Part shown: piece by piece, positions 1 to 54,047 of the stretch | Numbering within the stretch: position 1 is the first letter of the stretch | Layout of the letters: every line of letters begins with the position of its first letter | Source: Bacteroidales bacterium | GTDB taxonomy: Bacteria; Bacteroidota; Bacteroidia; Bacteroidales; UBA932 | DNA length: 54,047 nt | Assembly: GCA_017552475.1 (NCBI GenBank) | Contig: JAFZPY010000029.1 | Coordinates: 1 to 54,047, forward strand | Direction: 5' to 3' | Translations under genes and position numbers: made by a program | The notes under the pieces: generated by a model | The model's input: the letters and a program-made list of their open reading frames with translations, nothing else | Database searches by the model: none | What the model was told of the DNA's origin: nothing

Positions 1-699
1 AGGCAGCCCTTCGCTCTGGGGCGTGTCGTGGACCGTGAGAAGAATGGTGGCGACGCCCATGAGGCCGGCGATGCCGGATGCTATGAAGCCCCATTGCCAG
101 CCTAAGGCATTGACAATATAGCCTATAGATATCATTGTCAGGGCTTTGCCTATGTATGGAGTGGAGCTGAAGATGCTGTACATAGTGCCGCGCCGGTTAA
201 GCGGGAACCAGCGGGAGAGGCTGATGACGCCCGGGGCGGGGCCCATTGACTGCATCCAGCCGTTGACGCCCCAGAAGACGACGAAGATGAGGAACATCAC
301 TGTCGTACCGCAGGAGGATATGCTGCCGGAAAGGAGGGGCACCATGCCGACGGCGCCGAGGAGGATGTTAAGAATGGAGGAGATGAGAAGGCCTGCCGCC
401 ATGAAGCGGCGTATGTTGCAGTAGTCTGCGATAAAGCCGTTGATGAATTTGCCGACGGCGTAGACGAACATGAATGCTGAGCTGATGATGCCGAGCTGTG
501 CGGTGGTGAGGCCTGCATCGTCAATGAGGGGCTGCTTGACTGCGCTGAGCGCTATGCGGCAGAAGTAATAGAGGCTGTAGGCGGCAGTGACGCCCCAGAA
601 GGTGTTGCGGCGAAGACGTTTGTATTCTTCGTCCACCTTTTCGGGCGGGACTTTGGCCTGAGAGGGCTTGCTTATTCTGAAGAAGGTGTAAATTGACAT
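1..699 (-). CDS. MFS transporter, GlpT/UhpC type (3' end outside window)
   Basis: Reading the - strand from the ATG at 699 gives 233 open codons that run off the window edge, so the C-terminal half is missing. The protein has a hydrophilic start (MSIYTFFRISKPSQAK) and then repeated hydrophobic helices. It carries hallmarks of the organophosphate:phosphate antiporter branch of the major facilitator superfamily: an N-terminal RLRRNTFWGV...YYFCR segment and NGWMQSMGPAPGVISLSRWF, which matches the GlpT/UhpC loop before the central helices. It probably exchanges a phosphorylated sugar or glycerol phosphate for phosphate, or acts as a sensor like UhpC; the substrate cannot be told. It begins 4 nt after the polyprenyl synthetase stop, so the two genes are probably cotranscribed. 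Confidence 0.8.
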   Translation of the reverse strand, partial: MSIYTFFRISKPSQAKVPPEKVDEEYKRLRRNTFWGVTAAYSLYYFCRIALSAVKQPLIDDAGLTTAQLGIISSAFMFVYAVGKFINGFIADYCNIRRFMAAGLLISSILNILLGAVGMVPLLSGSISSCGTTVMFLIFVVFWGVNGWMQSMGPAPGVISLSRWFPLNRRGTMYSIFSSTPYIGKALTMISIGYIVNALGWQWGFIASGIAGLMGVATILLTVHDTPQSEGLP

Positions 700-703
700 G
701 ATG

Positions 704-1681
704 TCATTTTTTCCTGCATAGTAAATTGTCGGCGTAGCGTTTCAGGGGTGCGGCGGTGTCGCCGAGGAAAGCTACGTGCGACATGGCGCGCTCGTGGAGG
801 CGGTGAATCTCGGCGGTGGCATCGGAGGCCGTGTCGAGAGCAGCGTAGATAGCTTTGACGGCATCTATCTTGGCCTTGGCGGCTTCCGGAGTGGAGCTGT
901 CCATGGCCATGGCTTCGAGGAAGTCTTTGCGCGTGGCGTCGTCAGCTTTGGCGTATGTGTTGAGATAGAGCCAGCTCTTTTTATTGTTGAGAATGTCGCC
1001 GCCGATGGGTTTGCCGAAGACGTGAAGGTCGGCGTAGGCGTCGAGGTAGTCGTCGGCTACCTGGAAAGCAAGTCCGAGGTCGTAGCCGAAGCGATAGAGT
1101 GCGTCGCAAACGTCATCCGGTGCACCGGCGATGAGGGCGCCCATCTTGGCCGAGCAGGCAATGAGGACGGCTGTCTTCAGGCCGATCATTTTCATGTATT
1201 CTTCCATGGAGACATCGGTACGATTCTCGAATTCCATGTCGTATTGCTGTCCGTCGCATACTTCGGCCGCCGTGGTGGAGAAGAGGTCGAGGACTTTGCC
1301 CATGGCCTGAAGGGGTGCATTGACAAGTCGTTTGTAACTGTCGATGCACATCACATCGCCGGAAAGAATCGCGGTGTCGGCGTTCCAGCGTTTCCAGACG
1401 GTGTCGTGGCCCCTGCGGAGAGGGGATTTGTCCATGATGTCGTCATGGATAAGGGTGAAGCTGTGGAAGATTTCAATACCGGCCGCAGGCTGGAGGATGC
1501 TGTCGTCAAGGCGGTCTGCGAAGAGACCATAGGCGGTCAGGCAGAGGCGGGGACGGATTCGTTTGCCTCCAATGGCTATCATGTAGCGTAGCGGGTCGTA
1601 GAGCCCGGCAGGTGCGTCAGTGAATGTGATATTGTCGAAGAGGTCTTTGATGGCGGCCTCGATGGTGTTGTCGTTGAGCAT
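704..1681 (-). CDS. Polyprenyl (isoprenoid) diphosphate synthetase
   Basis: A 325-residue trans-prenyltransferase that condenses IPP with allylic diphosphates to make farnesyl, geranylgeranyl or longer chains. It has GGKRIRP at about 38-44, the first Asp-rich motif DDIMD at 80-84 and the second DDYLD at 210-214, all intact. The open frame extends upstream to 1960, but that extension is low-complexity and lies over rsgA. I chose the ATG at 1681 (MLNDNTIEAAIKDL), which gives the family's normal length. The gene starts 43 nt after rsgA ends, with a possible promoter in the gap, and runs directly into the downstream transporter gene. Chain length of the product cannot be assigned. Confidence 0.9.
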   Translation of the reverse strand: MLNDNTIEAAIKDLFDNITFTDAPAGLYDPLRYMIAIGGKRIRPRLCLTAYGLFADRLDDSILQPAAGIEIFHSFTLIHDDIMDKSPLRRGHDTVWKRWNADTAILSGDVMCIDSYKRLVNAPLQAMGKVLDLFSTTAAEVCDGQQYDMEFENRTDVSMEEYMKMIGLKTAVLIACSAKMGALIAGAPDDVCDALYRFGYDLGLAFQVADDYLDAYADLHVFGKPIGGDILNNKKSWLYLNTYAKADDATRKDFLEAMAMDSSTPEAAKAKIDAVKAIYAALDTASDATAEIHRLHERAMSHVAFLGDTAAPLKRYADNLLCRKK

Positions 1682-1710
1682 GTCGGAATGTGTTGTTCTG
1701 TTATGCCCTG

Positions 1711-1718
1711 CAAAAATA
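1711..1718 (-). promoter_or_regulatory. Possible -7 box before the polyprenyl synthetase gene
   Basis: On the - strand this reads TATTTTTG, matching the Bacteroidota -7 consensus TAnnTTTG, about 30 nt upstream of the ATG at 1681. No good -33 TTTG is visible at the usual spacing, so this is a weak candidate. Confidence 0.35.
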
Positions 1719-1724
1719 CATAAT

Positions 1725-2666
1725 TTATCGGAACTTTTTGTCCTCTTCAAGCATGCCGAGATAGGAGTTGTAGCGCTCGGCGCTGATAAGGCCCGCGTCA
1801 ACGGCAGCTTTGACTGCGCAGCCGGGCTCGTGGGTGTGGGTGCAGGGGGTGAAGCGGCATTCCCCGGAGACCTTGAGCATTTCCGGGAAGTATAGCCCGA
1901 TTTCTTCTTTTGAGAGGTCAACGAGTCCGAAGCCGCGCAGGCCGGGAGAGTCGATGACATAGCCGCCTGAGGTGAGGCGGTACATTTCGTAGAGTGAAGT
2001 GGTGTGTTTCCCTTGTAGGTGGGCGGTGGAGATGTTGCCTATCTTGGGGTCAAGGGTGGGGTCAAGGGCTTTGATGAGCGAAGATTTGCCGACACCGGAC
2101 TCGCCGGAGAAAAGGTTGATGCGGTCGCAGCAGGCCTGCCGGATTTCTTCAATGCCCTCGCCTGTCTTGACGGAACTGTCAATGACGCGGTAGCCGGCAC
2201 CTTCGTAGATACGGTGGAAGTCAGTTATGGCTTCGGGCGCCTCGGCGGCGTAGAGGTCTGTTTTGGTCAGTACGATTGTGGCCGGTATGCCGTAGACCTC
2301 GCAGGTGACGAGGATGCGGTCAAGGAATGGTAGCTTGATCTCTGGAAAGTAGAGGGAGACGATGATGTAGGCCATGTCCATGTTGGCTGCGATGATGTGG
2401 GACTGGCGGGAGAGGTTGGTGCTGCGGCGGATGACGTAGTTGGTACGGTCAAGGATTTCCGTGATGACGGCGGGTTTTTCCGGGGACGGGGTGCCGTCAA
2501 GCTCGTAGCGTACGCGGTCGCCGACGGCGACAGGGTTGGTGGCAGCTCCGCCTTTGAGACGGAGCTTGCCGCGAAGGACGGCAGGAAAGAGATCCCATGC
2601 GGGCAGTTCGGACAGCTCGTAGTGGCTTCCGGCGTTTTTAACTACTGTCGCGATGCCTGTTTTCAT
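1725..2666 (-). CDS. rsgA: Ribosome small subunit-dependent GTPase RsgA
   Basis: A circularly permuted GTPase that acts late in 30S ribosomal subunit maturation. The 313-residue protein has an N-terminal OB-fold (about 1-75). The GTPase motifs occur in permuted order: G4 TKTD at 134-137, G1 GESGVGKS at 188-195 and G3 DSPG at 239-242. A C-terminal zinc site follows (C270, C275, H277, C283). Its ATG overlaps the rimM stop codon by 4 nt (ATGA), so translation is probably coupled. Grouping with rimM and rpsP makes this a small ribosome-assembly operon. Length and motifs are normal. Confidence 0.96.
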   Translation of the reverse strand: MKTGIATVVKNAGSHYELSELPAWDLFPAVLRGKLRLKGGAATNPVAVGDRVRYELDGTPSPEKPAVITEILDRTNYVIRRSTNLSRQSHIIAANMDMAYIIVSLYFPEIKLPFLDRILVTCEVYGIPATIVLTKTDLYAAEAPEAITDFHRIYEGAGYRVIDSSVKTGEGIEEIRQACCDRINLFSGESGVGKSSLIKALDPTLDPKIGNISTAHLQGKHTTSLYEMYRLTSGGYVIDSPGLRGFGLVDLSKEEIGLYFPEMLKVSGECRFTPCTHTHEPGCAVKAAVDAGLISAERYNSYLGMLEEDKKFR

Positions 2667-3142
2667 AGCAGTCCGTCAGGGATGGTGAGTGTCAGGGTCC
2701 TGGTCTCTTCGTTGATGTCGATCACGAGATCTTCGTGGAAAGGCAGCAGGACTTCGCCGCCGGTGGTATCGACGTATAGGCAGGTGTTGCCGGGAATGTC
2801 CTCAAAGTCTGTAATGGTGCCGACCTGGCGGCCGGTGCCGTCGAGAAGGGTCCAGCCGATGATGCTGGTTTCTTCTTCAGAAGAACCGTCGTCTTCTATG
2901 GATATCTGTCGTCCGGTGACTTCTTCGGCGTCTTTGAGATTGTGGATGCCGGTCAGGCGGATAAGGGCGCGGTTATTGCCGCGGGGAGTGAGGGATTCAA
3001 TAAAAAACGGAACCGGAAGTCCATCGAATTCGATGAACACCGGTTCCTTCACATTGATGTCTTCGGGGTCCGTACCGCGGAAACTCACAAGGAGTTCGCC
3101 GTCGGTCCCGTTGGATTTCAATACCTGTGCGACCGCAAACAT
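2663..3142 (-). CDS. rimM: Ribosome maturation factor RimM
   Basis: A 159-residue 16S rRNA processing factor that binds S19 and helps mature the 30S head. The N-terminal RimM domain starts VAQVLKSNGTDGELLVSF. A C-terminal PRC-barrel covers about 90-159 (IIGWTLLDGTGRQVGTITDFED). It is a little short and divergent around the usual KTHGIKGEV motif, but its position directly after rpsP and before rsgA supports the call. Start and stop overlap the neighbours (TAATG with rpsP, ATGA with rsgA), indicating a translationally coupled operon. Confidence 0.9.
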   Translation of the reverse strand: MFAVAQVLKSNGTDGELLVSFRGTDPEDINVKEPVFIEFDGLPVPFFIESLTPRGNNRALIRLTGIHNLKDAEEVTGRQISIEDDGSSEEETSIIGWTLLDGTGRQVGTITDFEDIPGNTCLYVDTTGGEVLLPFHEDLVIDINEETRTLTLTIPDGLL

Positions 3143-3708
3143 TACTCTGCAGGAGTCTCTGCGGGAGCCTCCTCGGAAGCGGCAGCCTCCTCTGCGGGAG
3201 CAGCAGCGGCAGCAGCCTCTTCGGCAGCTTTGCGTGCAGCCTCCTCGGCCTCGGCTTTCTTCTGTGCAAGAGCTTCGATACGAGCCTCATTTACTTTAAC
3301 CTCGGCAGCCTTGGCAGCTTTGGCTTTCTCGATAGCCTCGTTTTTGAGGCCGGAGATCTTGGCTTCGATCTTGGCGTCTCTCTGGGACTTCCATGCAGCG
3401 AACTTCTCGTCAGCCTGGGCCTGGGTGAGGGCACCCTTGGCTACACCGCCCTGAAGATGCTTCTTGAGAAGCACACCCTCGTAGGAGAGGAGTTTCTTGG
3501 TGGTGAGAGTGGGCTGAGCACCTACATTGAGCCAATTGAGAGCCTTCTCGTGGTCAAGCACGATGGTGGCAGGGTTGGTGTTGGGGTTGTAGGAGCCGAT
3601 CTGCTCGATGAAACGACCGTCGCGTGGTGCGCGTGAATCTGCCACTACAATGTGGAAGAATGCGAAATTCTTCTTACCGTGGCGCTGAAGACGAATTTTA
3701 ACAGCCAT
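3142..3708 (-). CDS. rpsP: 30S ribosomal protein S16
   Basis: The first ~80 residues are a standard S16 domain ([20 protein letters not shown], then [10 protein letters not shown]). From about residue 110 the protein continues into a long Lys/Glu/Ala-rich tail that is probably helical and ends in an Ala/Glu low-complexity stretch. Total length is 188 residues, about twice the proteobacterial S16. Long C-terminal extensions of this kind are usual in Bacteroidales. It is the first gene of the rpsP-rimM-rsgA operon, and a promoter and 5' hairpin lie upstream. Confidence 0.97.
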
Positions 3709-3743
3709 TGTGAATCTGTTTTAAATTAATGATTTATACCGTT

Positions 3744-3762
3744 GCTTCCTGCTCGAGGAAGC
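3744..3762 (-). promoter_or_regulatory. Hairpin in the rpsP 5' leader
   Basis: A perfect 7-bp inverted repeat (GCTTCCT / AGGAAGC, 5-nt loop) lies between the -7 box at 3768-3775 and the rpsP start at 3708, so it would form in the mRNA leader. No U-run follows, so it is not an intrinsic terminator. It might be a protein-binding leader or a stability element. Confidence 0.5.
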
Positions 3763-3767
3763 GGATG

Positions 3768-3798
3768 CAAAGTTAGGAATAATTCCTGAATGGAGAAA
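3768..3798 (-). promoter_or_regulatory. Promoter of rpsP-rimM-rsgA
   Basis: On the - strand, TTTC (3795-3798), a 19-nt spacer and TAACTTTG (3768-3775) fit the Bacteroidota TTTG-N19-TAnnTTTG pattern with one change in the -33 box. It lies 60 nt upstream of rpsP and diverges from the tRNA-Leu promoter. Confidence 0.7.
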
Positions 3799-3824
3799 AA
3801 TTTTGTAAAAAATCTTGTGAAAAG

Positions 3825-3855
3825 TTTGCAGTTTCTGAAATCTTGCTTAACTTTG
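3825..3855 (+). promoter_or_regulatory. Promoter of tRNA-Leu
   Basis: TTTG (3825-3828), exactly 19 nt, then TAACTTTG (3848-3855): a perfect match to the Bacteroidota housekeeping promoter. The start site would fall about 35-40 nt before the tRNA. The -7 box is followed by CAATCCCAA, also seen after the tRNA-Gln promoter at 43912. Confidence 0.85.
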
Positions 3856-3899
3856 CAATCCCAAACGATGGCGTACAAGCCTCGTCAAGGTCTAATTTC

Positions 3900-3982
3900 G
3901 CGGATGTGGTGAAATGGTAGACACGCTACTTTGAGGGGGTAGTGGGCATTGGCCTGTATGAGTTCGACTCTCATCATCCGCA
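3900..3982 (+). tRNA. tRNA-Leu (anticodon GAG)
   Basis: A class II tRNA of 83 nt. The acceptor stem pairs GCGGATG with CATCCGC, with A as discriminator. The anticodon arm is CTACT / GGTAG around the loop TTGAGGG, giving anticodon GAG (Leu, CUC/CUU). A long variable arm and a normal T arm (ATGAG-TTCGACT-CTCAT) follow. CCA is not encoded. A terminator follows 4 nt later. Confidence 0.93.
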
Positions 3983-3986
3983 CTAA

Positions 3987-4015
3987 GGAGATTCCGCAAG
4001 GGATCTCCTCTTTTT
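3987..4015 (+). terminator. Intrinsic terminator after tRNA-Leu
   Basis: GGAGATTCC and GGGATCTCC form a 9-bp stem (one G-U pair) around a GCAA tetraloop, followed by TCTTTTT. It lies between the tRNA and manA, only 25 nt before the manA ATG, so readthrough here may decide manA expression. Confidence 0.85.
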
Positions 4016-4040
4016 GTATGCGTTAACAATAGTATATAAT

Positions 4041-5021
4041 ATGTATCCGCTTAAATTTCATCCTATTCTCAAGACTCTCGTATGGGGAGGAGAGAAAATT
4101 GCCGCTTACAAAGAAATCAAGACCGACCAGCACAACATCGGCGAAAGCTGGGAACTTTCCGGCGTGCAGGGCAATGAGTCTGTCGTTGCCAACGGCCCTC
4201 TTGCGGGCAGGACCATCGCTGAGCTGGTGAAAGAGTACAAAGGTCAGCTCGTCGGCGAGCATGTCTATTCCGCCACGGGTGACGAATTCCCTCTTCTTAT
4301 AAAGTTCATTGACGCCAAGAGCGACCTCTCAATCCAGGTGCATCCTGACGATACTCTCGCTGCGGCCCGTCACAACGGTTCCAAAGGCAAGACAGAGATG
4401 TGGTATGTGATGAAATCAGATGAGAGCGCGACTCTCCTGAGCGGTCTCAACCGTGAGATCACCCCCGATGAGTATGTGCGTCTCGTTGAGGAGAACAAGA
4501 TCACAGAAGTGCTGAACAAATATGATATCAAGGAAGGTGACGTATTCTTCCTCCCAGCAGGCCGTATCCATGCCATCGGCGCAGGCTCTTTCATCGCTGA
4601 GATTCAGCAGACTTCCGATATTACCTACCGTATTTATGATTACGGTCGACTCGGTCTTGACGGCAAGCCCCGTCAGCTTCACACCCAGGAGGCTAAGGAT
4701 GCGATTGATTATAAGGTCTATCCTGATTACAGGACCTCTTATGATGAAAAGAAGAACGCTGAAAATTTGCTCGTAGACTGCAAATACTTCACTACTTCAC
4801 AGTATGACCTCACTGCTCCCTTTACCAAGGACCTTTCGAAGATTGATTCTTTCGTGGTAATCATGTGCCTTGAGGGTCGCGGTACCTTGAAGGATTCTTC
4901 GGATACCGAGCTTGATGTTCATCAGGGCGAGACTGTGCTCATCCCCGCGACAGCGAAGGAATTGACTTTGACGCCGGCGGAAGGTGGTGCCATGAAGCTG
5001 TTGACCAGCTATATCCGATAG
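4041..5021 (+). CDS. manA: Mannose-6-phosphate isomerase, class I
   Basis: Interconverts mannose-6-phosphate and fructose-6-phosphate in the cytoplasm. The 326-residue protein is the short class I form common in Bacteroidota. Zinc-site motifs are visible: QVHPDD (His101), KTEMWYV (Glu119) and AGRIHAIG. The frame opens at 4014, but MYPLKFHP at 4041 is the conserved N-terminus of the family and avoids overlap with the terminator U-run. The gene sits between a tRNA terminator and a convergent terminator. It is next to, but on the opposite strand from, the mannose-releasing PUL, which fits a role in using the mannose freed by the GH92 enzymes. Confidence 0.95.
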   Translation: MYPLKFHPILKTLVWGGEKIAAYKEIKTDQHNIGESWELSGVQGNESVVANGPLAGRTIAELVKEYKGQLVGEHVYSATGDEFPLLIKFIDAKSDLSIQVHPDDTLAAARHNGSKGKTEMWYVMKSDESATLLSGLNREITPDEYVRLVEENKITEVLNKYDIKEGDVFFLPAGRIHAIGAGSFIAEIQQTSDITYRIYDYGRLGLDGKPRQLHTQEAKDAIDYKVYPDYRTSYDEKKNAENLLVDCKYFTTSQYDLTAPFTKDLSKIDSFVVIMCLEGRGTLKDSSDTELDVHQGETVLIPATAKELTLTPAEGGAMKLLTSYIR

Positions 5022-5090
5022 AGCGTCGTGCTCGAGATTCTCGGAGCAAGCTCCAAGAATGACGGAGGGGGCGGAGCCCTAAGGATGACG

Positions 5091-5133
5091 AAAAAAAGGA
5101 GGCGGAAAACCTACATTTTCCGCCTCCTTTTTT
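5091..5133. terminator. Bidirectional terminator between manA and the ROK kinase gene
   Basis: A 14-bp perfect stem (AAGGAGGCGGAAAA / TTTTCCGCCTCCTT, 6-nt loop) is flanked by seven A on the left and a T-run on the right, so it can stop transcription in both directions between the convergent genes. Confidence 0.9.
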
Positions 5134-5149
5134 ATGGAATGTAAAGATG

Positions 5150-6259
5150 TCAGGCTTTGTGATCGAGCTGTGAGAGGGCGAAGTCGTAGGCGCCGACGGA
5201 AATGGCTTTCGAGGCGCCGATGGAGGAGATGAGTACGCCGATGCGTTTCTGAGGGTCGTAGACCACCTCGCGGTCGGAGCCATAGACCTTGATGGTCCGG
5301 GCTTCGCCTTTTGCAAATTCGGCGAACTCAGCCTCGTCATTAAGGTTGTAGACTCTCATCTGCACCTTGTTGATGGTGTCGCCGCCGAGAGTCTTGACTT
5401 TGCCGCGCATAGCTTCGAGGAGTGCCGGGAGGATGTATTTGTGGGAGGCGGTGATGCCGCCGCCGATGACTACGATGCCGTCCATGAGCTGTGCTGCGAT
5501 GGCCATGGCTTCGCCGGCGACAGTGCCCATCTCGGCGAATGCGGCTTTGGCGGCGGCGACATTGCCGGGACGGTTGCCTTCCGCAATGTCGAAGATGTCT
5601 TTAGGCGTGAGGTCGGCGGTGTTGGCTCCGCTGATGTCGCCGTAGACTCTCTTGACGGCGCGGATGGAAACACCCTCCTCTACGATGTAGCCGGGGAGTT
5701 TGCTGTTGGGGAGGCAGAATGTCTCGATACAACTGTTGTCTCCTCGGTTGAGACGGCCGTCGAATACGCAGCCGATGCCGAAGCCGGTGCCGAAGGTGTA
5801 GCCGATGAGGTTTTTGTATCTCTTGGAGCAGCCTGCAGCTTCAAGGCGTGCGTTGAGCTCGGGGAGGGCTCCGCCGAGGGCCTCGCCATAGGCATAGAGG
5901 TCACCGTCATTGTTGATGAAGACGGGGATGCCGAAATGGTCCTCAAGGAAGGGACCGAGGGCGACACCGTCCCTGAATGAAGGGAAGTTGGGGAGGAAGC
6001 CTCCGATGATGCCGTTGGGATAGTCGGCCGGTCCGGGAAAGGCGAAGCTGATGGCGACGGGCTTTTCCTTGATGGAATTGATGACTGTCTCGAAGCCGAC
6101 TACCATAGTGTTGAGGCAGAGGTCGAGGTTGTTGGCGTTGGACGGGAGCGTGATGGGCTCCACGATGTAATCCTCGCCCCTCATGGCGCCGAAGACCATG
6201 TTGGTGCCTCCGGCGTCGAGGGTAAGGACTATTCTGTTGTCATTTTTATAATTGCTCAT
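5150..6259 (-). CDS. ROK family sugar kinase, candidate mannokinase
   Basis: A 369-residue ROK/actin-fold kinase. It has an N-terminal phosphate loop (LDAGGTNMVFGA), an inner sugar-contact segment (INNDGDLYAYGE) and the nucleotide-site glycine motif IGYTFGTGFGIG. The CxCGxxGC zinc motif found in most ROK kinases is absent; that region reads ETFCLPNSKLPGYIVEEG. It is the last gene of the lacI-GH130-GH92-GH92 unit, 11 nt after the second GH92. Free mannose is the main product of GH92 action, so phosphorylation of mannose to mannose-6-phosphate for ManA is the likely role. This is inference; glucose or GlcNAc kinase activity is possible. No signal peptide. Confidence 0.85.
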   Translation of the reverse strand: MSNYKNDNRIVLTLDAGGTNMVFGAMRGEDYIVEPITLPSNANNLDLCLNTMVVGFETVINSIKEKPVAISFAFPGPADYPNGIIGGFLPNFPSFRDGVALGPFLEDHFGIPVFINNDGDLYAYGEALGGALPELNARLEAAGCSKRYKNLIGYTFGTGFGIGCVFDGRLNRGDNSCIETFCLPNSKLPGYIVEEGVSIRAVKRVYGDISGANTADLTPKDIFDIAEGNRPGNVAAAKAAFAEMGTVAGEAMAIAAQLMDGIVVIGGGITASHKYILPALLEAMRGKVKTLGGDTINKVQMRVYNLNDEAEFAEFAKGEARTIKVYGSDREVVYDPQKRIGVLISSIGASKAISVGAYDFALSQLDHKA

Positions 6260-6270
6260 GGCTTGTCTTA

Positions 6271-8451
6271 TTAGTACCAGAGTGCAGGTTTGGAACCCAT
6301 CTTGAAGGTGAGGGTACCGCCTTTGACGATGTCGGCGTACTCGATGTAGCCCTTATTGTAGGGTTTGCCGTTGAGAGTTACGCTCTGGATGTAACGGTTG
6401 GTGTCGGATGTGCCTTCTGCGATGACGGTGAATTTGCCGCCTGCGACTTTGATCTCAGCCTTATCCCAGAGAGGAGAACCGAACCAGAAGCGGGGTACTG
6501 CGGGCTCAACCTGGAAGAAGCCGAAGGATGAGAGAACGTACCATGCGCTCATCTGGCCCTCGTCTTCGTTGCCGGCGAGGCCTTCGGGGCTGTTGAAGTA
6601 CTGGGTGTTGTATACTTCGCGCACTTTGTCAGCGGTCTTGGCGGGAGCGTCGGCCATTGAGTAGAAGTAGATGATATGGTGGCTGGGCTCGTTGCCATGG
6701 GCGTACTGGCCGATCATGCCGGCGATATCCGGAGAGGCGTTTTCACCCTGGATCTCGGTGCTCTGTGCAAAGAGTGTGTCAAGACGGGCTACGAGGTTCT
6801 CCTTGGAACCGTAGAACTCTACGAGGCCGTCGAAATCCTGGGGAACGAGCCAGGTGTACTGCCATGCATTGCCTTCGCAGTAGTCCTGCTCACGGTGATT
6901 GGAGACGAAAGGATTGAAAGGAGTCCTCCAGCTGCCGTCGGAGAGGCGGCCGCGTGCGAGCTGTGTCTCGGGGTCCATGTAGTTGCGGTATGAGTGGCTG
7001 CGGTTGAGGTAGAACTCATAGGCTTCTTCGTCACCGAGGAACTTTGCTGCCTGTGCGACAGCACCGTCGGCGATGGCATATTCCATATCGTTGGCGAGAC
7101 CTTCGTTGTAGAGGTCGCAGGGGATGAAACCGTATTTTTTGCGGATGTCCTGGCCTCTGTCGTCAAGCATGGTGGTAGTCTTCAAAGCTTCGAGAGCAAG
7201 CTTCTTGTCAACGTCATAGCCTTTGACAACAGCGTCGGCTACTGCGATGACGCCGGGGTTGCCGACCATGCAGTCGGTCTCGTTGCCCATGAGGTGCCAT
7301 ACGGGGAGACGGCCCTGCTCTTTGTAGATATTGAGCATGGTGTTGACAAAGTCTTTCTCCCTTTCAGGCTGAAGGATGGTGAAAAGGGGCATTGCGCTCC
7401 TGTAGGTGTCCCAGAGGGAGAATACGGTGTGGTTGACAAAGTCGGGGTTGGTGTGGATCTTGTCATCTGCACCGCGGTATGTGCCGTCTACGTCGCAGTA
7501 TTCGCTGGGATGAATCATGGTGTGGTAGAGGGCGGTGTAGAAGATAGTGCGGGACTCGGTGTCAGCGGTTTCGATGTTTACACGGGAAAGTTCGTTGTTC
7601 CATGCCGTGCGTGCGTCGCTGCGGACCTGTTCGAAGTCCCAGCCGGGAAGTTCGGCCTCGAAATTGGCCTTGGCGCCGTCCATGCTGACGTTGGAGAGGG
7701 CGACTTTTACGAGAATCTGCTCACCTTCGGCGGTCTTGAAGTCGGCGCGGCCGAACATGCCCTTGGGACCGTTGAGGGTGAAGTTGTCGTAGGGCTTGGA
7801 GAATTCGCCGTAGAAGAATACTTTCTGGTTGTAGGCCCAGCCGGTGGAGTATCTCCAGCCGCGGAAGCCGTTGTCGCCGACTGTCTCGACGTGGGTGTCG
7901 TAGGGAGAGTCCCAGCAGCCGCCGTTCTGGAGGTCAATGACGATTGCGGCTTCGGCGCTTTCGGGGAATGTGTATCTGTGGATACCGACGCGTTTGGTAG
8001 CGGTCATCTCGGCAACGATGCCATAGCGCATGAGGGGAACGCTGTAGTATCCGGGTTCTGCAATCTCTTTTGTGCGGTCGGCGTATGACCAGAGGCCGGA
8101 ATTAGGATCTTCCTCCTTGCCCCTGTCGTAGGTAACCTCACCGATAACAGGCATGAGGGTGACATCGAAAAGGTCACCGATGCCGGTACCTTCGAGGTGA
8201 AGGTGCGAAAATCCGATGCAGGTGCTGTCGGAGATGTGGTAACCTGAGCACCAGTCCCAGTCCTCGGGAATACTGGTGGGGCCGACCTGAACGAAACCGA
8301 AAGGTACGTTGGCGCCGACGAACACGTGTCCGTGCTCTCCGGAACCGAGTTTTACGTTGACGTAGGACGTGTAGTCCACGATCTTCTGTGTCGTGCCGGT
8401 GCAGGCCGACGCCAGAATTGCTGCTGCAAGCAGGAGTGTCTGTGTTTTCAT
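6271..8451 (-). CDS. GH92 alpha-mannosidase lipoprotein (first paralogue)
   Basis: A calcium-dependent, inverting exo-alpha-mannosidase of family GH92 that trims mannose from N-glycans. The 726-residue protein begins with a lipoprotein signal (lipobox LASAC, Cys17), so it should be anchored to a membrane, facing the periplasm or cell surface. The GH92 N-terminal beta-domain starts VDYTSYVNVKLGSGEHGHVF. The catalytic (alpha/alpha)6 domain carries GNEPSHH at 586-592 and GNEDEGQMSAWY at 627-638, the family's conserved C-terminal motifs. The stop and start codons of the two GH92 genes are separated by a single base. The GNEPSHH loop differs from the neighbour's ANEPDIA, so the two enzymes probably cut different linkages. 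Confidence 0.95.
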   Translation of the reverse strand: MKTQTLLLAAAILASACTGTTQKIVDYTSYVNVKLGSGEHGHVFVGANVPFGFVQVGPTSIPEDWDWCSGYHISDSTCIGFSHLHLEGTGIGDLFDVTLMPVIGEVTYDRGKEEDPNSGLWSYADRTKEIAEPGYYSVPLMRYGIVAEMTATKRVGIHRYTFPESAEAAIVIDLQNGGCWDSPYDTHVETVGDNGFRGWRYSTGWAYNQKVFFYGEFSKPYDNFTLNGPKGMFGRADFKTAEGEQILVKVALSNVSMDGAKANFEAELPGWDFEQVRSDARTAWNNELSRVNIETADTESRTIFYTALYHTMIHPSEYCDVDGTYRGADDKIHTNPDFVNHTVFSLWDTYRSAMPLFTILQPEREKDFVNTMLNIYKEQGRLPVWHLMGNETDCMVGNPGVIAVADAVVKGYDVDKKLALEALKTTTMLDDRGQDIRKKYGFIPCDLYNEGLANDMEYAIADGAVAQAAKFLGDEEAYEFYLNRSHSYRNYMDPETQLARGRLSDGSWRTPFNPFVSNHREQDYCEGNAWQYTWLVPQDFDGLVEFYGSKENLVARLDTLFAQSTEIQGENASPDIAGMIGQYAHGNEPSHHIIYFYSMADAPAKTADKVREVYNTQYFNSPEGLAGNEDEGQMSAWYVLSSFGFFQVEPAVPRFWFGSPLWDKAEIKVAGGKFTVIAEGTSDTNRYIQSVTLNGKPYNKGYIEYADIVKGGTLTFKMGSKPALWY

Positions 8452-8452
8452 G

Positions 8453-10675
8453 CTATTTCCAGTTTATGTACTTTGTGTTGACAAGTGTGGTGTGGGGGAT
8501 GCGGTAGTTTTTGACTGTGCGGCCACCGATGGTGGCACGGCTGGCGCCGTCACCTCTGGTGACTGTGAGGACGGAGCCGTCGCCGAGGGTGATTTCGGCT
8601 TTGTCAAAGGAGGGCATTGTAAGTGTGTAGTATGGCTCGCCGGGGCAGTCGGGGTAGAATCCCAGCATGGAGAATACCGCCCATGCGGACATGGTGCCGG
8701 TGTCGTCATTGCCCGGAATGCCGTCGGGGGCAGTGGTGAAGTGTTTGTCAAGGATGTCGCTGACGTAGTGCCAGGTGTATTTTTCATATCCGCGGAAGCG
8801 GCTGAAAAGGTAGGGATAGGCGATGTCAGGTTCGTTGGCAGGGTCGAAGAGGCCTTCGTCGAATACTCGCCTGAGCTTGGTATTGAAGGCTTTTGTTCCG
8901 CCCATCAGGCGGGCATAGGCTTCTACGTCGTGAGGGACATAGAAGGTGTAGTTCCATGCGCTGCCTTCGTGGAAACCGGGCACGGGCTCAAAGTTTTCAC
9001 CCTGCCTGGGGTCGAAGGGAGTGAGGAACCGGCCATCTTTGTCAATAGGACGCAGGGTACCGCTTTCTTTGGAATAGTAATGTCTGTATCCGAGGGAACG
9101 CTGACGGTAGAGTGCGGCGTCTTCTTTGTGGCCGAGGGCTTCTGCCAGAAGGGAGAGGGCGTTGTCGGCGACGTAGTATTCAAGGGCGTGGCTGACGGAA
9201 TTATCTCCGCTGAAATCGGCGGAGAAGTAGCCGAGGGGAATATAACCAAGCTCTTTGTAAGGGTCGTTGTCTGGACGCATGGCGTTATGGGCGCCTGCCG
9301 TCCCGGCGGATTTGATAAATGCTTCGTAGGCCGTCTCAATATCGAAGTCACGGAGTCCCTTTAGCCATGTGTCCGTAATCATCGGGATGATGGGGTCTCC
9401 TTCCATGGTGAAGGTCTCGCGTCCAAAGAGCTCCCATTTTGGCATCCAGCCCCATTCACGGTACATGTCAATAGTACTGCGAACCATGTCGGTCTGACGC
9501 TCCGGGAAAAGGAGGGTCATGAGCTGGTGAACGTTGCGGTAGGTGTCCCAGAGAGAGAACACTGTGTAGCGATGGCGCCCTTTTTCAACGCGACCTGTGC
9601 CACCGGTCTCCATCAGTGGGTATTCGCCGTTCACATCTTCGAGGATGTTGGGATGGAGGAGGGTATGGTAGAGGGCGGTGTAGAAGACTGTCTTGCGCTC
9701 GTCAGACCCGCCGCTGATGCGGATGCGGGAGAGGTCCCGCTCCCACAGGGTCTCAGCTGAAGCCCGGACTTTTTCAAAGTCGAAGCCCTGCTGCTCTTCG
9801 TCAAGGTTTTGCCTGGCGTTTTCCGTGCTTACAAAAGATACTCCGACCTGGACGAGAATCTGCTCTCCCGCCTCAAGGGAGTCGTATGAGAATATATAGC
9901 CGATGTCATCGCCGGCCATCTCACGCGAGTATTCCGTGTAGACTTTGTACTTGCCGGAAAAGCTGTCCCAGGCGGCCTGGGCTTTCAGCTGCCGCTGCTT
10001 TTTCCAGAAGCCGGTGGATGACGGAGCCTTGCTGACCCTGATGACGAAGTACATGGGAAATACTTTCTGGGGGTTGTAACAGAAAGTGCCCATGAGTTTC
10101 ATGCCTTCGATTTCGGTGTCGGAGACTTTGCGGACGCTGGCGCCGGTCTCGTTGGTGAGGCCGTGACCGAGGTTTACGAGGACGTGGGCCTCACCCCCGT
10201 CCGGGTAGGTGTAGCGCTCGATGGATGAACGGAGGGTGGCGGTGGCTTCAGCCACGATGCCTCCGTTCAGAAGAGTGAGCGCGTAGTAGCCGGGGCGGGC
10301 GGTCTCGGCGGTGTACTCACTGCCGTACAGACGGTAGTCTACCTGTAGACTGCCGGTCACAGGCATAGTGAGGACGGAGCCGAGGTCGGGACAGCCGACT
10401 CCGCTGAGATTGACGTGGGAGAATCCGGTGAACCATCTGTTTTCTTCCACGTAGGGCGTGCTCCACCAACGGCTGTCCTTGTCCCAGACATTCAGGTCGG
10501 AACCCATAACGTTGAATGGAGATACGCTCATAAGACCATTCGGCACCACGGCTCCGGGATTGCATGCCCCGAAGTTGCTGGTGCCGATGAAAGGATTGAC
10601 GTAGTCTGTCACTCTCTCCGCGTGTGCGGTGAGACTCATCAGGAGAAGTGCGGCTGCGACAAGTGTTCTATGCAT
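8453..10675 (-). CDS. GH92 alpha-mannosidase, secreted (second paralogue)
   Basis: A second GH92 exo-alpha-mannosidase, 740 residues. The frame is open to 10840, but the ATG at 10675 is chosen because it starts a clean signal peptide ([19 protein letters not shown], cleavage after AHA). That ATG overlaps the GH130 stop as TAATG. There is no lipobox, so it is probably a soluble periplasmic enzyme. GH92 features include YVNPFIGTSNFG near the N-terminus, WDTYRNVHQL, ANEPDIAY at 613-620 and GNDDTGTMSAW at 655-665. Linkage specificity cannot be read directly. Confidence 0.95.
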   Translation of the reverse strand: MHRTLVAAALLLMSLTAHAERVTDYVNPFIGTSNFGACNPGAVVPNGLMSVSPFNVMGSDLNVWDKDSRWWSTPYVEENRWFTGFSHVNLSGVGCPDLGSVLTMPVTGSLQVDYRLYGSEYTAETARPGYYALTLLNGGIVAEATATLRSSIERYTYPDGGEAHVLVNLGHGLTNETGASVRKVSDTEIEGMKLMGTFCYNPQKVFPMYFVIRVSKAPSSTGFWKKQRQLKAQAAWDSFSGKYKVYTEYSREMAGDDIGYIFSYDSLEAGEQILVQVGVSFVSTENARQNLDEEQQGFDFEKVRASAETLWERDLSRIRISGGSDERKTVFYTALYHTLLHPNILEDVNGEYPLMETGGTGRVEKGRHRYTVFSLWDTYRNVHQLMTLLFPERQTDMVRSTIDMYREWGWMPKWELFGRETFTMEGDPIIPMITDTWLKGLRDFDIETAYEAFIKSAGTAGAHNAMRPDNDPYKELGYIPLGYFSADFSGDNSVSHALEYYVADNALSLLAEALGHKEDAALYRQRSLGYRHYYSKESGTLRPIDKDGRFLTPFDPRQGENFEPVPGFHEGSAWNYTFYVPHDVEAYARLMGGTKAFNTKLRRVFDEGLFDPANEPDIAYPYLFSRFRGYEKYTWHYVSDILDKHFTTAPDGIPGNDDTGTMSAWAVFSMLGFYPDCPGEPYYTLTMPSFDKAEITLGDGSVLTVTRGDGASRATIGGRTVKNYRIPHTTLVNTKYINWK

Positions 10676-11673
10676 TAGAGAATGTTGGTCTTTTTGGTGA
10701 ACTCTACGATCTCGGGGATATAGCCGAATGCGAGTCCGGTGACAGTATCGGCGCAGCCGTAATAGACGGCAACGCGTCCGGTCTCGGGGTCGTGGAGGGC
10801 GGCGCAGGGGAATGTGACGTTGGGAACGTCTCCCATGCATTCATAGTCCTTCTGGGGAGAAATAAGATAGGGGCCGCTACGGGCAATCACTTTCCAAGGC
10901 TGGTCAATGTCGAGGAGGGCCGAGCCGAAACTGTAGACATAGCCGTTGCAGGAATGGAGTACGCCGTGGTAGAACAGAAGCCAGCCTTCGGAAGTCTCGA
11001 TGGGAACGGGACCGGCGCCGATCTTCATGCACTGCCATGCGCTCTTCTCGAATGCCGCCGGAGCCATGACATGGCGGTGATGTCCCCAGAACTCGAGATC
11101 GGGAGATTCGGAGTAGAAGATGTCACCGAATGCGGTATGTCCTGTGTCGGAAGGACGTGAAAGCATGGCGAAGCGGCCGTTTATCTTGCGGGGGAACATC
11201 ACGCCGTTGCGGTTGTAGGGGAGGAAGGCGTTCTCCAGCTGGTGGAATGTCTTGAAGTCTTTGGTCCAGGCTACGCCGATGGTGGGGCCGTGATAGCCGT
11301 TGCACCAGGTGACGTAGTATTTGTCTTCAATCCTGGCGACGCGGGGGTCATAGCCGTAGACCCATTCGCCAGTCTCCGGATCCGGACAGTCGAACTTGAT
11401 GGTCTCGGGGTTGATGTCCCAGTGGATGGCGTCTTTGGAGAAACCGACGCGCAGGGTCATGCGCCTGTTGGTGTCATCAACACGGAAAACACCGGCATAA
11501 CCGCCTTCGAAGGGTACTACTGCGCTGTTGAATATGCTGTTGCTGTCGGGAAGCAGGTCGCGGGGAATGACGGGGTTGGCGGAGAAACGCCACATGGGAG
11601 CATTGCTCCCTGAGGGTCTTTCTTCCCAGGGCATGCCGGGGAGAGGAGAGCCGCTTATTTTAAGATTGCTCAT
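10675..11673 (-). CDS. GH130 beta-1,4-mannoside phosphorylase
   Basis: A 332-residue inverting phosphorylase of the five-bladed beta-propeller family GH130. The conserved [20 protein letters not shown] segment holds the likely catalytic Asp109. [16 protein letters not shown]-type and [11 protein letters not shown] motifs also fit. There is no signal peptide, so it acts in the cytoplasm. Resemblance to the subgroup acting on Man-beta-1,4-GlcNAc, together with GH18 and two GH92 enzymes in the same locus, suggests that it converts Man-beta-1,4-GlcNAc plus phosphate to mannose-1-phosphate and GlcNAc. It lies 18 nt after lacI and overlaps the next gene by 1 nt. Mannan-derived substrates are the main alternative. 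Confidence 0.92.
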
Positions 11674-11691
11674 ATATTATGCTGTTGTCTA

Positions 11692-12747
11692 TTAAGGATG
11701 TAATTGAACGTAAGGATTGTGAACGTCAGCTGCGAAGATGACAGGCTCGCATTCCGAGGCGAGGAGCTTCTCACCCCTGTCTCTTGCTTCCATGATGTCG
11801 AAGAGCATGTCGGCAGCAGCGTTGCACATTTTCTTCAGAGGCTGCAGGACATAAGGGATGGGCGGATTGAACGCATCGAAGATATTTGAGTAGTCGATAC
11901 CTACAACGTTGACGTCCTGCTGTATCTTCACTCCTTTGTGGATCAGGGCCTTGATCACCGTGACGGCAAGGTCGTTGGAGGACGTGACGAGACCGTCGCA
12001 TCCTTCGGCGATTATGCGGTCGGCGGCGGCTTCGGCGCTGGCCTCGAAGTTATTGAAGTCAATATCCATTATCAGTATGTCTTCCGGTGCGAAACCAGCT
12101 TTAAGCATGTGGTCCCGGTATGACTGCCTGCGGATGTTCATGGTGGAGATGTCCATGTCGTAGATTACAAGGGCAGGTCTGCGGGGCGATTTGGACATAA
12201 GCTGGCCGATGGCGTCGCCGATTGCCTTGTAGTTGTCAAGTACAACGGTGGGGATGTCAAAGGCTGGGTTGTATCTGTCAAATGATACAAAAGGAATGCC
12301 TGTCGAGATCAGGTACTGGATGCTGGCGTCGCAACCGGAACATGGAGTAATGATGATTCCGTCCACATTGCGGTCAATGAATGAACGCAGTACCATGTCA
12401 AATTTGGCGGGCTCTTCCTCCGATGTGCCGAAAAGGATGGTATAACCTTTCTGGTAGGCGATGTTTTCAAGGTGATTCGCGATTTCACCATAGAAAATAT
12501 TGGAAAAGTCAGACAGGATGGCTCCGATTACTTTTGTGCGGCCCTTGCGCAGGGCTCTGGCGGCCTCGTTGGGCCGATAATCCAATTCCTTGGCCACTGC
12601 AAGGATGTGGTCCCTCGTCTGAGGGCTTACGCGGTAACGGCTTTTGCCGTTGGCGTCTGTCCTGTTGTTCATGACGAAAGACACCAGGGATACAGATACT
12701 CCTGCCTGTTTCGCGATATCCTTGATCGTGACTTTCTTCTTTATCAT
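11692..12747 (-). CDS. LacI family transcriptional regulator of the PUL
   Basis: A 351-residue LacI/GalR-type regulator. The N-terminal helix-turn-helix is VTIKDIAKQAGVSVSLVSFV, followed by the hinge (YRPNEAARALRKGRT) and a periplasmic-binding-protein-like sugar sensor domain (IGAILSDFSNIFYGEIANHL onward). The frame opens earlier with TTG at 12774, but that codon overlaps the -7 box, so the ATG at 12747 is used. It is the first gene of the unit with GH130, the GH92 pair and the ROK kinase. Palindromes typical of this family lie at its own start site and at the susC promoter, which points to repression of both units and autoregulation. The effector is unknown; mannose or a Man-GlcNAc derivative is plausible. 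Confidence 0.95.
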   Translation of the reverse strand: MIKKKVTIKDIAKQAGVSVSLVSFVMNNRTDANGKSRYRVSPQTRDHILAVAKELDYRPNEAARALRKGRTKVIGAILSDFSNIFYGEIANHLENIAYQKGYTILFGTSEEEPAKFDMVLRSFIDRNVDGIIITPCSGCDASIQYLISTGIPFVSFDRYNPAFDIPTVVLDNYKAIGDAIGQLMSKSPRRPALVIYDMDISTMNIRRQSYRDHMLKAGFAPEDILIMDIDFNNFEASAEAAADRIIAEGCDGLVTSSNDLAVTVIKALIHKGVKIQQDVNVVGIDYSNIFDAFNPPIPYVLQPLKKMCNAAADMLFDIMEARDRGEKLLASECEPVIFAADVHNPYVQLHP

Positions 12748-12753
12748 AGGGTA

Positions 12754-12768
12754 TAAAATACTTTTAGC
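12754..12768 (-). promoter_or_regulatory. Predicted LacI operator O3 at the lacI start site
   Basis: On the - strand this reads GCTAAAAGTATTTTA, an inverted repeat TAAAA-N3-TTTTA. It shares GCTAAAA and TTTTA with the two sites before susC, with one extra base in the centre. It starts 3 nt downstream of the lacI -7 box, over the expected transcription start, an ideal place for autorepression. Confidence 0.6.
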
Positions 12769-12771
12769 AGC

Positions 12772-12802
12772 CAAAGTTAATAATCTCTTTCTAAAATATC
12801 AA
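12772..12802 (-). promoter_or_regulatory. Promoter of lacI-GH130-GH92-GH92-ROK
   Basis: TAACTTTG on the - strand at 12772-12779 is a perfect -7 box, 24 nt before the lacI ATG. The -33 position at 19-nt spacing reads TTGA, a weak match. A terminator for the preceding unit lies just upstream, so this unit needs its own promoter. Confidence 0.65.
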
Positions 12803-12805
12803 CAT

Positions 12806-12841
12806 AAAACCGGGAGGAATAGCTTTAAGCCTCCCTCCCGG
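12806..12841 (-). terminator. Terminator of the susC-susD-GH18-lipoprotein unit
   Basis: On the - strand CCGGGAGG ... CCTCCCGG forms an 8-bp GC-rich stem followed by TTTTATG. It separates the susC unit from lacI. Confidence 0.75.
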
Positions 12842-12864
12842 ATAAAAAACTAGTGGGATGGCGA

Positions 12865-14553
12865 TTAGTCGAACTTGTTGTGGGCGTCACGCTTCCACTG
12901 AACGTACTCGCTGACGTCGGCGCTGACCATGTCTGACTCGTTGTCGCAGCGTACTGTATTGGTGAAGTCGATGTCTCCGCAGTTGGAGAGCTTGTCATGG
13001 AGGATGTGCCCGTACCCTTCGTTCATGGGCCAGTAAGCTTTCAGGTTGTACCATTGGGCATACTGGATGTAGTAGTTGTCAATGTCTTTCTTTATGATCT
13101 CATTCAGAGTAGCCCACCAGCCGGAGGAGATGTCTGAATTCCAGATGGATACATTCCAGAGACGTCCGTGGAACTCGTTACCTTGTCTGTAGTTTGCTCC
13201 CCAGGAGGAGTTGAACTCGATTGCCTGGAAGTTGAATGTGCCGAGTTCTGCATCGGCTTCATCCACTTTGGTGCCGTCGACGAGAAGCTTGAGTTTTGAG
13301 CCAGTGTAGACGAGGGCGATATTGTACCATGTCTCCACTTCGAGGTTGCCGGTGTAGAGCTGCTTACGGTTGCCGTTGGGACCGACGAACCATTCGAGTT
13401 CAGTGCCTCCCTTCTGGCCGATGCGAAGCATGTTGATGAAGTTTTCATCTTTATCGGCGAAGTCACCGATGCGGGCATGCGCGGTATTCTCTTCTATGTA
13501 GCAGTGGAATGATATTGTCCACTGGGTCATGCTGAGAGGGTTGGCGAATTTAGCCCAGGTGGCCATCCTGTGGTCGCCGATATAGATGGATGAGAACTGG
13601 TTGGCGCCGCCGGCTATCTTCTTCACGTGGAGGGCGATGTAGGTGACACCGTTTGTTCCCATCGTAGCAGGTGACACATCGGTCATCTTGACGGGAATGA
13701 GGTATTCAGCCGCCTCTACGAGGGTCTTGGCATCGTCCTCTGAGATGCTTACGGTCGCGTAAGCTGATGTGGCGTCCTTGGCCATGGTGCACTCGCTGAT
13801 GGTGACAGCCACGCCTTCGGGAAGGGCGGTATACTCTGTCCCGTTTTCGGCATTATAGGCCTCGATCAGGGTGTTGTCTACGGCGAACACGACGGGGAAC
13901 TCCATGAAAGCGCTTTCGCTTCCTTTGACGCTGATGCGTTTTGATATGGAGGGAATCTCCTGCTCATCATCGTAGTTGATCATCGTGAACTCGCTGAAAG
14001 AGCCCTCCACGCTTACGCGGTTGGTGGTGGGGTCGATGACGGTGACCGCAGCCTGGACGTAGGCGGTGTTGGAGTTGGAGCTGATGGAGAGCCCGCCGTC
14101 GACACCGGTGATGCGGAATACAGCGAGGTATGACTCGTCGACGAGTTTCTCGCGGTTTTCATCTGAGATGGTGACGGTGATCGTGTCCCTTGTCTTGCCG
14201 GCAGGGATGGTGACGGTGGAAGGGTACTCAAGCACCCCGGCGGGGAATGCGCTGACATTGCCGCTTATGGCGGTGTCGTCAGTGGAGAGGGTGATGGTGA
14301 CGGCGGAAGACTGGGCCTTGGTGAGTCCGAGTATGATCTCGGCCTCGAGTCCTCCCATATCCCCGATGGGGGTATGGAAGATCTCTGTGGCTGTCTTGTT
14401 GATGTGGGCATCGACTGCGGTACCGCCTACGATGTAGGCATATACGCCGGTCTCGCCGCTGACGGTTGTCTTATAATCGGAGTCCTTGGCGCAGCCTGCT
14501 GCCATGATGGCAGCCGCTCCGCAGAGGATGATGTTTTTAATTATGTTTTTCAT
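12865..14553 (-). CDS. DUF1735 x2 / LamG surface lipoprotein, probable glycan-binding
   Basis: A 562-residue predicted lipoprotein (lipobox MAAGC, Cys21). Residues about 35-170 and 185-315 look like two DUF1735 (BT_3987-type, Ig-like) modules, recognised by phrases such as VDESYLAVFRITGV and LVEAAEYLIPVKMTDV. The C-terminal half (about 325-560) is a concanavalin/LamG-like jelly-roll (WTISFHCYIEEN, WYNIALVYTGSKLKLLVDG, GRLWNVSIWNSDI). No catalytic motif is visible. As the last gene of the susC unit and a partner of the next gene, it probably binds glycan on the cell surface in support of SusCD and the GH18. Specificity is unknown. Confidence 0.8.
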   Translation of the reverse strand: MKNIIKNIILCGAAAIMAAGCAKDSDYKTTVSGETGVYAYIVGGTAVDAHINKTATEIFHTPIGDMGGLEAEIILGLTKAQSSAVTITLSTDDTAISGNVSAFPAGVLEYPSTVTIPAGKTRDTITVTISDENREKLVDESYLAVFRITGVDGGLSISSNSNTAYVQAAVTVIDPTTNRVSVEGSFSEFTMINYDDEQEIPSISKRISVKGSESAFMEFPVVFAVDNTLIEAYNAENGTEYTALPEGVAVTISECTMAKDATSAYATVSISEDDAKTLVEAAEYLIPVKMTDVSPATMGTNGVTYIALHVKKIAGGANQFSSIYIGDHRMATWAKFANPLSMTQWTISFHCYIEENTAHARIGDFADKDENFINMLRIGQKGGTELEWFVGPNGNRKQLYTGNLEVETWYNIALVYTGSKLKLLVDGTKVDEADAELGTFNFQAIEFNSSWGANYRQGNEFHGRLWNVSIWNSDISSGWWATLNEIIKKDIDNYYIQYAQWYNLKAYWPMNEGYGHILHDKLSNCGDIDFTNTVRCDNESDMVSADVSEYVQWKRDAHNKFD

Positions 14554-14568
14554 GGCTTGTCCGTTTTA

Positions 14569-15789
14569 TTAGTTGGAGCACTTGTTGATGTCGTCAAGCA
14601 CCCAGCGGCGGGAAGCGACTTCACTCTTGTCGAAGTCGACTAGCACGCCGTTTTCACGGGAGTCGCGCTTGGTCTTGGACCAGTCCATGTCGTAGCCGTT
14701 GCCGGTAGCGTCATGGAAGATGTATCCTTCGCCCTCGTTGAATTTCCAGTAAGCCCTGAGGCCTTCGGAACTGGTGTCGACACCGCAGAATCCGAGCTTC
14801 ATCTCGTTGACGGAGATTGCGCGGTCCCATACGCGTACTTCAGCGATACGGCCGTTGAAGAGCTGGCTTGCGGGATATCCGCCGCCCCATGACATGCCGA
14901 GTTCGAAGCGCTGGAATGTGGTGGTGCCGTCGCCGGTACCGACCTTTTCCTCTGGAACACCGTTGACATACATCTTCATGCTGGCACCGTCATAGACGAG
15001 GGAGAGCATGTACCAGTTGTTTTCCTCGAAGGTGGTGTTGGACACGATGTTGCCGGCGGGGGAAACGAGCTGGAGGGTGCGGTGCGCGTAGCCATTCTCA
15101 TTGAAACGGAGCATGTTGGCTTTCTCTTCATTGGCACCTTCCCATGCGCAGAGACGGCAGATGTCACCGGCCTTGTTCTTGAGGTTGGTGGGATATACTT
15201 TGATTTCGTATGTGTACTGGGACAGGGGGATTGCCTGCTCATCGGTGAAGATGAAGTTGGAGGAGAGGTTGGAGTCTGAGATGTCCAGCGTGTAAGGCCT
15301 TATGACACGGGAAATACGCAGGTAGATAGTGCGTGAGGCCTCGAGTACATCCATACCTTCGGATGAGGTGATGGTGACGGGAATCATGTAGAGGCGTCCG
15401 TCAACGAAGAAGTCCGAGCTGAGGAGGTTTACGTTGTTGACGCTGGAGGAAGCCTCGCCTTTGCGGATGACTACGACATCTTCATCGAGGGATACTGCTT
15501 CGGCGGGAACCGCGAAGTAGTTGGACTTGTGAGATGCGTTATAGGCTTCTACGAGGCTGGGGTCTACTTTGACAGTGGCTTTCACGTCCTGGGAGACCTT
15601 GCCCGTAGCTGATACGGAGAGAGGGTAGGAGCCGGTCTCTCCTTCGACGGCGAAGCTCACTACGGGAGAGGAAGCTGTTCCTGAAATAAGGAGGACTTCC
15701 CTGCCTGCTTCAAACTTGTCGCCCTCTGTGCAGGCCGCCATAGTAAGGGCGGCTGCGGCCATGATGGCTATGTTGATATACTTTTTCAT
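14569..15789 (-). CDS. DUF1735 / LamG surface lipoprotein, probable glycan-binding
   Basis: A 406-residue lipoprotein (lipobox MAACT, Cys20) with one DUF1735-like module (about 35-165) and a C-terminal LamG/concanavalin-like domain (about 180-385, with WYMLSLVYDGASMKMYVNG and GRIAEVRVWDRAI). It is a shorter relative of the neighbouring gene; both end with the pattern AYWxxNEGxGxIxHD. It starts 12 nt after the GH18 gene. The probable role is surface glycan binding. A structural role in holding the GH18 at the SusCD complex is also possible. Confidence 0.8.
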   Translation of the reverse strand: MKKYINIAIMAAAALTMAACTEGDKFEAGREVLLISGTASSPVVSFAVEGETGSYPLSVSATGKVSQDVKATVKVDPSLVEAYNASHKSNYFAVPAEAVSLDEDVVVIRKGEASSSVNNVNLLSSDFFVDGRLYMIPVTITSSEGMDVLEASRTIYLRISRVIRPYTLDISDSNLSSNFIFTDEQAIPLSQYTYEIKVYPTNLKNKAGDICRLCAWEGANEEKANMLRFNENGYAHRTLQLVSPAGNIVSNTTFEENNWYMLSLVYDGASMKMYVNGVPEEKVGTGDGTTTFQRFELGMSWGGGYPASQLFNGRIAEVRVWDRAISVNEMKLGFCGVDTSSEGLRAYWKFNEGEGYIFHDATGNGYDMDWSKTKRDSRENGVLVDFDKSEVASRRWVLDDINKCSN

Positions 15790-15801
15790 ACTTGCCGTGT
15801 G

Positions 15802-16863
15802 TTATTTGATTGAAGGGTTGGCAATCTGGATGCAGCGGCGGAGGTTGTAGTAGGGACCGGCCGTGTAGAAGTAGTCGGAGTCCATGTAGTAACCGCCGAA
15901 GCCGTGTGCGTTGCCGTCAAGGCAGAAACGAGCGTATGCTTCAAGTGAGGCCATGTCGCTCCCGGTACCGGAAGCATCATAGGTCTTGAGGACCTCGCCG
16001 TTGTAGCCGTAGTAGGGGGTGTAGCCCTGGGTCATGCCCGCGTTGCGGCAGTCGTTCCACTGCTCGCAGATGACGTATTTCTCGGGAGCGAGCCAGCCGG
16101 GTCTGCTGAGAAGGGTGCTGTAGCGGTTGCCGATCTGGGGGCTGTAGGCCTGTCGCACGACGAAGTTGACGTATTCGTCAATGTCTCCCGAAGGAGCAGA
16201 ACCGAAGTAATCGACTACGAGGTACTTGGAGGGGTCGGAACCTTTGGGGCCGATCTTCTCGCCGAGGATGAGTACGAGCTTGGTCAGAAGACTTGCGGAC
16301 CATCCTTCGAAGTCGATGTCGACACCGTCGATGTCATTGTCATAGATGGTGTCAAGGATGTTCTGGGCGTAGATCTGCATGGCCTCGTCGTTGCCGCTGT
16401 AGAGAGAAGCCTCTGTGCCGTCGGCGAGAGTCATTGTCCAGTCGTGGGAAGCATCGCCGTGCATGAGGAACTTTGTGCCCTTCTGTGAACGGCAGAACTG
16501 CATGTCTTCGTAGGCGACGGGGGAGTAGTTGTATTCGTCGGCAGGGTTGCCGGAAGGTACGCCCATCCAGAGGTTGACGAAGTCAAGGCTGTCGGGAAGA
16601 CCGATGAAGCGCTCTGACATCGATGTGGGGATCTTGTAGAGTGAGGAAGCTCCTTCAAGAGTGGAGTAGGCCGCATAGTATATATATGTAATGGCGTGGT
16701 CCGACTCCTTGAAATCACGGAGATTCTGGTAGTACTGTGCATCGAAGCGGCCGGCGATGTACTCAGGATCTGAGTTCTGGAGTACGAGGGCCTCTTCCTC
16801 GCCGCAGCTTGCGAGGGCTGCGGTGGCAACAGCTACAGAAAGTATGTATTTGAAATTTTTCAT
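15802..16863 (-). CDS. GH18 endo-beta-N-acetylglucosaminidase lipoprotein
   Basis: Cuts the GlcNAc-beta-1,4-GlcNAc core of N-glycans, releasing the glycan from protein. The 353-residue protein is a lipoprotein (lipobox LASC, Cys20). The GH18 signature DxxDxDxE is intact at Asp179, Asp182, Asp184 and Glu186 (DGVDIDFE); Glu186 is the proton donor, and Asp184 orients the substrate acetamido group. It follows susD by 12 nt, the usual place for a surface endo-acting enzyme. It lacks the N-terminal DUF1735 module that some relatives carry; here such modules are in separate neighbouring genes. Chitinase activity is a less likely alternative given the mannosidase context. Confidence 0.92.
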   Translation of the reverse strand: MKNFKYILSVAVATAALASCGEEEALVLQNSDPEYIAGRFDAQYYQNLRDFKESDHAITYIYYAAYSTLEGASSLYKIPTSMSERFIGLPDSLDFVNLWMGVPSGNPADEYNYSPVAYEDMQFCRSQKGTKFLMHGDASHDWTMTLADGTEASLYSGNDEAMQIYAQNILDTIYDNDIDGVDIDFEGWSASLLTKLVLILGEKIGPKGSDPSKYLVVDYFGSAPSGDIDEYVNFVVRQAYSPQIGNRYSTLLSRPGWLAPEKYVICEQWNDCRNAGMTQGYTPYYGYNGEVLKTYDASGTGSDMASLEAYARFCLDGNAHGFGGYYMDSDYFYTAGPYYNLRRCIQIANPSIK

Positions 16864-16875
16864 GTTCGTTACTTA

Positions 16876-18468
16876 TTAACGGGGTTTCTGGTCCCACCAG
16901 AGTTTGGTGCCGGAGTTGTCGAGACCGCCGAGGGCGGCGACGCCGGCTGCTACGCCTGAGGGGTTGGTTGAATATTCGCTGATGGGGAACGGTACGCGGC
17001 GGATCTGGAGGTCATCGTCAACGACGCCGTTGCTCATGTTGGAAACGACGCGGAGGAGCTTGGGATAGCCTGTGCGGCGGTATTCAGCCCATGCCTCGCA
17101 ACCGTTGGGGAACATGGCAATCCACTTCTGGGTCATGAGGCGCTCGAGAGAAGTCTCGAAGGAGTCGTTGTCATTCCATGCAATAGTGATGGCGGAAGGA
17201 GCGGATGTGCCGTTGTTCTGGCCGGAGTTGTCAACGAATGCGGCAGGCTTGGCCGTGCTGTTGGCAACATAACTGTCAGCTCCGGTGGCGCCCCATTCGG
17301 AGAATGAGGTGCGGATGCCTTCCTCATAGAGGTCTTTGGCGGTACCGCCCATGCTCCATCCACGGAGAGCACCTTCGGCGCGAAGGAAGTAAACCTCGGC
17401 GGCATTGATCCAGGTGATGTTGTAGATGGTGGCGTTGGGGGCTGATACCTTGCCTGCCTTGTTTTTATATACATCCCATACTGTGGTGGTGAGACCGTTG
17501 CGGACGCCGTGGAACTTGCCGTCTGAAGCAGCCTTGGCAATCTTGAAGGTACGGGGGTCGTCGTAGCCGTTGAGGTAGCAGTCCATGTCGGCGTTCATCT
17601 GGGTGTCGGCGTCGTTGAAGTTGACATTGATCTCATAGAGAGGGTGGTGTTCAACTCCGGATACGACAGCGTTGTCGGCATTGTCGGTGATTACGCCATA
17701 GGCGCTTGCAAGTGACTTCTCTGCCTCTGCCTGGGCGAGTGCTTCATCGGCATAGACGCAGCGCATGGCGAGACGCAGGCGGAGGGAGTTGGCGAAGCGG
17801 ATCCATTTGGCGACGTTGCCTCCATAGACGATGTCGAAGTCAGGCATGATAGCGGCTCCGGGGTTGGCGCTCTCGAATGCTTCAAGGGTGGAGATAGCTT
17901 CATCGAGCTCGGCGAGGAATGAGCGGTAGATGCTCTCCTGTGAGTCGTAGTCAGGGGTGAGGGTTTTGCCTACCTGGCTGTAAGGCATGGGGCCCTGGTA
18001 GTCGGTTACCTGATGCATTGTGGCAATCTTGAGGACGTTGCCGAGTGCCACGATGTGGGAGAGGCCGGCCTCTTTGGCTGTCTCGTCGAGGAGAAGCCAT
18101 GCGTTCATGCCATAGGTGAACTTGTTGACGTACATGGAGCGTGTCCAGCCGTCTTTATCGTAGAAGTTGCCAGTCGAGGGTACGGCACCGAGTGTCGGTG
18201 CCATGTAACCGCAGTAGGTCTCGGCGGCGAGGTTGTACATGATCTGGTAGTCGGAGTCGAGGTACTTGCCGTCGCGGTAGATGATCACCGAGCGCTCAAT
18301 CTGCTGGAAGAAAGCTCCGAAAAGGTTGTCGTCGGTAGCCATCTGCTCTTCGGTGGCCTGGTGCTTATTTGTGTTGTAGTCCTCGAAGTTTTTGGTACAG
18401 CCGGCTGCGAATGCGGCGAGTGAGAGGGCCGCGATTCCTTTGATTATTGTATTCATATTGATATTCAT
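16876..18468 (-). CDS. SusD/RagB-like outer-membrane glycan-binding lipoprotein
   Basis: A 530-residue lipoprotein (lipobox FAAGC, Cys24) of the SusD family, all-helical with TPR-like repeats. It forms the lid on the SusC transporter and binds glycan at the cell surface. Family features include NFEDYNTNKHQ after the lipobox, YNITWINAAEVYFLRAEGAL (the conserved helix) and a C-terminus ending TKLWWDQKP. An internal ATG at codon 5 could also start the gene. It starts 15 nt after the susC stop codon, the standard SusC-SusD order. Confidence 0.95.
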   Translation of the reverse strand: MNINMNTIIKGIAALSLAAFAAGCTKNFEDYNTNKHQATEEQMATDDNLFGAFFQQIERSVIIYRDGKYLDSDYQIMYNLAAETYCGYMAPTLGAVPSTGNFYDKDGWTRSMYVNKFTYGMNAWLLLDETAKEAGLSHIVALGNVLKIATMHQVTDYQGPMPYSQVGKTLTPDYDSQESIYRSFLAELDEAISTLEAFESANPGAAIMPDFDIVYGGNVAKWIRFANSLRLRLAMRCVYADEALAQAEAEKSLASAYGVITDNADNAVVSGVEHHPLYEINVNFNDADTQMNADMDCYLNGYDDPRTFKIAKAASDGKFHGVRNGLTTTVWDVYKNKAGKVSAPNATIYNITWINAAEVYFLRAEGALRGWSMGGTAKDLYEEGIRTSFSEWGATGADSYVANSTAKPAAFVDNSGQNNGTSAPSAITIAWNDNDSFETSLERLMTQKWIAMFPNGCEAWAEYRRTGYPKLLRVVSNMSNGVVDDDLQIRRVPFPISEYSTNPSGVAAGVAALGGLDNSGTKLWWDQKPR

Positions 18469-18483
18469 GATCTTGCAGCGTTA

Positions 18484-21400
18484 TTAAAGGTTGACCTTGA
18501 CGGAGAAGCCGTAGCTGCGTGTGCTCGGCTGCATGAAGTAGTCGATGCCCTGGTTGTAGGTGCCGGTGGAGGCGGTCATCTCAGGATCGAAGGGAGCCTT
18601 CCTGTAGAGCATGAGGAGGTTGTGTCCTACGAGGGAGACGTTGAGTCCTTTGCACCAGTTGCACCATTTCTGCACGGGGATGTCGTATCCGAGTGAGAGT
18701 TCGCTGAGGCGCACGTTGGTGGCGTCGTAGACATACATTGACATCACGCCGTCGCCTACGCCGAGGGTCTGGTAGTAGGCCTGGATGTTGGGGCTCTGCA
18801 TGCCGTTGTACTCGACATAGCCGCGGTCGCGGGCGTCAGCGGTAGCTTTTGAGATACCGTAGTAGTCGAGGATGGACTGGGTCTTGGAGACAACCACGCC
18901 GCCAAGCCTTGCGGAGAACATGAAACCGAGGCTGAGTCCCTTGTAGCTCAGGTTGTTGCCCCAGCTGAGAAGGTGCTTGGGAGCGGTGTCGCCTGCGTAC
19001 ATGAGACCTTCGTCGGAGTAGTCGGCGATGACGCCTCCGGTGGAGTTCTGCTTGAAGTAACCGCGCTCGTCTGTGGCGAGGGTGGTGACATAGATGTCGC
19101 TCATGGAGCCGCCCTCGTAGAGGATCTGCTTGACGCCGCCCATACCGCCTACGTCGAGGCGTTTGATGCTGAGGGTCTCGCCGGTCTGCTCTACGTACCA
19201 GTTGTCAAGGAGTTTGACAATCTTGTTTTTGTTGTGTGACCAGGTAGCGTATGTGTCCCAGTGGAAGTCACCGAAGTCGTCACCGTAGCGTACTGACATC
19301 TCGATACCCTTGTTGTCCACCTGTCCGGCGTTGACGATCACTGAGGACCAGCGTGAACCGGCGGAGAGGGATGAGTTGAAGAACTGGTTGTAGGTGCTTG
19401 ACTTGTAGAGGGTGGCGTCGATCTGGAGCTTGCTCTTGAAGAAGTGGATGTTGGTGCCGAGTTCATAGGACTTGGTGAGCTCAGCCTTGAGGTCGGTATT
19501 GTTCATACGGGTGCTGGTGCTGGGCTTGCCGTCCACTACTTCGTAGGTGGGGTTGGTCAGGAACGGATCGGGATCGTTACCTACCTCTGAATATGAGGCG
19601 CGGACCTTCCAGTAAGGGAAGATGTCGCTCTTGATGGCAGGAATGAGTTCGGTCACGATGCCGGAGAGTCCGACGGTAGGATAGAAGATGGGGTTCTCCT
19701 CGGTAAAGGCGAGGGTGGATGACCAGTCGTAGCGGCCGGTGAGGTCGAGGTAAACCATGCTCTTGTAGCCGATCTGGGCGTTGGCGAACAGCGCCTGTTT
19801 CTGCCTGTGATAGCCTTCCTGAATAAGCTGGGTGGCAGAGTGGGTGCGGTTGATGTTGCCGAAAGTGAAGAGGTTGGCTACCTGGGCGAGGTTGCCGCCG
19901 GTGAAGTCGGTGCTGTGGGTGAGATCCTCGATATTTGCGCCGACGGTCGCGGTGACGTTGACGGCGTTGTCGAGGAAGTATTTATTGACATTTGCAATAA
20001 ATTCAGCATACTTCTGGCTGGTCACGTGTGCGTCTTTGCTGTAGTATCCGTATTTGGAGGCAAAGAGCTGGAGTGTGCCGGCGTTGAATTTCTTCTCGTG
20101 AGACTCGTTGTCGCGGTCCATCTTGGCACGGACTGAGAGATTGAGCCATTTGAGAGGCTTGTAGGTGAGCTGGGCGCTTGCCATGACGCGGTGTTTGTTG
20201 TTGTTGTAGCGCTGGTTCTCCGTAATCCACCAGGGGTTCTGCATGGAGAAGTCGTTGGCATAGGGCCAGTATTGGGTCTTGAGGTTGCGCTCTGCGTCGT
20301 AGCGCTCATAGATCTTGATTCTCTCGATGTCGTCGCCTGCGGGGAAGAGGTAGATGGGCACGATAGGGTTCATGTACTGACCCTGTGCCACCATGTTCTG
20401 TTCCTTGATATTGGCGTAAGTCATGCTGAGGTCGAGGGTCAACTTGTCATCGAGGAAGTTGGTGGTGTTACGGATGTTGAAGTTGTACTTGTCAACATTG
20501 TTGTTGCGGATGATACCGCGGGCATTGGTGGCGGCAAGGGAGGCGTAGATCTGGTTGCGCTCGTTGCCGGAGGAGAAGCTTATAGCATTGACCTCATTGA
20601 CACCGGTCTGGAAGAAGTCACGGGGAGAGTAGCTTGAGGGAGTGGCGAGCTTTTCGCCCCAGCTCTGGTAGGAACCTTCCTCGGTGGCGCCATAGGTGTT
20701 CTGGAATGAGGGCATGATGTAGGCGCGTGAGAACTCGGTAGTATTGGAGTAGCTCAGGGATACCTGGTCCTTCGCTCCTTTTTTGGTAGTGATGATCACT
20801 ACGCCGTTGGCTGCTGATGAGCCGTATAGAGCCGCAGCGGAGGGACCGCTGAGTACGGAGATGCTCTCGATATCGTTGGGGTTGATGGCCGCGAGTCCGT
20901 CACCGGTCTGTCCTGCGCCTGCGAATACGCCTTCAGGCTGCTCGCCTGAGAGGGACGGCATGGGAATACCGTCAATCACGTAGAGGGCGTTGTTATTGCC
21001 GGAGAGGGACTTGGTACCGCGCATAACGACACGGGAAGCACCGCCCACACCGGTGGAGGACTGGTTGATGGATACACCGGCAACTTTACCAGCGAGGGAG
21101 TTGACGAAGGAGCCGGTAGGGGCTACCATGTCGAGTTTTGCCTCCTGAACGTTGTAGGAGAGGGATTTCTCTGATTTGGAGATACCCATGGCGGTGACAA
21201 CCACAGCATCGAGTGCTGTGTTTTCGTTTCTGAGGACGACGTTGATGACGCTGCGTCCGTCGATGTTCTCCACTACGTCGGTCATGCCGATATAGGAGAA
21301 CCTGAGGGCTGTGGCGTTTTCAGGGACGCTGATGGTGTAATGACCATCGAGGTCGGTGATGACGCCGATCGATGAGGCTCCTTCGACAAGGATGCCTGCG

Positions 21401-21555
21401 TTGATCAGTGGCAGTCCCTCTGTGTCGGTCACGGTTCCGGAAACCTGGCGGTTCTGGGCGTGGCCGGTGATGCCTGCAAGGAAAAGTCCTGCGATAAGGC
21501 AGAGACTTGACAGGCACTTTGTAATCATACGATTAACAGAGTGTTGGTTACCCAT
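18484..21555 (-). CDS. SusC/RagA-like TonB-dependent glycan transporter
   Basis: A 1023-residue outer-membrane beta-barrel importer powered by TonB. A signal peptide (cleavage near GHAQ, about residue 34) precedes a CarboxypepD_reg-like domain (VSGTVTDTEGLPLINAGILV). The TonB box region (LDAVVVTAMG) and plug domain (VVMRGTKSLSGNNNALYVIDG) follow. The C-terminus ends in Phe-x-Val-x-Val-x-Leu as expected for a barrel. A second ATG at codon 10 (21528) is an alternative start. It is the first gene of the susC-susD-GH18-lipoprotein unit and has its own promoter with two predicted LacI operators. Likely cargo is GH18-released N-glycan. Confidence 0.96.
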   Translation of the reverse strand: MGNQHSVNRMITKCLSSLCLIAGLFLAGITGHAQNRQVSGTVTDTEGLPLINAGILVEGASSIGVITDLDGHYTISVPENATALRFSYIGMTDVVENIDGRSVINVVLRNENTALDAVVVTAMGISKSEKSLSYNVQEAKLDMVAPTGSFVNSLAGKVAGVSINQSSTGVGGASRVVMRGTKSLSGNNNALYVIDGIPMPSLSGEQPEGVFAGAGQTGDGLAAINPNDIESISVLSGPSAAALYGSSAANGVVIITTKKGAKDQVSLSYSNTTEFSRAYIMPSFQNTYGATEEGSYQSWGEKLATPSSYSPRDFFQTGVNEVNAISFSSGNERNQIYASLAATNARGIIRNNNVDKYNFNIRNTTNFLDDKLTLDLSMTYANIKEQNMVAQGQYMNPIVPIYLFPAGDDIERIKIYERYDAERNLKTQYWPYANDFSMQNPWWITENQRYNNNKHRVMASAQLTYKPLKWLNLSVRAKMDRDNESHEKKFNAGTLQLFASKYGYYSKDAHVTSQKYAEFIANVNKYFLDNAVNVTATVGANIEDLTHSTDFTGGNLAQVANLFTFGNINRTHSATQLIQEGYHRQKQALFANAQIGYKSMVYLDLTGRYDWSSTLAFTEENPIFYPTVGLSGIVTELIPAIKSDIFPYWKVRASYSEVGNDPDPFLTNPTYEVVDGKPSTSTRMNNTDLKAELTKSYELGTNIHFFKSKLQIDATLYKSSTYNQFFNSSLSAGSRWSSVIVNAGQVDNKGIEMSVRYGDDFGDFHWDTYATWSHNKNKIVKLLDNWYVEQTGETLSIKRLDVGGMGGVKQILYEGGSMSDIYVTTLATDERGYFKQNSTGGVIADYSDEGLMYAGDTAPKHLLSWGNNLSYKGLSLGFMFSARLGGVVVSKTQSILDYYGISKATADARDRGYVEYNGMQSPNIQAYYQTLGVGDGVMSMYVYDATNVRLSELSLGYDIPVQKWCNWCKGLNVSLVGHNLLMLYRKAPFDPEMTASTGTYNQGIDYFMQPSTRSYGFSVKVNL

Positions 21556-21626
21556 GATGTGTGTAAAGTTTTGATTATAATAATGTTGGTTGGTAGTGCG
21601 TGTTGGTTTTCCAATAATAACGCCTG

Positions 21627-21657
21627 CAAATTTAATATTAATCCCGAGAAAATAAAA
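21627..21657 (-). promoter_or_regulatory. Promoter of the susC unit
   Basis: On the - strand TTTT (21654-21657), a 19-nt spacer and TAAATTTG (21627-21634) fit the Bacteroidota promoter with one change in -33. The -33 bases lie inside predicted operator O1, so a bound repressor would block RNA polymerase. The leader is about 65 nt. Confidence 0.75.
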
Positions 21658-21666
21658 CGTTTTAGC
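21653..21666 (-). promoter_or_regulatory. Predicted LacI operator O1 overlapping the susC -33 box
   Basis: GCTAAAACGTTTTA on the - strand contains the perfect 12-bp palindrome TAAAACGTTTTA with a central CG, the classic form of LacI-family operators. It covers the -33 element. Confidence 0.75.
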
Positions 21667-21676
21667 CGAAAAATGT

Positions 21677-21690
21677 TAAAACTTTTTAGC
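21677..21690 (-). promoter_or_regulatory. Predicted LacI operator O2 upstream of susC
   Basis: GCTAAAAAGTTTTA on the - strand differs from O1 at one base and lies 24 bp further upstream, giving a tandem pair. Confidence 0.65.
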
Positions 21691-21711
21691 GGAGTGTTTC
21701 CGGGCAATGTC

Positions 21712-22443
21712 CTAACGGCCTATGGCCTTGATTGTGAGTTGCTCTTTTGTGGGTTTGCCGTCAAGGTACGGCTGTACTTTGAAGATAAGGGTGTCGGACG
21801 GAGCCAGACCTTCGGGCATGGTGAAGCGGAAGTGAAGCGAATCGCTCTCGTGCCCGGAGTCCGGATTGCGGAAAGACAGATTTGCCGCATAGGGGCCAAT
21901 GGCTTCGAAGGTCAGTGTTGACTTCTGCTCCGTGGTGTAACGGAGGAAAATGTCGCCGCGTTCGCCGGCTTTGAGGAGGCCAAAGTGCAGGGCGCTGTGC
22001 GTCATGTGAAGGCCGTCACCGTAGTCGTAAGGGTAGTTTTCTTCGACAGGGTGCTCGCAGGGAATGACTTCGCCCTTGAAAACAATGCTTTTCATCATGC
22101 CTCCTGCGTAGAAGAGCTGGATTTCTTCCATGAATACACCGCCGCGGTAGGCAGGGTTGTAGACGACCTGAACTTTCTGCATGGCTCCGGGTGCTACTGC
22201 ACGTCTGTCAAGATGCACTTCGGTGCAGAGACAGCGCGTGTAGAAGTCGACGGGGTAGAGGGTGTCGGCGGAGTTGTTGGGAATCAGAAGCATGATCTGA
22301 CGCGGACCGTCCTGTTCGGGGATGAGTCCAAAATCGGCATCAATTCCTTCGTCGGCAATTATCTCGGCCGGAGCTTTGGCGCCACCCTGCCGGCATGCGG
22401 CAGCTGCGATGACAAGCGCAGCCAGTATCAGATATTTTCTCAT
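21712..22443 (-). CDS. DUF1573 family lipoprotein
   Basis: A 243-residue lipoprotein (lipobox AAAAC, Cys17) with a DUF1573-like Ig-fold region: FGLIPEQDGPRQIMLLIPNNSADTL, then a Cys-x-Cys (CLCTEV) and VVYNPAYRGGVF, typical of this family. A second beta-rich module follows (about 140-243). Its function is unknown; such proteins are common outer-envelope proteins in Bacteroidota. It is the last gene of the GH3-GH2-GH29 unit and its start overlaps the GH29 stop by 4 nt, so it is translated with glycosidases and may help their display or glycan binding (inference). Confidence 0.75.
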   Translation of the reverse strand: MRKYLILAALVIAAAACRQGGAKAPAEIIADEGIDADFGLIPEQDGPRQIMLLIPNNSADTLYPVDFYTRCLCTEVHLDRRAVAPGAMQKVQVVYNPAYRGGVFMEEIQLFYAGGMMKSIVFKGEVIPCEHPVEENYPYDYGDGLHMTHSALHFGLLKAGERGDIFLRYTTEQKSTLTFEAIGPYAANLSFRNPDSGHESDSLHFRFTMPEGLAPSDTLIFKVQPYLDGKPTKEQLTIKAIGR

Positions 22444-24188
22444 AGGATCGCGGAGAAGTCAGATACGGCGTAGGTGTCGCCGGATACCCTAAGGGGGGTG
22501 AGCCTGATGTGGCGGGCACGGACAGGGACGTCAAATGTGACATCCTGTTCTACGGGATTGTTGACTATGTTATCGAACATCTTTTCAGCATGGACGGTGG
22601 TCCAGGCCGTGCCGTCAAGGCTTGACTCGAGGCGATATGTGATGATGACGCCCTCCTGTCCGCCGGGGGCAGGGGTATATCTGAAGCCTGCGATGTCAGC
22701 GATGTTTTCAAGAGAGAAGACAAGAGGCTCTGCGGCTGATTTGGTATCGAATCGTGCAACCGCCTGGTTTTCGTCTCTATATATATTGTCTTGATATAGC
22801 TGGAGGGAACTGATGGCCGGGCAGGCGAATGCGTCGTCGAAGGTGATCCTGACGGCGCTGGCGGTCACGGTAGGGGTGAGGACGATGCGTTTGTAGCCGA
22901 TGGTGGTCTCGTGGGCGATGGTTTGCCAGGAGCCATCAGTGGCGACCTCGACGGTAAAGGATTTGACTCTCTGGCCGAGAGGAATGTATTCCTGGAGAAC
23001 GACGCGGTTGAAGGTGCGGGGTTCGGGGAAGGTCAGCGTGATGGATGGAGTAGAAGCACCGTCGTGAGGAGCCCAGTAGGAACAGTAGTCTCCGTCAAGC
23101 ATATTGGAGGCGGCGAACTTGCGGCCGCGGGTATCGGAAGCAGAGATGGAGGCGCCCTGCGCCAGGTCTGCGCTGAAGATACTGTCAAGGGCCGCGCGAT
23201 ACGCCATCAGGCGTACGGAATCCACCTCGTGGATATGCCCCCTGGTATCAGCGGGGACATTCAGGAGCAGAAGTGAATTACGGCCTACGCTCTCATAATA
23301 TATTTGCAGCAACTTGTTGACAGACTTGACTTTGTCATTCTCGCTATCGCGGTAGAACCAGCCCGGGCGGATGGAAACGTCAGTCTCGGCGGGCACCCAG
23401 GCCTCGCCGTGAACATTGCCGGAATTGAGGGTGTCCTGCGGCGGAGCGCCTGCGCCCGGAGTGAAGCCGGTCACATTCAGTGCGCTCCAGTTGGTGCGGC
23501 CTGCTCTGCCGGACTCGTTGCCTACCCAGCGGCAGCCTGGGCCTATGTCACTGAACATTATGGCATTGGGATGATGCTTGCGCACCTCGCCATGGAAAAG
23601 TGGCCAGTCATAAACCTGCTTCTTGCCGGTCGGACCCTCTCCGCAGGCACCGTCAAACCACTGCTCGAACACGTCCCCATAGCTGGTGTGTGCATGCTCC
23701 AGCGTCTTTCTGTACACCTCATTGTACTCAGGCGTGCCATAATGCGGGTCATTGCGATCCCACGGGGAAATGTAAACGCCGAACTTCAACCCATACTCGC
23801 GGCACGCATCGGAAAGCTCCCTGAGCACGTCGCCCTGCCCGTTCATCCAGCTGCTCTGCGCCACTGTATGGCTGCTCACAGGATTGGGCCACAGGCAGAA
23901 CCCGTCATGATGCTTGGCGGTGATAATGATGCCCTTGAAACCGGCGGCGCGGGCTGTAGCCGCCCACTGGCGGCAGTCAAGGTCAGTGGGGTAAAACGTG
24001 TCCTCGATCTCCTTGCCCGTGCCCCATTCGGCACCGGTAAACGTGTTCGGGCCAAAATGCACGAACATATTTGTCTCCATCATCTGCCACTGTACCTGCG
24101 CGTCAGTGGGAAGTGCCCCATAGGGCTTGGGAGCGCTGCTGCAACCTGCGAGCAAAACGCCCATACCTATATATATAAGTCGTCTCAT
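22440..24188 (-). CDS. GH29 alpha-L-fucosidase with C-terminal F5/8-type domain
   Basis: A retaining fucosidase that removes alpha-L-fucose from host-type glycans. The ATG at 24188 gives 582 residues with a lipoprotein signal (lipobox LLAGC, Cys15) and overlaps the GH2 stop as ATGA; the longer open frame to 24236 is not needed. GH29 features are NMFVHFGPNTF, TAKHHDGFCLW and QWFDG, with Asp179 the likely nucleophile. A galactose-binding/F5-8 type C domain lies at about 340-480, and a second beta module closes the protein. This layout resembles the alpha-1,3/1,4-specific branch of GH29, which often needs neighbouring galactose; specificity remains inferred. Confidence 0.92.
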   Translation of the reverse strand: MRRLIYIGMGVLLAGCSSAPKPYGALPTDAQVQWQMMETNMFVHFGPNTFTGAEWGTGKEIEDTFYPTDLDCRQWAATARAAGFKGIIITAKHHDGFCLWPNPVSSHTVAQSSWMNGQGDVLRELSDACREYGLKFGVYISPWDRNDPHYGTPEYNEVYRKTLEHAHTSYGDVFEQWFDGACGEGPTGKKQVYDWPLFHGEVRKHHPNAIMFSDIGPGCRWVGNESGRAGRTNWSALNVTGFTPGAGAPPQDTLNSGNVHGEAWVPAETDVSIRPGWFYRDSENDKVKSVNKLLQIYYESVGRNSLLLLNVPADTRGHIHEVDSVRLMAYRAALDSIFSADLAQGASISASDTRGRKFAASNMLDGDYCSYWAPHDGASTPSITLTFPEPRTFNRVVLQEYIPLGQRVKSFTVEVATDGSWQTIAHETTIGYKRIVLTPTVTASAVRITFDDAFACPAISSLQLYQDNIYRDENQAVARFDTKSAAEPLVFSLENIADIAGFRYTPAPGGQEGVIITYRLESSLDGTAWTTVHAEKMFDNIVNNPVEQDVTFDVPVRARHIRLTPLRVSGDTYAVSDFSAIL

Positions 24189-27169
24189 TTTTTCGGAACA
24201 ATTGTAAATGCCCAGGAATAATCCCTGTCGCTCCAAATCGTATGCCGTACCTCCGGACGTGCGCCCCAGCTGTCATATCCGCCGACACCGCTCATGCGGT
24301 AATCCAGACACAGCTCCACATAATCGCGGTGCGGAACATCATTGATATGCGTCTGGCGCCTCAATACCCCCTCGGCTGCGGTCTCGTCATGCACCTCGTC
24401 AGGGCTGTAATTTGGCCACTGGAATGGCCTGTCGGTATTGTTGGCGCAATCCAGATCCTCCACCGCCATGTGCAGCGCATTAAACTCCAGTGTGCTGTCG
24501 GCCACGGCCGTGAACTTGCCAATCTCAAGCCATGCCACATCCGTATGGTGCCCGCACTCCTGGGGTCTCACATAAGGGAAATACTCCTCCACTGCCTTTG
24601 AACTCCAAAGACCAACCGGATAGCCCGACTTCCTGTCCCAGTAATTCTCGCCGAGGCGGCCGTAGTAACGGAACTCGTCGCTTGATGCAAAAAGCCTCAT
24701 CCTGAAGCCTATACGAGGAATGTCAATGTGCTCGTCGCCCCCCTCGAACTTTGTCACGACGCGCAGCGCGCCTTTGTCAACAAGGCTGTACTCAGCAGTG
24801 AAACGGCTCCCTCCGGGCGTATGATAAGTCACCTTGACAACAGCACCGTCCACATCAATGTCAACACCTCTGACAGCATCCCTCCAGGCAGCGGCGCGGC
24901 GGGGCTGGCCGTTGCCGTAGTCATTGTCCGTCGGTGCGCGCCAGAAATTCGGACGCAGCCCGAAATCATAGTCCCACATCTCTTTACCGTTGACGCGGTA
25001 TGACATAATTATGCCGGTGGTTTTGTCCAATTCAAATGATGCCTTGCCGGCGGTTAACTTGACAATCGTGCCGTCGTCAACCACTTTGGGAGTCTTGGCG
25101 GCTTTCCAAACCTTGGCTTGTGCCAACTTTTCCCGCAGCAACAGCTGGTCGTTCGCAACAACGGCGCCGTCCGGAGAAACAGTCTCGAAGTTAACCAGAT
25201 ACTCGCTCTTCTTCCTCATCCACCACGGCAGACTGATCTTCACGGTCTCAGACTCCTGAGGACGGGCGGACAGCTTGACACGGCCTCTTTTTACTTTCTT
25301 TCCGTCCCGGACGATGGTCCAGCGGAGCGTATATCCTTTGAGCGATTTGAAATAGAAACGGTTGAACACGCTGAACGTATTCTTTCCAGTCCTGGATACA
25401 CTAATGTCCTGATAGACATGTTTTACCTGCATCATGGCCGGATGAGGCGTGCCGTCAGGATTGACGATACCGTTGCAGAGGAAGTTGTTGTCGGAGGGCG
25501 TGTTCTCGCCGTAGTCTCCGCCGTAGGCCCAGTAGAGGTTGCCGTCCTCGTCAAATTCCCGGAGCCCCTGATCCTTCCAGTCCCATAGGAAGCCGCCCTG
25601 AAGGTGCGGGTATTTATATATGTATTCCCATTGGGAGTCAAGGTCGCCGGTGGAATTGCCCATGGCGTGAGCGTATTCGGATGGACAGACAGGACGTTCG
25701 GTGTACTCCTCGCCCATCCGGCGGAACCAGTCGGCTCCCGGATACTGGGGCACTATCATGTCTGTATTGCGGTCATATTCGGCACGTTCGTAGCATACCG
25801 GGCGGTCGTAGCCTTTGCTCTCGATGGCTTTGAGAGAGTCGTATGCGGCGTAGAAGCAGACTCCGTTGCCGCCTTCGTTGCCGAGGGAGAGGATGGTGAC
25901 GCAGGGGTAGCCGGCGACGCGTCCGTACATATCCATGACGCGGTCGATGTGCCGCCTGATCCATTTGGGATTATTGCCCAGTGTTCGGTCAGGAGCATAG
26001 CCCATGCCGTGGGATTCGACGTTGGCTTCGCTGTAGACGTACATGCCGAGGCTGTCGCATAGGTCGTAGAAGTAACGGGGCTGCGGATAGTGGCAGGTAC
26101 GGATAGCGTTGATATTATTGGCCTTCATCTGGAGGATGTCGGCGAGGATGTCTTCGCGGCTGGTATAATGGCCTGTGTGTTCGTTGTGTTCGTGGTAGTT
26201 GACTCCTTTGAACTTGACTGGCTGGCCGTTGATCAGGAAGATGTTGCCCTTGATTTCGAAGCGGCGGAAACCGACAGGGATGCGGGTGAAGTCGCCGTCG
26301 GCATTGATAAGCAGGGTGTAGAGGTTGGGGGTTTCTGCGCTCCAGGGTAGGACGTAGGGAATGGTGTCGCGAGTGGTGCCGTTGACATTGCCGGAGAGGA
26401 TGGTATTGTTGTTATTATCAAGGAGTTCGAAGTATACTGGCGTCTCGGCGTTGATGGTGAGAATGCCTGTGGTGAGGTCGCTGTCAAGGGTGGAGATGAC
26501 GGTGGGGGAGATGCGTCCCGGGATGGATTCGGAGGAGAGGTAGATGTCGCGCTCGATGCCACTGATGCGCCAGAAGTCTTGACATTCGAGGTAGGAGCCT
26601 GTGCTATAGCGGGTTATGATGAGTGTAATCTCGTTGTCACCTTCGCGGAGGAGGGGGGTGATGTCATAGCGGGCCAGGTCCTTGGAGTTGTCGTTGTAGC
26701 CGGCGAAAGTGCCGTTGATGTAGACGTGGACTCCGGATTTGGCGCCGCACATGTTGAGGTATACCGTGCGTTTCTGCCAGCTTTCAGGGATGGTGAAGGA
26801 GCGGTGGTAGACGCCTGTGGGGTTGATTTCGGGGAGTTTGGGCGGTTCCGGGTTGAGCGGAGCGAATTCGTAGTGGGTGTTGACGTAGATGGCGGTGCCA
26901 TAGCCCTGAGGTTCCCAGTTGCCGGGAACGTTGACAGTGTCCCATCGGTCGATTGTTGCGGGGACCTGCTGGTATGTGTCAAAGTAGCGGAAGTCCCATT
27001 TCCCATTGAGCAGAAGGCAGTTGGGACTGTCGTAGAATTTGGCGTTGAGGGCTTCCTGACGGGTGGGGTAGTACATCAGCTCCATGCCGCCGGGGGCTTT
27101 GTTCATGGAACTGACGTTGAAGTCCTGGCAGAGGATGGCGGCTGCAATGAGTGTTGCGGTCGTGATCAT
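24185..27169 (-). CDS. GH2 beta-galactosidase (LacZ-like)
   Basis: A 994-residue GH2 enzyme with the full LacZ-type layout: sugar-binding jelly-roll (about 50-210), Ig-like domain, TIM barrel, and a C-terminal beta-galactosidase small-chain domain. The acid/base is Glu432 in SLGNEGGNG and the nucleophile is Glu498 in CPSEYAHAMGNSTG, both very close to E. coli LacZ. A short signal peptide (MITTATLIAAAILCQ) with a possible lipobox at Cys14 suggests export to the periplasm. It overlaps GH3 and GH29 by 4 nt on either side. The likely task is removing beta-galactose from complex-type glycan antennae. Confidence 0.94.
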   Translation of the reverse strand: MITTATLIAAAILCQDFNVSSMNKAPGGMELMYYPTRQEALNAKFYDSPNCLLLNGKWDFRYFDTYQQVPATIDRWDTVNVPGNWEPQGYGTAIYVNTHYEFAPLNPEPPKLPEINPTGVYHRSFTIPESWQKRTVYLNMCGAKSGVHVYINGTFAGYNDNSKDLARYDITPLLREGDNEITLIITRYSTGSYLECQDFWRISGIERDIYLSSESIPGRISPTVISTLDSDLTTGILTINAETPVYFELLDNNNNTILSGNVNGTTRDTIPYVLPWSAETPNLYTLLINADGDFTRIPVGFRRFEIKGNIFLINGQPVKFKGVNYHEHNEHTGHYTSREDILADILQMKANNINAIRTCHYPQPRYFYDLCDSLGMYVYSEANVESHGMGYAPDRTLGNNPKWIRRHIDRVMDMYGRVAGYPCVTILSLGNEGGNGVCFYAAYDSLKAIESKGYDRPVCYERAEYDRNTDMIVPQYPGADWFRRMGEEYTERPVCPSEYAHAMGNSTGDLDSQWEYIYKYPHLQGGFLWDWKDQGLREFDEDGNLYWAYGGDYGENTPSDNNFLCNGIVNPDGTPHPAMMQVKHVYQDISVSRTGKNTFSVFNRFYFKSLKGYTLRWTIVRDGKKVKRGRVKLSARPQESETVKISLPWWMRKKSEYLVNFETVSPDGAVVANDQLLLREKLAQAKVWKAAKTPKVVDDGTIVKLTAGKASFELDKTTGIIMSYRVNGKEMWDYDFGLRPNFWRAPTDNDYGNGQPRRAAAWRDAVRGVDIDVDGAVVKVTYHTPGGSRFTAEYSLVDKGALRVVTKFEGGDEHIDIPRIGFRMRLFASSDEFRYYGRLGENYWDRKSGYPVGLWSSKAVEEYFPYVRPQECGHHTDVAWLEIGKFTAVADSTLEFNALHMAVEDLDCANNTDRPFQWPNYSPDEVHDETAAEGVLRRQTHINDVPHRDYVELCLDYRMSGVGGYDSWGARPEVRHTIWSDRDYSWAFTIVPKK

Positions 27170-29481
27170 ATTGTAAGTGTGGCTTTTAGTCTGATGTCTC
27201 CGGATGATGCGCCGACGCCGATGAGGAAGTCGCCGGGCTCGATGGTTTTACGCATGGAGGTGTCGTAGAGTGAGAGGTCGTCGTCGGAGAGGGTGAAGGT
27301 GATGTGGCGTGTCTCGCCGGCGGGAATCATGATGCGGGTGAAGCCGCGGAGTTGCTTCATCGGACGTACTGTGCTGGCTTTGAGGTCGGTGATGTAGAGC
27401 TGGGGGACTTCTTCGCCGTCAAGGGAGCCGGTGTTGGTGATGTCGAAGGAGACGTTGCGGCCGTGAATATCGATGTTGGCGTAGTCGAAGGTGGTGTAGC
27501 TCAGGCCGTGGCCGAAGGAGAAGAGAGGGTCGGCTGACATTTCGACGTAGTCGTGACCGCGGGGGAAGCGTTTGTTGTAGTAGACGGGAAGCTGGCCGAC
27601 GCTGCGGGGGACGCTGATTGGGAGGCGTCCGGCGGGGTTGTAGTCGCCGAAGAGGATGTCCGCGAGGGCGGTGCCGCCTTCCTGACCGGGATAGAAGAGG
27701 GTGAGGAGGGCGTCTGCATTTTCAGATGCCCATACCTTGTCGAGAGGACGGCCTTCGATGTAGACGACGATCAAGGGTTTGCCGGCGTTCTTGAGGGCTT
27801 TGAGCAGGTCGTTCTGGAGGCCGAGGAGGTCGAGGGAGGCGCGGTCGAAGCCTTCGCCCGCTTCCATGTCGGAGACTGAGGTCTCGTCCACGACGGCGGC
27901 TCCGGTGTTGATGTATTTGGTCTTGAAGTCGCGGGCGGAGGAGCCTCCGACGACGGCAATGATGACGTCCGAGGCCTGTGCGGCCCTGACGGCTTCTGCG
28001 ATATTGGCATTTTTGGTGTCACGGATGGCGCAGCCTTTGGCGTAGCGTACGTTGGCCTGGCCTATTTTGGCGATTATGCCTTCGAGAGGGGTGATGATGT
28101 TGCCGTCAGGCTGGGGGGCCGTGTAGTCGCCGAGCTGGTTGTACTGGTTGTCGGCGTTGGGCCCTACGACTGCGACTTTGAGGTCCTTGCGGAGGGGGAG
28201 GATGCCGTTGTTGGTCAGGAGGACGGCGCTTTTGCGGGCGGCGTCGGCGGCCAGGGCGATGTGGTCGTCGTTACGGACGTTCCGGGCTTCTCCCGGGTTG
28301 ATGTATGGATGGTCGAAGAGGCCGAGGTGGAATTTGAGGAGAAGGACGTTGCGGACTGCTTCATTGATAAGGTCCTCGCTGATGCGGCCTTCCTTGACGC
28401 TCTGGATGAGAAGGGGGTAGCAGTTGGCACCGAGGTCGACGTTGACGCCGGCTGTGAGGGCTATTTCGGCGGCCTCCTGTGCGCTGGCTGCAATCTTTTG
28501 TGTGGTGTAGAGGGCGTCAATGCTCTGGAGGTCGCTGACGACGAAGCCCTGGAAGCTCCATTCGTCGCGGAGGACGTGTCTGAGCATGTCGGGATTGGCT
28601 GTGCTGGGGATGCCGTCGATGGCGTTGTAGGAGGTCATGATGGAGAGGGCGCCTGCATTTATGACTGCCTCGAAGGCGGGGAGGAAGTTTTCGTGGAGGT
28701 CGCGCTGTCCGATGAAGGATGGATTGCCGTTGTGGCCTCCTTCGGGGATTCCGTAGGCAATGAAGTGTTTGGGTGTGACGATGACGCCTTTATCCCAGCC
28801 GTTTTTTAGCGGGCTGAGGCCTTCGGTCTCGGCTGCGGCGAGTGTGGCGGTGAGATGTCCGTCTTCGCCGAAGGTTTCTTCGACGCGACTCCAGCGTGGC
28901 TCTCGGGCGAGGTCAATGACGGGACCGTAGCTTATGTGGGCTCCTTGGGCACGGAGTTCTGCGGCGATGGCTTTGCCTATTTCTGTCATGGTCTCTGTTG
29001 ACCATGTGGCGCCGAGGCCTATGTCCGTCGGGAATACAGTGGTGCCGATGGCCATGTGGCCGTGGGGCCCTTCTTCGGCGAGTATGACGGGGATGCCGAG
29101 GCGGGTGCTGTCGATGGCGTAGTGCTGGAGGGTGTTGTAGGTCTCGGCGGCGAGTACCGGATTCAGACCTGTCTCGAGTGTCTTCTGTGTCCAGGGGTCA
29201 GCTCTGAACGTAGCCCAGAGCATACCTCCGTGGCTCTCCTGGATGAATTTTCTGTAGACCTCAGATATCGTGACTGTGGAGCTGTCTTTTTTGTCGTACA
29301 TAGGCCATCCGAGAGGGCAGAGAAGTTGGCCAACCTTTTCTTCGAGGGTCATCCTTCTGATGAGATCCTCCGTCCTCTTTTCGGGGGAGAGGGATGCGTT
29401 TTTGTAGGCCGGTGTTTCGCTGCCGCACGAGATGACGATAGCGCAGATCGCTATTGTGGCGGCTATTGTGTTGATTCTCAT
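27166..29481 (-). CDS. GH3 beta-glycosidase lipoprotein
   Basis: A 771-residue three-domain GH3 enzyme (BglX-like order: TIM barrel, alpha/beta sandwich, C-terminal Fn3-like domain). The start at 29481 gives a lipoprotein signal (lipobox VISC, Cys19). The nucleophile is Asp318 in FVVSDLQSID. Substrate-site motifs EPRWSRVEETFGED and VTPKHFIAYG are intact. GH3 includes beta-glucosidases, xylosidases and N-acetylglucosaminidases, and the sequence alone does not settle which. In an N-glycan-type locus that lacks GH20, a hexosaminidase-like role would be useful, but this is only a hypothesis. First gene of the unit, with its own promoter. Confidence 0.9.
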   Translation of the reverse strand: MRINTIAATIAICAIVISCGSETPAYKNASLSPEKRTEDLIRRMTLEEKVGQLLCPLGWPMYDKKDSSTVTISEVYRKFIQESHGGMLWATFRADPWTQKTLETGLNPVLAAETYNTLQHYAIDSTRLGIPVILAEEGPHGHMAIGTTVFPTDIGLGATWSTETMTEIGKAIAAELRAQGAHISYGPVIDLAREPRWSRVEETFGEDGHLTATLAAAETEGLSPLKNGWDKGVIVTPKHFIAYGIPEGGHNGNPSFIGQRDLHENFLPAFEAVINAGALSIMTSYNAIDGIPSTANPDMLRHVLRDEWSFQGFVVSDLQSIDALYTTQKIAASAQEAAEIALTAGVNVDLGANCYPLLIQSVKEGRISEDLINEAVRNVLLLKFHLGLFDHPYINPGEARNVRNDDHIALAADAARKSAVLLTNNGILPLRKDLKVAVVGPNADNQYNQLGDYTAPQPDGNIITPLEGIIAKIGQANVRYAKGCAIRDTKNANIAEAVRAAQASDVIIAVVGGSSARDFKTKYINTGAAVVDETSVSDMEAGEGFDRASLDLLGLQNDLLKALKNAGKPLIVVYIEGRPLDKVWASENADALLTLFYPGQEGGTALADILFGDYNPAGRLPISVPRSVGQLPVYYNKRFPRGHDYVEMSADPLFSFGHGLSYTTFDYANIDIHGRNVSFDITNTGSLDGEEVPQLYITDLKASTVRPMKQLRGFTRIMIPAGETRHITFTLSDDDLSLYDTSMRKTIEPGDFLIGVGASSGDIRLKATLTI

Positions 29482-29525
29482 ATCGTTTGTCCTGCTTTCG
29501 TGCCTCTGCACGGTGTTTTACGGTG

Positions 29526-29556
29526 CAAATATAACGATTTAATAAGCAATCTGAAA
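29526..29556 (-). promoter_or_regulatory. Promoter of the GH3-GH2-GH29-DUF1573 unit
   Basis: TTTC (29553-29556), 19 nt, TATATTTG (29526-29533) on the - strand, 44 nt upstream of the GH3 start. No copy of the GCTAAAA-TTTTA operator is present here, so control may differ from the susC and lacI units. Confidence 0.75.
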
Positions 29557-29604
29557 TAGCTTCGGCCGCCACCGCCGATAGATACTTAAACTTCGATATT
29601 GCTA

Positions 29605-29814
29605 TTAATCCCTGTCGCCGGCGCTGCTGATCAGGAGGTCGGGGATGTCAGGGGTGGCGTGCGGGTCGTCGTGGGAGTCGTGGTCGGTGAGGGCGGCGAA
29701 GGGGGAGAACTGGCCGGCACGCTCTGAAATGGGCATGCGGGGATGACGCAGCGATGTGGGATGGGGAAGGTTGATTATGTCGTCGTAGGGAGTCGGCTGT
29801 TTTGCTGTTGTCAT
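29605..29814 (-). CDS. YolD-like small protein
   Basis: A 69-residue protein with the phrase YDDIINLPHPTSLRHPRMP followed by ERAGQFSPFAAL. This is the signature of the small YolD-like partner often encoded beside UvrX/UmuC-type polymerases in gut Firmicutes and some Bacteroidota. Its start overlaps the stop of the Y-family polymerase gene by 4 nt (ATGA), confirming the pairing. It probably modulates the polymerase in translesion synthesis; the mechanism is not known. Too short for confident domain detection beyond the motif. Confidence 0.75.
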   Translation of the reverse strand: MTTAKQPTPYDDIINLPHPTSLRHPRMPISERAGQFSPFAALTDHDSHDDPHATPDIPDLLISSAGDRD

Positions 29815-31235
29815 GCTTTGTGTCCTCCTAATTGCTGGTTGCGTTCACGGGCGGTGGCGCCTTCTTCGAAGTTGAAACCGCTTAGAATGGCGTTTTTGCC
29901 GAATTTGCGGCGGATGGCGAGAATGGCCTCCTGGCGGCGGCGTTCGCGTTCCGTGTCGGCGGGGTTGTCGTCGAATAGGCTGAGTTGGATGGGACCGGCT
30001 TCATTTTCATTGATTACGCGGCCGACGGCTATATTGATGTATCTGATTGTCAGGGCGCTGTTGACGATGCGGTCGTAGAGGCTTATTACTGCGTCAGTGA
30101 TAATTCTGGTGGAAGAGGTGTGATTGTCAAGGGTAATGGAGCCATGTGCGGGTTTGGGGATGTTGCGGCCGTAGCGGTCTGTGGCGACCGGACCCTGGTA
30201 GGCGGCAGCTTTGTCGGGGGTGTCGAGATTGCTTTTGTCGTAGCTTACGGTGAGGGTAATGTGGTCGGTTACAAGGTGTTTGCCGACGAGCTCCATGACC
30301 AGCATGTCAGCCATTTCGCGGGTGACGACGCGGGCTTTGGCGAAGGTGTAGGGCTCGTGAAGGACCTGGCCGCTGCTGAGGCTGTTGGTGGAGGGCCTGT
30401 AGGCTTTGATGTCTGCGATGGTGCAGGGCTCCCAGCCCCAGGCGTGGTCGATGATGAGTTCTGCGTTGACGCCAAAGAGTTTGTAGAGAAGGCTTTCGCT
30501 CAGGCGCTGGTATGGCTGTCCGAGGGAGGCGCGGGCGATGTCGCCCATGGTGAACATACCGTTGGCTTCGAGTTTGGCGGCGATGCCGCGGCCTATTCGC
30601 CAGAAGTCGGTGAGGGGCCGGTGTGACCAGTAGCGCTGTCTGTAGGTGGTCTCGTCGAGGGCTGCGACGCGGACGCCGTCGGCATCAGGTTCGCTGTGCT
30701 TGGCTTCGATGTCCATGGCGATCTTGGCGAGGTACAGGTTGGTGCCTATGCCGGCCGTGGCCGTGATGCCGGTGGTGGTGAGGACGTCGCGGACCAGCCG
30801 CATTGCAAAGTCATGCGGTGAGAGCTTGTAGAGCCGGAGGTACTGCGTGGCGTCGATGAAGACCTCGTCGACAGAGTAGACGTGGATGTCATCGGGGGCG
30901 ACATGCCGGAGATAGATGTTGTAGATGTTGCGGCTGACCTCTACGTAGCGGGCCATGCGTGGAGTGGCGATGATGTATTCCAGGGGAGGCTCTCCGGGGC
31001 GTCGTCTGGCGTTGACTTGATGCACTTTCTGCACGACTTCGAACAGGCGGGCGCGACCGGGAATGCCGTAGGCCTTTAGGGATGGGGATACGGCGAGGCA
31101 GATGGTCTTTTCGGTGCGGGATGCATCGGCGACGACAAGGTGGGTACGGAGCGGGTCAAGTCCTCTGTCTATGCACTCCACGGAGGCGTAGAAGGACTTG
31201 AGATCGATTGCTACGTAGGTCCTGTCGTCATCCAT
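29811..31235 (-). CDS. Y-family DNA polymerase (DinB/UvrX-like, translesion)
   Basis: A 474-residue error-prone polymerase. The palm motifs AIDLKSFYASVEC and VYSVDEVFID carry the catalytic acidic residues. GIGTNLYLAKIAMD and the helix-hairpin region FWRIGRGIAAKLEANGMFTM follow, then the little-finger domain (about 250-400). QLSLFDD near 420 resembles a beta-clamp-binding motif (QLxLF). It overlaps rnr upstream by 1 nt (TAATG) and the YolD-like gene downstream by 4 nt. The pairing is unlike a standard housekeeping dinB and suggests a mobile or acquired repair cassette. Confidence 0.92.
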   Translation of the reverse strand: MDDDRTYVAIDLKSFYASVECIDRGLDPLRTHLVVADASRTEKTICLAVSPSLKAYGIPGRARLFEVVQKVHQVNARRRPGEPPLEYIIATPRMARYVEVSRNIYNIYLRHVAPDDIHVYSVDEVFIDATQYLRLYKLSPHDFAMRLVRDVLTTTGITATAGIGTNLYLAKIAMDIEAKHSEPDADGVRVAALDETTYRQRYWSHRPLTDFWRIGRGIAAKLEANGMFTMGDIARASLGQPYQRLSESLLYKLFGVNAELIIDHAWGWEPCTIADIKAYRPSTNSLSSGQVLHEPYTFAKARVVTREMADMLVMELVGKHLVTDHITLTVSYDKSNLDTPDKAAAYQGPVATDRYGRNIPKPAHGSITLDNHTSSTRIITDAVISLYDRIVNSALTIRYINIAVGRVINENEAGPIQLSLFDDNPADTERERRRQEAILAIRRKFGKNAILSGFNFEEGATARERNQQLGGHKA

Positions 31236-33424
31236 TATTTGTTCCTGGGTGTTCCTTTCTTCTCTTTGGATGATTTGCTTTTGGAGGAGCTGTTGCGACG
31301 GGCCTTGGCGGCTTTGATGGCTTTGGAGGTCTTGATGGAACGGGCGACTTTGGCTTTGCGGGCTTCTTTGTCGCCATGCTCCCTTTCTTCGAGGCCTGTC
31401 TCTACGAGCTCGTAGTCAAGGAGTTTCTGCTCGAGATTGGTGTTCTTGACACGTATCTTGACGGGGTCGCCGAGGCGGTAGACTATGCCGTTGCGGCGTC
31501 CCTTGATGAGATAGCGTTCGGAGTCGAATTCGTAGAAATCGGAGTGAATGTCGCGCAGGGCTACCATGCCTTCGATGTGGGTGGGCTCGATTTCAACGTA
31601 CATGCCCCATTCGGTCAGGCCGGAGATGTGACCTTCGAATTCGGCCCCGACCTTGTCCTGCATGAACTCGACGAGTTTGTATTTTATGCTCTCACGTTCG
31701 GCTTCAGCGGCTACGATTTCACGCTCCGCGGCGTGTTTGCATTGCTCGCTGTAGTATGATTTGTCCTGACTGTCGGCTCCTGAGAGGTACAGGGCGAGGA
31801 GTCGGTGCACCATGGTGTCGGGGTAACGGCGGATGGGGGAGGTGAAGTGGGTGTAGAATTTGAATCCGAGTCCGTAGTGACCGATATTGTCGGTGCTGTA
31901 GGTGGCTTTGGACATGCTTCGGAGGGCGAGAAGTTCGATTGCGTTGAATTCGGGAGTGCCTTTGACCTCTGACAAGAGGGCGTTGAGGGATTTGGCTGTC
32001 TCCTTGGGCGTGCCGGTCTCGCCGAGGGTGTGGCCGAAGCTTCCGGCGAATTCGCGGAGGGATCCTATCTTTTCGCCGTTGGGCTCGTCGTGAACGCGGT
32101 AGATGAATGTTTTGGGGGACTTGACCGATTTGCCGCCCATTTTGCCCGCCGTGGCGATGAATTCGGCTACGCTGCGGTTGGCAAGGAGCATGTATTCCTC
32201 AATGAGCCAGTTGGCTTCCTTTGAGATTTTTTCGTAGACGTTGACGGGACGGCCTTTTTCATCCACCTCCACTTTCATTTCGGGACGGTCGAATTCGATG
32301 GCGCCTGCGGAGAAGCGTTTCTTGCGGAATCTGGCCGCAATGTCCCAGAGTGTGAGGATGGCTTCCTTGAGTTCGCGTGGAATGACGCATCCTGTGGTGA
32401 TGCCTTCGCCCATGGCGGCTTCGGAACCGATTTTGGGGTCTTTGAGGTCTTTGCCTTTGCCGTCGGTGCCGCCGCGGAGGTCCATGTCGAGAGAGGCTTC
32501 GCCGTTGTCGATAATCTGCTGGGCCGTCTCGTAGGCGAAGCGGTAGTCGGAGTCAATGACGGTGCGACCGAACCATTGGCTTACGACCTTGGCCATCGGC
32601 GTGATTTCAAAGACTGCGGAGAATGTGAGCTTGTCCTCGCCGGGGCGGAGGGAGCAGAGTTTGTTGGAGAGCTTCTCGGGAAGCATGGGGACTGTGCGGT
32701 CCACGAGGTAGACGGATGTGCCGCGGACCTGGGCTTCCTTGTCTACAGGGCTGCCGGGGGTGACATAGTGGCTGACGTCGGCGATATGGACGCCTACTTC
32801 GTAGTTGCCGTTTTCAAGACGGCGGAAGGAGAGTGCGTCATCGAAGTCTTTGGCATCGGCCGGGTCTATTGTGAATGTGAGGGTGTCGCGGAAGTCGCGG
32901 CGGCCCTTGAGATCTGCGGGTGTGATTGCGTCGGAGATGGAGTCGGCGGCGTTTTCCACTTCCTTTTCGAAACGGTAGGGAAGGCCGAACTCGGCGAGGA
33001 TTGCGTGCATCTCGGTCTCGTTTTCTCCGGGGAGACCGAGGATGTCGACGATGTGGCCGCGAGGTCCGGGCTCGCCTTTGTCCCAGCCGTCGATGACGGC
33101 GGCGACTTTCATTCCGCGCTGAGGGGCCGGCATGCCTTCGGAAGGTTCAGGAACAGGCACTGAGATGTCGTAGGGCATGACTTTGCTGGACATGAGGACC
33201 CATGCCTTGCCTCCTACTGTATGGAGTATGCCGACGAAGGGACGCTGGGAGCGCTGTACAATCTCGATGACCTCGCCTTCGCGACGGCGGTCACCGGTCT
33301 TTTCATGAGTGACGGCCACTTTGACGATGTCGCCGTTGAGGGCGCCGCGTGTCTTGCTGGCCTTGACGTATACGTCGTCTTCTTCACCTTCGATTATGAC
33401 GAAGATGAAGCCTTCGCGGGTCAT
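31235..33424 (-). CDS. rnr: Ribonuclease R (5' end probably frame-broken)
   Basis: A processive 3'-5' exoribonuclease. The in-frame part has 729 residues: cold-shock domain, the RNB catalytic domain with TIDPADAKDFDDALS (the metal-binding Asp cluster), the S1 domain near GHISGLTEWGMYVE, and a Lys/Arg/Ser-rich tail. The first ATG (33424) would cut off the first strand of the cold-shock domain. The same frame continues upstream as KKVLPIFEGRVQMTREGF to a stop, and another frame supplies a basic start (MNRRNFGRRQGKNGNN) from 33522, right behind a good -7 box. One extra base would join them. The usual N-terminal winged-helix domain is missing either way. Confidence 0.9.
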   Translation of the reverse strand: MTREGFIFVIIEGEEDDVYVKASKTRGALNGDIVKVAVTHEKTGDRRREGEVIEIVQRSQRPFVGILHTVGGKAWVLMSSKVMPYDISVPVPEPSEGMPAPQRGMKVAAVIDGWDKGEPGPRGHIVDILGLPGENETEMHAILAEFGLPYRFEKEVENAADSISDAITPADLKGRRDFRDTLTFTIDPADAKDFDDALSFRRLENGNYEVGVHIADVSHYVTPGSPVDKEAQVRGTSVYLVDRTVPMLPEKLSNKLCSLRPGEDKLTFSAVFEITPMAKVVSQWFGRTVIDSDYRFAYETAQQIIDNGEASLDMDLRGGTDGKGKDLKDPKIGSEAAMGEGITTGCVIPRELKEAILTLWDIAARFRKKRFSAGAIEFDRPEMKVEVDEKGRPVNVYEKISKEANWLIEEYMLLANRSVAEFIATAGKMGGKSVKSPKTFIYRVHDEPNGEKIGSLREFAGSFGHTLGETGTPKETAKSLNALLSEVKGTPEFNAIELLALRSMSKATYSTDNIGHYGLGFKFYTHFTSPIRRYPDTMVHRLLALYLSGADSQDKSYYSEQCKHAAEREIVAAEAERESIKYKLVEFMQDKVGAEFEGHISGLTEWGMYVEIEPTHIEGMVALRDIHSDFYEFDSERYLIKGRRNGIVYRLGDPVKIRVKNTNLEQKLLDYELVETGLEEREHGDKEARKAKVARSIKTSKAIKAAKARRNSSSKSKSSKEKKGTPRNK

Positions 33425-33546
33425 CTGGACCCGTCCTTCAAATATAGGGAGTACCTTTTTTGCCTTTTGTTACGATTGTTTCCGTTCTTTCCTTGTCTGC
33501 GTCCAAAATTTCTTCTGTTCATATGGATGATGGATTATTTATCCTG

Positions 33547-33554
33547 CAAAGTTA
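33547..33554 (-). promoter_or_regulatory. -7 box of the rnr promoter
   Basis: TAACTTTG on the - strand is a perfect -7 element 24 nt upstream of the ATG at 33522. No clear -33 TTTG is seen; that region lies at the recO 3' end. It supports translation starting at 33522 rather than 33424. Confidence 0.6.
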
Positions 33555-33559
33555 GCAAT

Positions 33560-34210
33560 TTACTGATAAAGCTCGTGCAGGACTTTGAGTGATTGGATAT
33601 TGATTGCCGATTCGGTATGGTGCTCAAGATACCGTATCAGGTCCGAGGCGATGGCTCCCCGGTCTTCGCCTGAGAGAGGAATGAGCATTGATTCGGGGAA
33701 TGGCGATTGGACAAAGGCCTTGAGGACCATTGTGTGCCTGCCGCTCTCCGCGAATGGCAGTATGTCGTCGAATGTGGGCCTGAAGCCGAGGGCTGCGGCC
33801 AGATCGAGAAGGAAGCGGATGTGGAAGTTGGAATAATCACTTTGCATTCCTTCAAGTGTGAGGATGGAGCTGACGCACCATTCATACAGGCCTTCTTCGC
33901 GGGCTCCGTCTTTTACGATGCGGTAGAGGACTTCGCTCATGAAGAGGGTCATGGTATTTTTGTATATGTCGCCCCGGATTTTGTAGAGAGGATGGGCTGA
34001 TGCTGCAGACCTGACGTTCCAAAGCTGTGTTTTCTGTCCTTCGGCCACATCGAGGTCGACGATGCTCAGGGGCATCAGGATGGAAGTCGGCGTCTTTTTA
34101 CCGGCCTTCATGATGAACCCGCGCCTTCCATATTCCCTCGTGAGGGTATGGATGACGATGTGGTTGTCGCCGTACTTTGTGTGGTTCAGGACCACGGCTT
34201 CGATAATCAT
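33560..34210 (-). CDS. recO: DNA repair protein RecO
   Basis: A 216-residue mediator that loads RecA in RecF-pathway recombinational repair. The N-terminal OB-fold is clear (MIIEAVVLNHTKYGDNHIVIHTLTREYGRRGFI), followed by a helical domain (about 85-216). It is slightly shorter than many RecO proteins, and no zinc-binding Cys cluster is seen. Its ATG shares a base with the rdgB stop codon (overlap at 34210), so the two are coupled. Confidence 0.9.
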   Translation of the reverse strand: MIIEAVVLNHTKYGDNHIVIHTLTREYGRRGFIMKAGKKTPTSILMPLSIVDLDVAEGQKTQLWNVRSAASAHPLYKIRGDIYKNTMTLFMSEVLYRIVKDGAREEGLYEWCVSSILTLEGMQSDYSNFHIRFLLDLAAALGFRPTFDDILPFAESGRHTMVLKAFVQSPFPESMLIPLSGEDRGAIASDLIRYLEHHTESAINIQSLKVLHELYQ

Positions 34211-34836
34211 TATTGGTGTCTGAGATAATCTGCAAGTGCACGCATCGCCTTTCCCCTGTGGGAGATGGCGTTTTTCATGGTGTCTCCGATCTCGGCTGCG
34301 GTGAGACCGCCTGTGCCGTCCGGGATGAACACCGGATCGTAGCCGAATCCGCCTGCACCGCTTTTGCTGAGGGCGATGTTGCCTTCCATCACTCCGTCGA
34401 AGAAGTGGGAGACTCCGTCCAGAATCAGCGCTACGCTGGTGCGGAAGCGGGCACGCCTGTTGGCATGAGGAGTGGGTATGCCGAGTTCACGCATGATGGA
34501 GGCTTCGCAAATGCGGCGGTCCATCTCGCGAAGGAGTTTGTCCATGTTGGCCTGAGGATTCTTGTCTTCGCCGGCGTATCGTGCCGTGTACACCCCCGGA
34601 GCACCTCCGAGAATTTCTACCTCCAAACCTGTGTCGTCGGCGAAACAACTGCATTCTGTCTTGTCCCAGATATGCTTGGCCTTTTCGAATGAATTGGCCC
34701 TGAGAGTTTTGCCATTTTCCGGGATATCTTCCGTGATTCCCATGGCTGCGGGGGTAACGAGCTCAAATCCCTCGCCCAGAATTTCTGATGCTTCATGCAG
34801 TTTTCCGCTATTGCCCGTTGCAAATACAATCTTCAT
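34210..34836 (-). CDS. rdgB: XTP/dITP diphosphatase (RdgB/HAM1)
   Basis: House-cleaning pyrophosphatase that removes deaminated purine nucleotides (dITP, XTP). The 208-residue protein has the family's N-terminal loop FATGNSGKLHEASEIL, the central FADDTGLEVEILGGAPGVYTAR (general base and metal ligands) and the C-terminal GGFGYDPVFIPDG...ISHRGKAM signature. First gene of the rdgB-recO pair, with its own strong promoter. Confidence 0.96.
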   Translation of the reverse strand: MKIVFATGNSGKLHEASEILGEGFELVTPAAMGITEDIPENGKTLRANSFEKAKHIWDKTECSCFADDTGLEVEILGGAPGVYTARYAGEDKNPQANMDKLLREMDRRICEASIMRELGIPTPHANRRARFRTSVALILDGVSHFFDGVMEGNIALSKSGAGGFGYDPVFIPDGTGGLTAAEIGDTMKNAISHRGKAMRALADYLRHQ

Positions 34837-34867
34837 AACTGCTTTCTTATTACCTATTTTATCGGTG

Positions 34868-34899
34868 CAAAGTTAGTAATATTCTTTAAAATGCACAAA
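34868..34899 (-). promoter_or_regulatory. Promoter of rdgB-recO
   Basis: TTTG (34896-34899), 20 nt, TAACTTTG (34868-34875) on the - strand: both boxes perfect, 31 nt upstream of the rdgB ATG. Confidence 0.85.
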
Positions 34900-34912
34900 T
34901 TTTGGCACGTCG

Positions 34913-34943
34913 ATTGCGCGAAGCTCTTTTTTTAGTAAATTTG
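34913..34943 (+). promoter_or_regulatory. Promoter of the S41 protease gene
   Basis: ATTG (34913-34916), 19 nt, TAAATTTG (34936-34943). The box ends only 16 nt before the ATG, so the leader is very short. It diverges back to back from the rdgB promoter. Confidence 0.7.
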
Positions 34944-34959
34944 GCATTCCGCAAAAGAT

Positions 34960-36597
34960 ATGAACATGAAAAGATATATAATCCCCGTAGTATTCTTCCT
35001 CGCAGTCGCAACGGCTCAGGCGCAGACATCCCAAAGTTTCACCGTAGGCAAGTGGATCGAAGTCCACAACGCGGTCCTCAAAGAACTCAGCCGTTCATAC
35101 GTCGATTCACTCCCTGTGGACCGTATGGAACGCGCCGGCATCGATGCCATGCTCTCCAGCCTTGACCCCTACACCGTCTACGTCCCCGAAGAAGAACAGG
35201 AAAACTTCACCATGATGATAGGTAAATCCTATGGAGGTATAGGGGCGATCATCTATAAGCCTGATGTACAGGGCAATGTAATCATCAACGAGCCCTATGC
35301 CGACTCTCCGGCAGCCCGTAATGGCCTCCGATGCGGCGATGAAATCATCACCATCGACGGTGAATCCACCCACGGACTCACCAGCCAGCAGGCCAGCGAC
35401 AAGATGAAAGGCAAACCCGGCACCACGGTCGTTTTCAAAGTCAAAAAACTCCGTGCCGGCGCCACCTGGGCTGCCGGTGACGTCATCGAGGTCCCCGTCG
35501 TACGTGAACGCATCCACCTTCCCGACGTTGAATACTACGGCATGCTCAACGACACTACGGGCTATATCTACCAAAGCGGCTTCACTGAAGGAGTTGCCGA
35601 AGCTGTCAAAAATGCCGTCCTTTCACTCAAGGCCCAGGGCATGCGCCGTCTCGTCCTCGACCTCCGCGGCAACGGCGGCGGCATCATGCAGGAAGCTGTC
35701 AGCATCGTAGGCCTTTTTGTCCCCAGAGGCTCCCTCGTCGTCTCCTCCAAGGGCCTGGATGCCAGATCCAATGAAGAATACCGCACTACCCGCGAGCCCG
35801 TCGATACTTCCATTCCCATCATTGTAATGGTTGACTCCGGCTCCGCTTCTGCCTCCGAAATCGTCTCCGGCGCCCTTCAGGACCTTGACCGCGCCACCAT
35901 CATCGGCGGCAAGACCTACGGCAAAGGCCTCATCCAGAGCGTGCGCCCCCTTCCATACGATGGCCAGCTCAAAGTCACCACGGGCAAATACTACACCCCC
36001 AGCGGTCGCTGCGTACAGGCAATAGATTACGCTTCGCGCAATGATGACGGCTCCGTCGGGCACATCCCAGACTCGCTCACGCGCGAATTCAAGACGGCGC
36101 GCGGCAGGACGGTGCGCGACGGCGGCGGCGTGACTCCCGACCACATCGTTCCGGCCCACAATTATTCACGCATCACTTATTCTCTCGTATACAGCGGCAT
36201 AATTGAGCAATATGCCCTCGAATATGTTCGCAAACATGAATCAATCCCGGCCGTTGAGGATTTTCGGCTGTCGGATGCTGAATATGAAGACTTTATCAGC
36301 TTCGCCCGCGGCAAGGAATTCGATTCGCGTTCCAGTGCCAAGGCCCTTTTCGATGAAATGAAGAAATCTCTCGACCGCGACGGCCTCACCGAGACCGCAT
36401 CCGCGGAACTCGATGCTCTTGATAAAGTCATCAATATTGACAAAGAGACCTTCCTCCGACTGAAAAAATCGGAGATTGTACAGTTTATCGAGGAAGAAAT
36501 CGTAGTCCGCTACTATTTCCAGGCCGCCGGTATTCGCATTCGCCTGCGCTACGACGACCAGCTCCGTGAGGCGCACACACTGCCGTCGGCAGTGTAG
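34960..36597 (+). CDS. S41 family C-terminal processing protease with PDZ domain
   Basis: A 545-residue exported serine protease of the CtpA/Prc type. A signal peptide (MKRYIIPVVFFLAVATAQA) starts at the first or third codon. A PDZ domain spans about 85-185 (YGGIGAIIY...NGLRCGDEIITIDG), then the S41 core. The likely catalytic dyad is Ser297 in GSASASE and Lys322 in TYGKG, 25 residues apart as in Prc. A helical C-terminal region (about 400-545) completes it. It acts in the periplasm on the C-termini of envelope proteins. It ends exactly where the convergent hydrolase gene ends, with no gap. Confidence 0.94.
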   Translation: MNMKRYIIPVVFFLAVATAQAQTSQSFTVGKWIEVHNAVLKELSRSYVDSLPVDRMERAGIDAMLSSLDPYTVYVPEEEQENFTMMIGKSYGGIGAIIYKPDVQGNVIINEPYADSPAARNGLRCGDEIITIDGESTHGLTSQQASDKMKGKPGTTVVFKVKKLRAGATWAAGDVIEVPVVRERIHLPDVEYYGMLNDTTGYIYQSGFTEGVAEAVKNAVLSLKAQGMRRLVLDLRGNGGGIMQEAVSIVGLFVPRGSLVVSSKGLDARSNEEYRTTREPVDTSIPIIVMVDSGSASASEIVSGALQDLDRATIIGGKTYGKGLIQSVRPLPYDGQLKVTTGKYYTPSGRCVQAIDYASRNDDGSVGHIPDSLTREFKTARGRTVRDGGGVTPDHIVPAHNYSRITYSLVYSGIIEQYALEYVRKHESIPAVEDFRLSDAEYEDFISFARGKEFDSRSSAKALFDEMKKSLDRDGLTETASAELDALDKVINIDKETFLRLKKSEIVQFIEEEIVVRYYFQAAGIRIRLRYDDQLREAHTLPSAV

Positions 36598-37299
36598 CTA
36601 TCGCTCCAGCCCCAGCGCGTCAAGATTGTCCCAGTCGCTTTCCGGTTCGTTGAACGGAATAAGAAAAGGATTGGCCGTGGCCTCGCGTCCGATGGTGGAT
36701 GAAGGACCATGCCCGGGGAAGAATGTGACATCTCCCGGCAGTCCCATCAATTTGTCCATTATGCTTTTTATCAACGAATCATAGTCGCCGCCCGGAAGGT
36801 CGGTGCGGCCGATGCTGCCCGCAAAGAGGGTGTCGCCGCAGAACAGCACGGCGTCGGCCTCGTCGTAGTAGCAGATGCCGCCGGGGGTATGCCCCGGGGT
36901 ATGGATTGCCTTGAGGATGATTGAACCGATGCGGAAGGTGTCTCCTTCGTCGACATTGATATATTGGAAATCAAACCCATTGTCGCAGCGTATGCCGAAA
37001 GCTGCTGCGCTGGCGGGAGCGGCATCCACGAGAAAGGCATCGGCGCCGTTCATGTAGACGGGTATGCCGTAGTTGTCTGCAAGAGCCTGTACTCCGAAGA
37101 TGTGGTCAAAATGGCCGTGGGTGAGGAGAATGTATTCCGGAGACAAGCCACGCTCCTCGATAAAGGAACGAAGCCCGCCGAGTTCGCTGTCGTCGCAGCA
37201 GCCCGGATCGATGATGGCGCAGGCCTTGGTGGAATCATCCCATACGACGCAGCAACGTGTGCGCAGGGGGTTGAATGCGAAGTCGTGTATGCTTATCAT
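36598..37299 (-). CDS. Metallo-beta-lactamase-fold hydrolase (glyoxalase II-like)
   Basis: A 233-residue cytoplasmic MBL-fold hydrolase. The metal-binding motif THGHFDH (HxHxDH) lies near residue 60; further ligands are HTPGHTPGG, FCGDTLF and the C-terminal FPGHGPSS. It resembles YcbL/glyoxalase II-type thioester hydrolases of about this length. The physiological substrate cannot be told. Convergent with the S41 protease gene; stop codons abut. Confidence 0.88.
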   Translation of the reverse strand: MISIHDFAFNPLRTRCCVVWDDSTKACAIIDPGCCDDSELGGLRSFIEERGLSPEYILLTHGHFDHIFGVQALADNYGIPVYMNGADAFLVDAAPASAAAFGIRCDNGFDFQYINVDEGDTFRIGSIILKAIHTPGHTPGGICYYDEADAVLFCGDTLFAGSIGRTDLPGGDYDSLIKSIMDKLMGLPGDVTFFPGHGPSSTIGREATANPFLIPFNEPESDWDNLDALGLER

Positions 37300-37356
37300 A
37301 GTTATGCAAAAATAGCGAAAAAATAGCTATCTTCGCCGTGATAACAAACACCACCC

Positions 37357-38568
37357 ATGAACATATTCAAAAACTACGCATTTACCATAATTCTCCTCCT
37401 CGGAATCATCGTCGGGGGACTCTGCGGTGTCATCTTCGGAGAAAGCGCATCCGTCGTGAAGCCGATAGGCGACATATTTCTCAACCTGATGTTCGTCCTC
37501 ATCGTGCCGCTTGTATTCTTCAGCATGACCACCGCCATATATAATATGAAGAAATCCGGTATGGTGGGAAGGCTTCTTGGCGTCTCGATGCTCGTATTCC
37601 TGGTGACCTCTGTCATAAGTGGATTTATCACCGCGGGCTCGCTTGCCTTGTGGAACCCTCTTGCCGGCCTCGACAGAAGCAACATCATGGAGAGGCTCCC
37701 TGAACTTGTACCGGTATCCAACGGCTCTGTCGCCGATATAATTGTCTCCGCCTTCACAGTCCCTGACTTCCTTGACCTGTTCAACAAGTCCAACCTTCTC
37801 CCGATGATCGTCTTTTCCGTCATGCTTGGCTTTGCAATCGCCTCGGTCGGCAAGGCTGGAGAAAAGATTGCCTCCGCCCTCAGTGCCGGTATGGACATCA
37901 CCGTGCGCATGGTGCAGATGGTCATGATTATAGCCCCTCTGGGCCTCGGCTGCTACTTTGCAGATATAGTCGGCAAACTCGGAGGACGCATGATCGGAGG
38001 TTACCTTAATGTATTCATCCTGTTCCTTGTTCTCACGGCGTTGATATTTTTCATCGTCAATACATTATATGTATTATTCGCCGGCGGCCGCCAGGGGGTT
38101 CGTTCATTCTGGAGCAATATCATCCCTCCCGCTCTCACGGCCATGGCTACGACCTCCAGCGCAGCCTGCATACCTATTAATATAGAATCATCAAAAGCGA
38201 TGGGCGTCTCATCCCAGGTCGCTTCGACAGTCATTCCCCTCGGGACCAATCTTCACAAGGACGGCTCCGTGGTCAGCGGCGTCATCAAGGTCTTTTTCCT
38301 GTTTGCCTTATTTGGAATGAACGTCACCTCCGTCGGCCAGGTGCTTCTGATTATCGCAGTATCCATCCTTGTCTCCTCCGTCATCGGGGCCATTCCCACC
38401 GGCGGAATGACCGGCGAGCTTCTGATCTGCTCCATTTTCGGCTTCCCTCCTGAAATGGCGGCGGTGGTCATGATCATCAGTACCATCATCGATGTTCCCG
38501 CTACCCTTCTTAACTCTACGGGCAACATCGTCAGCTCTATCCTCGTCCAGAAATTTATTCCTCGATAG
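37357..38568 (+). CDS. Sodium:dicarboxylate/amino-acid symporter (DAACS family)
   Basis: A 403-residue inner-membrane carrier of the glutamate/dicarboxylate:cation symporter family, with about eight helices and two re-entrant loops. Family motifs are the serine-rich loop TTSSAACIP, NLHKDGS at the place of the NMDGT cation motif, and DVPATLLNSTGN near the C-terminus. The altered NMDGT motif (NLHKDG) suggests substrate or ion preferences different from the well-studied glutamate carriers. A monocistronic gene. The upstream TATCTTCG at about 37328-37335 is a weak -7 candidate. A terminator lies about 115 nt downstream. Confidence 0.92.
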   Translation: MNIFKNYAFTIILLLGIIVGGLCGVIFGESASVVKPIGDIFLNLMFVLIVPLVFFSMTTAIYNMKKSGMVGRLLGVSMLVFLVTSVISGFITAGSLALWNPLAGLDRSNIMERLPELVPVSNGSVADIIVSAFTVPDFLDLFNKSNLLPMIVFSVMLGFAIASVGKAGEKIASALSAGMDITVRMVQMVMIIAPLGLGCYFADIVGKLGGRMIGGYLNVFILFLVLTALIFFIVNTLYVLFAGGRQGVRSFWSNIIPPALTAMATTSSAACIPINIESSKAMGVSSQVASTVIPLGTNLHKDGSVVSGVIKVFFLFALFGMNVTSVGQVLLIIAVSILVSSVIGAIPTGGMTGELLICSIFGFPPEMAAVVMIISTIIDVPATLLNSTGNIVSSILVQKFIPR

Positions 38569-38674
38569 CTGCTTTTTTTTACAACTTTTAAAGTTTGGCA
38601 CAATATCTGATATTATTGGAGTCGTAGTCGAGATGATTACAGATTCTAAAGATTTAGTTGTGTTAATAGTTGGT

Positions 38675-39760
38675 TTACTTACAAGCCGGGCATCTGAGAC
38701 CCGGCTTTCTTTTTGCCGTCAGCTCACGTATTGATGAGAGTGCCACCTCTTTTCGCAGGCATTCCTCCTGTGGCCTCTCCGGAGGATTGATGCACTCCAC
38801 CTCCGCAAATCCGGCCTCCAGCAACGCCTCCCGGTCCTCCAGCTTACCGGCAATGAGCAACGTCGGCACTCCGGCCGTGCTGGCCCTTCTCATCACGACC
38901 CATGGAGCCTTCCCCATCAGCGTCTGCCTGTCCGAAGCACCCTCCCCGGTCACGACCAGATCCGCTCCTTTCAAATGTTCATCCCAGCCGGCAATATCCA
39001 ACAGAATCTCCGCGCCGCTCTTGCATTCAGCCCCCAGGAATTCCATCAGGGCATAACCAATTCCTCCGGCGGCTCCGGCTCCCGGCCTCATCGCGCAGTC
39101 GAAACCTCTCACGGCTGCATTCCTTGCCGCAAACTCCCTTGCCCTCCTGTCGAGCAGCTCTACGGCCTCCGCATCAGCTCCTTTCTGTGGCCCGAACACC
39201 TTCGCGGCCCCTTCAGGCCCGTAAAGCGGATTGCTCACATCTGAAGCAATGATGAATTTCACCCCTTCCGGGGCAATGACGCTGTCCGCATTGCCTCCGC
39301 ACCACCTGTCGGCGAGTGCCTGCACCATCCCGATACCCGCATCGCTCGTGGCGCTCCCTCCAAGTCCGATGACCACTTCTACACAACCCCTATCCACGGC
39401 ATCAGCCACAATCTCTCCCAGTCCGTAACTCGTCGCTGCCAGCACATTCCTCTCGCCCGGGGCAACAAGGCCCAGCCCGCATGCCCTTGCCGACTCGACA
39501 ACAGCAGTACTGCCAATAATTCCATACTCTGCCGCGACCTTCTTTCCTGCGGGCCCCGTTACTTCTAATCCAATCCTTTTGCCAATACCGCCCCGCGCGT
39601 TCTCAAATGCCTCCAGCCATCCCTCGCCGCCGTCACTTATGGTCAACACGTCCACCAGCGCGTCAGGGTCTGCCGAAATGAAACCATCTCTTGCCGCGCG
39701 GCCTGCTTCGCTGGAAGACAAGCAACCCTTGAAAGAATCAATTGCTATTAATATTCTCAT
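38675..39760 (-). CDS. Glycerate kinase (GlxK/GarK type)
   Basis: Phosphorylates glycerate to 2-phosphoglycerate. The 361-residue protein shows all class I glycerate kinase marks: RILIAIDSFKGCLSS at the start, TISDGGEGW, the glycine-rich LGGSATSDAGIGMVQAL, and ADLVVTGEGASDRQTLMGKAP. Its last ~15 codons (ending KPGLRCPACK) are an unusual tail encoded by the arms of a terminator hairpin serving the opposite strand. No glycerate-producing genes are nearby, though the neighbouring carboxylate-type symporter could supply substrate (speculative). Confidence 0.95.
   Translation of the reverse strand: MRILIAIDSFKGCLSSSEAGRAARDGFISADPDALVDVLTISDGGEGWLEAFENARGGIGKRIGLEVTGPAGKKVAAEYGIIGSTAVVESARACGLGLVAPGERNVLAATSYGLGEIVADAVDRGCVEVVIGLGGSATSDAGIGMVQALADRWCGGNADSVIAPEGVKFIIASDVSNPLYGPEGAAKVFGPQKGADAEAVELLDRRAREFAARNAAVRGFDCAMRPGAGAAGGIGYALMEFLGAECKSGAEILLDIAGWDEHLKGADLVVTGEGASDRQTLMGKAPWVVMRRASTAGVPTLLIAGKLEDREALLEAGFAEVECINPPERPQEECLRKEVALSSIRELTAKRKPGLRCPACK
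38683..38714 (+). terminator. Terminator for the symporter gene, inside the glycerate kinase 3' end
   Basis: AAGCCGGG / CCCGGCTT is a perfect 8-bp stem with a 9-nt loop, followed by TCTTTTT on the + strand. It lies within the coding end of the convergent glycerate kinase gene. Confidence 0.8.
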
Positions 39761-39868
39761 GAAATTGCGATATTACCTTTATAATTAACTAATATATGCT
39801 AAACTTAGTAATATTTTAAAGCATCTGAATTATTTAAAAACTTTTTTATTTAAAAAGTGTAAAAAAAA
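39761..39868. other. AT-rich intergenic region before the candidate ncRNA
   Basis: No gene is seen. The region is strongly A/T-rich, with A and T tracts just upstream of the promoter at 39869, like an UP-element. TAAGTTTA on the - strand near 39805-39812 is a weak -7 candidate for glycerate kinase. Confidence 0.5.
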
Positions 39869-39900
39869 TTTGCATGTGTTTAAAAAACGTATTATCTTTG
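39869..39900 (+). promoter_or_regulatory. Strong promoter of the candidate ncRNA
   Basis: TTTG (39869-39872), 20 nt, TATCTTTG (39893-39900): both boxes perfect, with an A-tract directly upstream. No coding gene follows on this strand before the terminator at 40170. Confidence 0.85.
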
Positions 39901-39905
39901 CAGTA

Positions 39906-40170
39906 GTTAAAAGTTAAAGCAGTTTTTCTATGATGTGTTTGCGAATAATAATGTCTATTCAACCCGGTCCCGGTGTCTCTGCGACCGGTATGCTTTCGTG
40001 TTTTTCTACAAGATCCTGTCTTATTTATTCATAATAACGATCATCAGACCTAGTGTTTTCTTTTCAAGTAAGTGTGTGTGTAAATCCGTCAAACACGTCG
40101 CTAACGAAAAAATCTGTTCTAACCTAATAACTATACTTCATCAGGGTCCCTATAACGGGACCCGTTTTTT
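39906..40170 (+). ncRNA. Candidate structured or regulatory RNA, about 265 nt
   Basis: Bounded by a perfect promoter and an intrinsic terminator, with no + strand gene following, this looks like a free-standing transcript. It has a 5' hairpin (CCGGT at 39970-39974 pairing with ACCGG at 39984-39988), a U-rich middle and the terminator stem. The longest open frame runs through the terminator into the next gene's antisense and is not credible. A 34-codon frame (about 39930-40034, MMCLRIIMSIQ...) exists but resembles nothing I know. I could not match it to tmRNA, RNase P, SRP or 6S RNA by eye. The 5' end is estimated from the -7 box. Confidence 0.6.
40144..40170 (+). terminator. Intrinsic terminator of the candidate ncRNA
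   Basis: GGGTCCC (40144-40150) and GGGACCC (40157-40163) form a perfect 7-bp stem with a TATAAC loop, followed by GTTTTTT. No U-run on the other strand, so it serves the + strand only. Confidence 0.88.
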
Positions 40171-40173
40171 GTG

Positions 40174-42321
40174 CTATTTCCCGGAGCGCCTCATCCTGCT
40201 GCCGTAGTACGCGCCGACTGATGCAGCTATGACTACGAGTACGGAGAAGACTATCAGTAGAATGGCTTTGTTTGACGGAAGGCCCTTCCCGCTGCCGGAC
40301 TCTGCAAACGGGTCATCTTTGCTGAGGTAATGCCCGTCAGCAATCAGTGATAACGCATAGTCAAGCATCACGTCCGTCTTGCCGTCGGGGCCTCCGGTGA
40401 CTTCGTTGTAAGTGAGTGGCAGGGGATAGTCTGGCAAAAGGCCCCGTTCTTCGGGCAGACGATTGCACACGGTAGAGTCAAATACCAGCTGTACCAAAGG
40501 AATCCTTATGGTCTGAAGGGAGTTAGGCAGCCGGATGTCAGCAAACTTGTATGCAGTCATGTAGTGATAGCCACTGCCAGTCTCGCGACCGACGCTCACG
40601 CCGCGGCGGTTCCTGACGAGAACGGCAGGGAAAAGGGTTGCGGCCGAGAATGAATGCCCGTTGGTAAGTACATACACCCTTCCGTCATAGTGTGCGCCGG
40701 CGCAAGGAGCGATTGTGGAGCATGTTTCAACAGTATCGACGCTGTAATAATATCCGTCGCCCCTGTCGTCGTATTCGGGAAACATATCTATCTTGGAGGA
40801 ATAGTTCATGCTGTAGTCAAGGATGGGGACCTTGCCTTGTATCTTCACCCGCCCGTATCCTCCTTTCTGGCGATCCATGGGGGCATCGGTGAGACAGGCC
40901 AGTAGCCGCATCAGAACATCTCCGCTTCCTCCGCTGTTGTTGCGCATGTCCACGATAAGATTAGAGGTCTTGCATGTGACAAGAAAGTCAATGATCTGCT
41001 CCACCTGGGCGTCGGGCATATCAAATGTCCTGATTGCCAGATAAGATGTAGAGTCGTTAAGCTGGCGAGTCTCAAATACATCGTCTTCATCCTTCATGAC
41101 ATTGATGTGATACCAGCGGTTTATTCTCAGGAACATGTCATTCTGCATGAATCCGGGATGCTCTGCGAACGGCACAGAGGAAACGCTGCCGTCTGAAAAC
41201 ACGAGTTCATGTACACTCCCTTTTTTCGCGTCCGGGTTCATCAGCATCCCGTAGCGTCCCAGGAGCACATTGGTCTCTTCTGCCGTGCTGGTGATTTTTC
41301 CGTCATGGTTGCTGACGAACACCTCGGCGCGCTTTGCGTAGTCTTTAGCCGGAATGCCGTTGATGCTCTCGACCACCTTGCCGTCATTCTGCGGCATGCC
41401 GATGGCTGAAATCAAGACCCGGACCGTGTCATCGCAGAACATCAGAAACTCTCCCGGGGTCCAGACATTCTCAATCTTCTCCGTAAGCGGATCGGGATAC
41501 AGATAGCTGTGGCTGTCCGGGAATTTACTTAAAAACTGTCTCAACAGCATCCTGAAATCAATATCCGGAGAGATTGGAGCAGTGACGGACATCTTGAGCG
41601 AATCCATATATGCGACGAACTCCTCCTTGGACATTTTCTGGTCCAAAGAGGGATAAAGAGCGCAATAGGCCTTCTTCAATATTTCCAGATCTTCCCTTGA
41701 TTTCTCAACTGACATCGGATTGTCGCGGGTTAGTTCTCCTGCCTTGATGAAAGTGCTCTTGAGCCCGAATGGCGTCATGGGGTCCATCCCTTGTCCGGCC
41801 TTGTCGGAGAGTGATATTGTAATCGAGGGCGTCTTGATGGATTTGTAGGAATAGCCGATGACGCCGAGAGTGTCTCCGGCCGAGAGCTTTTGCCCGGTCT
41901 TGAACTTAAATTTTCCGGCCAACCCGGTCAGATGAATCTTATTGCCATCCTGCAGACGGATAGAGACGGCCCCCGTATAATACCTGCGGCTTGTCCCTTT
42001 GCCAAGGTCGGCAGCAGCGATATTCTCATCGAGCGTAAGATCCGGCTTCATGCCGGAACCGATCTGATAGGTCAGGCTCTGCCTGTAGATGACGCTCAGG
42101 GCTGTGATTGTTCCGTCTGTCGGACAAATGATGTAATCACCTTCGCTGCCGCTTATAAACAAGTCGCTGTAGTTCAACTCGTCGTCAATGAAATCCTGCG
42201 GTTTGCAGATAATCTTTTCTCCTGCGGCTTCGCCGGCAACCGGCCAGAGCATTGTCTGTGCAGACGAAAAAAGCGGCATTATGAAGATGCCGGCAGACAA
42301 AAGGAAAGTGCGTGTGTCCAT
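40174..42321 (-). CDS. Exported fusion: degenerate M23-like domain + S41 protease + C-terminal membrane anchor
   Basis: A 715-residue protein with a signal peptide (MDTRTFLLSAGIFIMPLFSSA). Residues about 50-190 look like an M23/LytM peptidase fold (GDYIICPTDGTITALSVIY, then KTGQKLSAGDTLGVIGYSYKS), but the His motifs are gone: the usual HLHFE-type strand reads PSITISLSD. So it should be non-catalytic. Residues about 330-650 form an S41-type domain with VDMRNNSGGSGD and TNGHSFSAATLF (Ser557/Ser559) and GRETGSGYHY. A single helix at about 686-705, followed by RMRRSGK, suggests an inner-membrane anchor. It follows the DUF3667 gene by 18 nt. Role unknown; cell-wall-linked proteolysis or processing is possible. 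Confidence 0.8.
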   Translation of the reverse strand: MDTRTFLLSAGIFIMPLFSSAQTMLWPVAGEAAGEKIICKPQDFIDDELNYSDLFISGSEGDYIICPTDGTITALSVIYRQSLTYQIGSGMKPDLTLDENIAAADLGKGTSRRYYTGAVSIRLQDGNKIHLTGLAGKFKFKTGQKLSAGDTLGVIGYSYKSIKTPSITISLSDKAGQGMDPMTPFGLKSTFIKAGELTRDNPMSVEKSREDLEILKKAYCALYPSLDQKMSKEEFVAYMDSLKMSVTAPISPDIDFRMLLRQFLSKFPDSHSYLYPDPLTEKIENVWTPGEFLMFCDDTVRVLISAIGMPQNDGKVVESINGIPAKDYAKRAEVFVSNHDGKITSTAEETNVLLGRYGMLMNPDAKKGSVHELVFSDGSVSSVPFAEHPGFMQNDMFLRINRWYHINVMKDEDDVFETRQLNDSTSYLAIRTFDMPDAQVEQIIDFLVTCKTSNLIVDMRNNSGGSGDVLMRLLACLTDAPMDRQKGGYGRVKIQGKVPILDYSMNYSSKIDMFPEYDDRGDGYYYSVDTVETCSTIAPCAGAHYDGRVYVLTNGHSFSAATLFPAVLVRNRRGVSVGRETGSGYHYMTAYKFADIRLPNSLQTIRIPLVQLVFDSTVCNRLPEERGLLPDYPLPLTYNEVTGGPDGKTDVMLDYALSLIADGHYLSKDDPFAESGSGKGLPSNKAILLIVFSVLVVIAASVGAYYGSRMRRSGK

Positions 42322-42339
42322 TTATCGGTTAGTTTTGTG

Positions 42340-43221
42340 CTATGCTGATGTCTTCAGCCATGCGGCTACGACAACGGCAATGCTGATACAGAGCAGGAAA
42401 AGCACAAAAATAATACCGTAAAGAATGCTGGTCCAGATGGCGAGCCTGATACTTTTCCGCCATGAGGTCTCCAGCCACTGATGCAAATCAATGGCGATAA
42501 GCACCAGCATTACAAGTGCACTCACTGATTTGCTCTCACCCCACGTCAGAAGCAGGGCGAAAAGCATGAAGAAACTGAACTGGCACAAAATAAATGCGGA
42601 TGCCGCAGCTGTAGCCGCCATGCCTTTTTTATGGCGTCTGATGGCGAAAGACAATGCAAACCACAGAAGGAAAAACTGTCCTATGAAAAGCGGGATGCCC
42701 TGGCTGCGGAGAGTGCCCTCAAGTGCTGCCAGTGCGGCCTCTCCGCGGGTCTTTACATTCTCCGGATGCCGGTCCAGGGTCAGGTATGCATATCCCTGTT
42801 TGAGAAGCTGCATTGTATTCCGGGCAATGTGCTCGCCTTTTTCCTGGTCTTCTTTGTTTTTTGAGTTGATAGTGATTGAGTGTTCAAATATAGAATCCTT
42901 CTCATGTTCATTCTGGATTGGCTGCAGCACCGAGCACACCAGGGCGAAGAAAGCATAGAATACGATAAGGGCTGTGAGCGGCGCCAGATAGCGTTCATGG
43001 TCTCCGTTTATGTAGTCACGGATCATGTAGCCGGGGCGCAGCAGCAGGTGCCTGAACGTGCGCTTCGCGTCGTCGTTGAGGAATGGGATACTGTCGAACG
43101 CTCCTCTGTAGAAGTCGCCGCCACCCTTTTTCTGTGTGGCTTTTGGCTTGCTCCACGGATTATACCCCAGCTTTTGCCATATCGCAAAAGCTCGTATCCG
43201 CGCTTTAAGGTTGAGTCTCAT
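42340..43221 (-). CDS. DUF3667 family membrane protein
   Basis: A 293-residue integral membrane protein. The N-terminal part has the DUF3667 pattern (DDAKRTFRHLLLRPGYMIRDYINGDHERYLAPLTALI), followed by helices at about 83-100, 188-205, 210-235, 238-255 and 262-288 and a hydrophilic loop (105-170). Function is unknown. It lies between a small secreted protein and the M23-like/S41 fusion with short gaps, so the three may form an envelope-related operon. Confidence 0.8.
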   Translation of the reverse strand: MRLNLKARIRAFAIWQKLGYNPWSKPKATQKKGGGDFYRGAFDSIPFLNDDAKRTFRHLLLRPGYMIRDYINGDHERYLAPLTALIVFYAFFALVCSVLQPIQNEHEKDSIFEHSITINSKNKEDQEKGEHIARNTMQLLKQGYAYLTLDRHPENVKTRGEAALAALEGTLRSQGIPLFIGQFFLLWFALSFAIRRHKKGMAATAAASAFILCQFSFFMLFALLLTWGESKSVSALVMLVLIAIDLHQWLETSWRKSIRLAIWTSILYGIIFVLFLLCISIAVVVAAWLKTSA

Positions 43222-43290
43222 TGATAGGTCGAAAGATAGCTGATAAACGTATTCGTATGGGACTATCGGGTGAAGTTGTATTTCTTCCCG

Positions 43291-43596
43291 TCAGGCAAAT
43301 TGAATGTTATCTGCCGTATCGCCGCCATAGCGGCCCCAGACAATGCCGCCATCTACCCAGATATTGGTCTTTTTGTCCAGTTTGCATTCGCCTTCATAAC
43401 TGAACAGTTTTGCTGCGGAAGACTGGATAACGCGCCGGTCCCCTGCTATAATGGTATCCCTTCTGACAGGGGTCGTCAGGCGGATTTCATAGGGCCCGTA
43501 CGACCATCGCTTCGCTCGGTCTTCTCTTCGGTCGGATTGTGCCCATACATGGAAAGTGACCAATGACAGGCAGATAAAAATAGCAATGCGTTTCAC
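43291..43596 (-). CDS. Small secreted protein, unknown function (possible 3' frame break)
   Basis: A 101-codon frame that starts with GTG at 43596 (no ATG in frame before a stop) and has a clear signal peptide (MKRIAIFICLSLVTFHVWA). The mature part is short and charged, with a strand-rich look (YGPYEIRLTTPVRRDTIIAGD, NIWVDGGIVWGRYGG). I do not recognise the family. Near its 3' end another frame reads IRQITFNLPDGKKYNFTR to a stop at 43263, which looks more like a natural C-terminus than the in-frame DTADNIQFA, so a single-base shift may have occurred. It is the first gene before DUF3667. Confidence 0.55.
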   Translation of the reverse strand: MKRIAIFICLSLVTFHVWAQSDRREDRAKRWSYGPYEIRLTTPVRRDTIIAGDRRVIQSSAAKLFSYEGECKLDKKTNIWVDGGIVWGRYGGDTADNIQFA

Positions 43597-43647
43597 AGGT
43601 GATTACTTTAATGTCACCATTAAAGGTAGTGTTTTTTCGCGACACCG

Positions 43648-43682
43648 CAAAAAAGAAAAACCGCCGCATCGAAGTGCGCCGG
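43648..43682 (-). terminator. Terminator after the tRNA-Gln/tRNA-Met unit
   Basis: On the - strand CCGGCGCA and TGCGGCGG form a stem with one mismatch around a CTTCGA loop, followed by TTTTTCTTTTTT. Confidence 0.75.
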
Positions 43683-43714
43683 AAGCATATAGTGAGTAAA
43701 AGTGTTCTTTGGTA

Positions 43715-43791
43715 TGGTAGCGGGAGTGGGTCACGATCCCACGACCTCCGGATTATGAATCCGACGCTCTAACCAGCTGAGCTACCCCGCC
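43715..43791 (-). tRNA. tRNA-Met (anticodon CAT), elongator type
   Basis: A 77-nt tRNA with encoded CCA. The acceptor GGCGGGG pairs with TCCCGCT (two G-U pairs), D arm GCTCAGCTGGTTAGAGC, and anticodon loop TTCATAA in the stem TCGGA/TCCGG. Anticodon CAT. The first base pair is formed, so it is not the initiator; tRNA-Ile with a modified CAT anticodon cannot be fully excluded. Confidence 0.88.
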
Positions 43792-43808
43792 ATCAGAATG
43801 ATATTTCG

Positions 43809-43879
43809 TTGAGATAGAAGGACTCGAACCCTCACTGACAGAGCCAGAATCTGTAGTGCTACCATTACACCATATCTCA
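43809..43879 (-). tRNA. tRNA-Gln (anticodon CTG)
   Basis: A 71-nt tRNA. The acceptor TGAGATA pairs with TATCTCA, starting with the U1-A72 pair typical of tRNA-Gln. The anticodon arm ACAGA-TTCTGGC-TCTGT gives CTG. CCA is not encoded. It is the first gene of a two-tRNA unit with tRNA-Met 17 nt downstream. Confidence 0.92.
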
Positions 43880-43911
43880 ATATGAGTATCCCTATCTTGC
43901 GATTGGGATTG

Positions 43912-43942
43912 CAAATGTACGACTTTTCCTCGGGATTGCAAA
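43912..43942 (-). promoter_or_regulatory. Promoter of tRNA-Gln/tRNA-Met
   Basis: TTTG (43939-43942), 19 nt, TACATTTG (43912-43919) on the - strand: both boxes perfect. The element TTTGCAATCCC occurs at both boxes, and the same GCAATCCCAA follows the tRNA-Leu -7 box. Confidence 0.87.
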
Positions 43943-43975
43943 AATATTTTCAATAATTTTCAAAACGGCTTCTGG

Positions 43976-44626
43976 TTACCAGCGGGGAAGTATGCCACGG
44001 CGGCGCCAGAGGAGTATCAGGAGGAAGCCGAATATCATGCCGCCGAGGTGGGCGAAATGGGCGACTCCGTCGGCTGTGCCTGTGATGCCGGTGAAGAGTT
44101 CAATGGCTGCAAATATGAGAATCCACCATTTGGCCTTGAGGGGAATCGGGGGGAAGATGAGTGTGAGGACGGCATTGGGGTAGAGCATGGCGAAGCCCAT
44201 GAGGACACCGTAGATGGCTCCGGAGGCCCCGAGTGTGGGCGTGCGGAGCAGTCGTATGTAGGCGCCGTCAAGACCCAGGGAGAGATAACGCTGGGCTTCA
44301 AGATATTCTACCCCTGTGTGGAGCAGCATCGCGCCGAAGCCGCAGATGAAGTAGAATATGAGGAACCGGAGGGTGCCGAGGGCGCGTTCAAGTACGGAGC
44401 CGAAAATGAAGAGGGCGTACATGTTGAAAAGGATATGCCAGACGCCGCCGTGCATGAACATGTGCGTGAGCCATTGCCATATATGGAAAAGAGGAGAGGC
44501 CGGGTAGAAGAGGGCGAAGGTGCGCACCATGAAATCCTCGTTGACGAGTGTTGCGAGGAACATGATGACGTTGACGATAAGGATATGTTTGGTGGCTGTG
44601 GGGATATTGTCAAGGAATGATGCCAT
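43976..44626 (-). CDS. Rhomboid family intramembrane serine protease
   Basis: A 216-residue membrane protein with six helices. The active site is intact: oxyanion residues His64 and Asn68 in GVWHILFNMYAL, nucleophile Ser135 in GASGAIYG, and catalytic His193 in FAHLGG. It cleaves transmembrane segments of unknown substrates. It follows mutL by 9 nt; mutL-rhomboid synteny is common in Bacteroidales. Confidence 0.95.
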   Translation of the reverse strand: MASFLDNIPTATKHILIVNVIMFLATLVNEDFMVRTFALFYPASPLFHIWQWLTHMFMHGGVWHILFNMYALFIFGSVLERALGTLRFLIFYFICGFGAMLLHTGVEYLEAQRYLSLGLDGAYIRLLRTPTLGASGAIYGVLMGFAMLYPNAVLTLIFPPIPLKAKWWILIFAAIELFTGITGTADGVAHFAHLGGMIFGFLLILLWRRRGILPRW

Positions 44627-44635
44627 GGGGATTGT

Positions 44636-46486
44636 TTAGAATTTTTTGTCTATTTCTTCGATTGGCAGGATCGTGATGATTTTCTTGCCGGAGTTGGTGT
44701 ATTCGGGGTTGGAGGAACTCATGAGAGTGTCCATGAGGCGCTGGGCGTCAATGGTATTGTTGATGCATGTGGCTCCGGAGGCCCCGAGGAAGGCGAATTT
44801 TTCTGCCATTGAGGCTTCTATCATGCCGGGGAGGGATGTGTGGTCTTCGGAGAGTATCAGGAGGATGTCGGAAATGAGCGTGCGGACCTTGCCGCCTTCG
44901 GCAGAGAAGCCTTCAGGGACGGCGTTGACGACGATGGTGTCGTTGCCGAAGGGGGCTATGTCAAAGCCGAGGGAGGTGAGCAGGTCGTTGTGTTCTTCGA
45001 AGATAAGGCGGTTGGAGGCACCTACCTCTATTTGTTCGGGGAAAAGGGTGGTCTGGGAGATGTGGGTGTTTTTCGACAGGGCGCGGAGGAAGCGGTCGAA
45101 CAGGATTCGTTCGTGGGCACGGCGAATGTTGATGAGCATCAGGCCGCTGCGGGATTGGGCTATAATGTAGCGTGATTGGAGGATCATGACCTGGGAGGAG
45201 GGGAGGGTCTTGTCTTCAAAGAGGCGGCCGTAGTCGTCGCGGCGATCGATGAAGCGGGAATAGTCGGGGGAGGGGGAAACGTCGTGACTGGGATACTCGA
45301 CCTGGCGGTCAAGGATGACGGGGCTGTGGCCAGGGGTGTGGCTCTCTGTGGAGGATGAGGCGCCGGCCGAGAAGTCGAAGGGATTGAACTCGGGGTCGGC
45401 AGTGGTGGGGACGGTATCGGGGATGTATTCGTCAAATTTTTTGCCCAGGGTGGGGAGTTCCTTGACTTCGGGATTGTCAAAGTCGAGGCGGTCTGCGAGG
45501 GCGAATCGGCCTATGGACTCGCGCACGCAGGCGTAGAGTATCTGGAAGATGACGCTGTCGTCTTCGAATTTGATTTCTGTCTTGGTGGGGTGGATGTTGA
45601 CATCGATGCTGTGAGGATCCACGTCCATGTAGATGAAGTAGGATGGAGTGACGCCGTCGGGGATAATGTCTTCGTAGGCTTTCATGACTGCCTTGTGCAT
45701 GTAGGGGCTGCGGAAGTAGCGGCCGTTGACGAAGAGGAACTGGTTGCCGAGGGTCTTGCGGGCTTTGTCGGGACGGCCGACGTAGCCGTTGATACTAACT
45801 ACCGATGTGTCCGTGTGGATGTCAACGATGTCTCCGACAACGTTGGAGCCGAGCAGGTCGAGAATGCGGAATTTGAGGGATTTGGCGGGGCGGAGGACGT
45901 AGATGTCTTTGCCGTTGTGGCTCAGGCTGAATGAGATGTCGGGCCTGGTGAGGGCGACGCGGGTGAATTCTTCGACAATGTGACGGAATTCGACATTGTC
46001 CGACTTGAGGAATTTGCGCCGGGCGGGGACGTTGTAAAAAAGATTGCGCACCGAGATGGATGTGCCGCTTGGAGCTGCTGTCTCACGGGTGCCGGTGTGT
46101 TCCGAAGCGGCGAATGTGACTTCTACGCCGACTTCGTCTTCGGGGCGGCGTGTGCGGAGAGTGACTTCGGCGACGGCGGCGATGGATGCAAGAGCCTCGC
46201 CCCTGAAGCCGAATGTAGTGATGCTGTCGAGGTCTTCGGCAGTGGCTATCTTTGAGGTGGCGTGGCGCTCGAAGCACAGTACGGCGTCGTCGGGGGTCAT
46301 GCCGCAGCCGTCGTCAATGACTTGCATAAGCGTCCTTCCGGCATCCGTGATGATGACGGAGATCTGAGTGGCGCCGGCGTCGACGGAGTTTTCCATCAGC
46401 TCCTTGATGGCTGATGCGGGACGCTGGACCACTTCGCCGGCGGCGATCATGTTGGCTATGTTGCCCGGGAGGATACGCAGTTCCAT
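44636..46486 (-). CDS. mutL: DNA mismatch repair protein MutL
   Basis: A 616-residue mismatch-repair matchmaker. The N-terminal GHKL ATPase is complete (IKELMENSVDAGA, IDDGCGM, TFGFRGEALASI), followed by the transducer domain, a variable linker (about 335-425) and a C-terminal dimerisation domain. At 453-459, where many relatives have the endonuclease motif DQHxAH, this protein reads NIRRAH, and no CPHGRP is seen near the C-terminus (it ends SGKKIITILPIEEIDKKF). The endonuclease function of many MutL proteins therefore seems absent. Middle gene of a small membrane protein-mutL-rhomboid operon. Confidence 0.95.
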   Translation of the reverse strand: MELRILPGNIANMIAAGEVVQRPASAIKELMENSVDAGATQISVIITDAGRTLMQVIDDGCGMTPDDAVLCFERHATSKIATAEDLDSITTFGFRGEALASIAAVAEVTLRTRRPEDEVGVEVTFAASEHTGTRETAAPSGTSISVRNLFYNVPARRKFLKSDNVEFRHIVEEFTRVALTRPDISFSLSHNGKDIYVLRPAKSLKFRILDLLGSNVVGDIVDIHTDTSVVSINGYVGRPDKARKTLGNQFLFVNGRYFRSPYMHKAVMKAYEDIIPDGVTPSYFIYMDVDPHSIDVNIHPTKTEIKFEDDSVIFQILYACVRESIGRFALADRLDFDNPEVKELPTLGKKFDEYIPDTVPTTADPEFNPFDFSAGASSSTESHTPGHSPVILDRQVEYPSHDVSPSPDYSRFIDRRDDYGRLFEDKTLPSSQVMILQSRYIIAQSRSGLMLINIRRAHERILFDRFLRALSKNTHISQTTLFPEQIEVGASNRLIFEEHNDLLTSLGFDIAPFGNDTIVVNAVPEGFSAEGGKVRTLISDILLILSEDHTSLPGMIEASMAEKFAFLGASGATCINNTIDAQRLMDTLMSSSNPEYTNSGKKIITILPIEEIDKKF

Positions 46487-46498
46487 TGGCTTGGCTTC

Positions 46499-46798
46499 TT
46501 AGAGGAGGCTGTAGAATTTGGTGATGTATATCATTGCTACGGCGAGAAGCAGGAGTCCGACCAGACCGATGATGGACTGGATGCGTGTGGAGGAAGAACG
46601 GGTGCGTTTGTAGTTGCCGTCGCGGAAGGCTCCGCGGATACTGCTGCCGGGGGCTGCCTGGGCGTCTTTTTCATTGGAACCGTCCACATCGCCGAAGATG
46701 CGTCTGCGCTCCTCTTTCTCAGGGTCATAGTAGCGCGGACGGTAGTTGAATACGCGATGTTCGGTCTCTCCGAAGAAGTTGAAGTTGAGTATTCCCAT
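46499..46798 (-). CDS. Small single-pass membrane protein, unknown function
   Basis: A 99-residue protein with a hydrophilic, basic N-terminal part (FNYRPRYYDPEKEERRR) and one C-terminal helix (about 75-96, SIIGLVGLLLLAVAMIYITKF). It looks tail-anchored. Conserved hypothetical proteins of this layout occur upstream of mutL in Bacteroidales, as I recall. It is 12 nt before mutL in the same operon and directly behind a promoter. Function unknown. Confidence 0.75.
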   Translation of the reverse strand: MGILNFNFFGETEHRVFNYRPRYYDPEKEERRRIFGDVDGSNEKDAQAAPGSSIRGAFRDGNYKRTRSSSTRIQSIIGLVGLLLLAVAMIYITKFYSLL

Positions 46799-46824
46799 GA
46801 TTTTTCCTCTATGTTTTCCGAGAG

Positions 46825-46832
46825 CAAATTTA
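46825..46832 (-). promoter_or_regulatory. -7 box of the small protein-mutL-rhomboid operon
   Basis: TAAATTTG on the - strand, 26 nt before the start at 46798. The -33 region overlaps the divergent ispF promoter and is not a clear match. Confidence 0.6.
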
Positions 46833-46844
46833 GTGAAATTTCGT

Positions 46845-46852
46845 TATATTTG
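46845..46852 (+). promoter_or_regulatory. -7 box of the ispF promoter
   Basis: TATATTTG, 30 nt before the ispF ATG. Its -33 region overlaps the -7 box of the divergent mutL operon, so the two promoters probably compete for polymerase. Confidence 0.6.
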
Positions 46853-46882
46853 TGAGTGTACTTATCAAATCAGATACCAGTT

Positions 46883-47371
46883 ATGGAAAAATTCAGCATA
46901 CGTGTAGGCAACGGTTATGACGTTCATGCGCTTGCCGCGGGACTGCCGCTGAATATTTGCGGCGTGAAAGTAGACAGCGATTTCGGATGTGTCGCCCACT
47001 CCGACGGGGATGTGGCGATTCATGCGCTTTGTGATGCGCTTTTAGGTGCGCTGGCGCTCGGAGATATAGGGCATCATTTCCCGGATTCTTCAGAGGAGTT
47101 CAAGGGAATAGACAGCAAAATTCTCCTCGCCCGTGTCATGGACATGGTCAAGGAGAAAGGATATCTTGTCGGTAATGTGGATATTACCATTGATTTGCAG
47201 AAACCGAAACTCGTGTCGTACCTGCCTCAGATGAGGGCTACGCTTTCAAGAATCCTCGGTGTGGGCGAGAATTATGTCTCCATCAAGGCGACGACCTCCG
47301 AGGGACTCGGCTTCGTGGGACGCTGCGAAGGTGTGCAGGTGTGGGCTACGGCGCTGGTGTTCAGGCTATAG
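46883..47371 (+). CDS. ispF: 2-C-methyl-D-erythritol 2,4-cyclodiphosphate synthase
   Basis: MEP-pathway enzyme that cyclises CDP-ME-2-phosphate to MEcPP on the way to IPP and DMAPP. The 162-residue protein has zinc ligands Asp13 and His15 in GYDVHAL and His47 in AIHALCDALLGA. HHFPDSSEEFKGIDS and TTSEGLGFVGRCEGV complete the family signature. The ATG at 46883 (MEKFSIRVGNGYDVH) is preferred over one 27 nt upstream because it gives normal length and spacing from the -7 box. The IPP it helps produce feeds enzymes such as the polyprenyl synthetase at 704-1681. Confidence 0.96.
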   Translation: MEKFSIRVGNGYDVHALAAGLPLNICGVKVDSDFGCVAHSDGDVAIHALCDALLGALALGDIGHHFPDSSEEFKGIDSKILLARVMDMVKEKGYLVGNVDITIDLQKPKLVSYLPQMRATLSRILGVGENYVSIKATTSEGLGFVGRCEGVQVWATALVFRL

Positions 47372-47373
47372 CG

Positions 47374-47982
47374 CTATTTTCTGATAATCTTCACGGTGCA
47401 ATCCGTGCCGACCTTTATGATCTGGGAGGCGAGGCCTGTGGATTCACGTTCCAGCCTCCGGTCCACGATATAGTCGACGGCATTCCTGATTACTTCGGGG
47501 ATGTCGTCAAACTTTTGGGGCGTGGGTTCACCGGAGATGTTGGCGGAGGTGGACACAAGGGGACGGCCCAGTTTGAAGACAAGTTCTTTGAGGTAGTCGG
47601 ACATCGGAATGCGGATGCCTACGGAACCGTCCTCAGCCACGGTGTTGGAAGCCAGATGATACCGGTCACCTCTCGGAGCCGTGAGGGCGTCAGGATAGAT
47701 TATAGTCATGGGCTTGTCGTTGACTTCGACAAGGTCCTGGGCTATGTAGGGTATTTCCTTGACATAACGGGCAATCATGTCCATGTCAGAGGCAAGCAGA
47801 ACTAGAGATTTGCTGTCGTCGCGCAGCTTGATGCCATAGATTCTCGCCACGGCGTCGGGGTCTGTGGCATCGCAGCCGAGACCCCAGACCGTGTCGGTGG
47901 GATAGAGTATGACACCACCCTCGCGGAGTGTCTTGAGAGCTTCTGCGAGGGTGGTGGCGTAATTGATGGTATTTCCGGCCAT
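47374..47982 (-). CDS. tsaC: L-threonylcarbamoyladenylate synthase (TsaC/Sua5/YrdC family)
   Basis: Makes threonylcarbamoyl-AMP for the t6A modification of ANN-decoding tRNAs. The 202-residue protein consists of the YrdC domain only, so it is the TsaC rather than the longer Sua5 form. Motifs: ILYPTDTVWGLGCDA, the KxR-type segment IKLRDDSKSL, and the SxN motif STSANISGEPTP. It is the last gene of the MFS-ROK operon, 12 nt after the ROK kinase, and converges on ispF with a 2-nt gap and no visible terminator. Confidence 0.93.
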   Translation of the reverse strand: MAGNTINYATTLAEALKTLREGGVILYPTDTVWGLGCDATDPDAVARIYGIKLRDDSKSLVLLASDMDMIARYVKEIPYIAQDLVEVNDKPMTIIYPDALTAPRGDRYHLASNTVAEDGSVGIRIPMSDYLKELVFKLGRPLVSTSANISGEPTPQKFDDIPEVIRNAVDYIVDRRLERESTGLASQIIKVGTDCTVKIIRK

Positions 47983-47994
47983 GATATGCGCGGA

Positions 47995-48954
47995 TTATAC
48001 CTCCCAGGCGAGGGCTGACGCACCGAGGATGGCTGCGTCGGACTCTTTGAGCTGGGAGTAGACGAGTTTCACTTTGCCGCGCCACAGAGGGAGGACGTTG
48101 GCGTCCATGGCCTTCTGGATGGGCTCGGTGAGGAATGCTTTGGCACGTGCGAGACCGCCGAAGAGGACGATGGCTTCAGGAGCTGAGAACTCAATGAAGT
48201 CGGCGAATTTCTCGCCGAGAATGCGTCCGGTGAATTCGAAGATCTTGAGCGCGAGTTTGTCACCTTCCTTGGCTGCTTCGAAGACATCTTTTGAGGTGAT
48301 GTTGTCGAGGCTGCGCAGGAGAGACGGCTCGTCCGTGATGTCAAGCCATTCGCGTGCGGTGCGGGCAACGCCGGTAGCAGAGGCGTAGGTCTCGAGGCAG
48401 CCGGTCTTGCCGCAGTTGCATGGACGTCCGTTGTGGCGTACTGCGCAGGTGTGGCCGAGCTCGCCGGCGAAGCCGTCGTGGCCGTATACCACTTCGCCTC
48501 CGATGACGATGCCGCTTCCGACGCCGGTACCGAGAGTAATCATGATGAAGTTCTTCATGCCCCTGGCAGCGCCGTAGGTCATTTCACCCATGGCGGCTGC
48601 GTTGGCGTCGTTGGTGAGCTTCACGGGGATGCCGTTCATGGCCTTGTGAAGCATGTCGGCGAAGGCGATGGTGCCGTGGTTGCCCCATTTGAGGTTGACG
48701 GCGTTTTCAACTTCACCTGTGTAGTAATTACCGTTGGGAACACCCACGCCGATACCTCTGATGCGGCCTTCAGCGCCTGCGTCGGCGATGATTTTGTTGA
48801 GCGCGTCAGCGAGGGATGCGATGAAGGGTTCCACCTGGTCGGTATCGTCCGAGCGGATGACGGTCTGCGCGAGAACTGTGCCTCGCGCGTCGACAACTCC
48901 GCATTTGGAGGTCTGTCCGCCGACGTCGATACCTATTACGAGATCTTTTTCCAT
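47995..48954 (-). CDS. ROK family glucokinase-like sugar kinase
   Basis: A 319-residue ROK kinase with all usual parts: phosphate loop IGIDVGGQTSKCGV, sugar-site LTNDANAAAMGE, ITLGTGVGSG, and the zinc motif with His168 (GELGHT) and CNCGKTGC (Cys179, Cys181, Cys186). It phosphorylates a hexose, most likely glucose. It follows the sugar transporter gene by 21 nt, so uptake and phosphorylation are coupled. It contrasts with the ROK protein at 5150-6259, which lacks the zinc motif. Confidence 0.93.
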   Translation of the reverse strand: MEKDLVIGIDVGGQTSKCGVVDARGTVLAQTVIRSDDTDQVEPFIASLADALNKIIADAGAEGRIRGIGVGVPNGNYYTGEVENAVNLKWGNHGTIAFADMLHKAMNGIPVKLTNDANAAAMGEMTYGAARGMKNFIMITLGTGVGSGIVIGGEVVYGHDGFAGELGHTCAVRHNGRPCNCGKTGCLETYASATGVARTAREWLDITDEPSLLRSLDNITSKDVFEAAKEGDKLALKIFEFTGRILGEKFADFIEFSAPEAIVLFGGLARAKAFLTEPIQKAMDANVLPLWRGKVKLVYSQLKESDAAILGASALAWEV

Positions 48955-48975
48955 ATATATTCTTAAAAAGGTTGG

Positions 48976-50253
48976 TTATGCTTTCTTTACCCGTGATCCT
49001 ACGGCAGCGAAGAAGAGGATGAAGCCGAGGGATGCCACGAGGAGCCAGTAGCTGGGCATGTAGCCGATGATGTCAGCGAGCCAGCCCTGTACGAGAGGGA
49101 TGATACCGCCGCCGACAACCATTGCCATGAAGATGCCGGATGCCTTGTTGGTGGATGCGCCGAGTCCGTCGACTGCAAGGTCGAAGATGGTGCCCCACAT
49201 TACTGATGTGCAGAGACCGCAGCATACGAGGAGGATGGCTGAGAGAGGCACGTTGACCATCTCAAAGCCGTTGCCGGTGAATGCAGGCATGGAGCCGCGA
49301 ACTGAAGGGGAGATGAATATTGCGCAGAAGATGAGGGCGATGGCTACAGCTGATACGGTGGTGAGCTGTGTCCTGGCGCTGACCTTGCCGCTGATGAAGC
49401 TGGATACGAAACGTCCGATGAGCATGAGGAACCAATAGGTACCTGCTACGACGCCGGCGATACGCACGGCTACAGAAGGATCGAGGCCGGCTCCGTTGGT
49501 GGAGTCTGAAAGGTAGAAGTTGAGGGTGCCGGGGATACCGACTTCAACACCTACATAGAGGAAGATGGCGATGACGCCATATACGAAGTGCTTGAATTTC
49601 AAGGGGCTCTCTGCGTGAGCGCTGTCTGCTACGGCCTCGGGGTCCTGGATGGGGACGAAGAGGAGGATGATGAATGCGAGAGCGAATACGCCCATGGCGA
49701 TGAAGAGCACGGGGTTGACGTCAGAGATGACGCTCTGTGCGGTAAGGGTGCCAATCAGGGCGCCTACGAGCATCGGGGTGAGAGTACCCATGAATGAGTT
49801 GAAGGTACCACCGATCTGGATGTACTGGTTGGAACGTGCGCCGCCGAGGAGCTTGAGCATCGGGTTTACCACGGTGTTGAGCATGCAGACGGAGAAACCG
49901 GAGATGAATGCGCCGAGGAGGTAGATGGCGAAGTTGGCGGGGAAGTTTGCTACAACACCGGAGAGGAACTGCACGAACACTCCGCAGAAACCTACTGCAA
50001 TAGCGATGAGGGCTGTCTTCTTGTATCCGTATTTGGTGAGCATGTTTCCTGCGGGGATACCCATGATGGCGTATGCGAGAAAGTTCATCATGTTACCCAT
50101 CATGCCGAGCGCATTGGAGCCGGCGATGGCAGGCTGCATTTTCCAGATATTGCCGATAGGTGCGGCGAGATTGGTTACGAACGAGATCATACCGAAGAGG
50201 AAGATCATCGCGAGGACAGCTATGAAGTTGCTGTTGTTCTTAGTGTTTGACAT
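48976..50253 (-). CDS. MFS sugar:proton symporter, FucP/GluP (glucose/galactose) type
   Basis: A 425-residue, 12-helix major facilitator protein. It resembles the FucP/GluP branch (GMMGNMMNFLAYAIMGIPAGNMLTKYGYKKTALI near the start; CGLCTSVMWGTIFDLAVDGLG and MAMVVGGGIIPLVQGWLAD near the end). It probably imports glucose, galactose, fucose or a related sugar across the inner membrane. First gene of the transporter-ROK-TsaC operon; the kinase context favours glucose or a close relative. Confidence 0.9.
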   Translation of the reverse strand: MSNTKNNSNFIAVLAMIFLFGMISFVTNLAAPIGNIWKMQPAIAGSNALGMMGNMMNFLAYAIMGIPAGNMLTKYGYKKTALIAIAVGFCGVFVQFLSGVVANFPANFAIYLLGAFISGFSVCMLNTVVNPMLKLLGGARSNQYIQIGGTFNSFMGTLTPMLVGALIGTLTAQSVISDVNPVLFIAMGVFALAFIILLFVPIQDPEAVADSAHAESPLKFKHFVYGVIAIFLYVGVEVGIPGTLNFYLSDSTNGAGLDPSVAVRIAGVVAGTYWFLMLIGRFVSSFISGKVSARTQLTTVSAVAIALIFCAIFISPSVRGSMPAFTGNGFEMVNVPLSAILLVCCGLCTSVMWGTIFDLAVDGLGASTNKASGIFMAMVVGGGIIPLVQGWLADIIGYMPSYWLLVASLGFILFFAAVGSRVKKA

Positions 50254-50300
50254 TTTCGTGTTTATTTATAATGTTTGTTTTCATTTCGAGTTTAAGCGCC

Positions 50301-50308
50301 CAAATTTA
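50301..50308 (-). promoter_or_regulatory. -7 box of the MFS-ROK-tsaC operon
   Basis: TAAATTTG on the - strand, about 47 nt upstream of the transporter ATG and downstream of the terminator at 50343-50383. No clear -33 box at 19-20 nt. Confidence 0.55.
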
Positions 50309-50342
50309 CAAAAGATTTTCCAATAAACCCCCAATCCGGTGA

Positions 50343-50383
50343 CGAAAAAGAATTACCGGCTCCCTCCCCAAGGAACCGGTAAT
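50343..50383 (-). terminator. Intrinsic terminator upstream of the MFS operon
   Basis: On the - strand ATTACCGGTTCC and GGAGCCGGTAAT form a 12-bp stem (one G-U pair) with an 8-nt loop, followed by TCTTTTTC. Confidence 0.88.
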
Positions 50384-50428
50384 GTATATAAAACGAACTT
50401 AACAAATAGACACCTTTGGAGTGATGTC
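50343..50428 (-). ncRNA. Candidate short RNA or attenuator leader, about 85 nt
   Basis: Transcription from the perfect promoter at 50434-50464 would start near 50428 and meet a strong terminator ending at 50343. The ~85-nt product has no open frame of note. It is either an independent small RNA or a leader whose terminator limits readthrough into the transporter operon. The 5' end is estimated. Confidence 0.55.
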
Positions 50429-50433
50429 CGATG

Positions 50434-50464
50434 CAAAGATACGACATTTTATCATACGGCCAAA
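50434..50464 (-). promoter_or_regulatory. Promoter of the candidate short RNA
   Basis: TTTG (50461-50464), 19 nt, TATCTTTG (50434-50441) on the - strand, both perfect. It lies between the araC 3' end and the terminator. Confidence 0.82.
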
Positions 50465-50518
50465 AATATTTTACAGATTTTAAGTAAATAAAAATATTTA
50501 ATAATAAATCGAAAGCAA

Positions 50519-51445
50519 TTAGCCGTTCCTATATTCGCTCGGCGTCATGCCGGTGTGCGATTTGAAGAATTTGTAAAACACCGACTGATTGGGGAAATGC
50601 AGCCTGAAAACGATTTCCTTGATGGTGATGTCAGAGTATTTCAGCATGTTCTTGGCTTCGAGTATTACGAAACTGTCAATCCATTCAGGGGCTGAACGGC
50701 CGCTGGCCTGTTTGACCAGTTTGGAGAGATATTTCGGCGTCAGGCATAGTTTGTCGGCATAAAATGCCATATTGCGCTCTGACATATGATAATCCGTAAC
50801 GAGTGAGATGAAGCGGTCAAAGATCATTTTCAGACGCTGGTTGGCCGGCTCCGTCGGTGTGCCGCGGCTTATGTTGCTTGCCCAGATGTCGGCTGCGATA
50901 TAGGCTATGCTTGTGATCAGGGCTCCGATGACTTCCTTTTTGTTATGACTGTCGCTTGCCATGATCTTCTTTGAGAGGTCGTAGTAGTCCTTGGCGATGT
51001 CGAACTGCTCGTCCGTCAGGCGTATGCAGGGACTGTCGAAAAGACGGACGCTCTCCTGAAACAGGCGGTTGAAGTCGAAGTGGAGGCTGGTCATGAACTG
51101 GCGCGACATTGCTACGAAGATGAGCCTCGTGTGGGGATTCAGCTCCCCGCGTGATGTGTCGAACCTGATGATATTGCCGGGGACATTGATAAATAATGTG
51201 TTGGAAGTGACTGCATAGGAGCCCAGATTGATATCCACGGTGAACTCACCTTTCAGGCAGAATACGCAGAGATACCCGTCAAAACGGACCGGGTATTGGA
51301 GTATATGCATGAGTGTCTCGCCCTTGACTCCGTTGATTCCGTTGAATTCGGCAAGCAGGAAGTCGTTGCCGATTCCCTGGTCGTTGGGGATGGGCAGCAT
51401 TTTATGTACCTGACTGATGTCAATAGTAAGCAGTGTTTCGTCCAT
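50519..51445 (-). CDS. AraC family transcriptional regulator
   Basis: A 308-residue regulator with an N-terminal cupin-like sensing part (about 1-190) and a C-terminal AraC double helix-turn-helix (about 205-308): MAFYADKLCLTPKYLSKLVK, then SDITIKEIVFRLHFPNQSVF and the closing FFKSHTGMTPSEYR. The ATG at 51445 (MDETLLTID) is preferred to the longer open frame, whose extension covers the promoter. It is divergent from the TolC/HlyD efflux genes, so it is the obvious candidate for their regulator; the inducer is unknown. Confidence 0.93.
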   Translation of the reverse strand: MDETLLTIDISQVHKMLPIPNDQGIGNDFLLAEFNGINGVKGETLMHILQYPVRFDGYLCVFCLKGEFTVDINLGSYAVTSNTLFINVPGNIIRFDTSRGELNPHTRLIFVAMSRQFMTSLHFDFNRLFQESVRLFDSPCIRLTDEQFDIAKDYYDLSKKIMASDSHNKKEVIGALITSIAYIAADIWASNISRGTPTEPANQRLKMIFDRFISLVTDYHMSERNMAFYADKLCLTPKYLSKLVKQASGRSAPEWIDSFVILEAKNMLKYSDITIKEIVFRLHFPNQSVFYKFFKSHTGMTPSEYRNG

Positions 51446-51464
51446 AAGTCGAAGAAATTCTATG

Positions 51465-51472
51465 CAAATATA
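51465..51472 (-). promoter_or_regulatory. -7 box of the araC-family gene
   Basis: TATATTTG on the - strand, 19 nt before the ATG at 51445. No -33 box at normal spacing. Confidence 0.5.
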
Positions 51473-51569
51473 GATTTTGATTTGCAAAATTACTCATTTT
51501 TCGACCAAAATACAACAATCGCCCCCAATATACTATGTTTTAGGGATAATAATGGAATCACTTTTGCTG

Positions 51570-51577
51570 TATATTTG
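51570..51577 (+). promoter_or_regulatory. -7 box of the tolC-hlyD operon
   Basis: TATATTTG, followed by GCACC as at several promoters here, 26 nt before the TolC start. The -33 region is not a clear match, which would fit a promoter that needs an activator such as the divergent AraC protein. Confidence 0.6.
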
Positions 51578-51603
51578 CACCTGTGTGAATTAATGGACTA
51601 TAT

Positions 51604-53124
51604 ATGATAAAAACTTACCTTCCTGTATCTGTCATTGCGGCAGTCCTCTCATTACCACTCTTTGCCCAGCAGCAGCTCACCCTTGAGCAGTGCCGCGAAA
51701 TGGCCGTGACTTCCAGCCATGAGCTCTCGGAGGCCCGCACCAAAGTGGAAATCGCCGGATATGACCGGAAAATCGCCCGCGCCAACTACTTCCCCGAAAT
51801 CAGTGCGACCGGCGCCTACCTATATAATAACCGCAACATTTCCCTCATAGACGATCCTACCTCGTCGATCCTCCAAAACGGCGGCTCGCTTGTCCAGTCG
51901 CAGCTCGATGCGGCGGCGGCGGGTATTTTCTATATGATAGAGAGCAATCCGTCAATCGTCGCCGCCATGCAGAACATGCCGGAACTCATGCAGGCATATG
52001 CCCGGCTCAAAGGCATGAAGCTCGATGTCGCTACGCCTCTCACCGAAGCCGGTACCATGCTTGACGAAAAGCTCCACCTTGACATACATAATGTATATAT
52101 AGGTACCGTCACCCTCAAACAACCCGTTTTCGTCGGCGGTAAAATAGTCCTTTCCAACAAGATGGCCGGCTATGCCGAGGACCTTGCCAAGACCCAGTAC
52201 GAGCAGAAATACGGCGATATCCTCCTTGACGTCGACCAGGCCTACTGGCAGATAGTCAGCGTTTCCGCCAAGAAAAAGCTCGCCCAGTCCTACAGCGATC
52301 TCCTTCACCTCCTTGAAAAGGATGTTGATGCCGCTGTGCGTGAGGGTGTCGCTACCCGTTCCGACGAGCTCCAGATAAAAGTCAAAGCCAATGAGGCCGA
52401 CATGATGCTCTCCAAGGCGACCAACGGCCTCATCCTTGCCAAGATGCTGCTCTGCAAACAGATAGGCCTCCCGCTCGATAGTGACATCACCCTCGCTGAC
52501 GAGGATATCGACACCCTTGCCGAACCTGCGATGGAGGCTCCCAAGGACATGGAAACAATCTTTGCCGACCGCGCCGAGACCCGCAGCCTCGACCTGGCTA
52601 CGAAAATCTACGACACCAAAGCCGGCATCGCCCGTGCTGACATGCTTCCCAGCGTGGCCCTTCTGGCCAATTTCGCCGTCACCAACCCCAACAGCTTCCA
52701 CGGCTACTCCAATAGCTTCCGTGGCGGACTCTTCAGCGCCGGCGTCATGGTCAAAGTCCCCATCTTCCACGGCACCGAAGCTCTCCAGAAGACCCGCAAG
52801 GCCCGTGCGGAGGCAATGCTTTACCGCGATCAGCTTGCCAACGCCCGTGACCTCATAACTCTCCAGGTATCCCAATCCCGCCAGCACTATGACGAGGCGC
52901 TCCAGCACCTCCACATGTCCGAAAGCAATCTCGAACATGCCGAGGAGAACCTCCGTACCGCCACCGTCGGTTATGAAAACGGCGTCATCGAGACATCGAC
53001 CGTCCTTGGCGCCCAGACCGCGTGGCTCCAGGCCCATTCCGAATACATTGATGCTGCCGTAGGCCTCCGTATTGCGATCGCCACGCTCCAGAAGGCCGAG
53101 GGCTCATATCACTCAGAGAAATAA
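51604..53124 (+). CDS. TolC family outer-membrane efflux protein
   Basis: A 506-residue outer-membrane channel with a signal peptide (MIKTYLPVSVIAAVLSLPLFA) and the TolC repeat pattern: LTLEQCREMAVTSSHELSEARTKVEIAGYDRKIARANYFPEIS, and long helices (about 210-290 and 395-490). The pore-forming strands include the LYNNRNISLID region. It forms the outer part of a tripartite exporter with the HlyD protein 13 nt downstream. Substrate unknown. Confidence 0.93.
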   Translation: MIKTYLPVSVIAAVLSLPLFAQQQLTLEQCREMAVTSSHELSEARTKVEIAGYDRKIARANYFPEISATGAYLYNNRNISLIDDPTSSILQNGGSLVQSQLDAAAAGIFYMIESNPSIVAAMQNMPELMQAYARLKGMKLDVATPLTEAGTMLDEKLHLDIHNVYIGTVTLKQPVFVGGKIVLSNKMAGYAEDLAKTQYEQKYGDILLDVDQAYWQIVSVSAKKKLAQSYSDLLHLLEKDVDAAVREGVATRSDELQIKVKANEADMMLSKATNGLILAKMLLCKQIGLPLDSDITLADEDIDTLAEPAMEAPKDMETIFADRAETRSLDLATKIYDTKAGIARADMLPSVALLANFAVTNPNSFHGYSNSFRGGLFSAGVMVKVPIFHGTEALQKTRKARAEAMLYRDQLANARDLITLQVSQSRQHYDEALQHLHMSESNLEHAEENLRTATVGYENGVIETSTVLGAQTAWLQAHSEYIDAAVGLRIAIATLQKAEGSYHSEK

Positions 53125-53137
53125 AGAAATATATACC

Positions 53138-54047
53138 ATGAAAAAGAATTACAACCTCCTCATCGGCATCGCTGGCCTCATCGGCGTAATCCTCATCGTC
53201 GCCGTCATTGGCTACATCGTATCCAAACCGAGGCCCCTCGTCATCCAGGGCGAAGCCGAAGCTACCGAATACCGCGTATCCGGCAAGATCCCCGGCCGTA
53301 TAGTAGAATTCCTTGCGGAAGAAGGCTCAATCGTCACCAAAGGCGATACCCTCGTTCACATCGATTCTCCCGAAGTGCGCAGCGGTCTTGCCGAAGCCAA
53401 AGCAGCCCGTGCCGCCGCCCTTGCACAGCTCAACAAAGCCCGCAACGGAGCCCGCACCGAGCAGATCACCGGCGCCTATGAACTCTGGCAGCAAGCCATT
53501 GCCCAGCGCGACGTCCTCGAGAAATCATATCGCCGAATGACCAACCTCCATGACCAGAAAGTCATCTCCGACCAGAAATTCGACGAAATCGAGGCCCGTT
53601 ACAATGCCGCCGTCGCCCAGGAAAAAGCAGCCAAATCGCAATATGACATGGCTGTAGCCGGAGCCCGCGAGGAAGACAAGGCCGCCGCAGCCGCCCTTGT
53701 CGAGAGAGCTGACGCCGCCCTTATCAAAGTCAACTCCTACCTTGACGAGATCGCCCTCACAGCTCCCTCCAGCGGCGTTATCTCAGCAATCTATCCCAAA
53801 GTCGGCGAACTCGTCGGCCAGGGCGCTCCCATCATGACCATCCAGGACCTTGACAGTATGTGGTTCACCTTCAACATCCGCGAAGACCGCCTCCACTCCA
53901 TGAAAAACGGAGACAAGGTGACACTTTCCATCCCGGCCCTCGACTCCCGCGAAGTGACCGCCACGGTCTACTACATGGCCGCACGTGAGTCATACGCTAC
54001 ATGGAAAGCCACACGGGAAATCGGTGAGTTTGACTCCAGGACATTCG
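53138..54047 (+). CDS. HlyD family periplasmic adaptor (3' end outside window)
   Basis: 303 codons are visible before the window ends. There is one N-terminal membrane helix (about 7-28, LIGIAGLIGVILIVAVIGYI), a biotinyl-lipoyl half-motif (SGKIPGRIVEFLAEEGSIVTKGDTLVHIDSPE), a long coiled-coil hairpin (about 85-200), and the second lipoyl half (LTAPSSGVISAIYPKVGELVGQGAPIMTI). It links the TolC channel to an inner-membrane pump, which should lie just beyond the window; an ABC-2 or MFS/RND pump is possible. Confidence 0.92.
   Translation, partial: MKKNYNLLIGIAGLIGVILIVAVIGYIVSKPRPLVIQGEAEATEYRVSGKIPGRIVEFLAEEGSIVTKGDTLVHIDSPEVRSGLAEAKAARAAALAQLNKARNGARTEQITGAYELWQQAIAQRDVLEKSYRRMTNLHDQKVISDQKFDEIEARYNAAVAQEKAAKSQYDMAVAGAREEDKAAAAALVERADAALIKVNSYLDEIALTAPSSGVISAIYPKVGELVGQGAPIMTIQDLDSMWFTFNIREDRLHSMKNGDKVTLSIPALDSREVTATVYYMAARESYATWKATREIGEFDSRTF

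Follow-up and report, generated by a model that had tools for sequence, protein, structure and literature searches.

The 54,047-nucleotide stretch of a gut Bacteroidales genome analysed here (the window) contains a lacI gene in the middle of a glycan utilisation locus. This raises the question of whether one local LacI-family protein controls both the import genes and the mannosidase genes beside it. Comparison with related genomes leads us to read it as an N-glycan utilisation locus under its own LacI-family repressor, with a probability of about 0.82.

The locus and its regulator

All genes and sites described below lie on the - strand. The locus is a polysaccharide utilisation locus of the susC/D type, with susC and susD, linked glycoside hydrolases and a regulator. 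The TonB-dependent glycan importer gene susC (18484..21555) and susD (16876..18468) are accompanied by a gene for a GH18 endo-beta-N-acetylglucosaminidase-like protein (15802..16863) and by two genes for BT_3987-like/laminin-G proteins, probably surface glycan-binding (12865-14553 and 14569-15789, spanning 12865..15789). The second unit starts with lacI (11692..12747) and continues 18 bp later with a GH130 phosphorylase (10675..11673), which shows 79-86% identity in the relatives mapped and reaches none of the NCBIfam cut-offs. It further contains two GH92 alpha-mannosidases, (b) at 8453..10840, whose ORF start overlaps GH130, and (a) at 6271..8451, and ends with a ROK-family protein that is probably a sugar kinase (5150..6259). 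Directly upstream of susC lies an enzyme block of GH3, GH2, GH29 and DUF1573 (21712..29481); the best matches of GH3 are solved beta-xylosidases, yet it reached no NCBIfam cut-off. By family assignment, the N-glycan set of GH18, two GH92 and GH130 is present, with predicted activities.

The lacI gene starts with the ATG at 12747 and encodes a protein of 351 aa with an N-terminal helix-turn-helix and a periplasmic-binding-protein-like sugar domain, as in the LacI/GalR family. It matches PF00356 with 53 bits (cut-off 27) as well as PF00532, PF13377 and PF13407, its best match among solved sequences is a CcpA (E 7.5e-33), and its structure model has a pLDDT of 84. A search with PF00356 revealed no second LacI-family gene in this genome, which is 79.85% complete, so that other LacI genes or more sites may be missing. 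The sequence-only reading had assumed one locus-encoded regulator, and this gene is indeed the only one of the LacI family that we found in the genome; matching sites lie at the promoter of susC and at the start site of lacI itself. The recognition region GVS-(I/V)-(A/S)-LVSFVMNNR is nearly invariant between the window protein and 16 aligned orthologues (G028, which has a stop, was left out).

Candidate operator sites in the window

The three palindromes reported by the sequence-only reading were found at their positions on the - strand. In the susC promoter, O1 (GCTAAAACGTTTTATT, 21651..21666) covers position -33, and O2 (GCTAAAAAGTTTTAAC, 21675..21690) has its centre 24 bp further upstream, as had been claimed. 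O3 (12752..12768), at the predicted lacI start site, is operator-like; its sequence, GCTAAAAGTATTTTATA, contains an additional base in the centre. O1 and O2 are even 16-bp palindromes, as are the operators of the relatives; a central CG is present in O1, not in O2. Operators of the LacI/GalR family are described as palindromes of 16-22 bp, usually even and with a central CG, whose spacing is usually constant within an orthologous group (cited part of PMC4052901).

Allowing up to two mismatches, GCTAAAAMGTTTTA gave four matches in the window, all of them O1 or O2 since the palindromes read on both strands, compared to 0.18 expected. The 14-mer GCTAAAWNNWTTTA occurs exactly two times in the own genome (2.0 Mb), namely as O1 and O2, and its reversed pattern not at all. 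The motif therefore passed the test of rarity, with no match to GCTAAAWNNWTTTA outside O1 and O2 in this 2.0-Mb, 80%-complete genome. The looser GCTAAAANGTTTTA with two mismatches gave 30 genomic matches against 40 for the reversed control; without a genome-wide excess at this level, only near-exact copies are informative. Tighter patterns were used for this reason, and two of them showed little excess (9 sites with 7 in the control, and 24 with 16).

Using a scoring matrix built from the relatives' sites only, O2 ranked first in the window (23.5), O1 second (20.7) and O3 third (12.1); when the matrix was restricted to susC sites, O3 scored 8.9. Its spacing is 7-3-7, whereas O1, O2 and the other sites have 7-2-7, and when one central base is left out its score becomes 19.4. 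A 17-mer scoring like this gap-adjusted O3 occurred once in 1 Mb of simulated sequence, and none was found elsewhere in the window or in other, partly overlapping stretches of the own genome that add up to 134 kb. A 16-mer identical to O1 precedes susC of G383, and one identical to O2 precedes lacI of G236. By these scores, O1 and O2 are strong 16-bp candidate operators before susC, and O3 is a weaker one.

Site and regulator in relatives

For comparison we used 32 genomes of the same genus with an orthologous GH18-susC locus, some of them incomplete. A site scoring at least 18.5 precedes susC in 17/17 genomes that encode a full LacI orthologue and in 0/15 of the others (all below 9), so that the proposed conservation before orthologous susC genes holds where the full regulator is encoded. 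LacI paralogues of less than 40% identity (G115, G385 and G426) were left out of the 17 orthologues, and G349, counted as LacI-negative, keeps a short truncated LacI relative with the DNA-binding domain. A consensus from O1 and O2 alone separated the two groups as well, with 0-3 mismatches at best in LacI-positive and 4-6 in LacI-negative genomes. The susC starts, verified separately from the ORF calls, show no long N-terminal extension.

Scanning whole loci for sites of at least 15 revealed 32 in 280 kb of LacI-positive and 0 in 254 kb of LacI-negative loci. In whole genomes, GCTAAAWNNWTTTA gave 47 matches in the 17 LacI-positive relatives (reversed control 21), only partly traced to genes, and 4 in the 15 LacI-negative ones (control 9). 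On the SusC tree, site and regulator changed jointly and independently four times, a number for which the sign-test p is only 0.125.

The arrangement also occurs beyond the genus. Of 37 Flavobacterium-type loci in which susC comes right after lacI, 36 carry the motif between the two genes. The view that LacI control is unusual for such loci may hold for Bacteroides, but in the Flavobacterium loci examined the order LacI, operator and susC is frequent. A relative of GH92 (a), mostly about 50% identical, joins LacI in many Flavobacterium loci. Of 26 close named loci, 19 have GH92 and 13 have GH130 near LacI; a further 54 loci are more distant, and among these, none of which has xylA/xylB, GH92 is near LacI in 34.

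Promoter geometry

The -7 promoter consensus is TANNTTTG, which is matched by the susC element TAAATTTG (21627..21634); the corresponding lacI element is TAACTTTG (12772..12779). Measured from the 3' end of TAAATTTG, O1 is centred 32 bp upstream, which agrees with its claimed position over the -33 box, and O2 56 bp upstream. O3 begins 3 bp after TAACTTTG. In the window and the relatives, most operator centres fall into one of two ranges relative to the 3' end of TANNTTTG, 31-36 bp ahead of it or 11-13 bp past it, placing the predicted operators mostly over the -33 box, like O1, or at the start site, like O3. G350, G408 and G364 have both positions at susC, and the start-site operators in G350 and G408 are placed after the -7 boxes as O3 is. 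Tandem-operator cooperativity at susC, which had been predicted as well, is not borne out by the relatives: the 24 bp between O1 and O2 are not conserved, other genomes having one site, or two to three sites 22 to 58 bp apart.

Proposed regulation and alternatives

The predicted direct repression by LacI is well supported by the sequence comparisons. By analogy with the LacI family, a LacI dimer on O1 (and O2) would block polymerase at the -33 region of susC as long as the inducer is missing. On O3 it would sit at the start site of a putative lacI-GH130-GH92-GH92-ROK transcription unit, and would therefore also repress itself. The repressor would then be released by a sugar in the cytoplasm that derives from degradation of the imported glycan; the most probable candidates are mannose and small sugars that contain it, for example mannosyl-GlcNAc.

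That LacI binds the palindromes is deduced from sequence comparison, and another factor could recognise them with lacI as a passenger. We consider this highly improbable, since the site tracks the full-length orthologue in 32/32 genomes through four separate changes and other LacI-family genes were not found in the genome. LacI could also act mainly as an activator or in a dual role, aiding polymerase at susC from O2 or O1 and repressing only itself through O3. The location of O2 upstream of the -33 region would be usable for this purpose, but most susC operators cover the -33 box or lie just past the start site, where they would block polymerase, and three genomes (G350, G408, G364) carry both blocking positions; activation therefore appears unlikely. 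A stronger competitor, still doubtful on balance, is that only O1 and O2 matter. O3 would then be an AT-rich palindrome that arose by chance, and an unregulated or read-through transcript would cover the mannosidase unit. The odd spacer speaks for this, as does the lack of a strong site before lacI in four (G350, G408, G383 and G285) of the five relatives whose lacI occupies the corresponding position. Against chance stand the rarity of equally good one-base-longer variants, the location directly after TAACTTTG, as in the susC start-site operators of G350 and G408, and the autoregulatory sites that are clear upstream of 8/17 lacI orthologues (9/17 are without a clear one). The case for O3 as an operator of lacI is weaker than first proposed, given its spacer and these relatives.

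Probable wider regulon and inducer

The regulon was first described as import plus the mannosidase unit. This appears to be incomplete: it is probably larger, and would take in an unlinked xylBAE operon in the own genome and the GH3 operon in most relatives. An operator at the GH3 start was found in 16/17 LacI-positive genomes (14.8-25.6) and in 0/8 LacI-negative ones (best 5.3); 7 of the 15 LacI-negative genomes gave no GH3 start, and G006 was not included. In the window, the only candidate there is ATTAAATCGTTATATT (29528..29543), which overlaps the GH3 -7 element and with a score of 10.0 is doubtful. The GH3 gene of relatives carries the operator within its first codons.

In the own genome, a likely operator site is found at the unlinked xylBAE operon, before xylB (C109:2740). 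Several other genomic matches were taken as chance: before a gene resembling ribosomal protein S21 (C22, by eye), between two convergent genes (C41), before an outer-membrane-like gene (C63, by eye) and at the end of a PhoH-like gene (C130, by eye). A site in xylA (C109:4306, 17.1) lies within the coding sequence and is probably chance, too. Sites of comparable score at unrelated genes reach 19.4 (C130) and 19.1 (C121).

Because xylBAE carries an operator in the own genome and in several relatives, the inducer might be xylose or a xylose-containing sugar instead of a mannose-containing one. This would fit the xylB sites in 7/16 LacI-positive compared to 0/12 LacI-negative genomes, the similarity of GH3 to solved beta-xylosidases, and the xylan loci of Gramella flava, for which lacI is listed with susC, susD, xylA, xylB and xylE (cited part of PMC5306329). 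However, 9/16 LacI-positive genomes are without a xylB site of at least 15, and LacI often lies near GH92 in the close and distant loci and near GH130 in half of the close ones, with no xylA or xylB in the distant loci. We therefore regard xylose as the less probable inducer. The link to xylBAE suggests the substrate: a regulon with xylBAE and GH3 fits a plant-type N-glycan with xylose and fucose.

Relation to known systems

In Xanthomonas campestris, the gene for the LacI-family repressor SuxR likewise neighbours one for a TonB-dependent sugar importer. SuxR controls this importer gene, suxA, and when SuxR is lost the genes of both importer and regulator are derepressed (PMC1790865). This system belongs to another phylum and to sucrose, and the cited part of that study describes neither SusD nor a multi-enzyme locus. 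In Bacteroides thetaiotaomicron, KdgR, UxaR, UxmR and UxuR are local LacI-family regulators of uronate pathways, likewise predicted by comparative genomics; the table in the same study assigns mannose to the GntR-family ManR and xylose to the NrtR-family XylR (PMC3878776). The Gramella flava loci resemble ours in susC/susD and the LacI-family gene and differ in their xylan/xylose genes; the cited part describes no operators (PMC5306329).

For high-mannose N-glycans, B. thetaiotaomicron has PUL72 and PUL16, which are also of the susC/D type and encode an endoglycosidase together with surface glycan-binding proteins, but are controlled by ECF sigma/anti-sigma pairs, and the cited part names no LacI (PMC11180146). 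The plant N-glycan enzymes of B. massiliensis are similar to the present set (GH3 beta-1,2-xylosidase, GH2 galactosidase, GH29 fucosidases, GH92), and GH130 is named in related loci; they differ in being spread over several loci, with an AraC-type regulator at one, and in the use of a PNGase (PMC9522356). Our literature searches, which covered open PMC papers, revealed no LacI-controlled N-glycan locus; this does not prove its absence from print.

Compared to the switches known for such loci in Bacteroides, the one proposed here appears simpler. Tentatively, and at somewhat less than even odds, a single cytoplasmic LacI may replace the membrane-spanning sensors of known N-glycan loci and couple the uptake and degradation of plant-type N-glycans to xylose catabolism at the unlinked xylBAE operon. 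It may belong to an old Bacteroidota-wide module of lacI, operator, susCD and GH92, with operators mainly at two promoter positions that are lost together with the regulator. Unlike the ECF sigma/anti-sigma pairs of the B. thetaiotaomicron high-mannose loci, such a repressor would sense a cytoplasmic product, and the importer genes would therefore have to be leaky before the signal. LacI control would also make regulation easily predictable from sequence. Together with the two promoter positions and the pattern of joint loss, the motif would provide a ready-made matrix for scanning uncultured gut Bacteroidales as well as cultured Flavobacterium.

Results

The sequence-only reading had proposed a LacI regulon built on three palindromes, all of which we found exactly as described when the sequence was checked. 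O1 (a 16-mer at 21651-21666) and O2 (21675-21690), both on the - strand before susC, are even palindromes related to GCTAAAACGTTTTAGC. O3 (12752-12768, - strand), at lacI, has the same arms around three central bases, not two. At two mismatches the consensus finds O1 and O2 only (4 strand-wise matches versus 0.18 expected), in agreement with the claim that the window holds no further full copy. The motif is also rare in the own genome, of which 2.0 Mb (79.85% complete) was searched: GCTAAAWNNWTTTA occurs twice, namely as O1 and O2, and the reversed control gave 0. A looser pattern, at two mismatches, showed no excess in this genome (30 versus 40 in the control). The lacI product is a standard LacI-family protein and the genome's sole PF00356 match.

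Searching 400 same-genus genomes with the GH18 protein (E 1e-30 or better) gave 33 genomes, the own genome included. A LacI orthologue (43-52% identity) was found in 17 of the 32 others, the match in genome G028 having one stop codon. The other 15 divide into five genomes that gave no LacI match at 1e-20, nine whose relatives do not exceed 38% identity, and G349, where a short match reaches 43% over residues 4-155. The expected conservation before orthologous susC genes was borne out, with a site within 320 bp in 17/17 genomes with the orthologue versus 0/15 others (p = 1.8e-9 by simple counting, kinship ignored). The training set of the matrix comprised susC sites from 11 of the 17 genomes plus eight lacI sites; susC sites outside this set (G364, G172, G186, G310, G436, G268) score 19.0 or more, five of these six genomes having contributed lacI sites, not susC sites. 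With a matrix from the 11 genomes' susC sites alone, the six score 17.8-21.8, and the window's O1, O2 and O3 score 21.1, 21.0 and 8.9. The O1/O2 consensus by itself divides the groups cleanly (0-3 mismatches with LacI versus 4-6 without). Scans of whole loci gave 32 sites in 280 kb with LacI versus 0 in 254 kb without; whole genomes gave 47 matches in the 17 (control 21) and 4 in the 15 (control 9).

Regulator and site agree in every row and were therefore treated as one trait on a quick SusC tree, which shows four changes, all on well-supported branches. A sign test over the four pairs gives 0.125, so the weight rests on the exact match of regulator and site, not on the p-value. One change separates a sister pair, of which G310 has both LacI and the site and G349 has a truncated LacI and lacks the site. 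The G349 gene keeps its DNA-binding domain, ends prematurely and lacks the usual hinge; by eye, its two flanking neighbours resemble those near lacI in some relatives. It lies at the apparent lacI place (L382; G349:C9, around 9250-9790) in a genome without susC operators, and no site scoring at least 12 was found in the surrounding 4.5 kb. Similar short LacI matches occur in G005, G037 and G038.

Other arrangements were seen at loci lacking the LacI. In G426 an NrtR/AraR-type regulator (L148:4496-5245) adjoins the orthologous locus, and G115 has a gene of equal length in the corresponding place, matched by length only. In G411 (L151) and G006 (L152), which have neither LacI orthologue nor operator, two susC-susD pairs are adjacent, with two GH18 genes in G411 and one recognised in G006.

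Operator positions were measured from the operator centre to the 3' end of the -7 box, whose consensus we take to be TANNTTTG. Most centres before susC fall into one of two positions, either over the -33 box (31-36 bp upstream) or over the start site (11-13 bp downstream); G350, G408 and G364 have both. The exceptions are G278 (no exact -7 match), the extra G172 copies, the outer G186 site (46) and O2 (56). The O1 centre, at 32, is placed identically in G383, G281, G227 and G371. These positions fit blocking of the polymerase. Tandem-operator cooperativity at susC, also proposed earlier, found no support, since the spacings between copies (22, 24, 44, 47, 57 and 58 bp) share no helical phase. 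In G172, three tandem operators spaced by 22 bp begin at the start site of susC and extend into its leader (L162:859-918).

O3 starts 3 bp past TAACTTTG, a placement like that of the operators over the start site in G350 and G408. It scores 12.1 as a plain 16-mer and 19.4 with one central base omitted. One comparable 17-mer arose when 1 Mb of sequence was simulated, and none was present in the rest of the window or in 134 kb of own-genome stretches. A clear upstream site (matching the consensus at no fewer than 12 of its 14 positions) precedes lacI in 8/17 orthologues, centred 33-35 bp upstream in seven of the eight and at 47 in G281. The site in G436 is weaker (11), and in the other eight it is absent or at chance level. 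In five relatives (G350, G408, G383, G285, G281) lacI immediately follows a binding-protein gene, and only G281 has the site. O3 is probably, not certainly, an operator of lacI.

The regulon appears wider than first claimed. In the matrix scan an operator lies at or near the GH3 start codon in 16/17 relatives with LacI (G278 borderline at 14.8); the G227 site, absent from that scan, was detected in a separate one. None was found in the eight LacI-lacking genomes whose GH3 start was found. At the GH3 of the window itself the only candidate is weak (10.0). In L284, L294, L303, L305, L307 and L313 the operator lies within the opening codons of the gene for the GH3 lipoprotein (ATG CTA AAA ...), so its bases would double as signal-peptide codons and as a DNA recognition site. 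A xylulokinase-like gene is immediately preceded by a site scoring at least 15 in 7/16 genomes with LacI, the own genome included, versus 0/12 without (p 0.0097 by counting). Own-genome contig C109 carries xylB (under the NCBIfam cut-off), xylA and xylE consecutively, an operon unlinked to the window. There the candidate operator GTAAAAACGTTTTAAA (G000:C109:2740-2755, L360; score 16.9) touches the xylB start codon, about 12 bp past a near -7 box. Five relatives have a site at the corresponding position, and in G028 one lies 20 bp farther upstream.

Discussion

Overall, the comparison strongly supports the predicted direct repression of susC by LacI, with O1 and O2 as operators. The susC operon comprises susC, susD, a GH18 endoglycosidase-like gene and two BT_3987-like proteins. 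The mannosidase part of the three-site proposal stands less firmly, O3 being only probable. Immediately behind lacI and in the same orientation come genes for GH130, two GH92 enzymes and a ROK protein, separated by short gaps or none. Transcription from a promoter at O3 would therefore cover lacI together with this mannosidase unit, which LacI likely represses via O3. The mechanism is of a known kind: SuxR is a LacI repressor at a TonB-dependent importer. In the open PMC literature searched, we found no report of a Bacteroidales N-glycan locus under LacI control.

GH3, GH2, GH29 and a DUF1573 protein are encoded upstream of susC, and a phosphomannose-isomerase-like gene (4014-5021) lies on the strand opposite to lacI and susC. 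The nearest solved structures to the GH3 are beta-xylosidases. Together, GH3, GH29, GH2, GH92 and GH18 resemble the plant N-glycan enzyme set described in PMC9522356, and we infer that plant N-glycan may be the substrate.

Among the best 80 matches to LacI in named genomes, 26 loci (42-52% identity) are mostly from Bacteroidales assemblies, many from ruminants. The other 54 of the best 80, mostly Flavobacterium, have a GH92 relative nearby in 34 cases and xylA or xylB in none. An Alistipes sp. locus (L235) has a LacI relative at 36% identity amid six high-scoring operator-like sites. In 37 of the 54, susC starts within 2.5 kb after lacI. In 36 of these 37 the stretch between the genes contains a site scoring at least 15, with p ≤ 0.01 versus shuffled sequence in 34; the species are related, so this count is not independent evidence. 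Comparison of these sequences nonetheless reveals susC behind LacI, together with this operator, in more than one genus, and the wider-family loci favour a mannose-related inducer.
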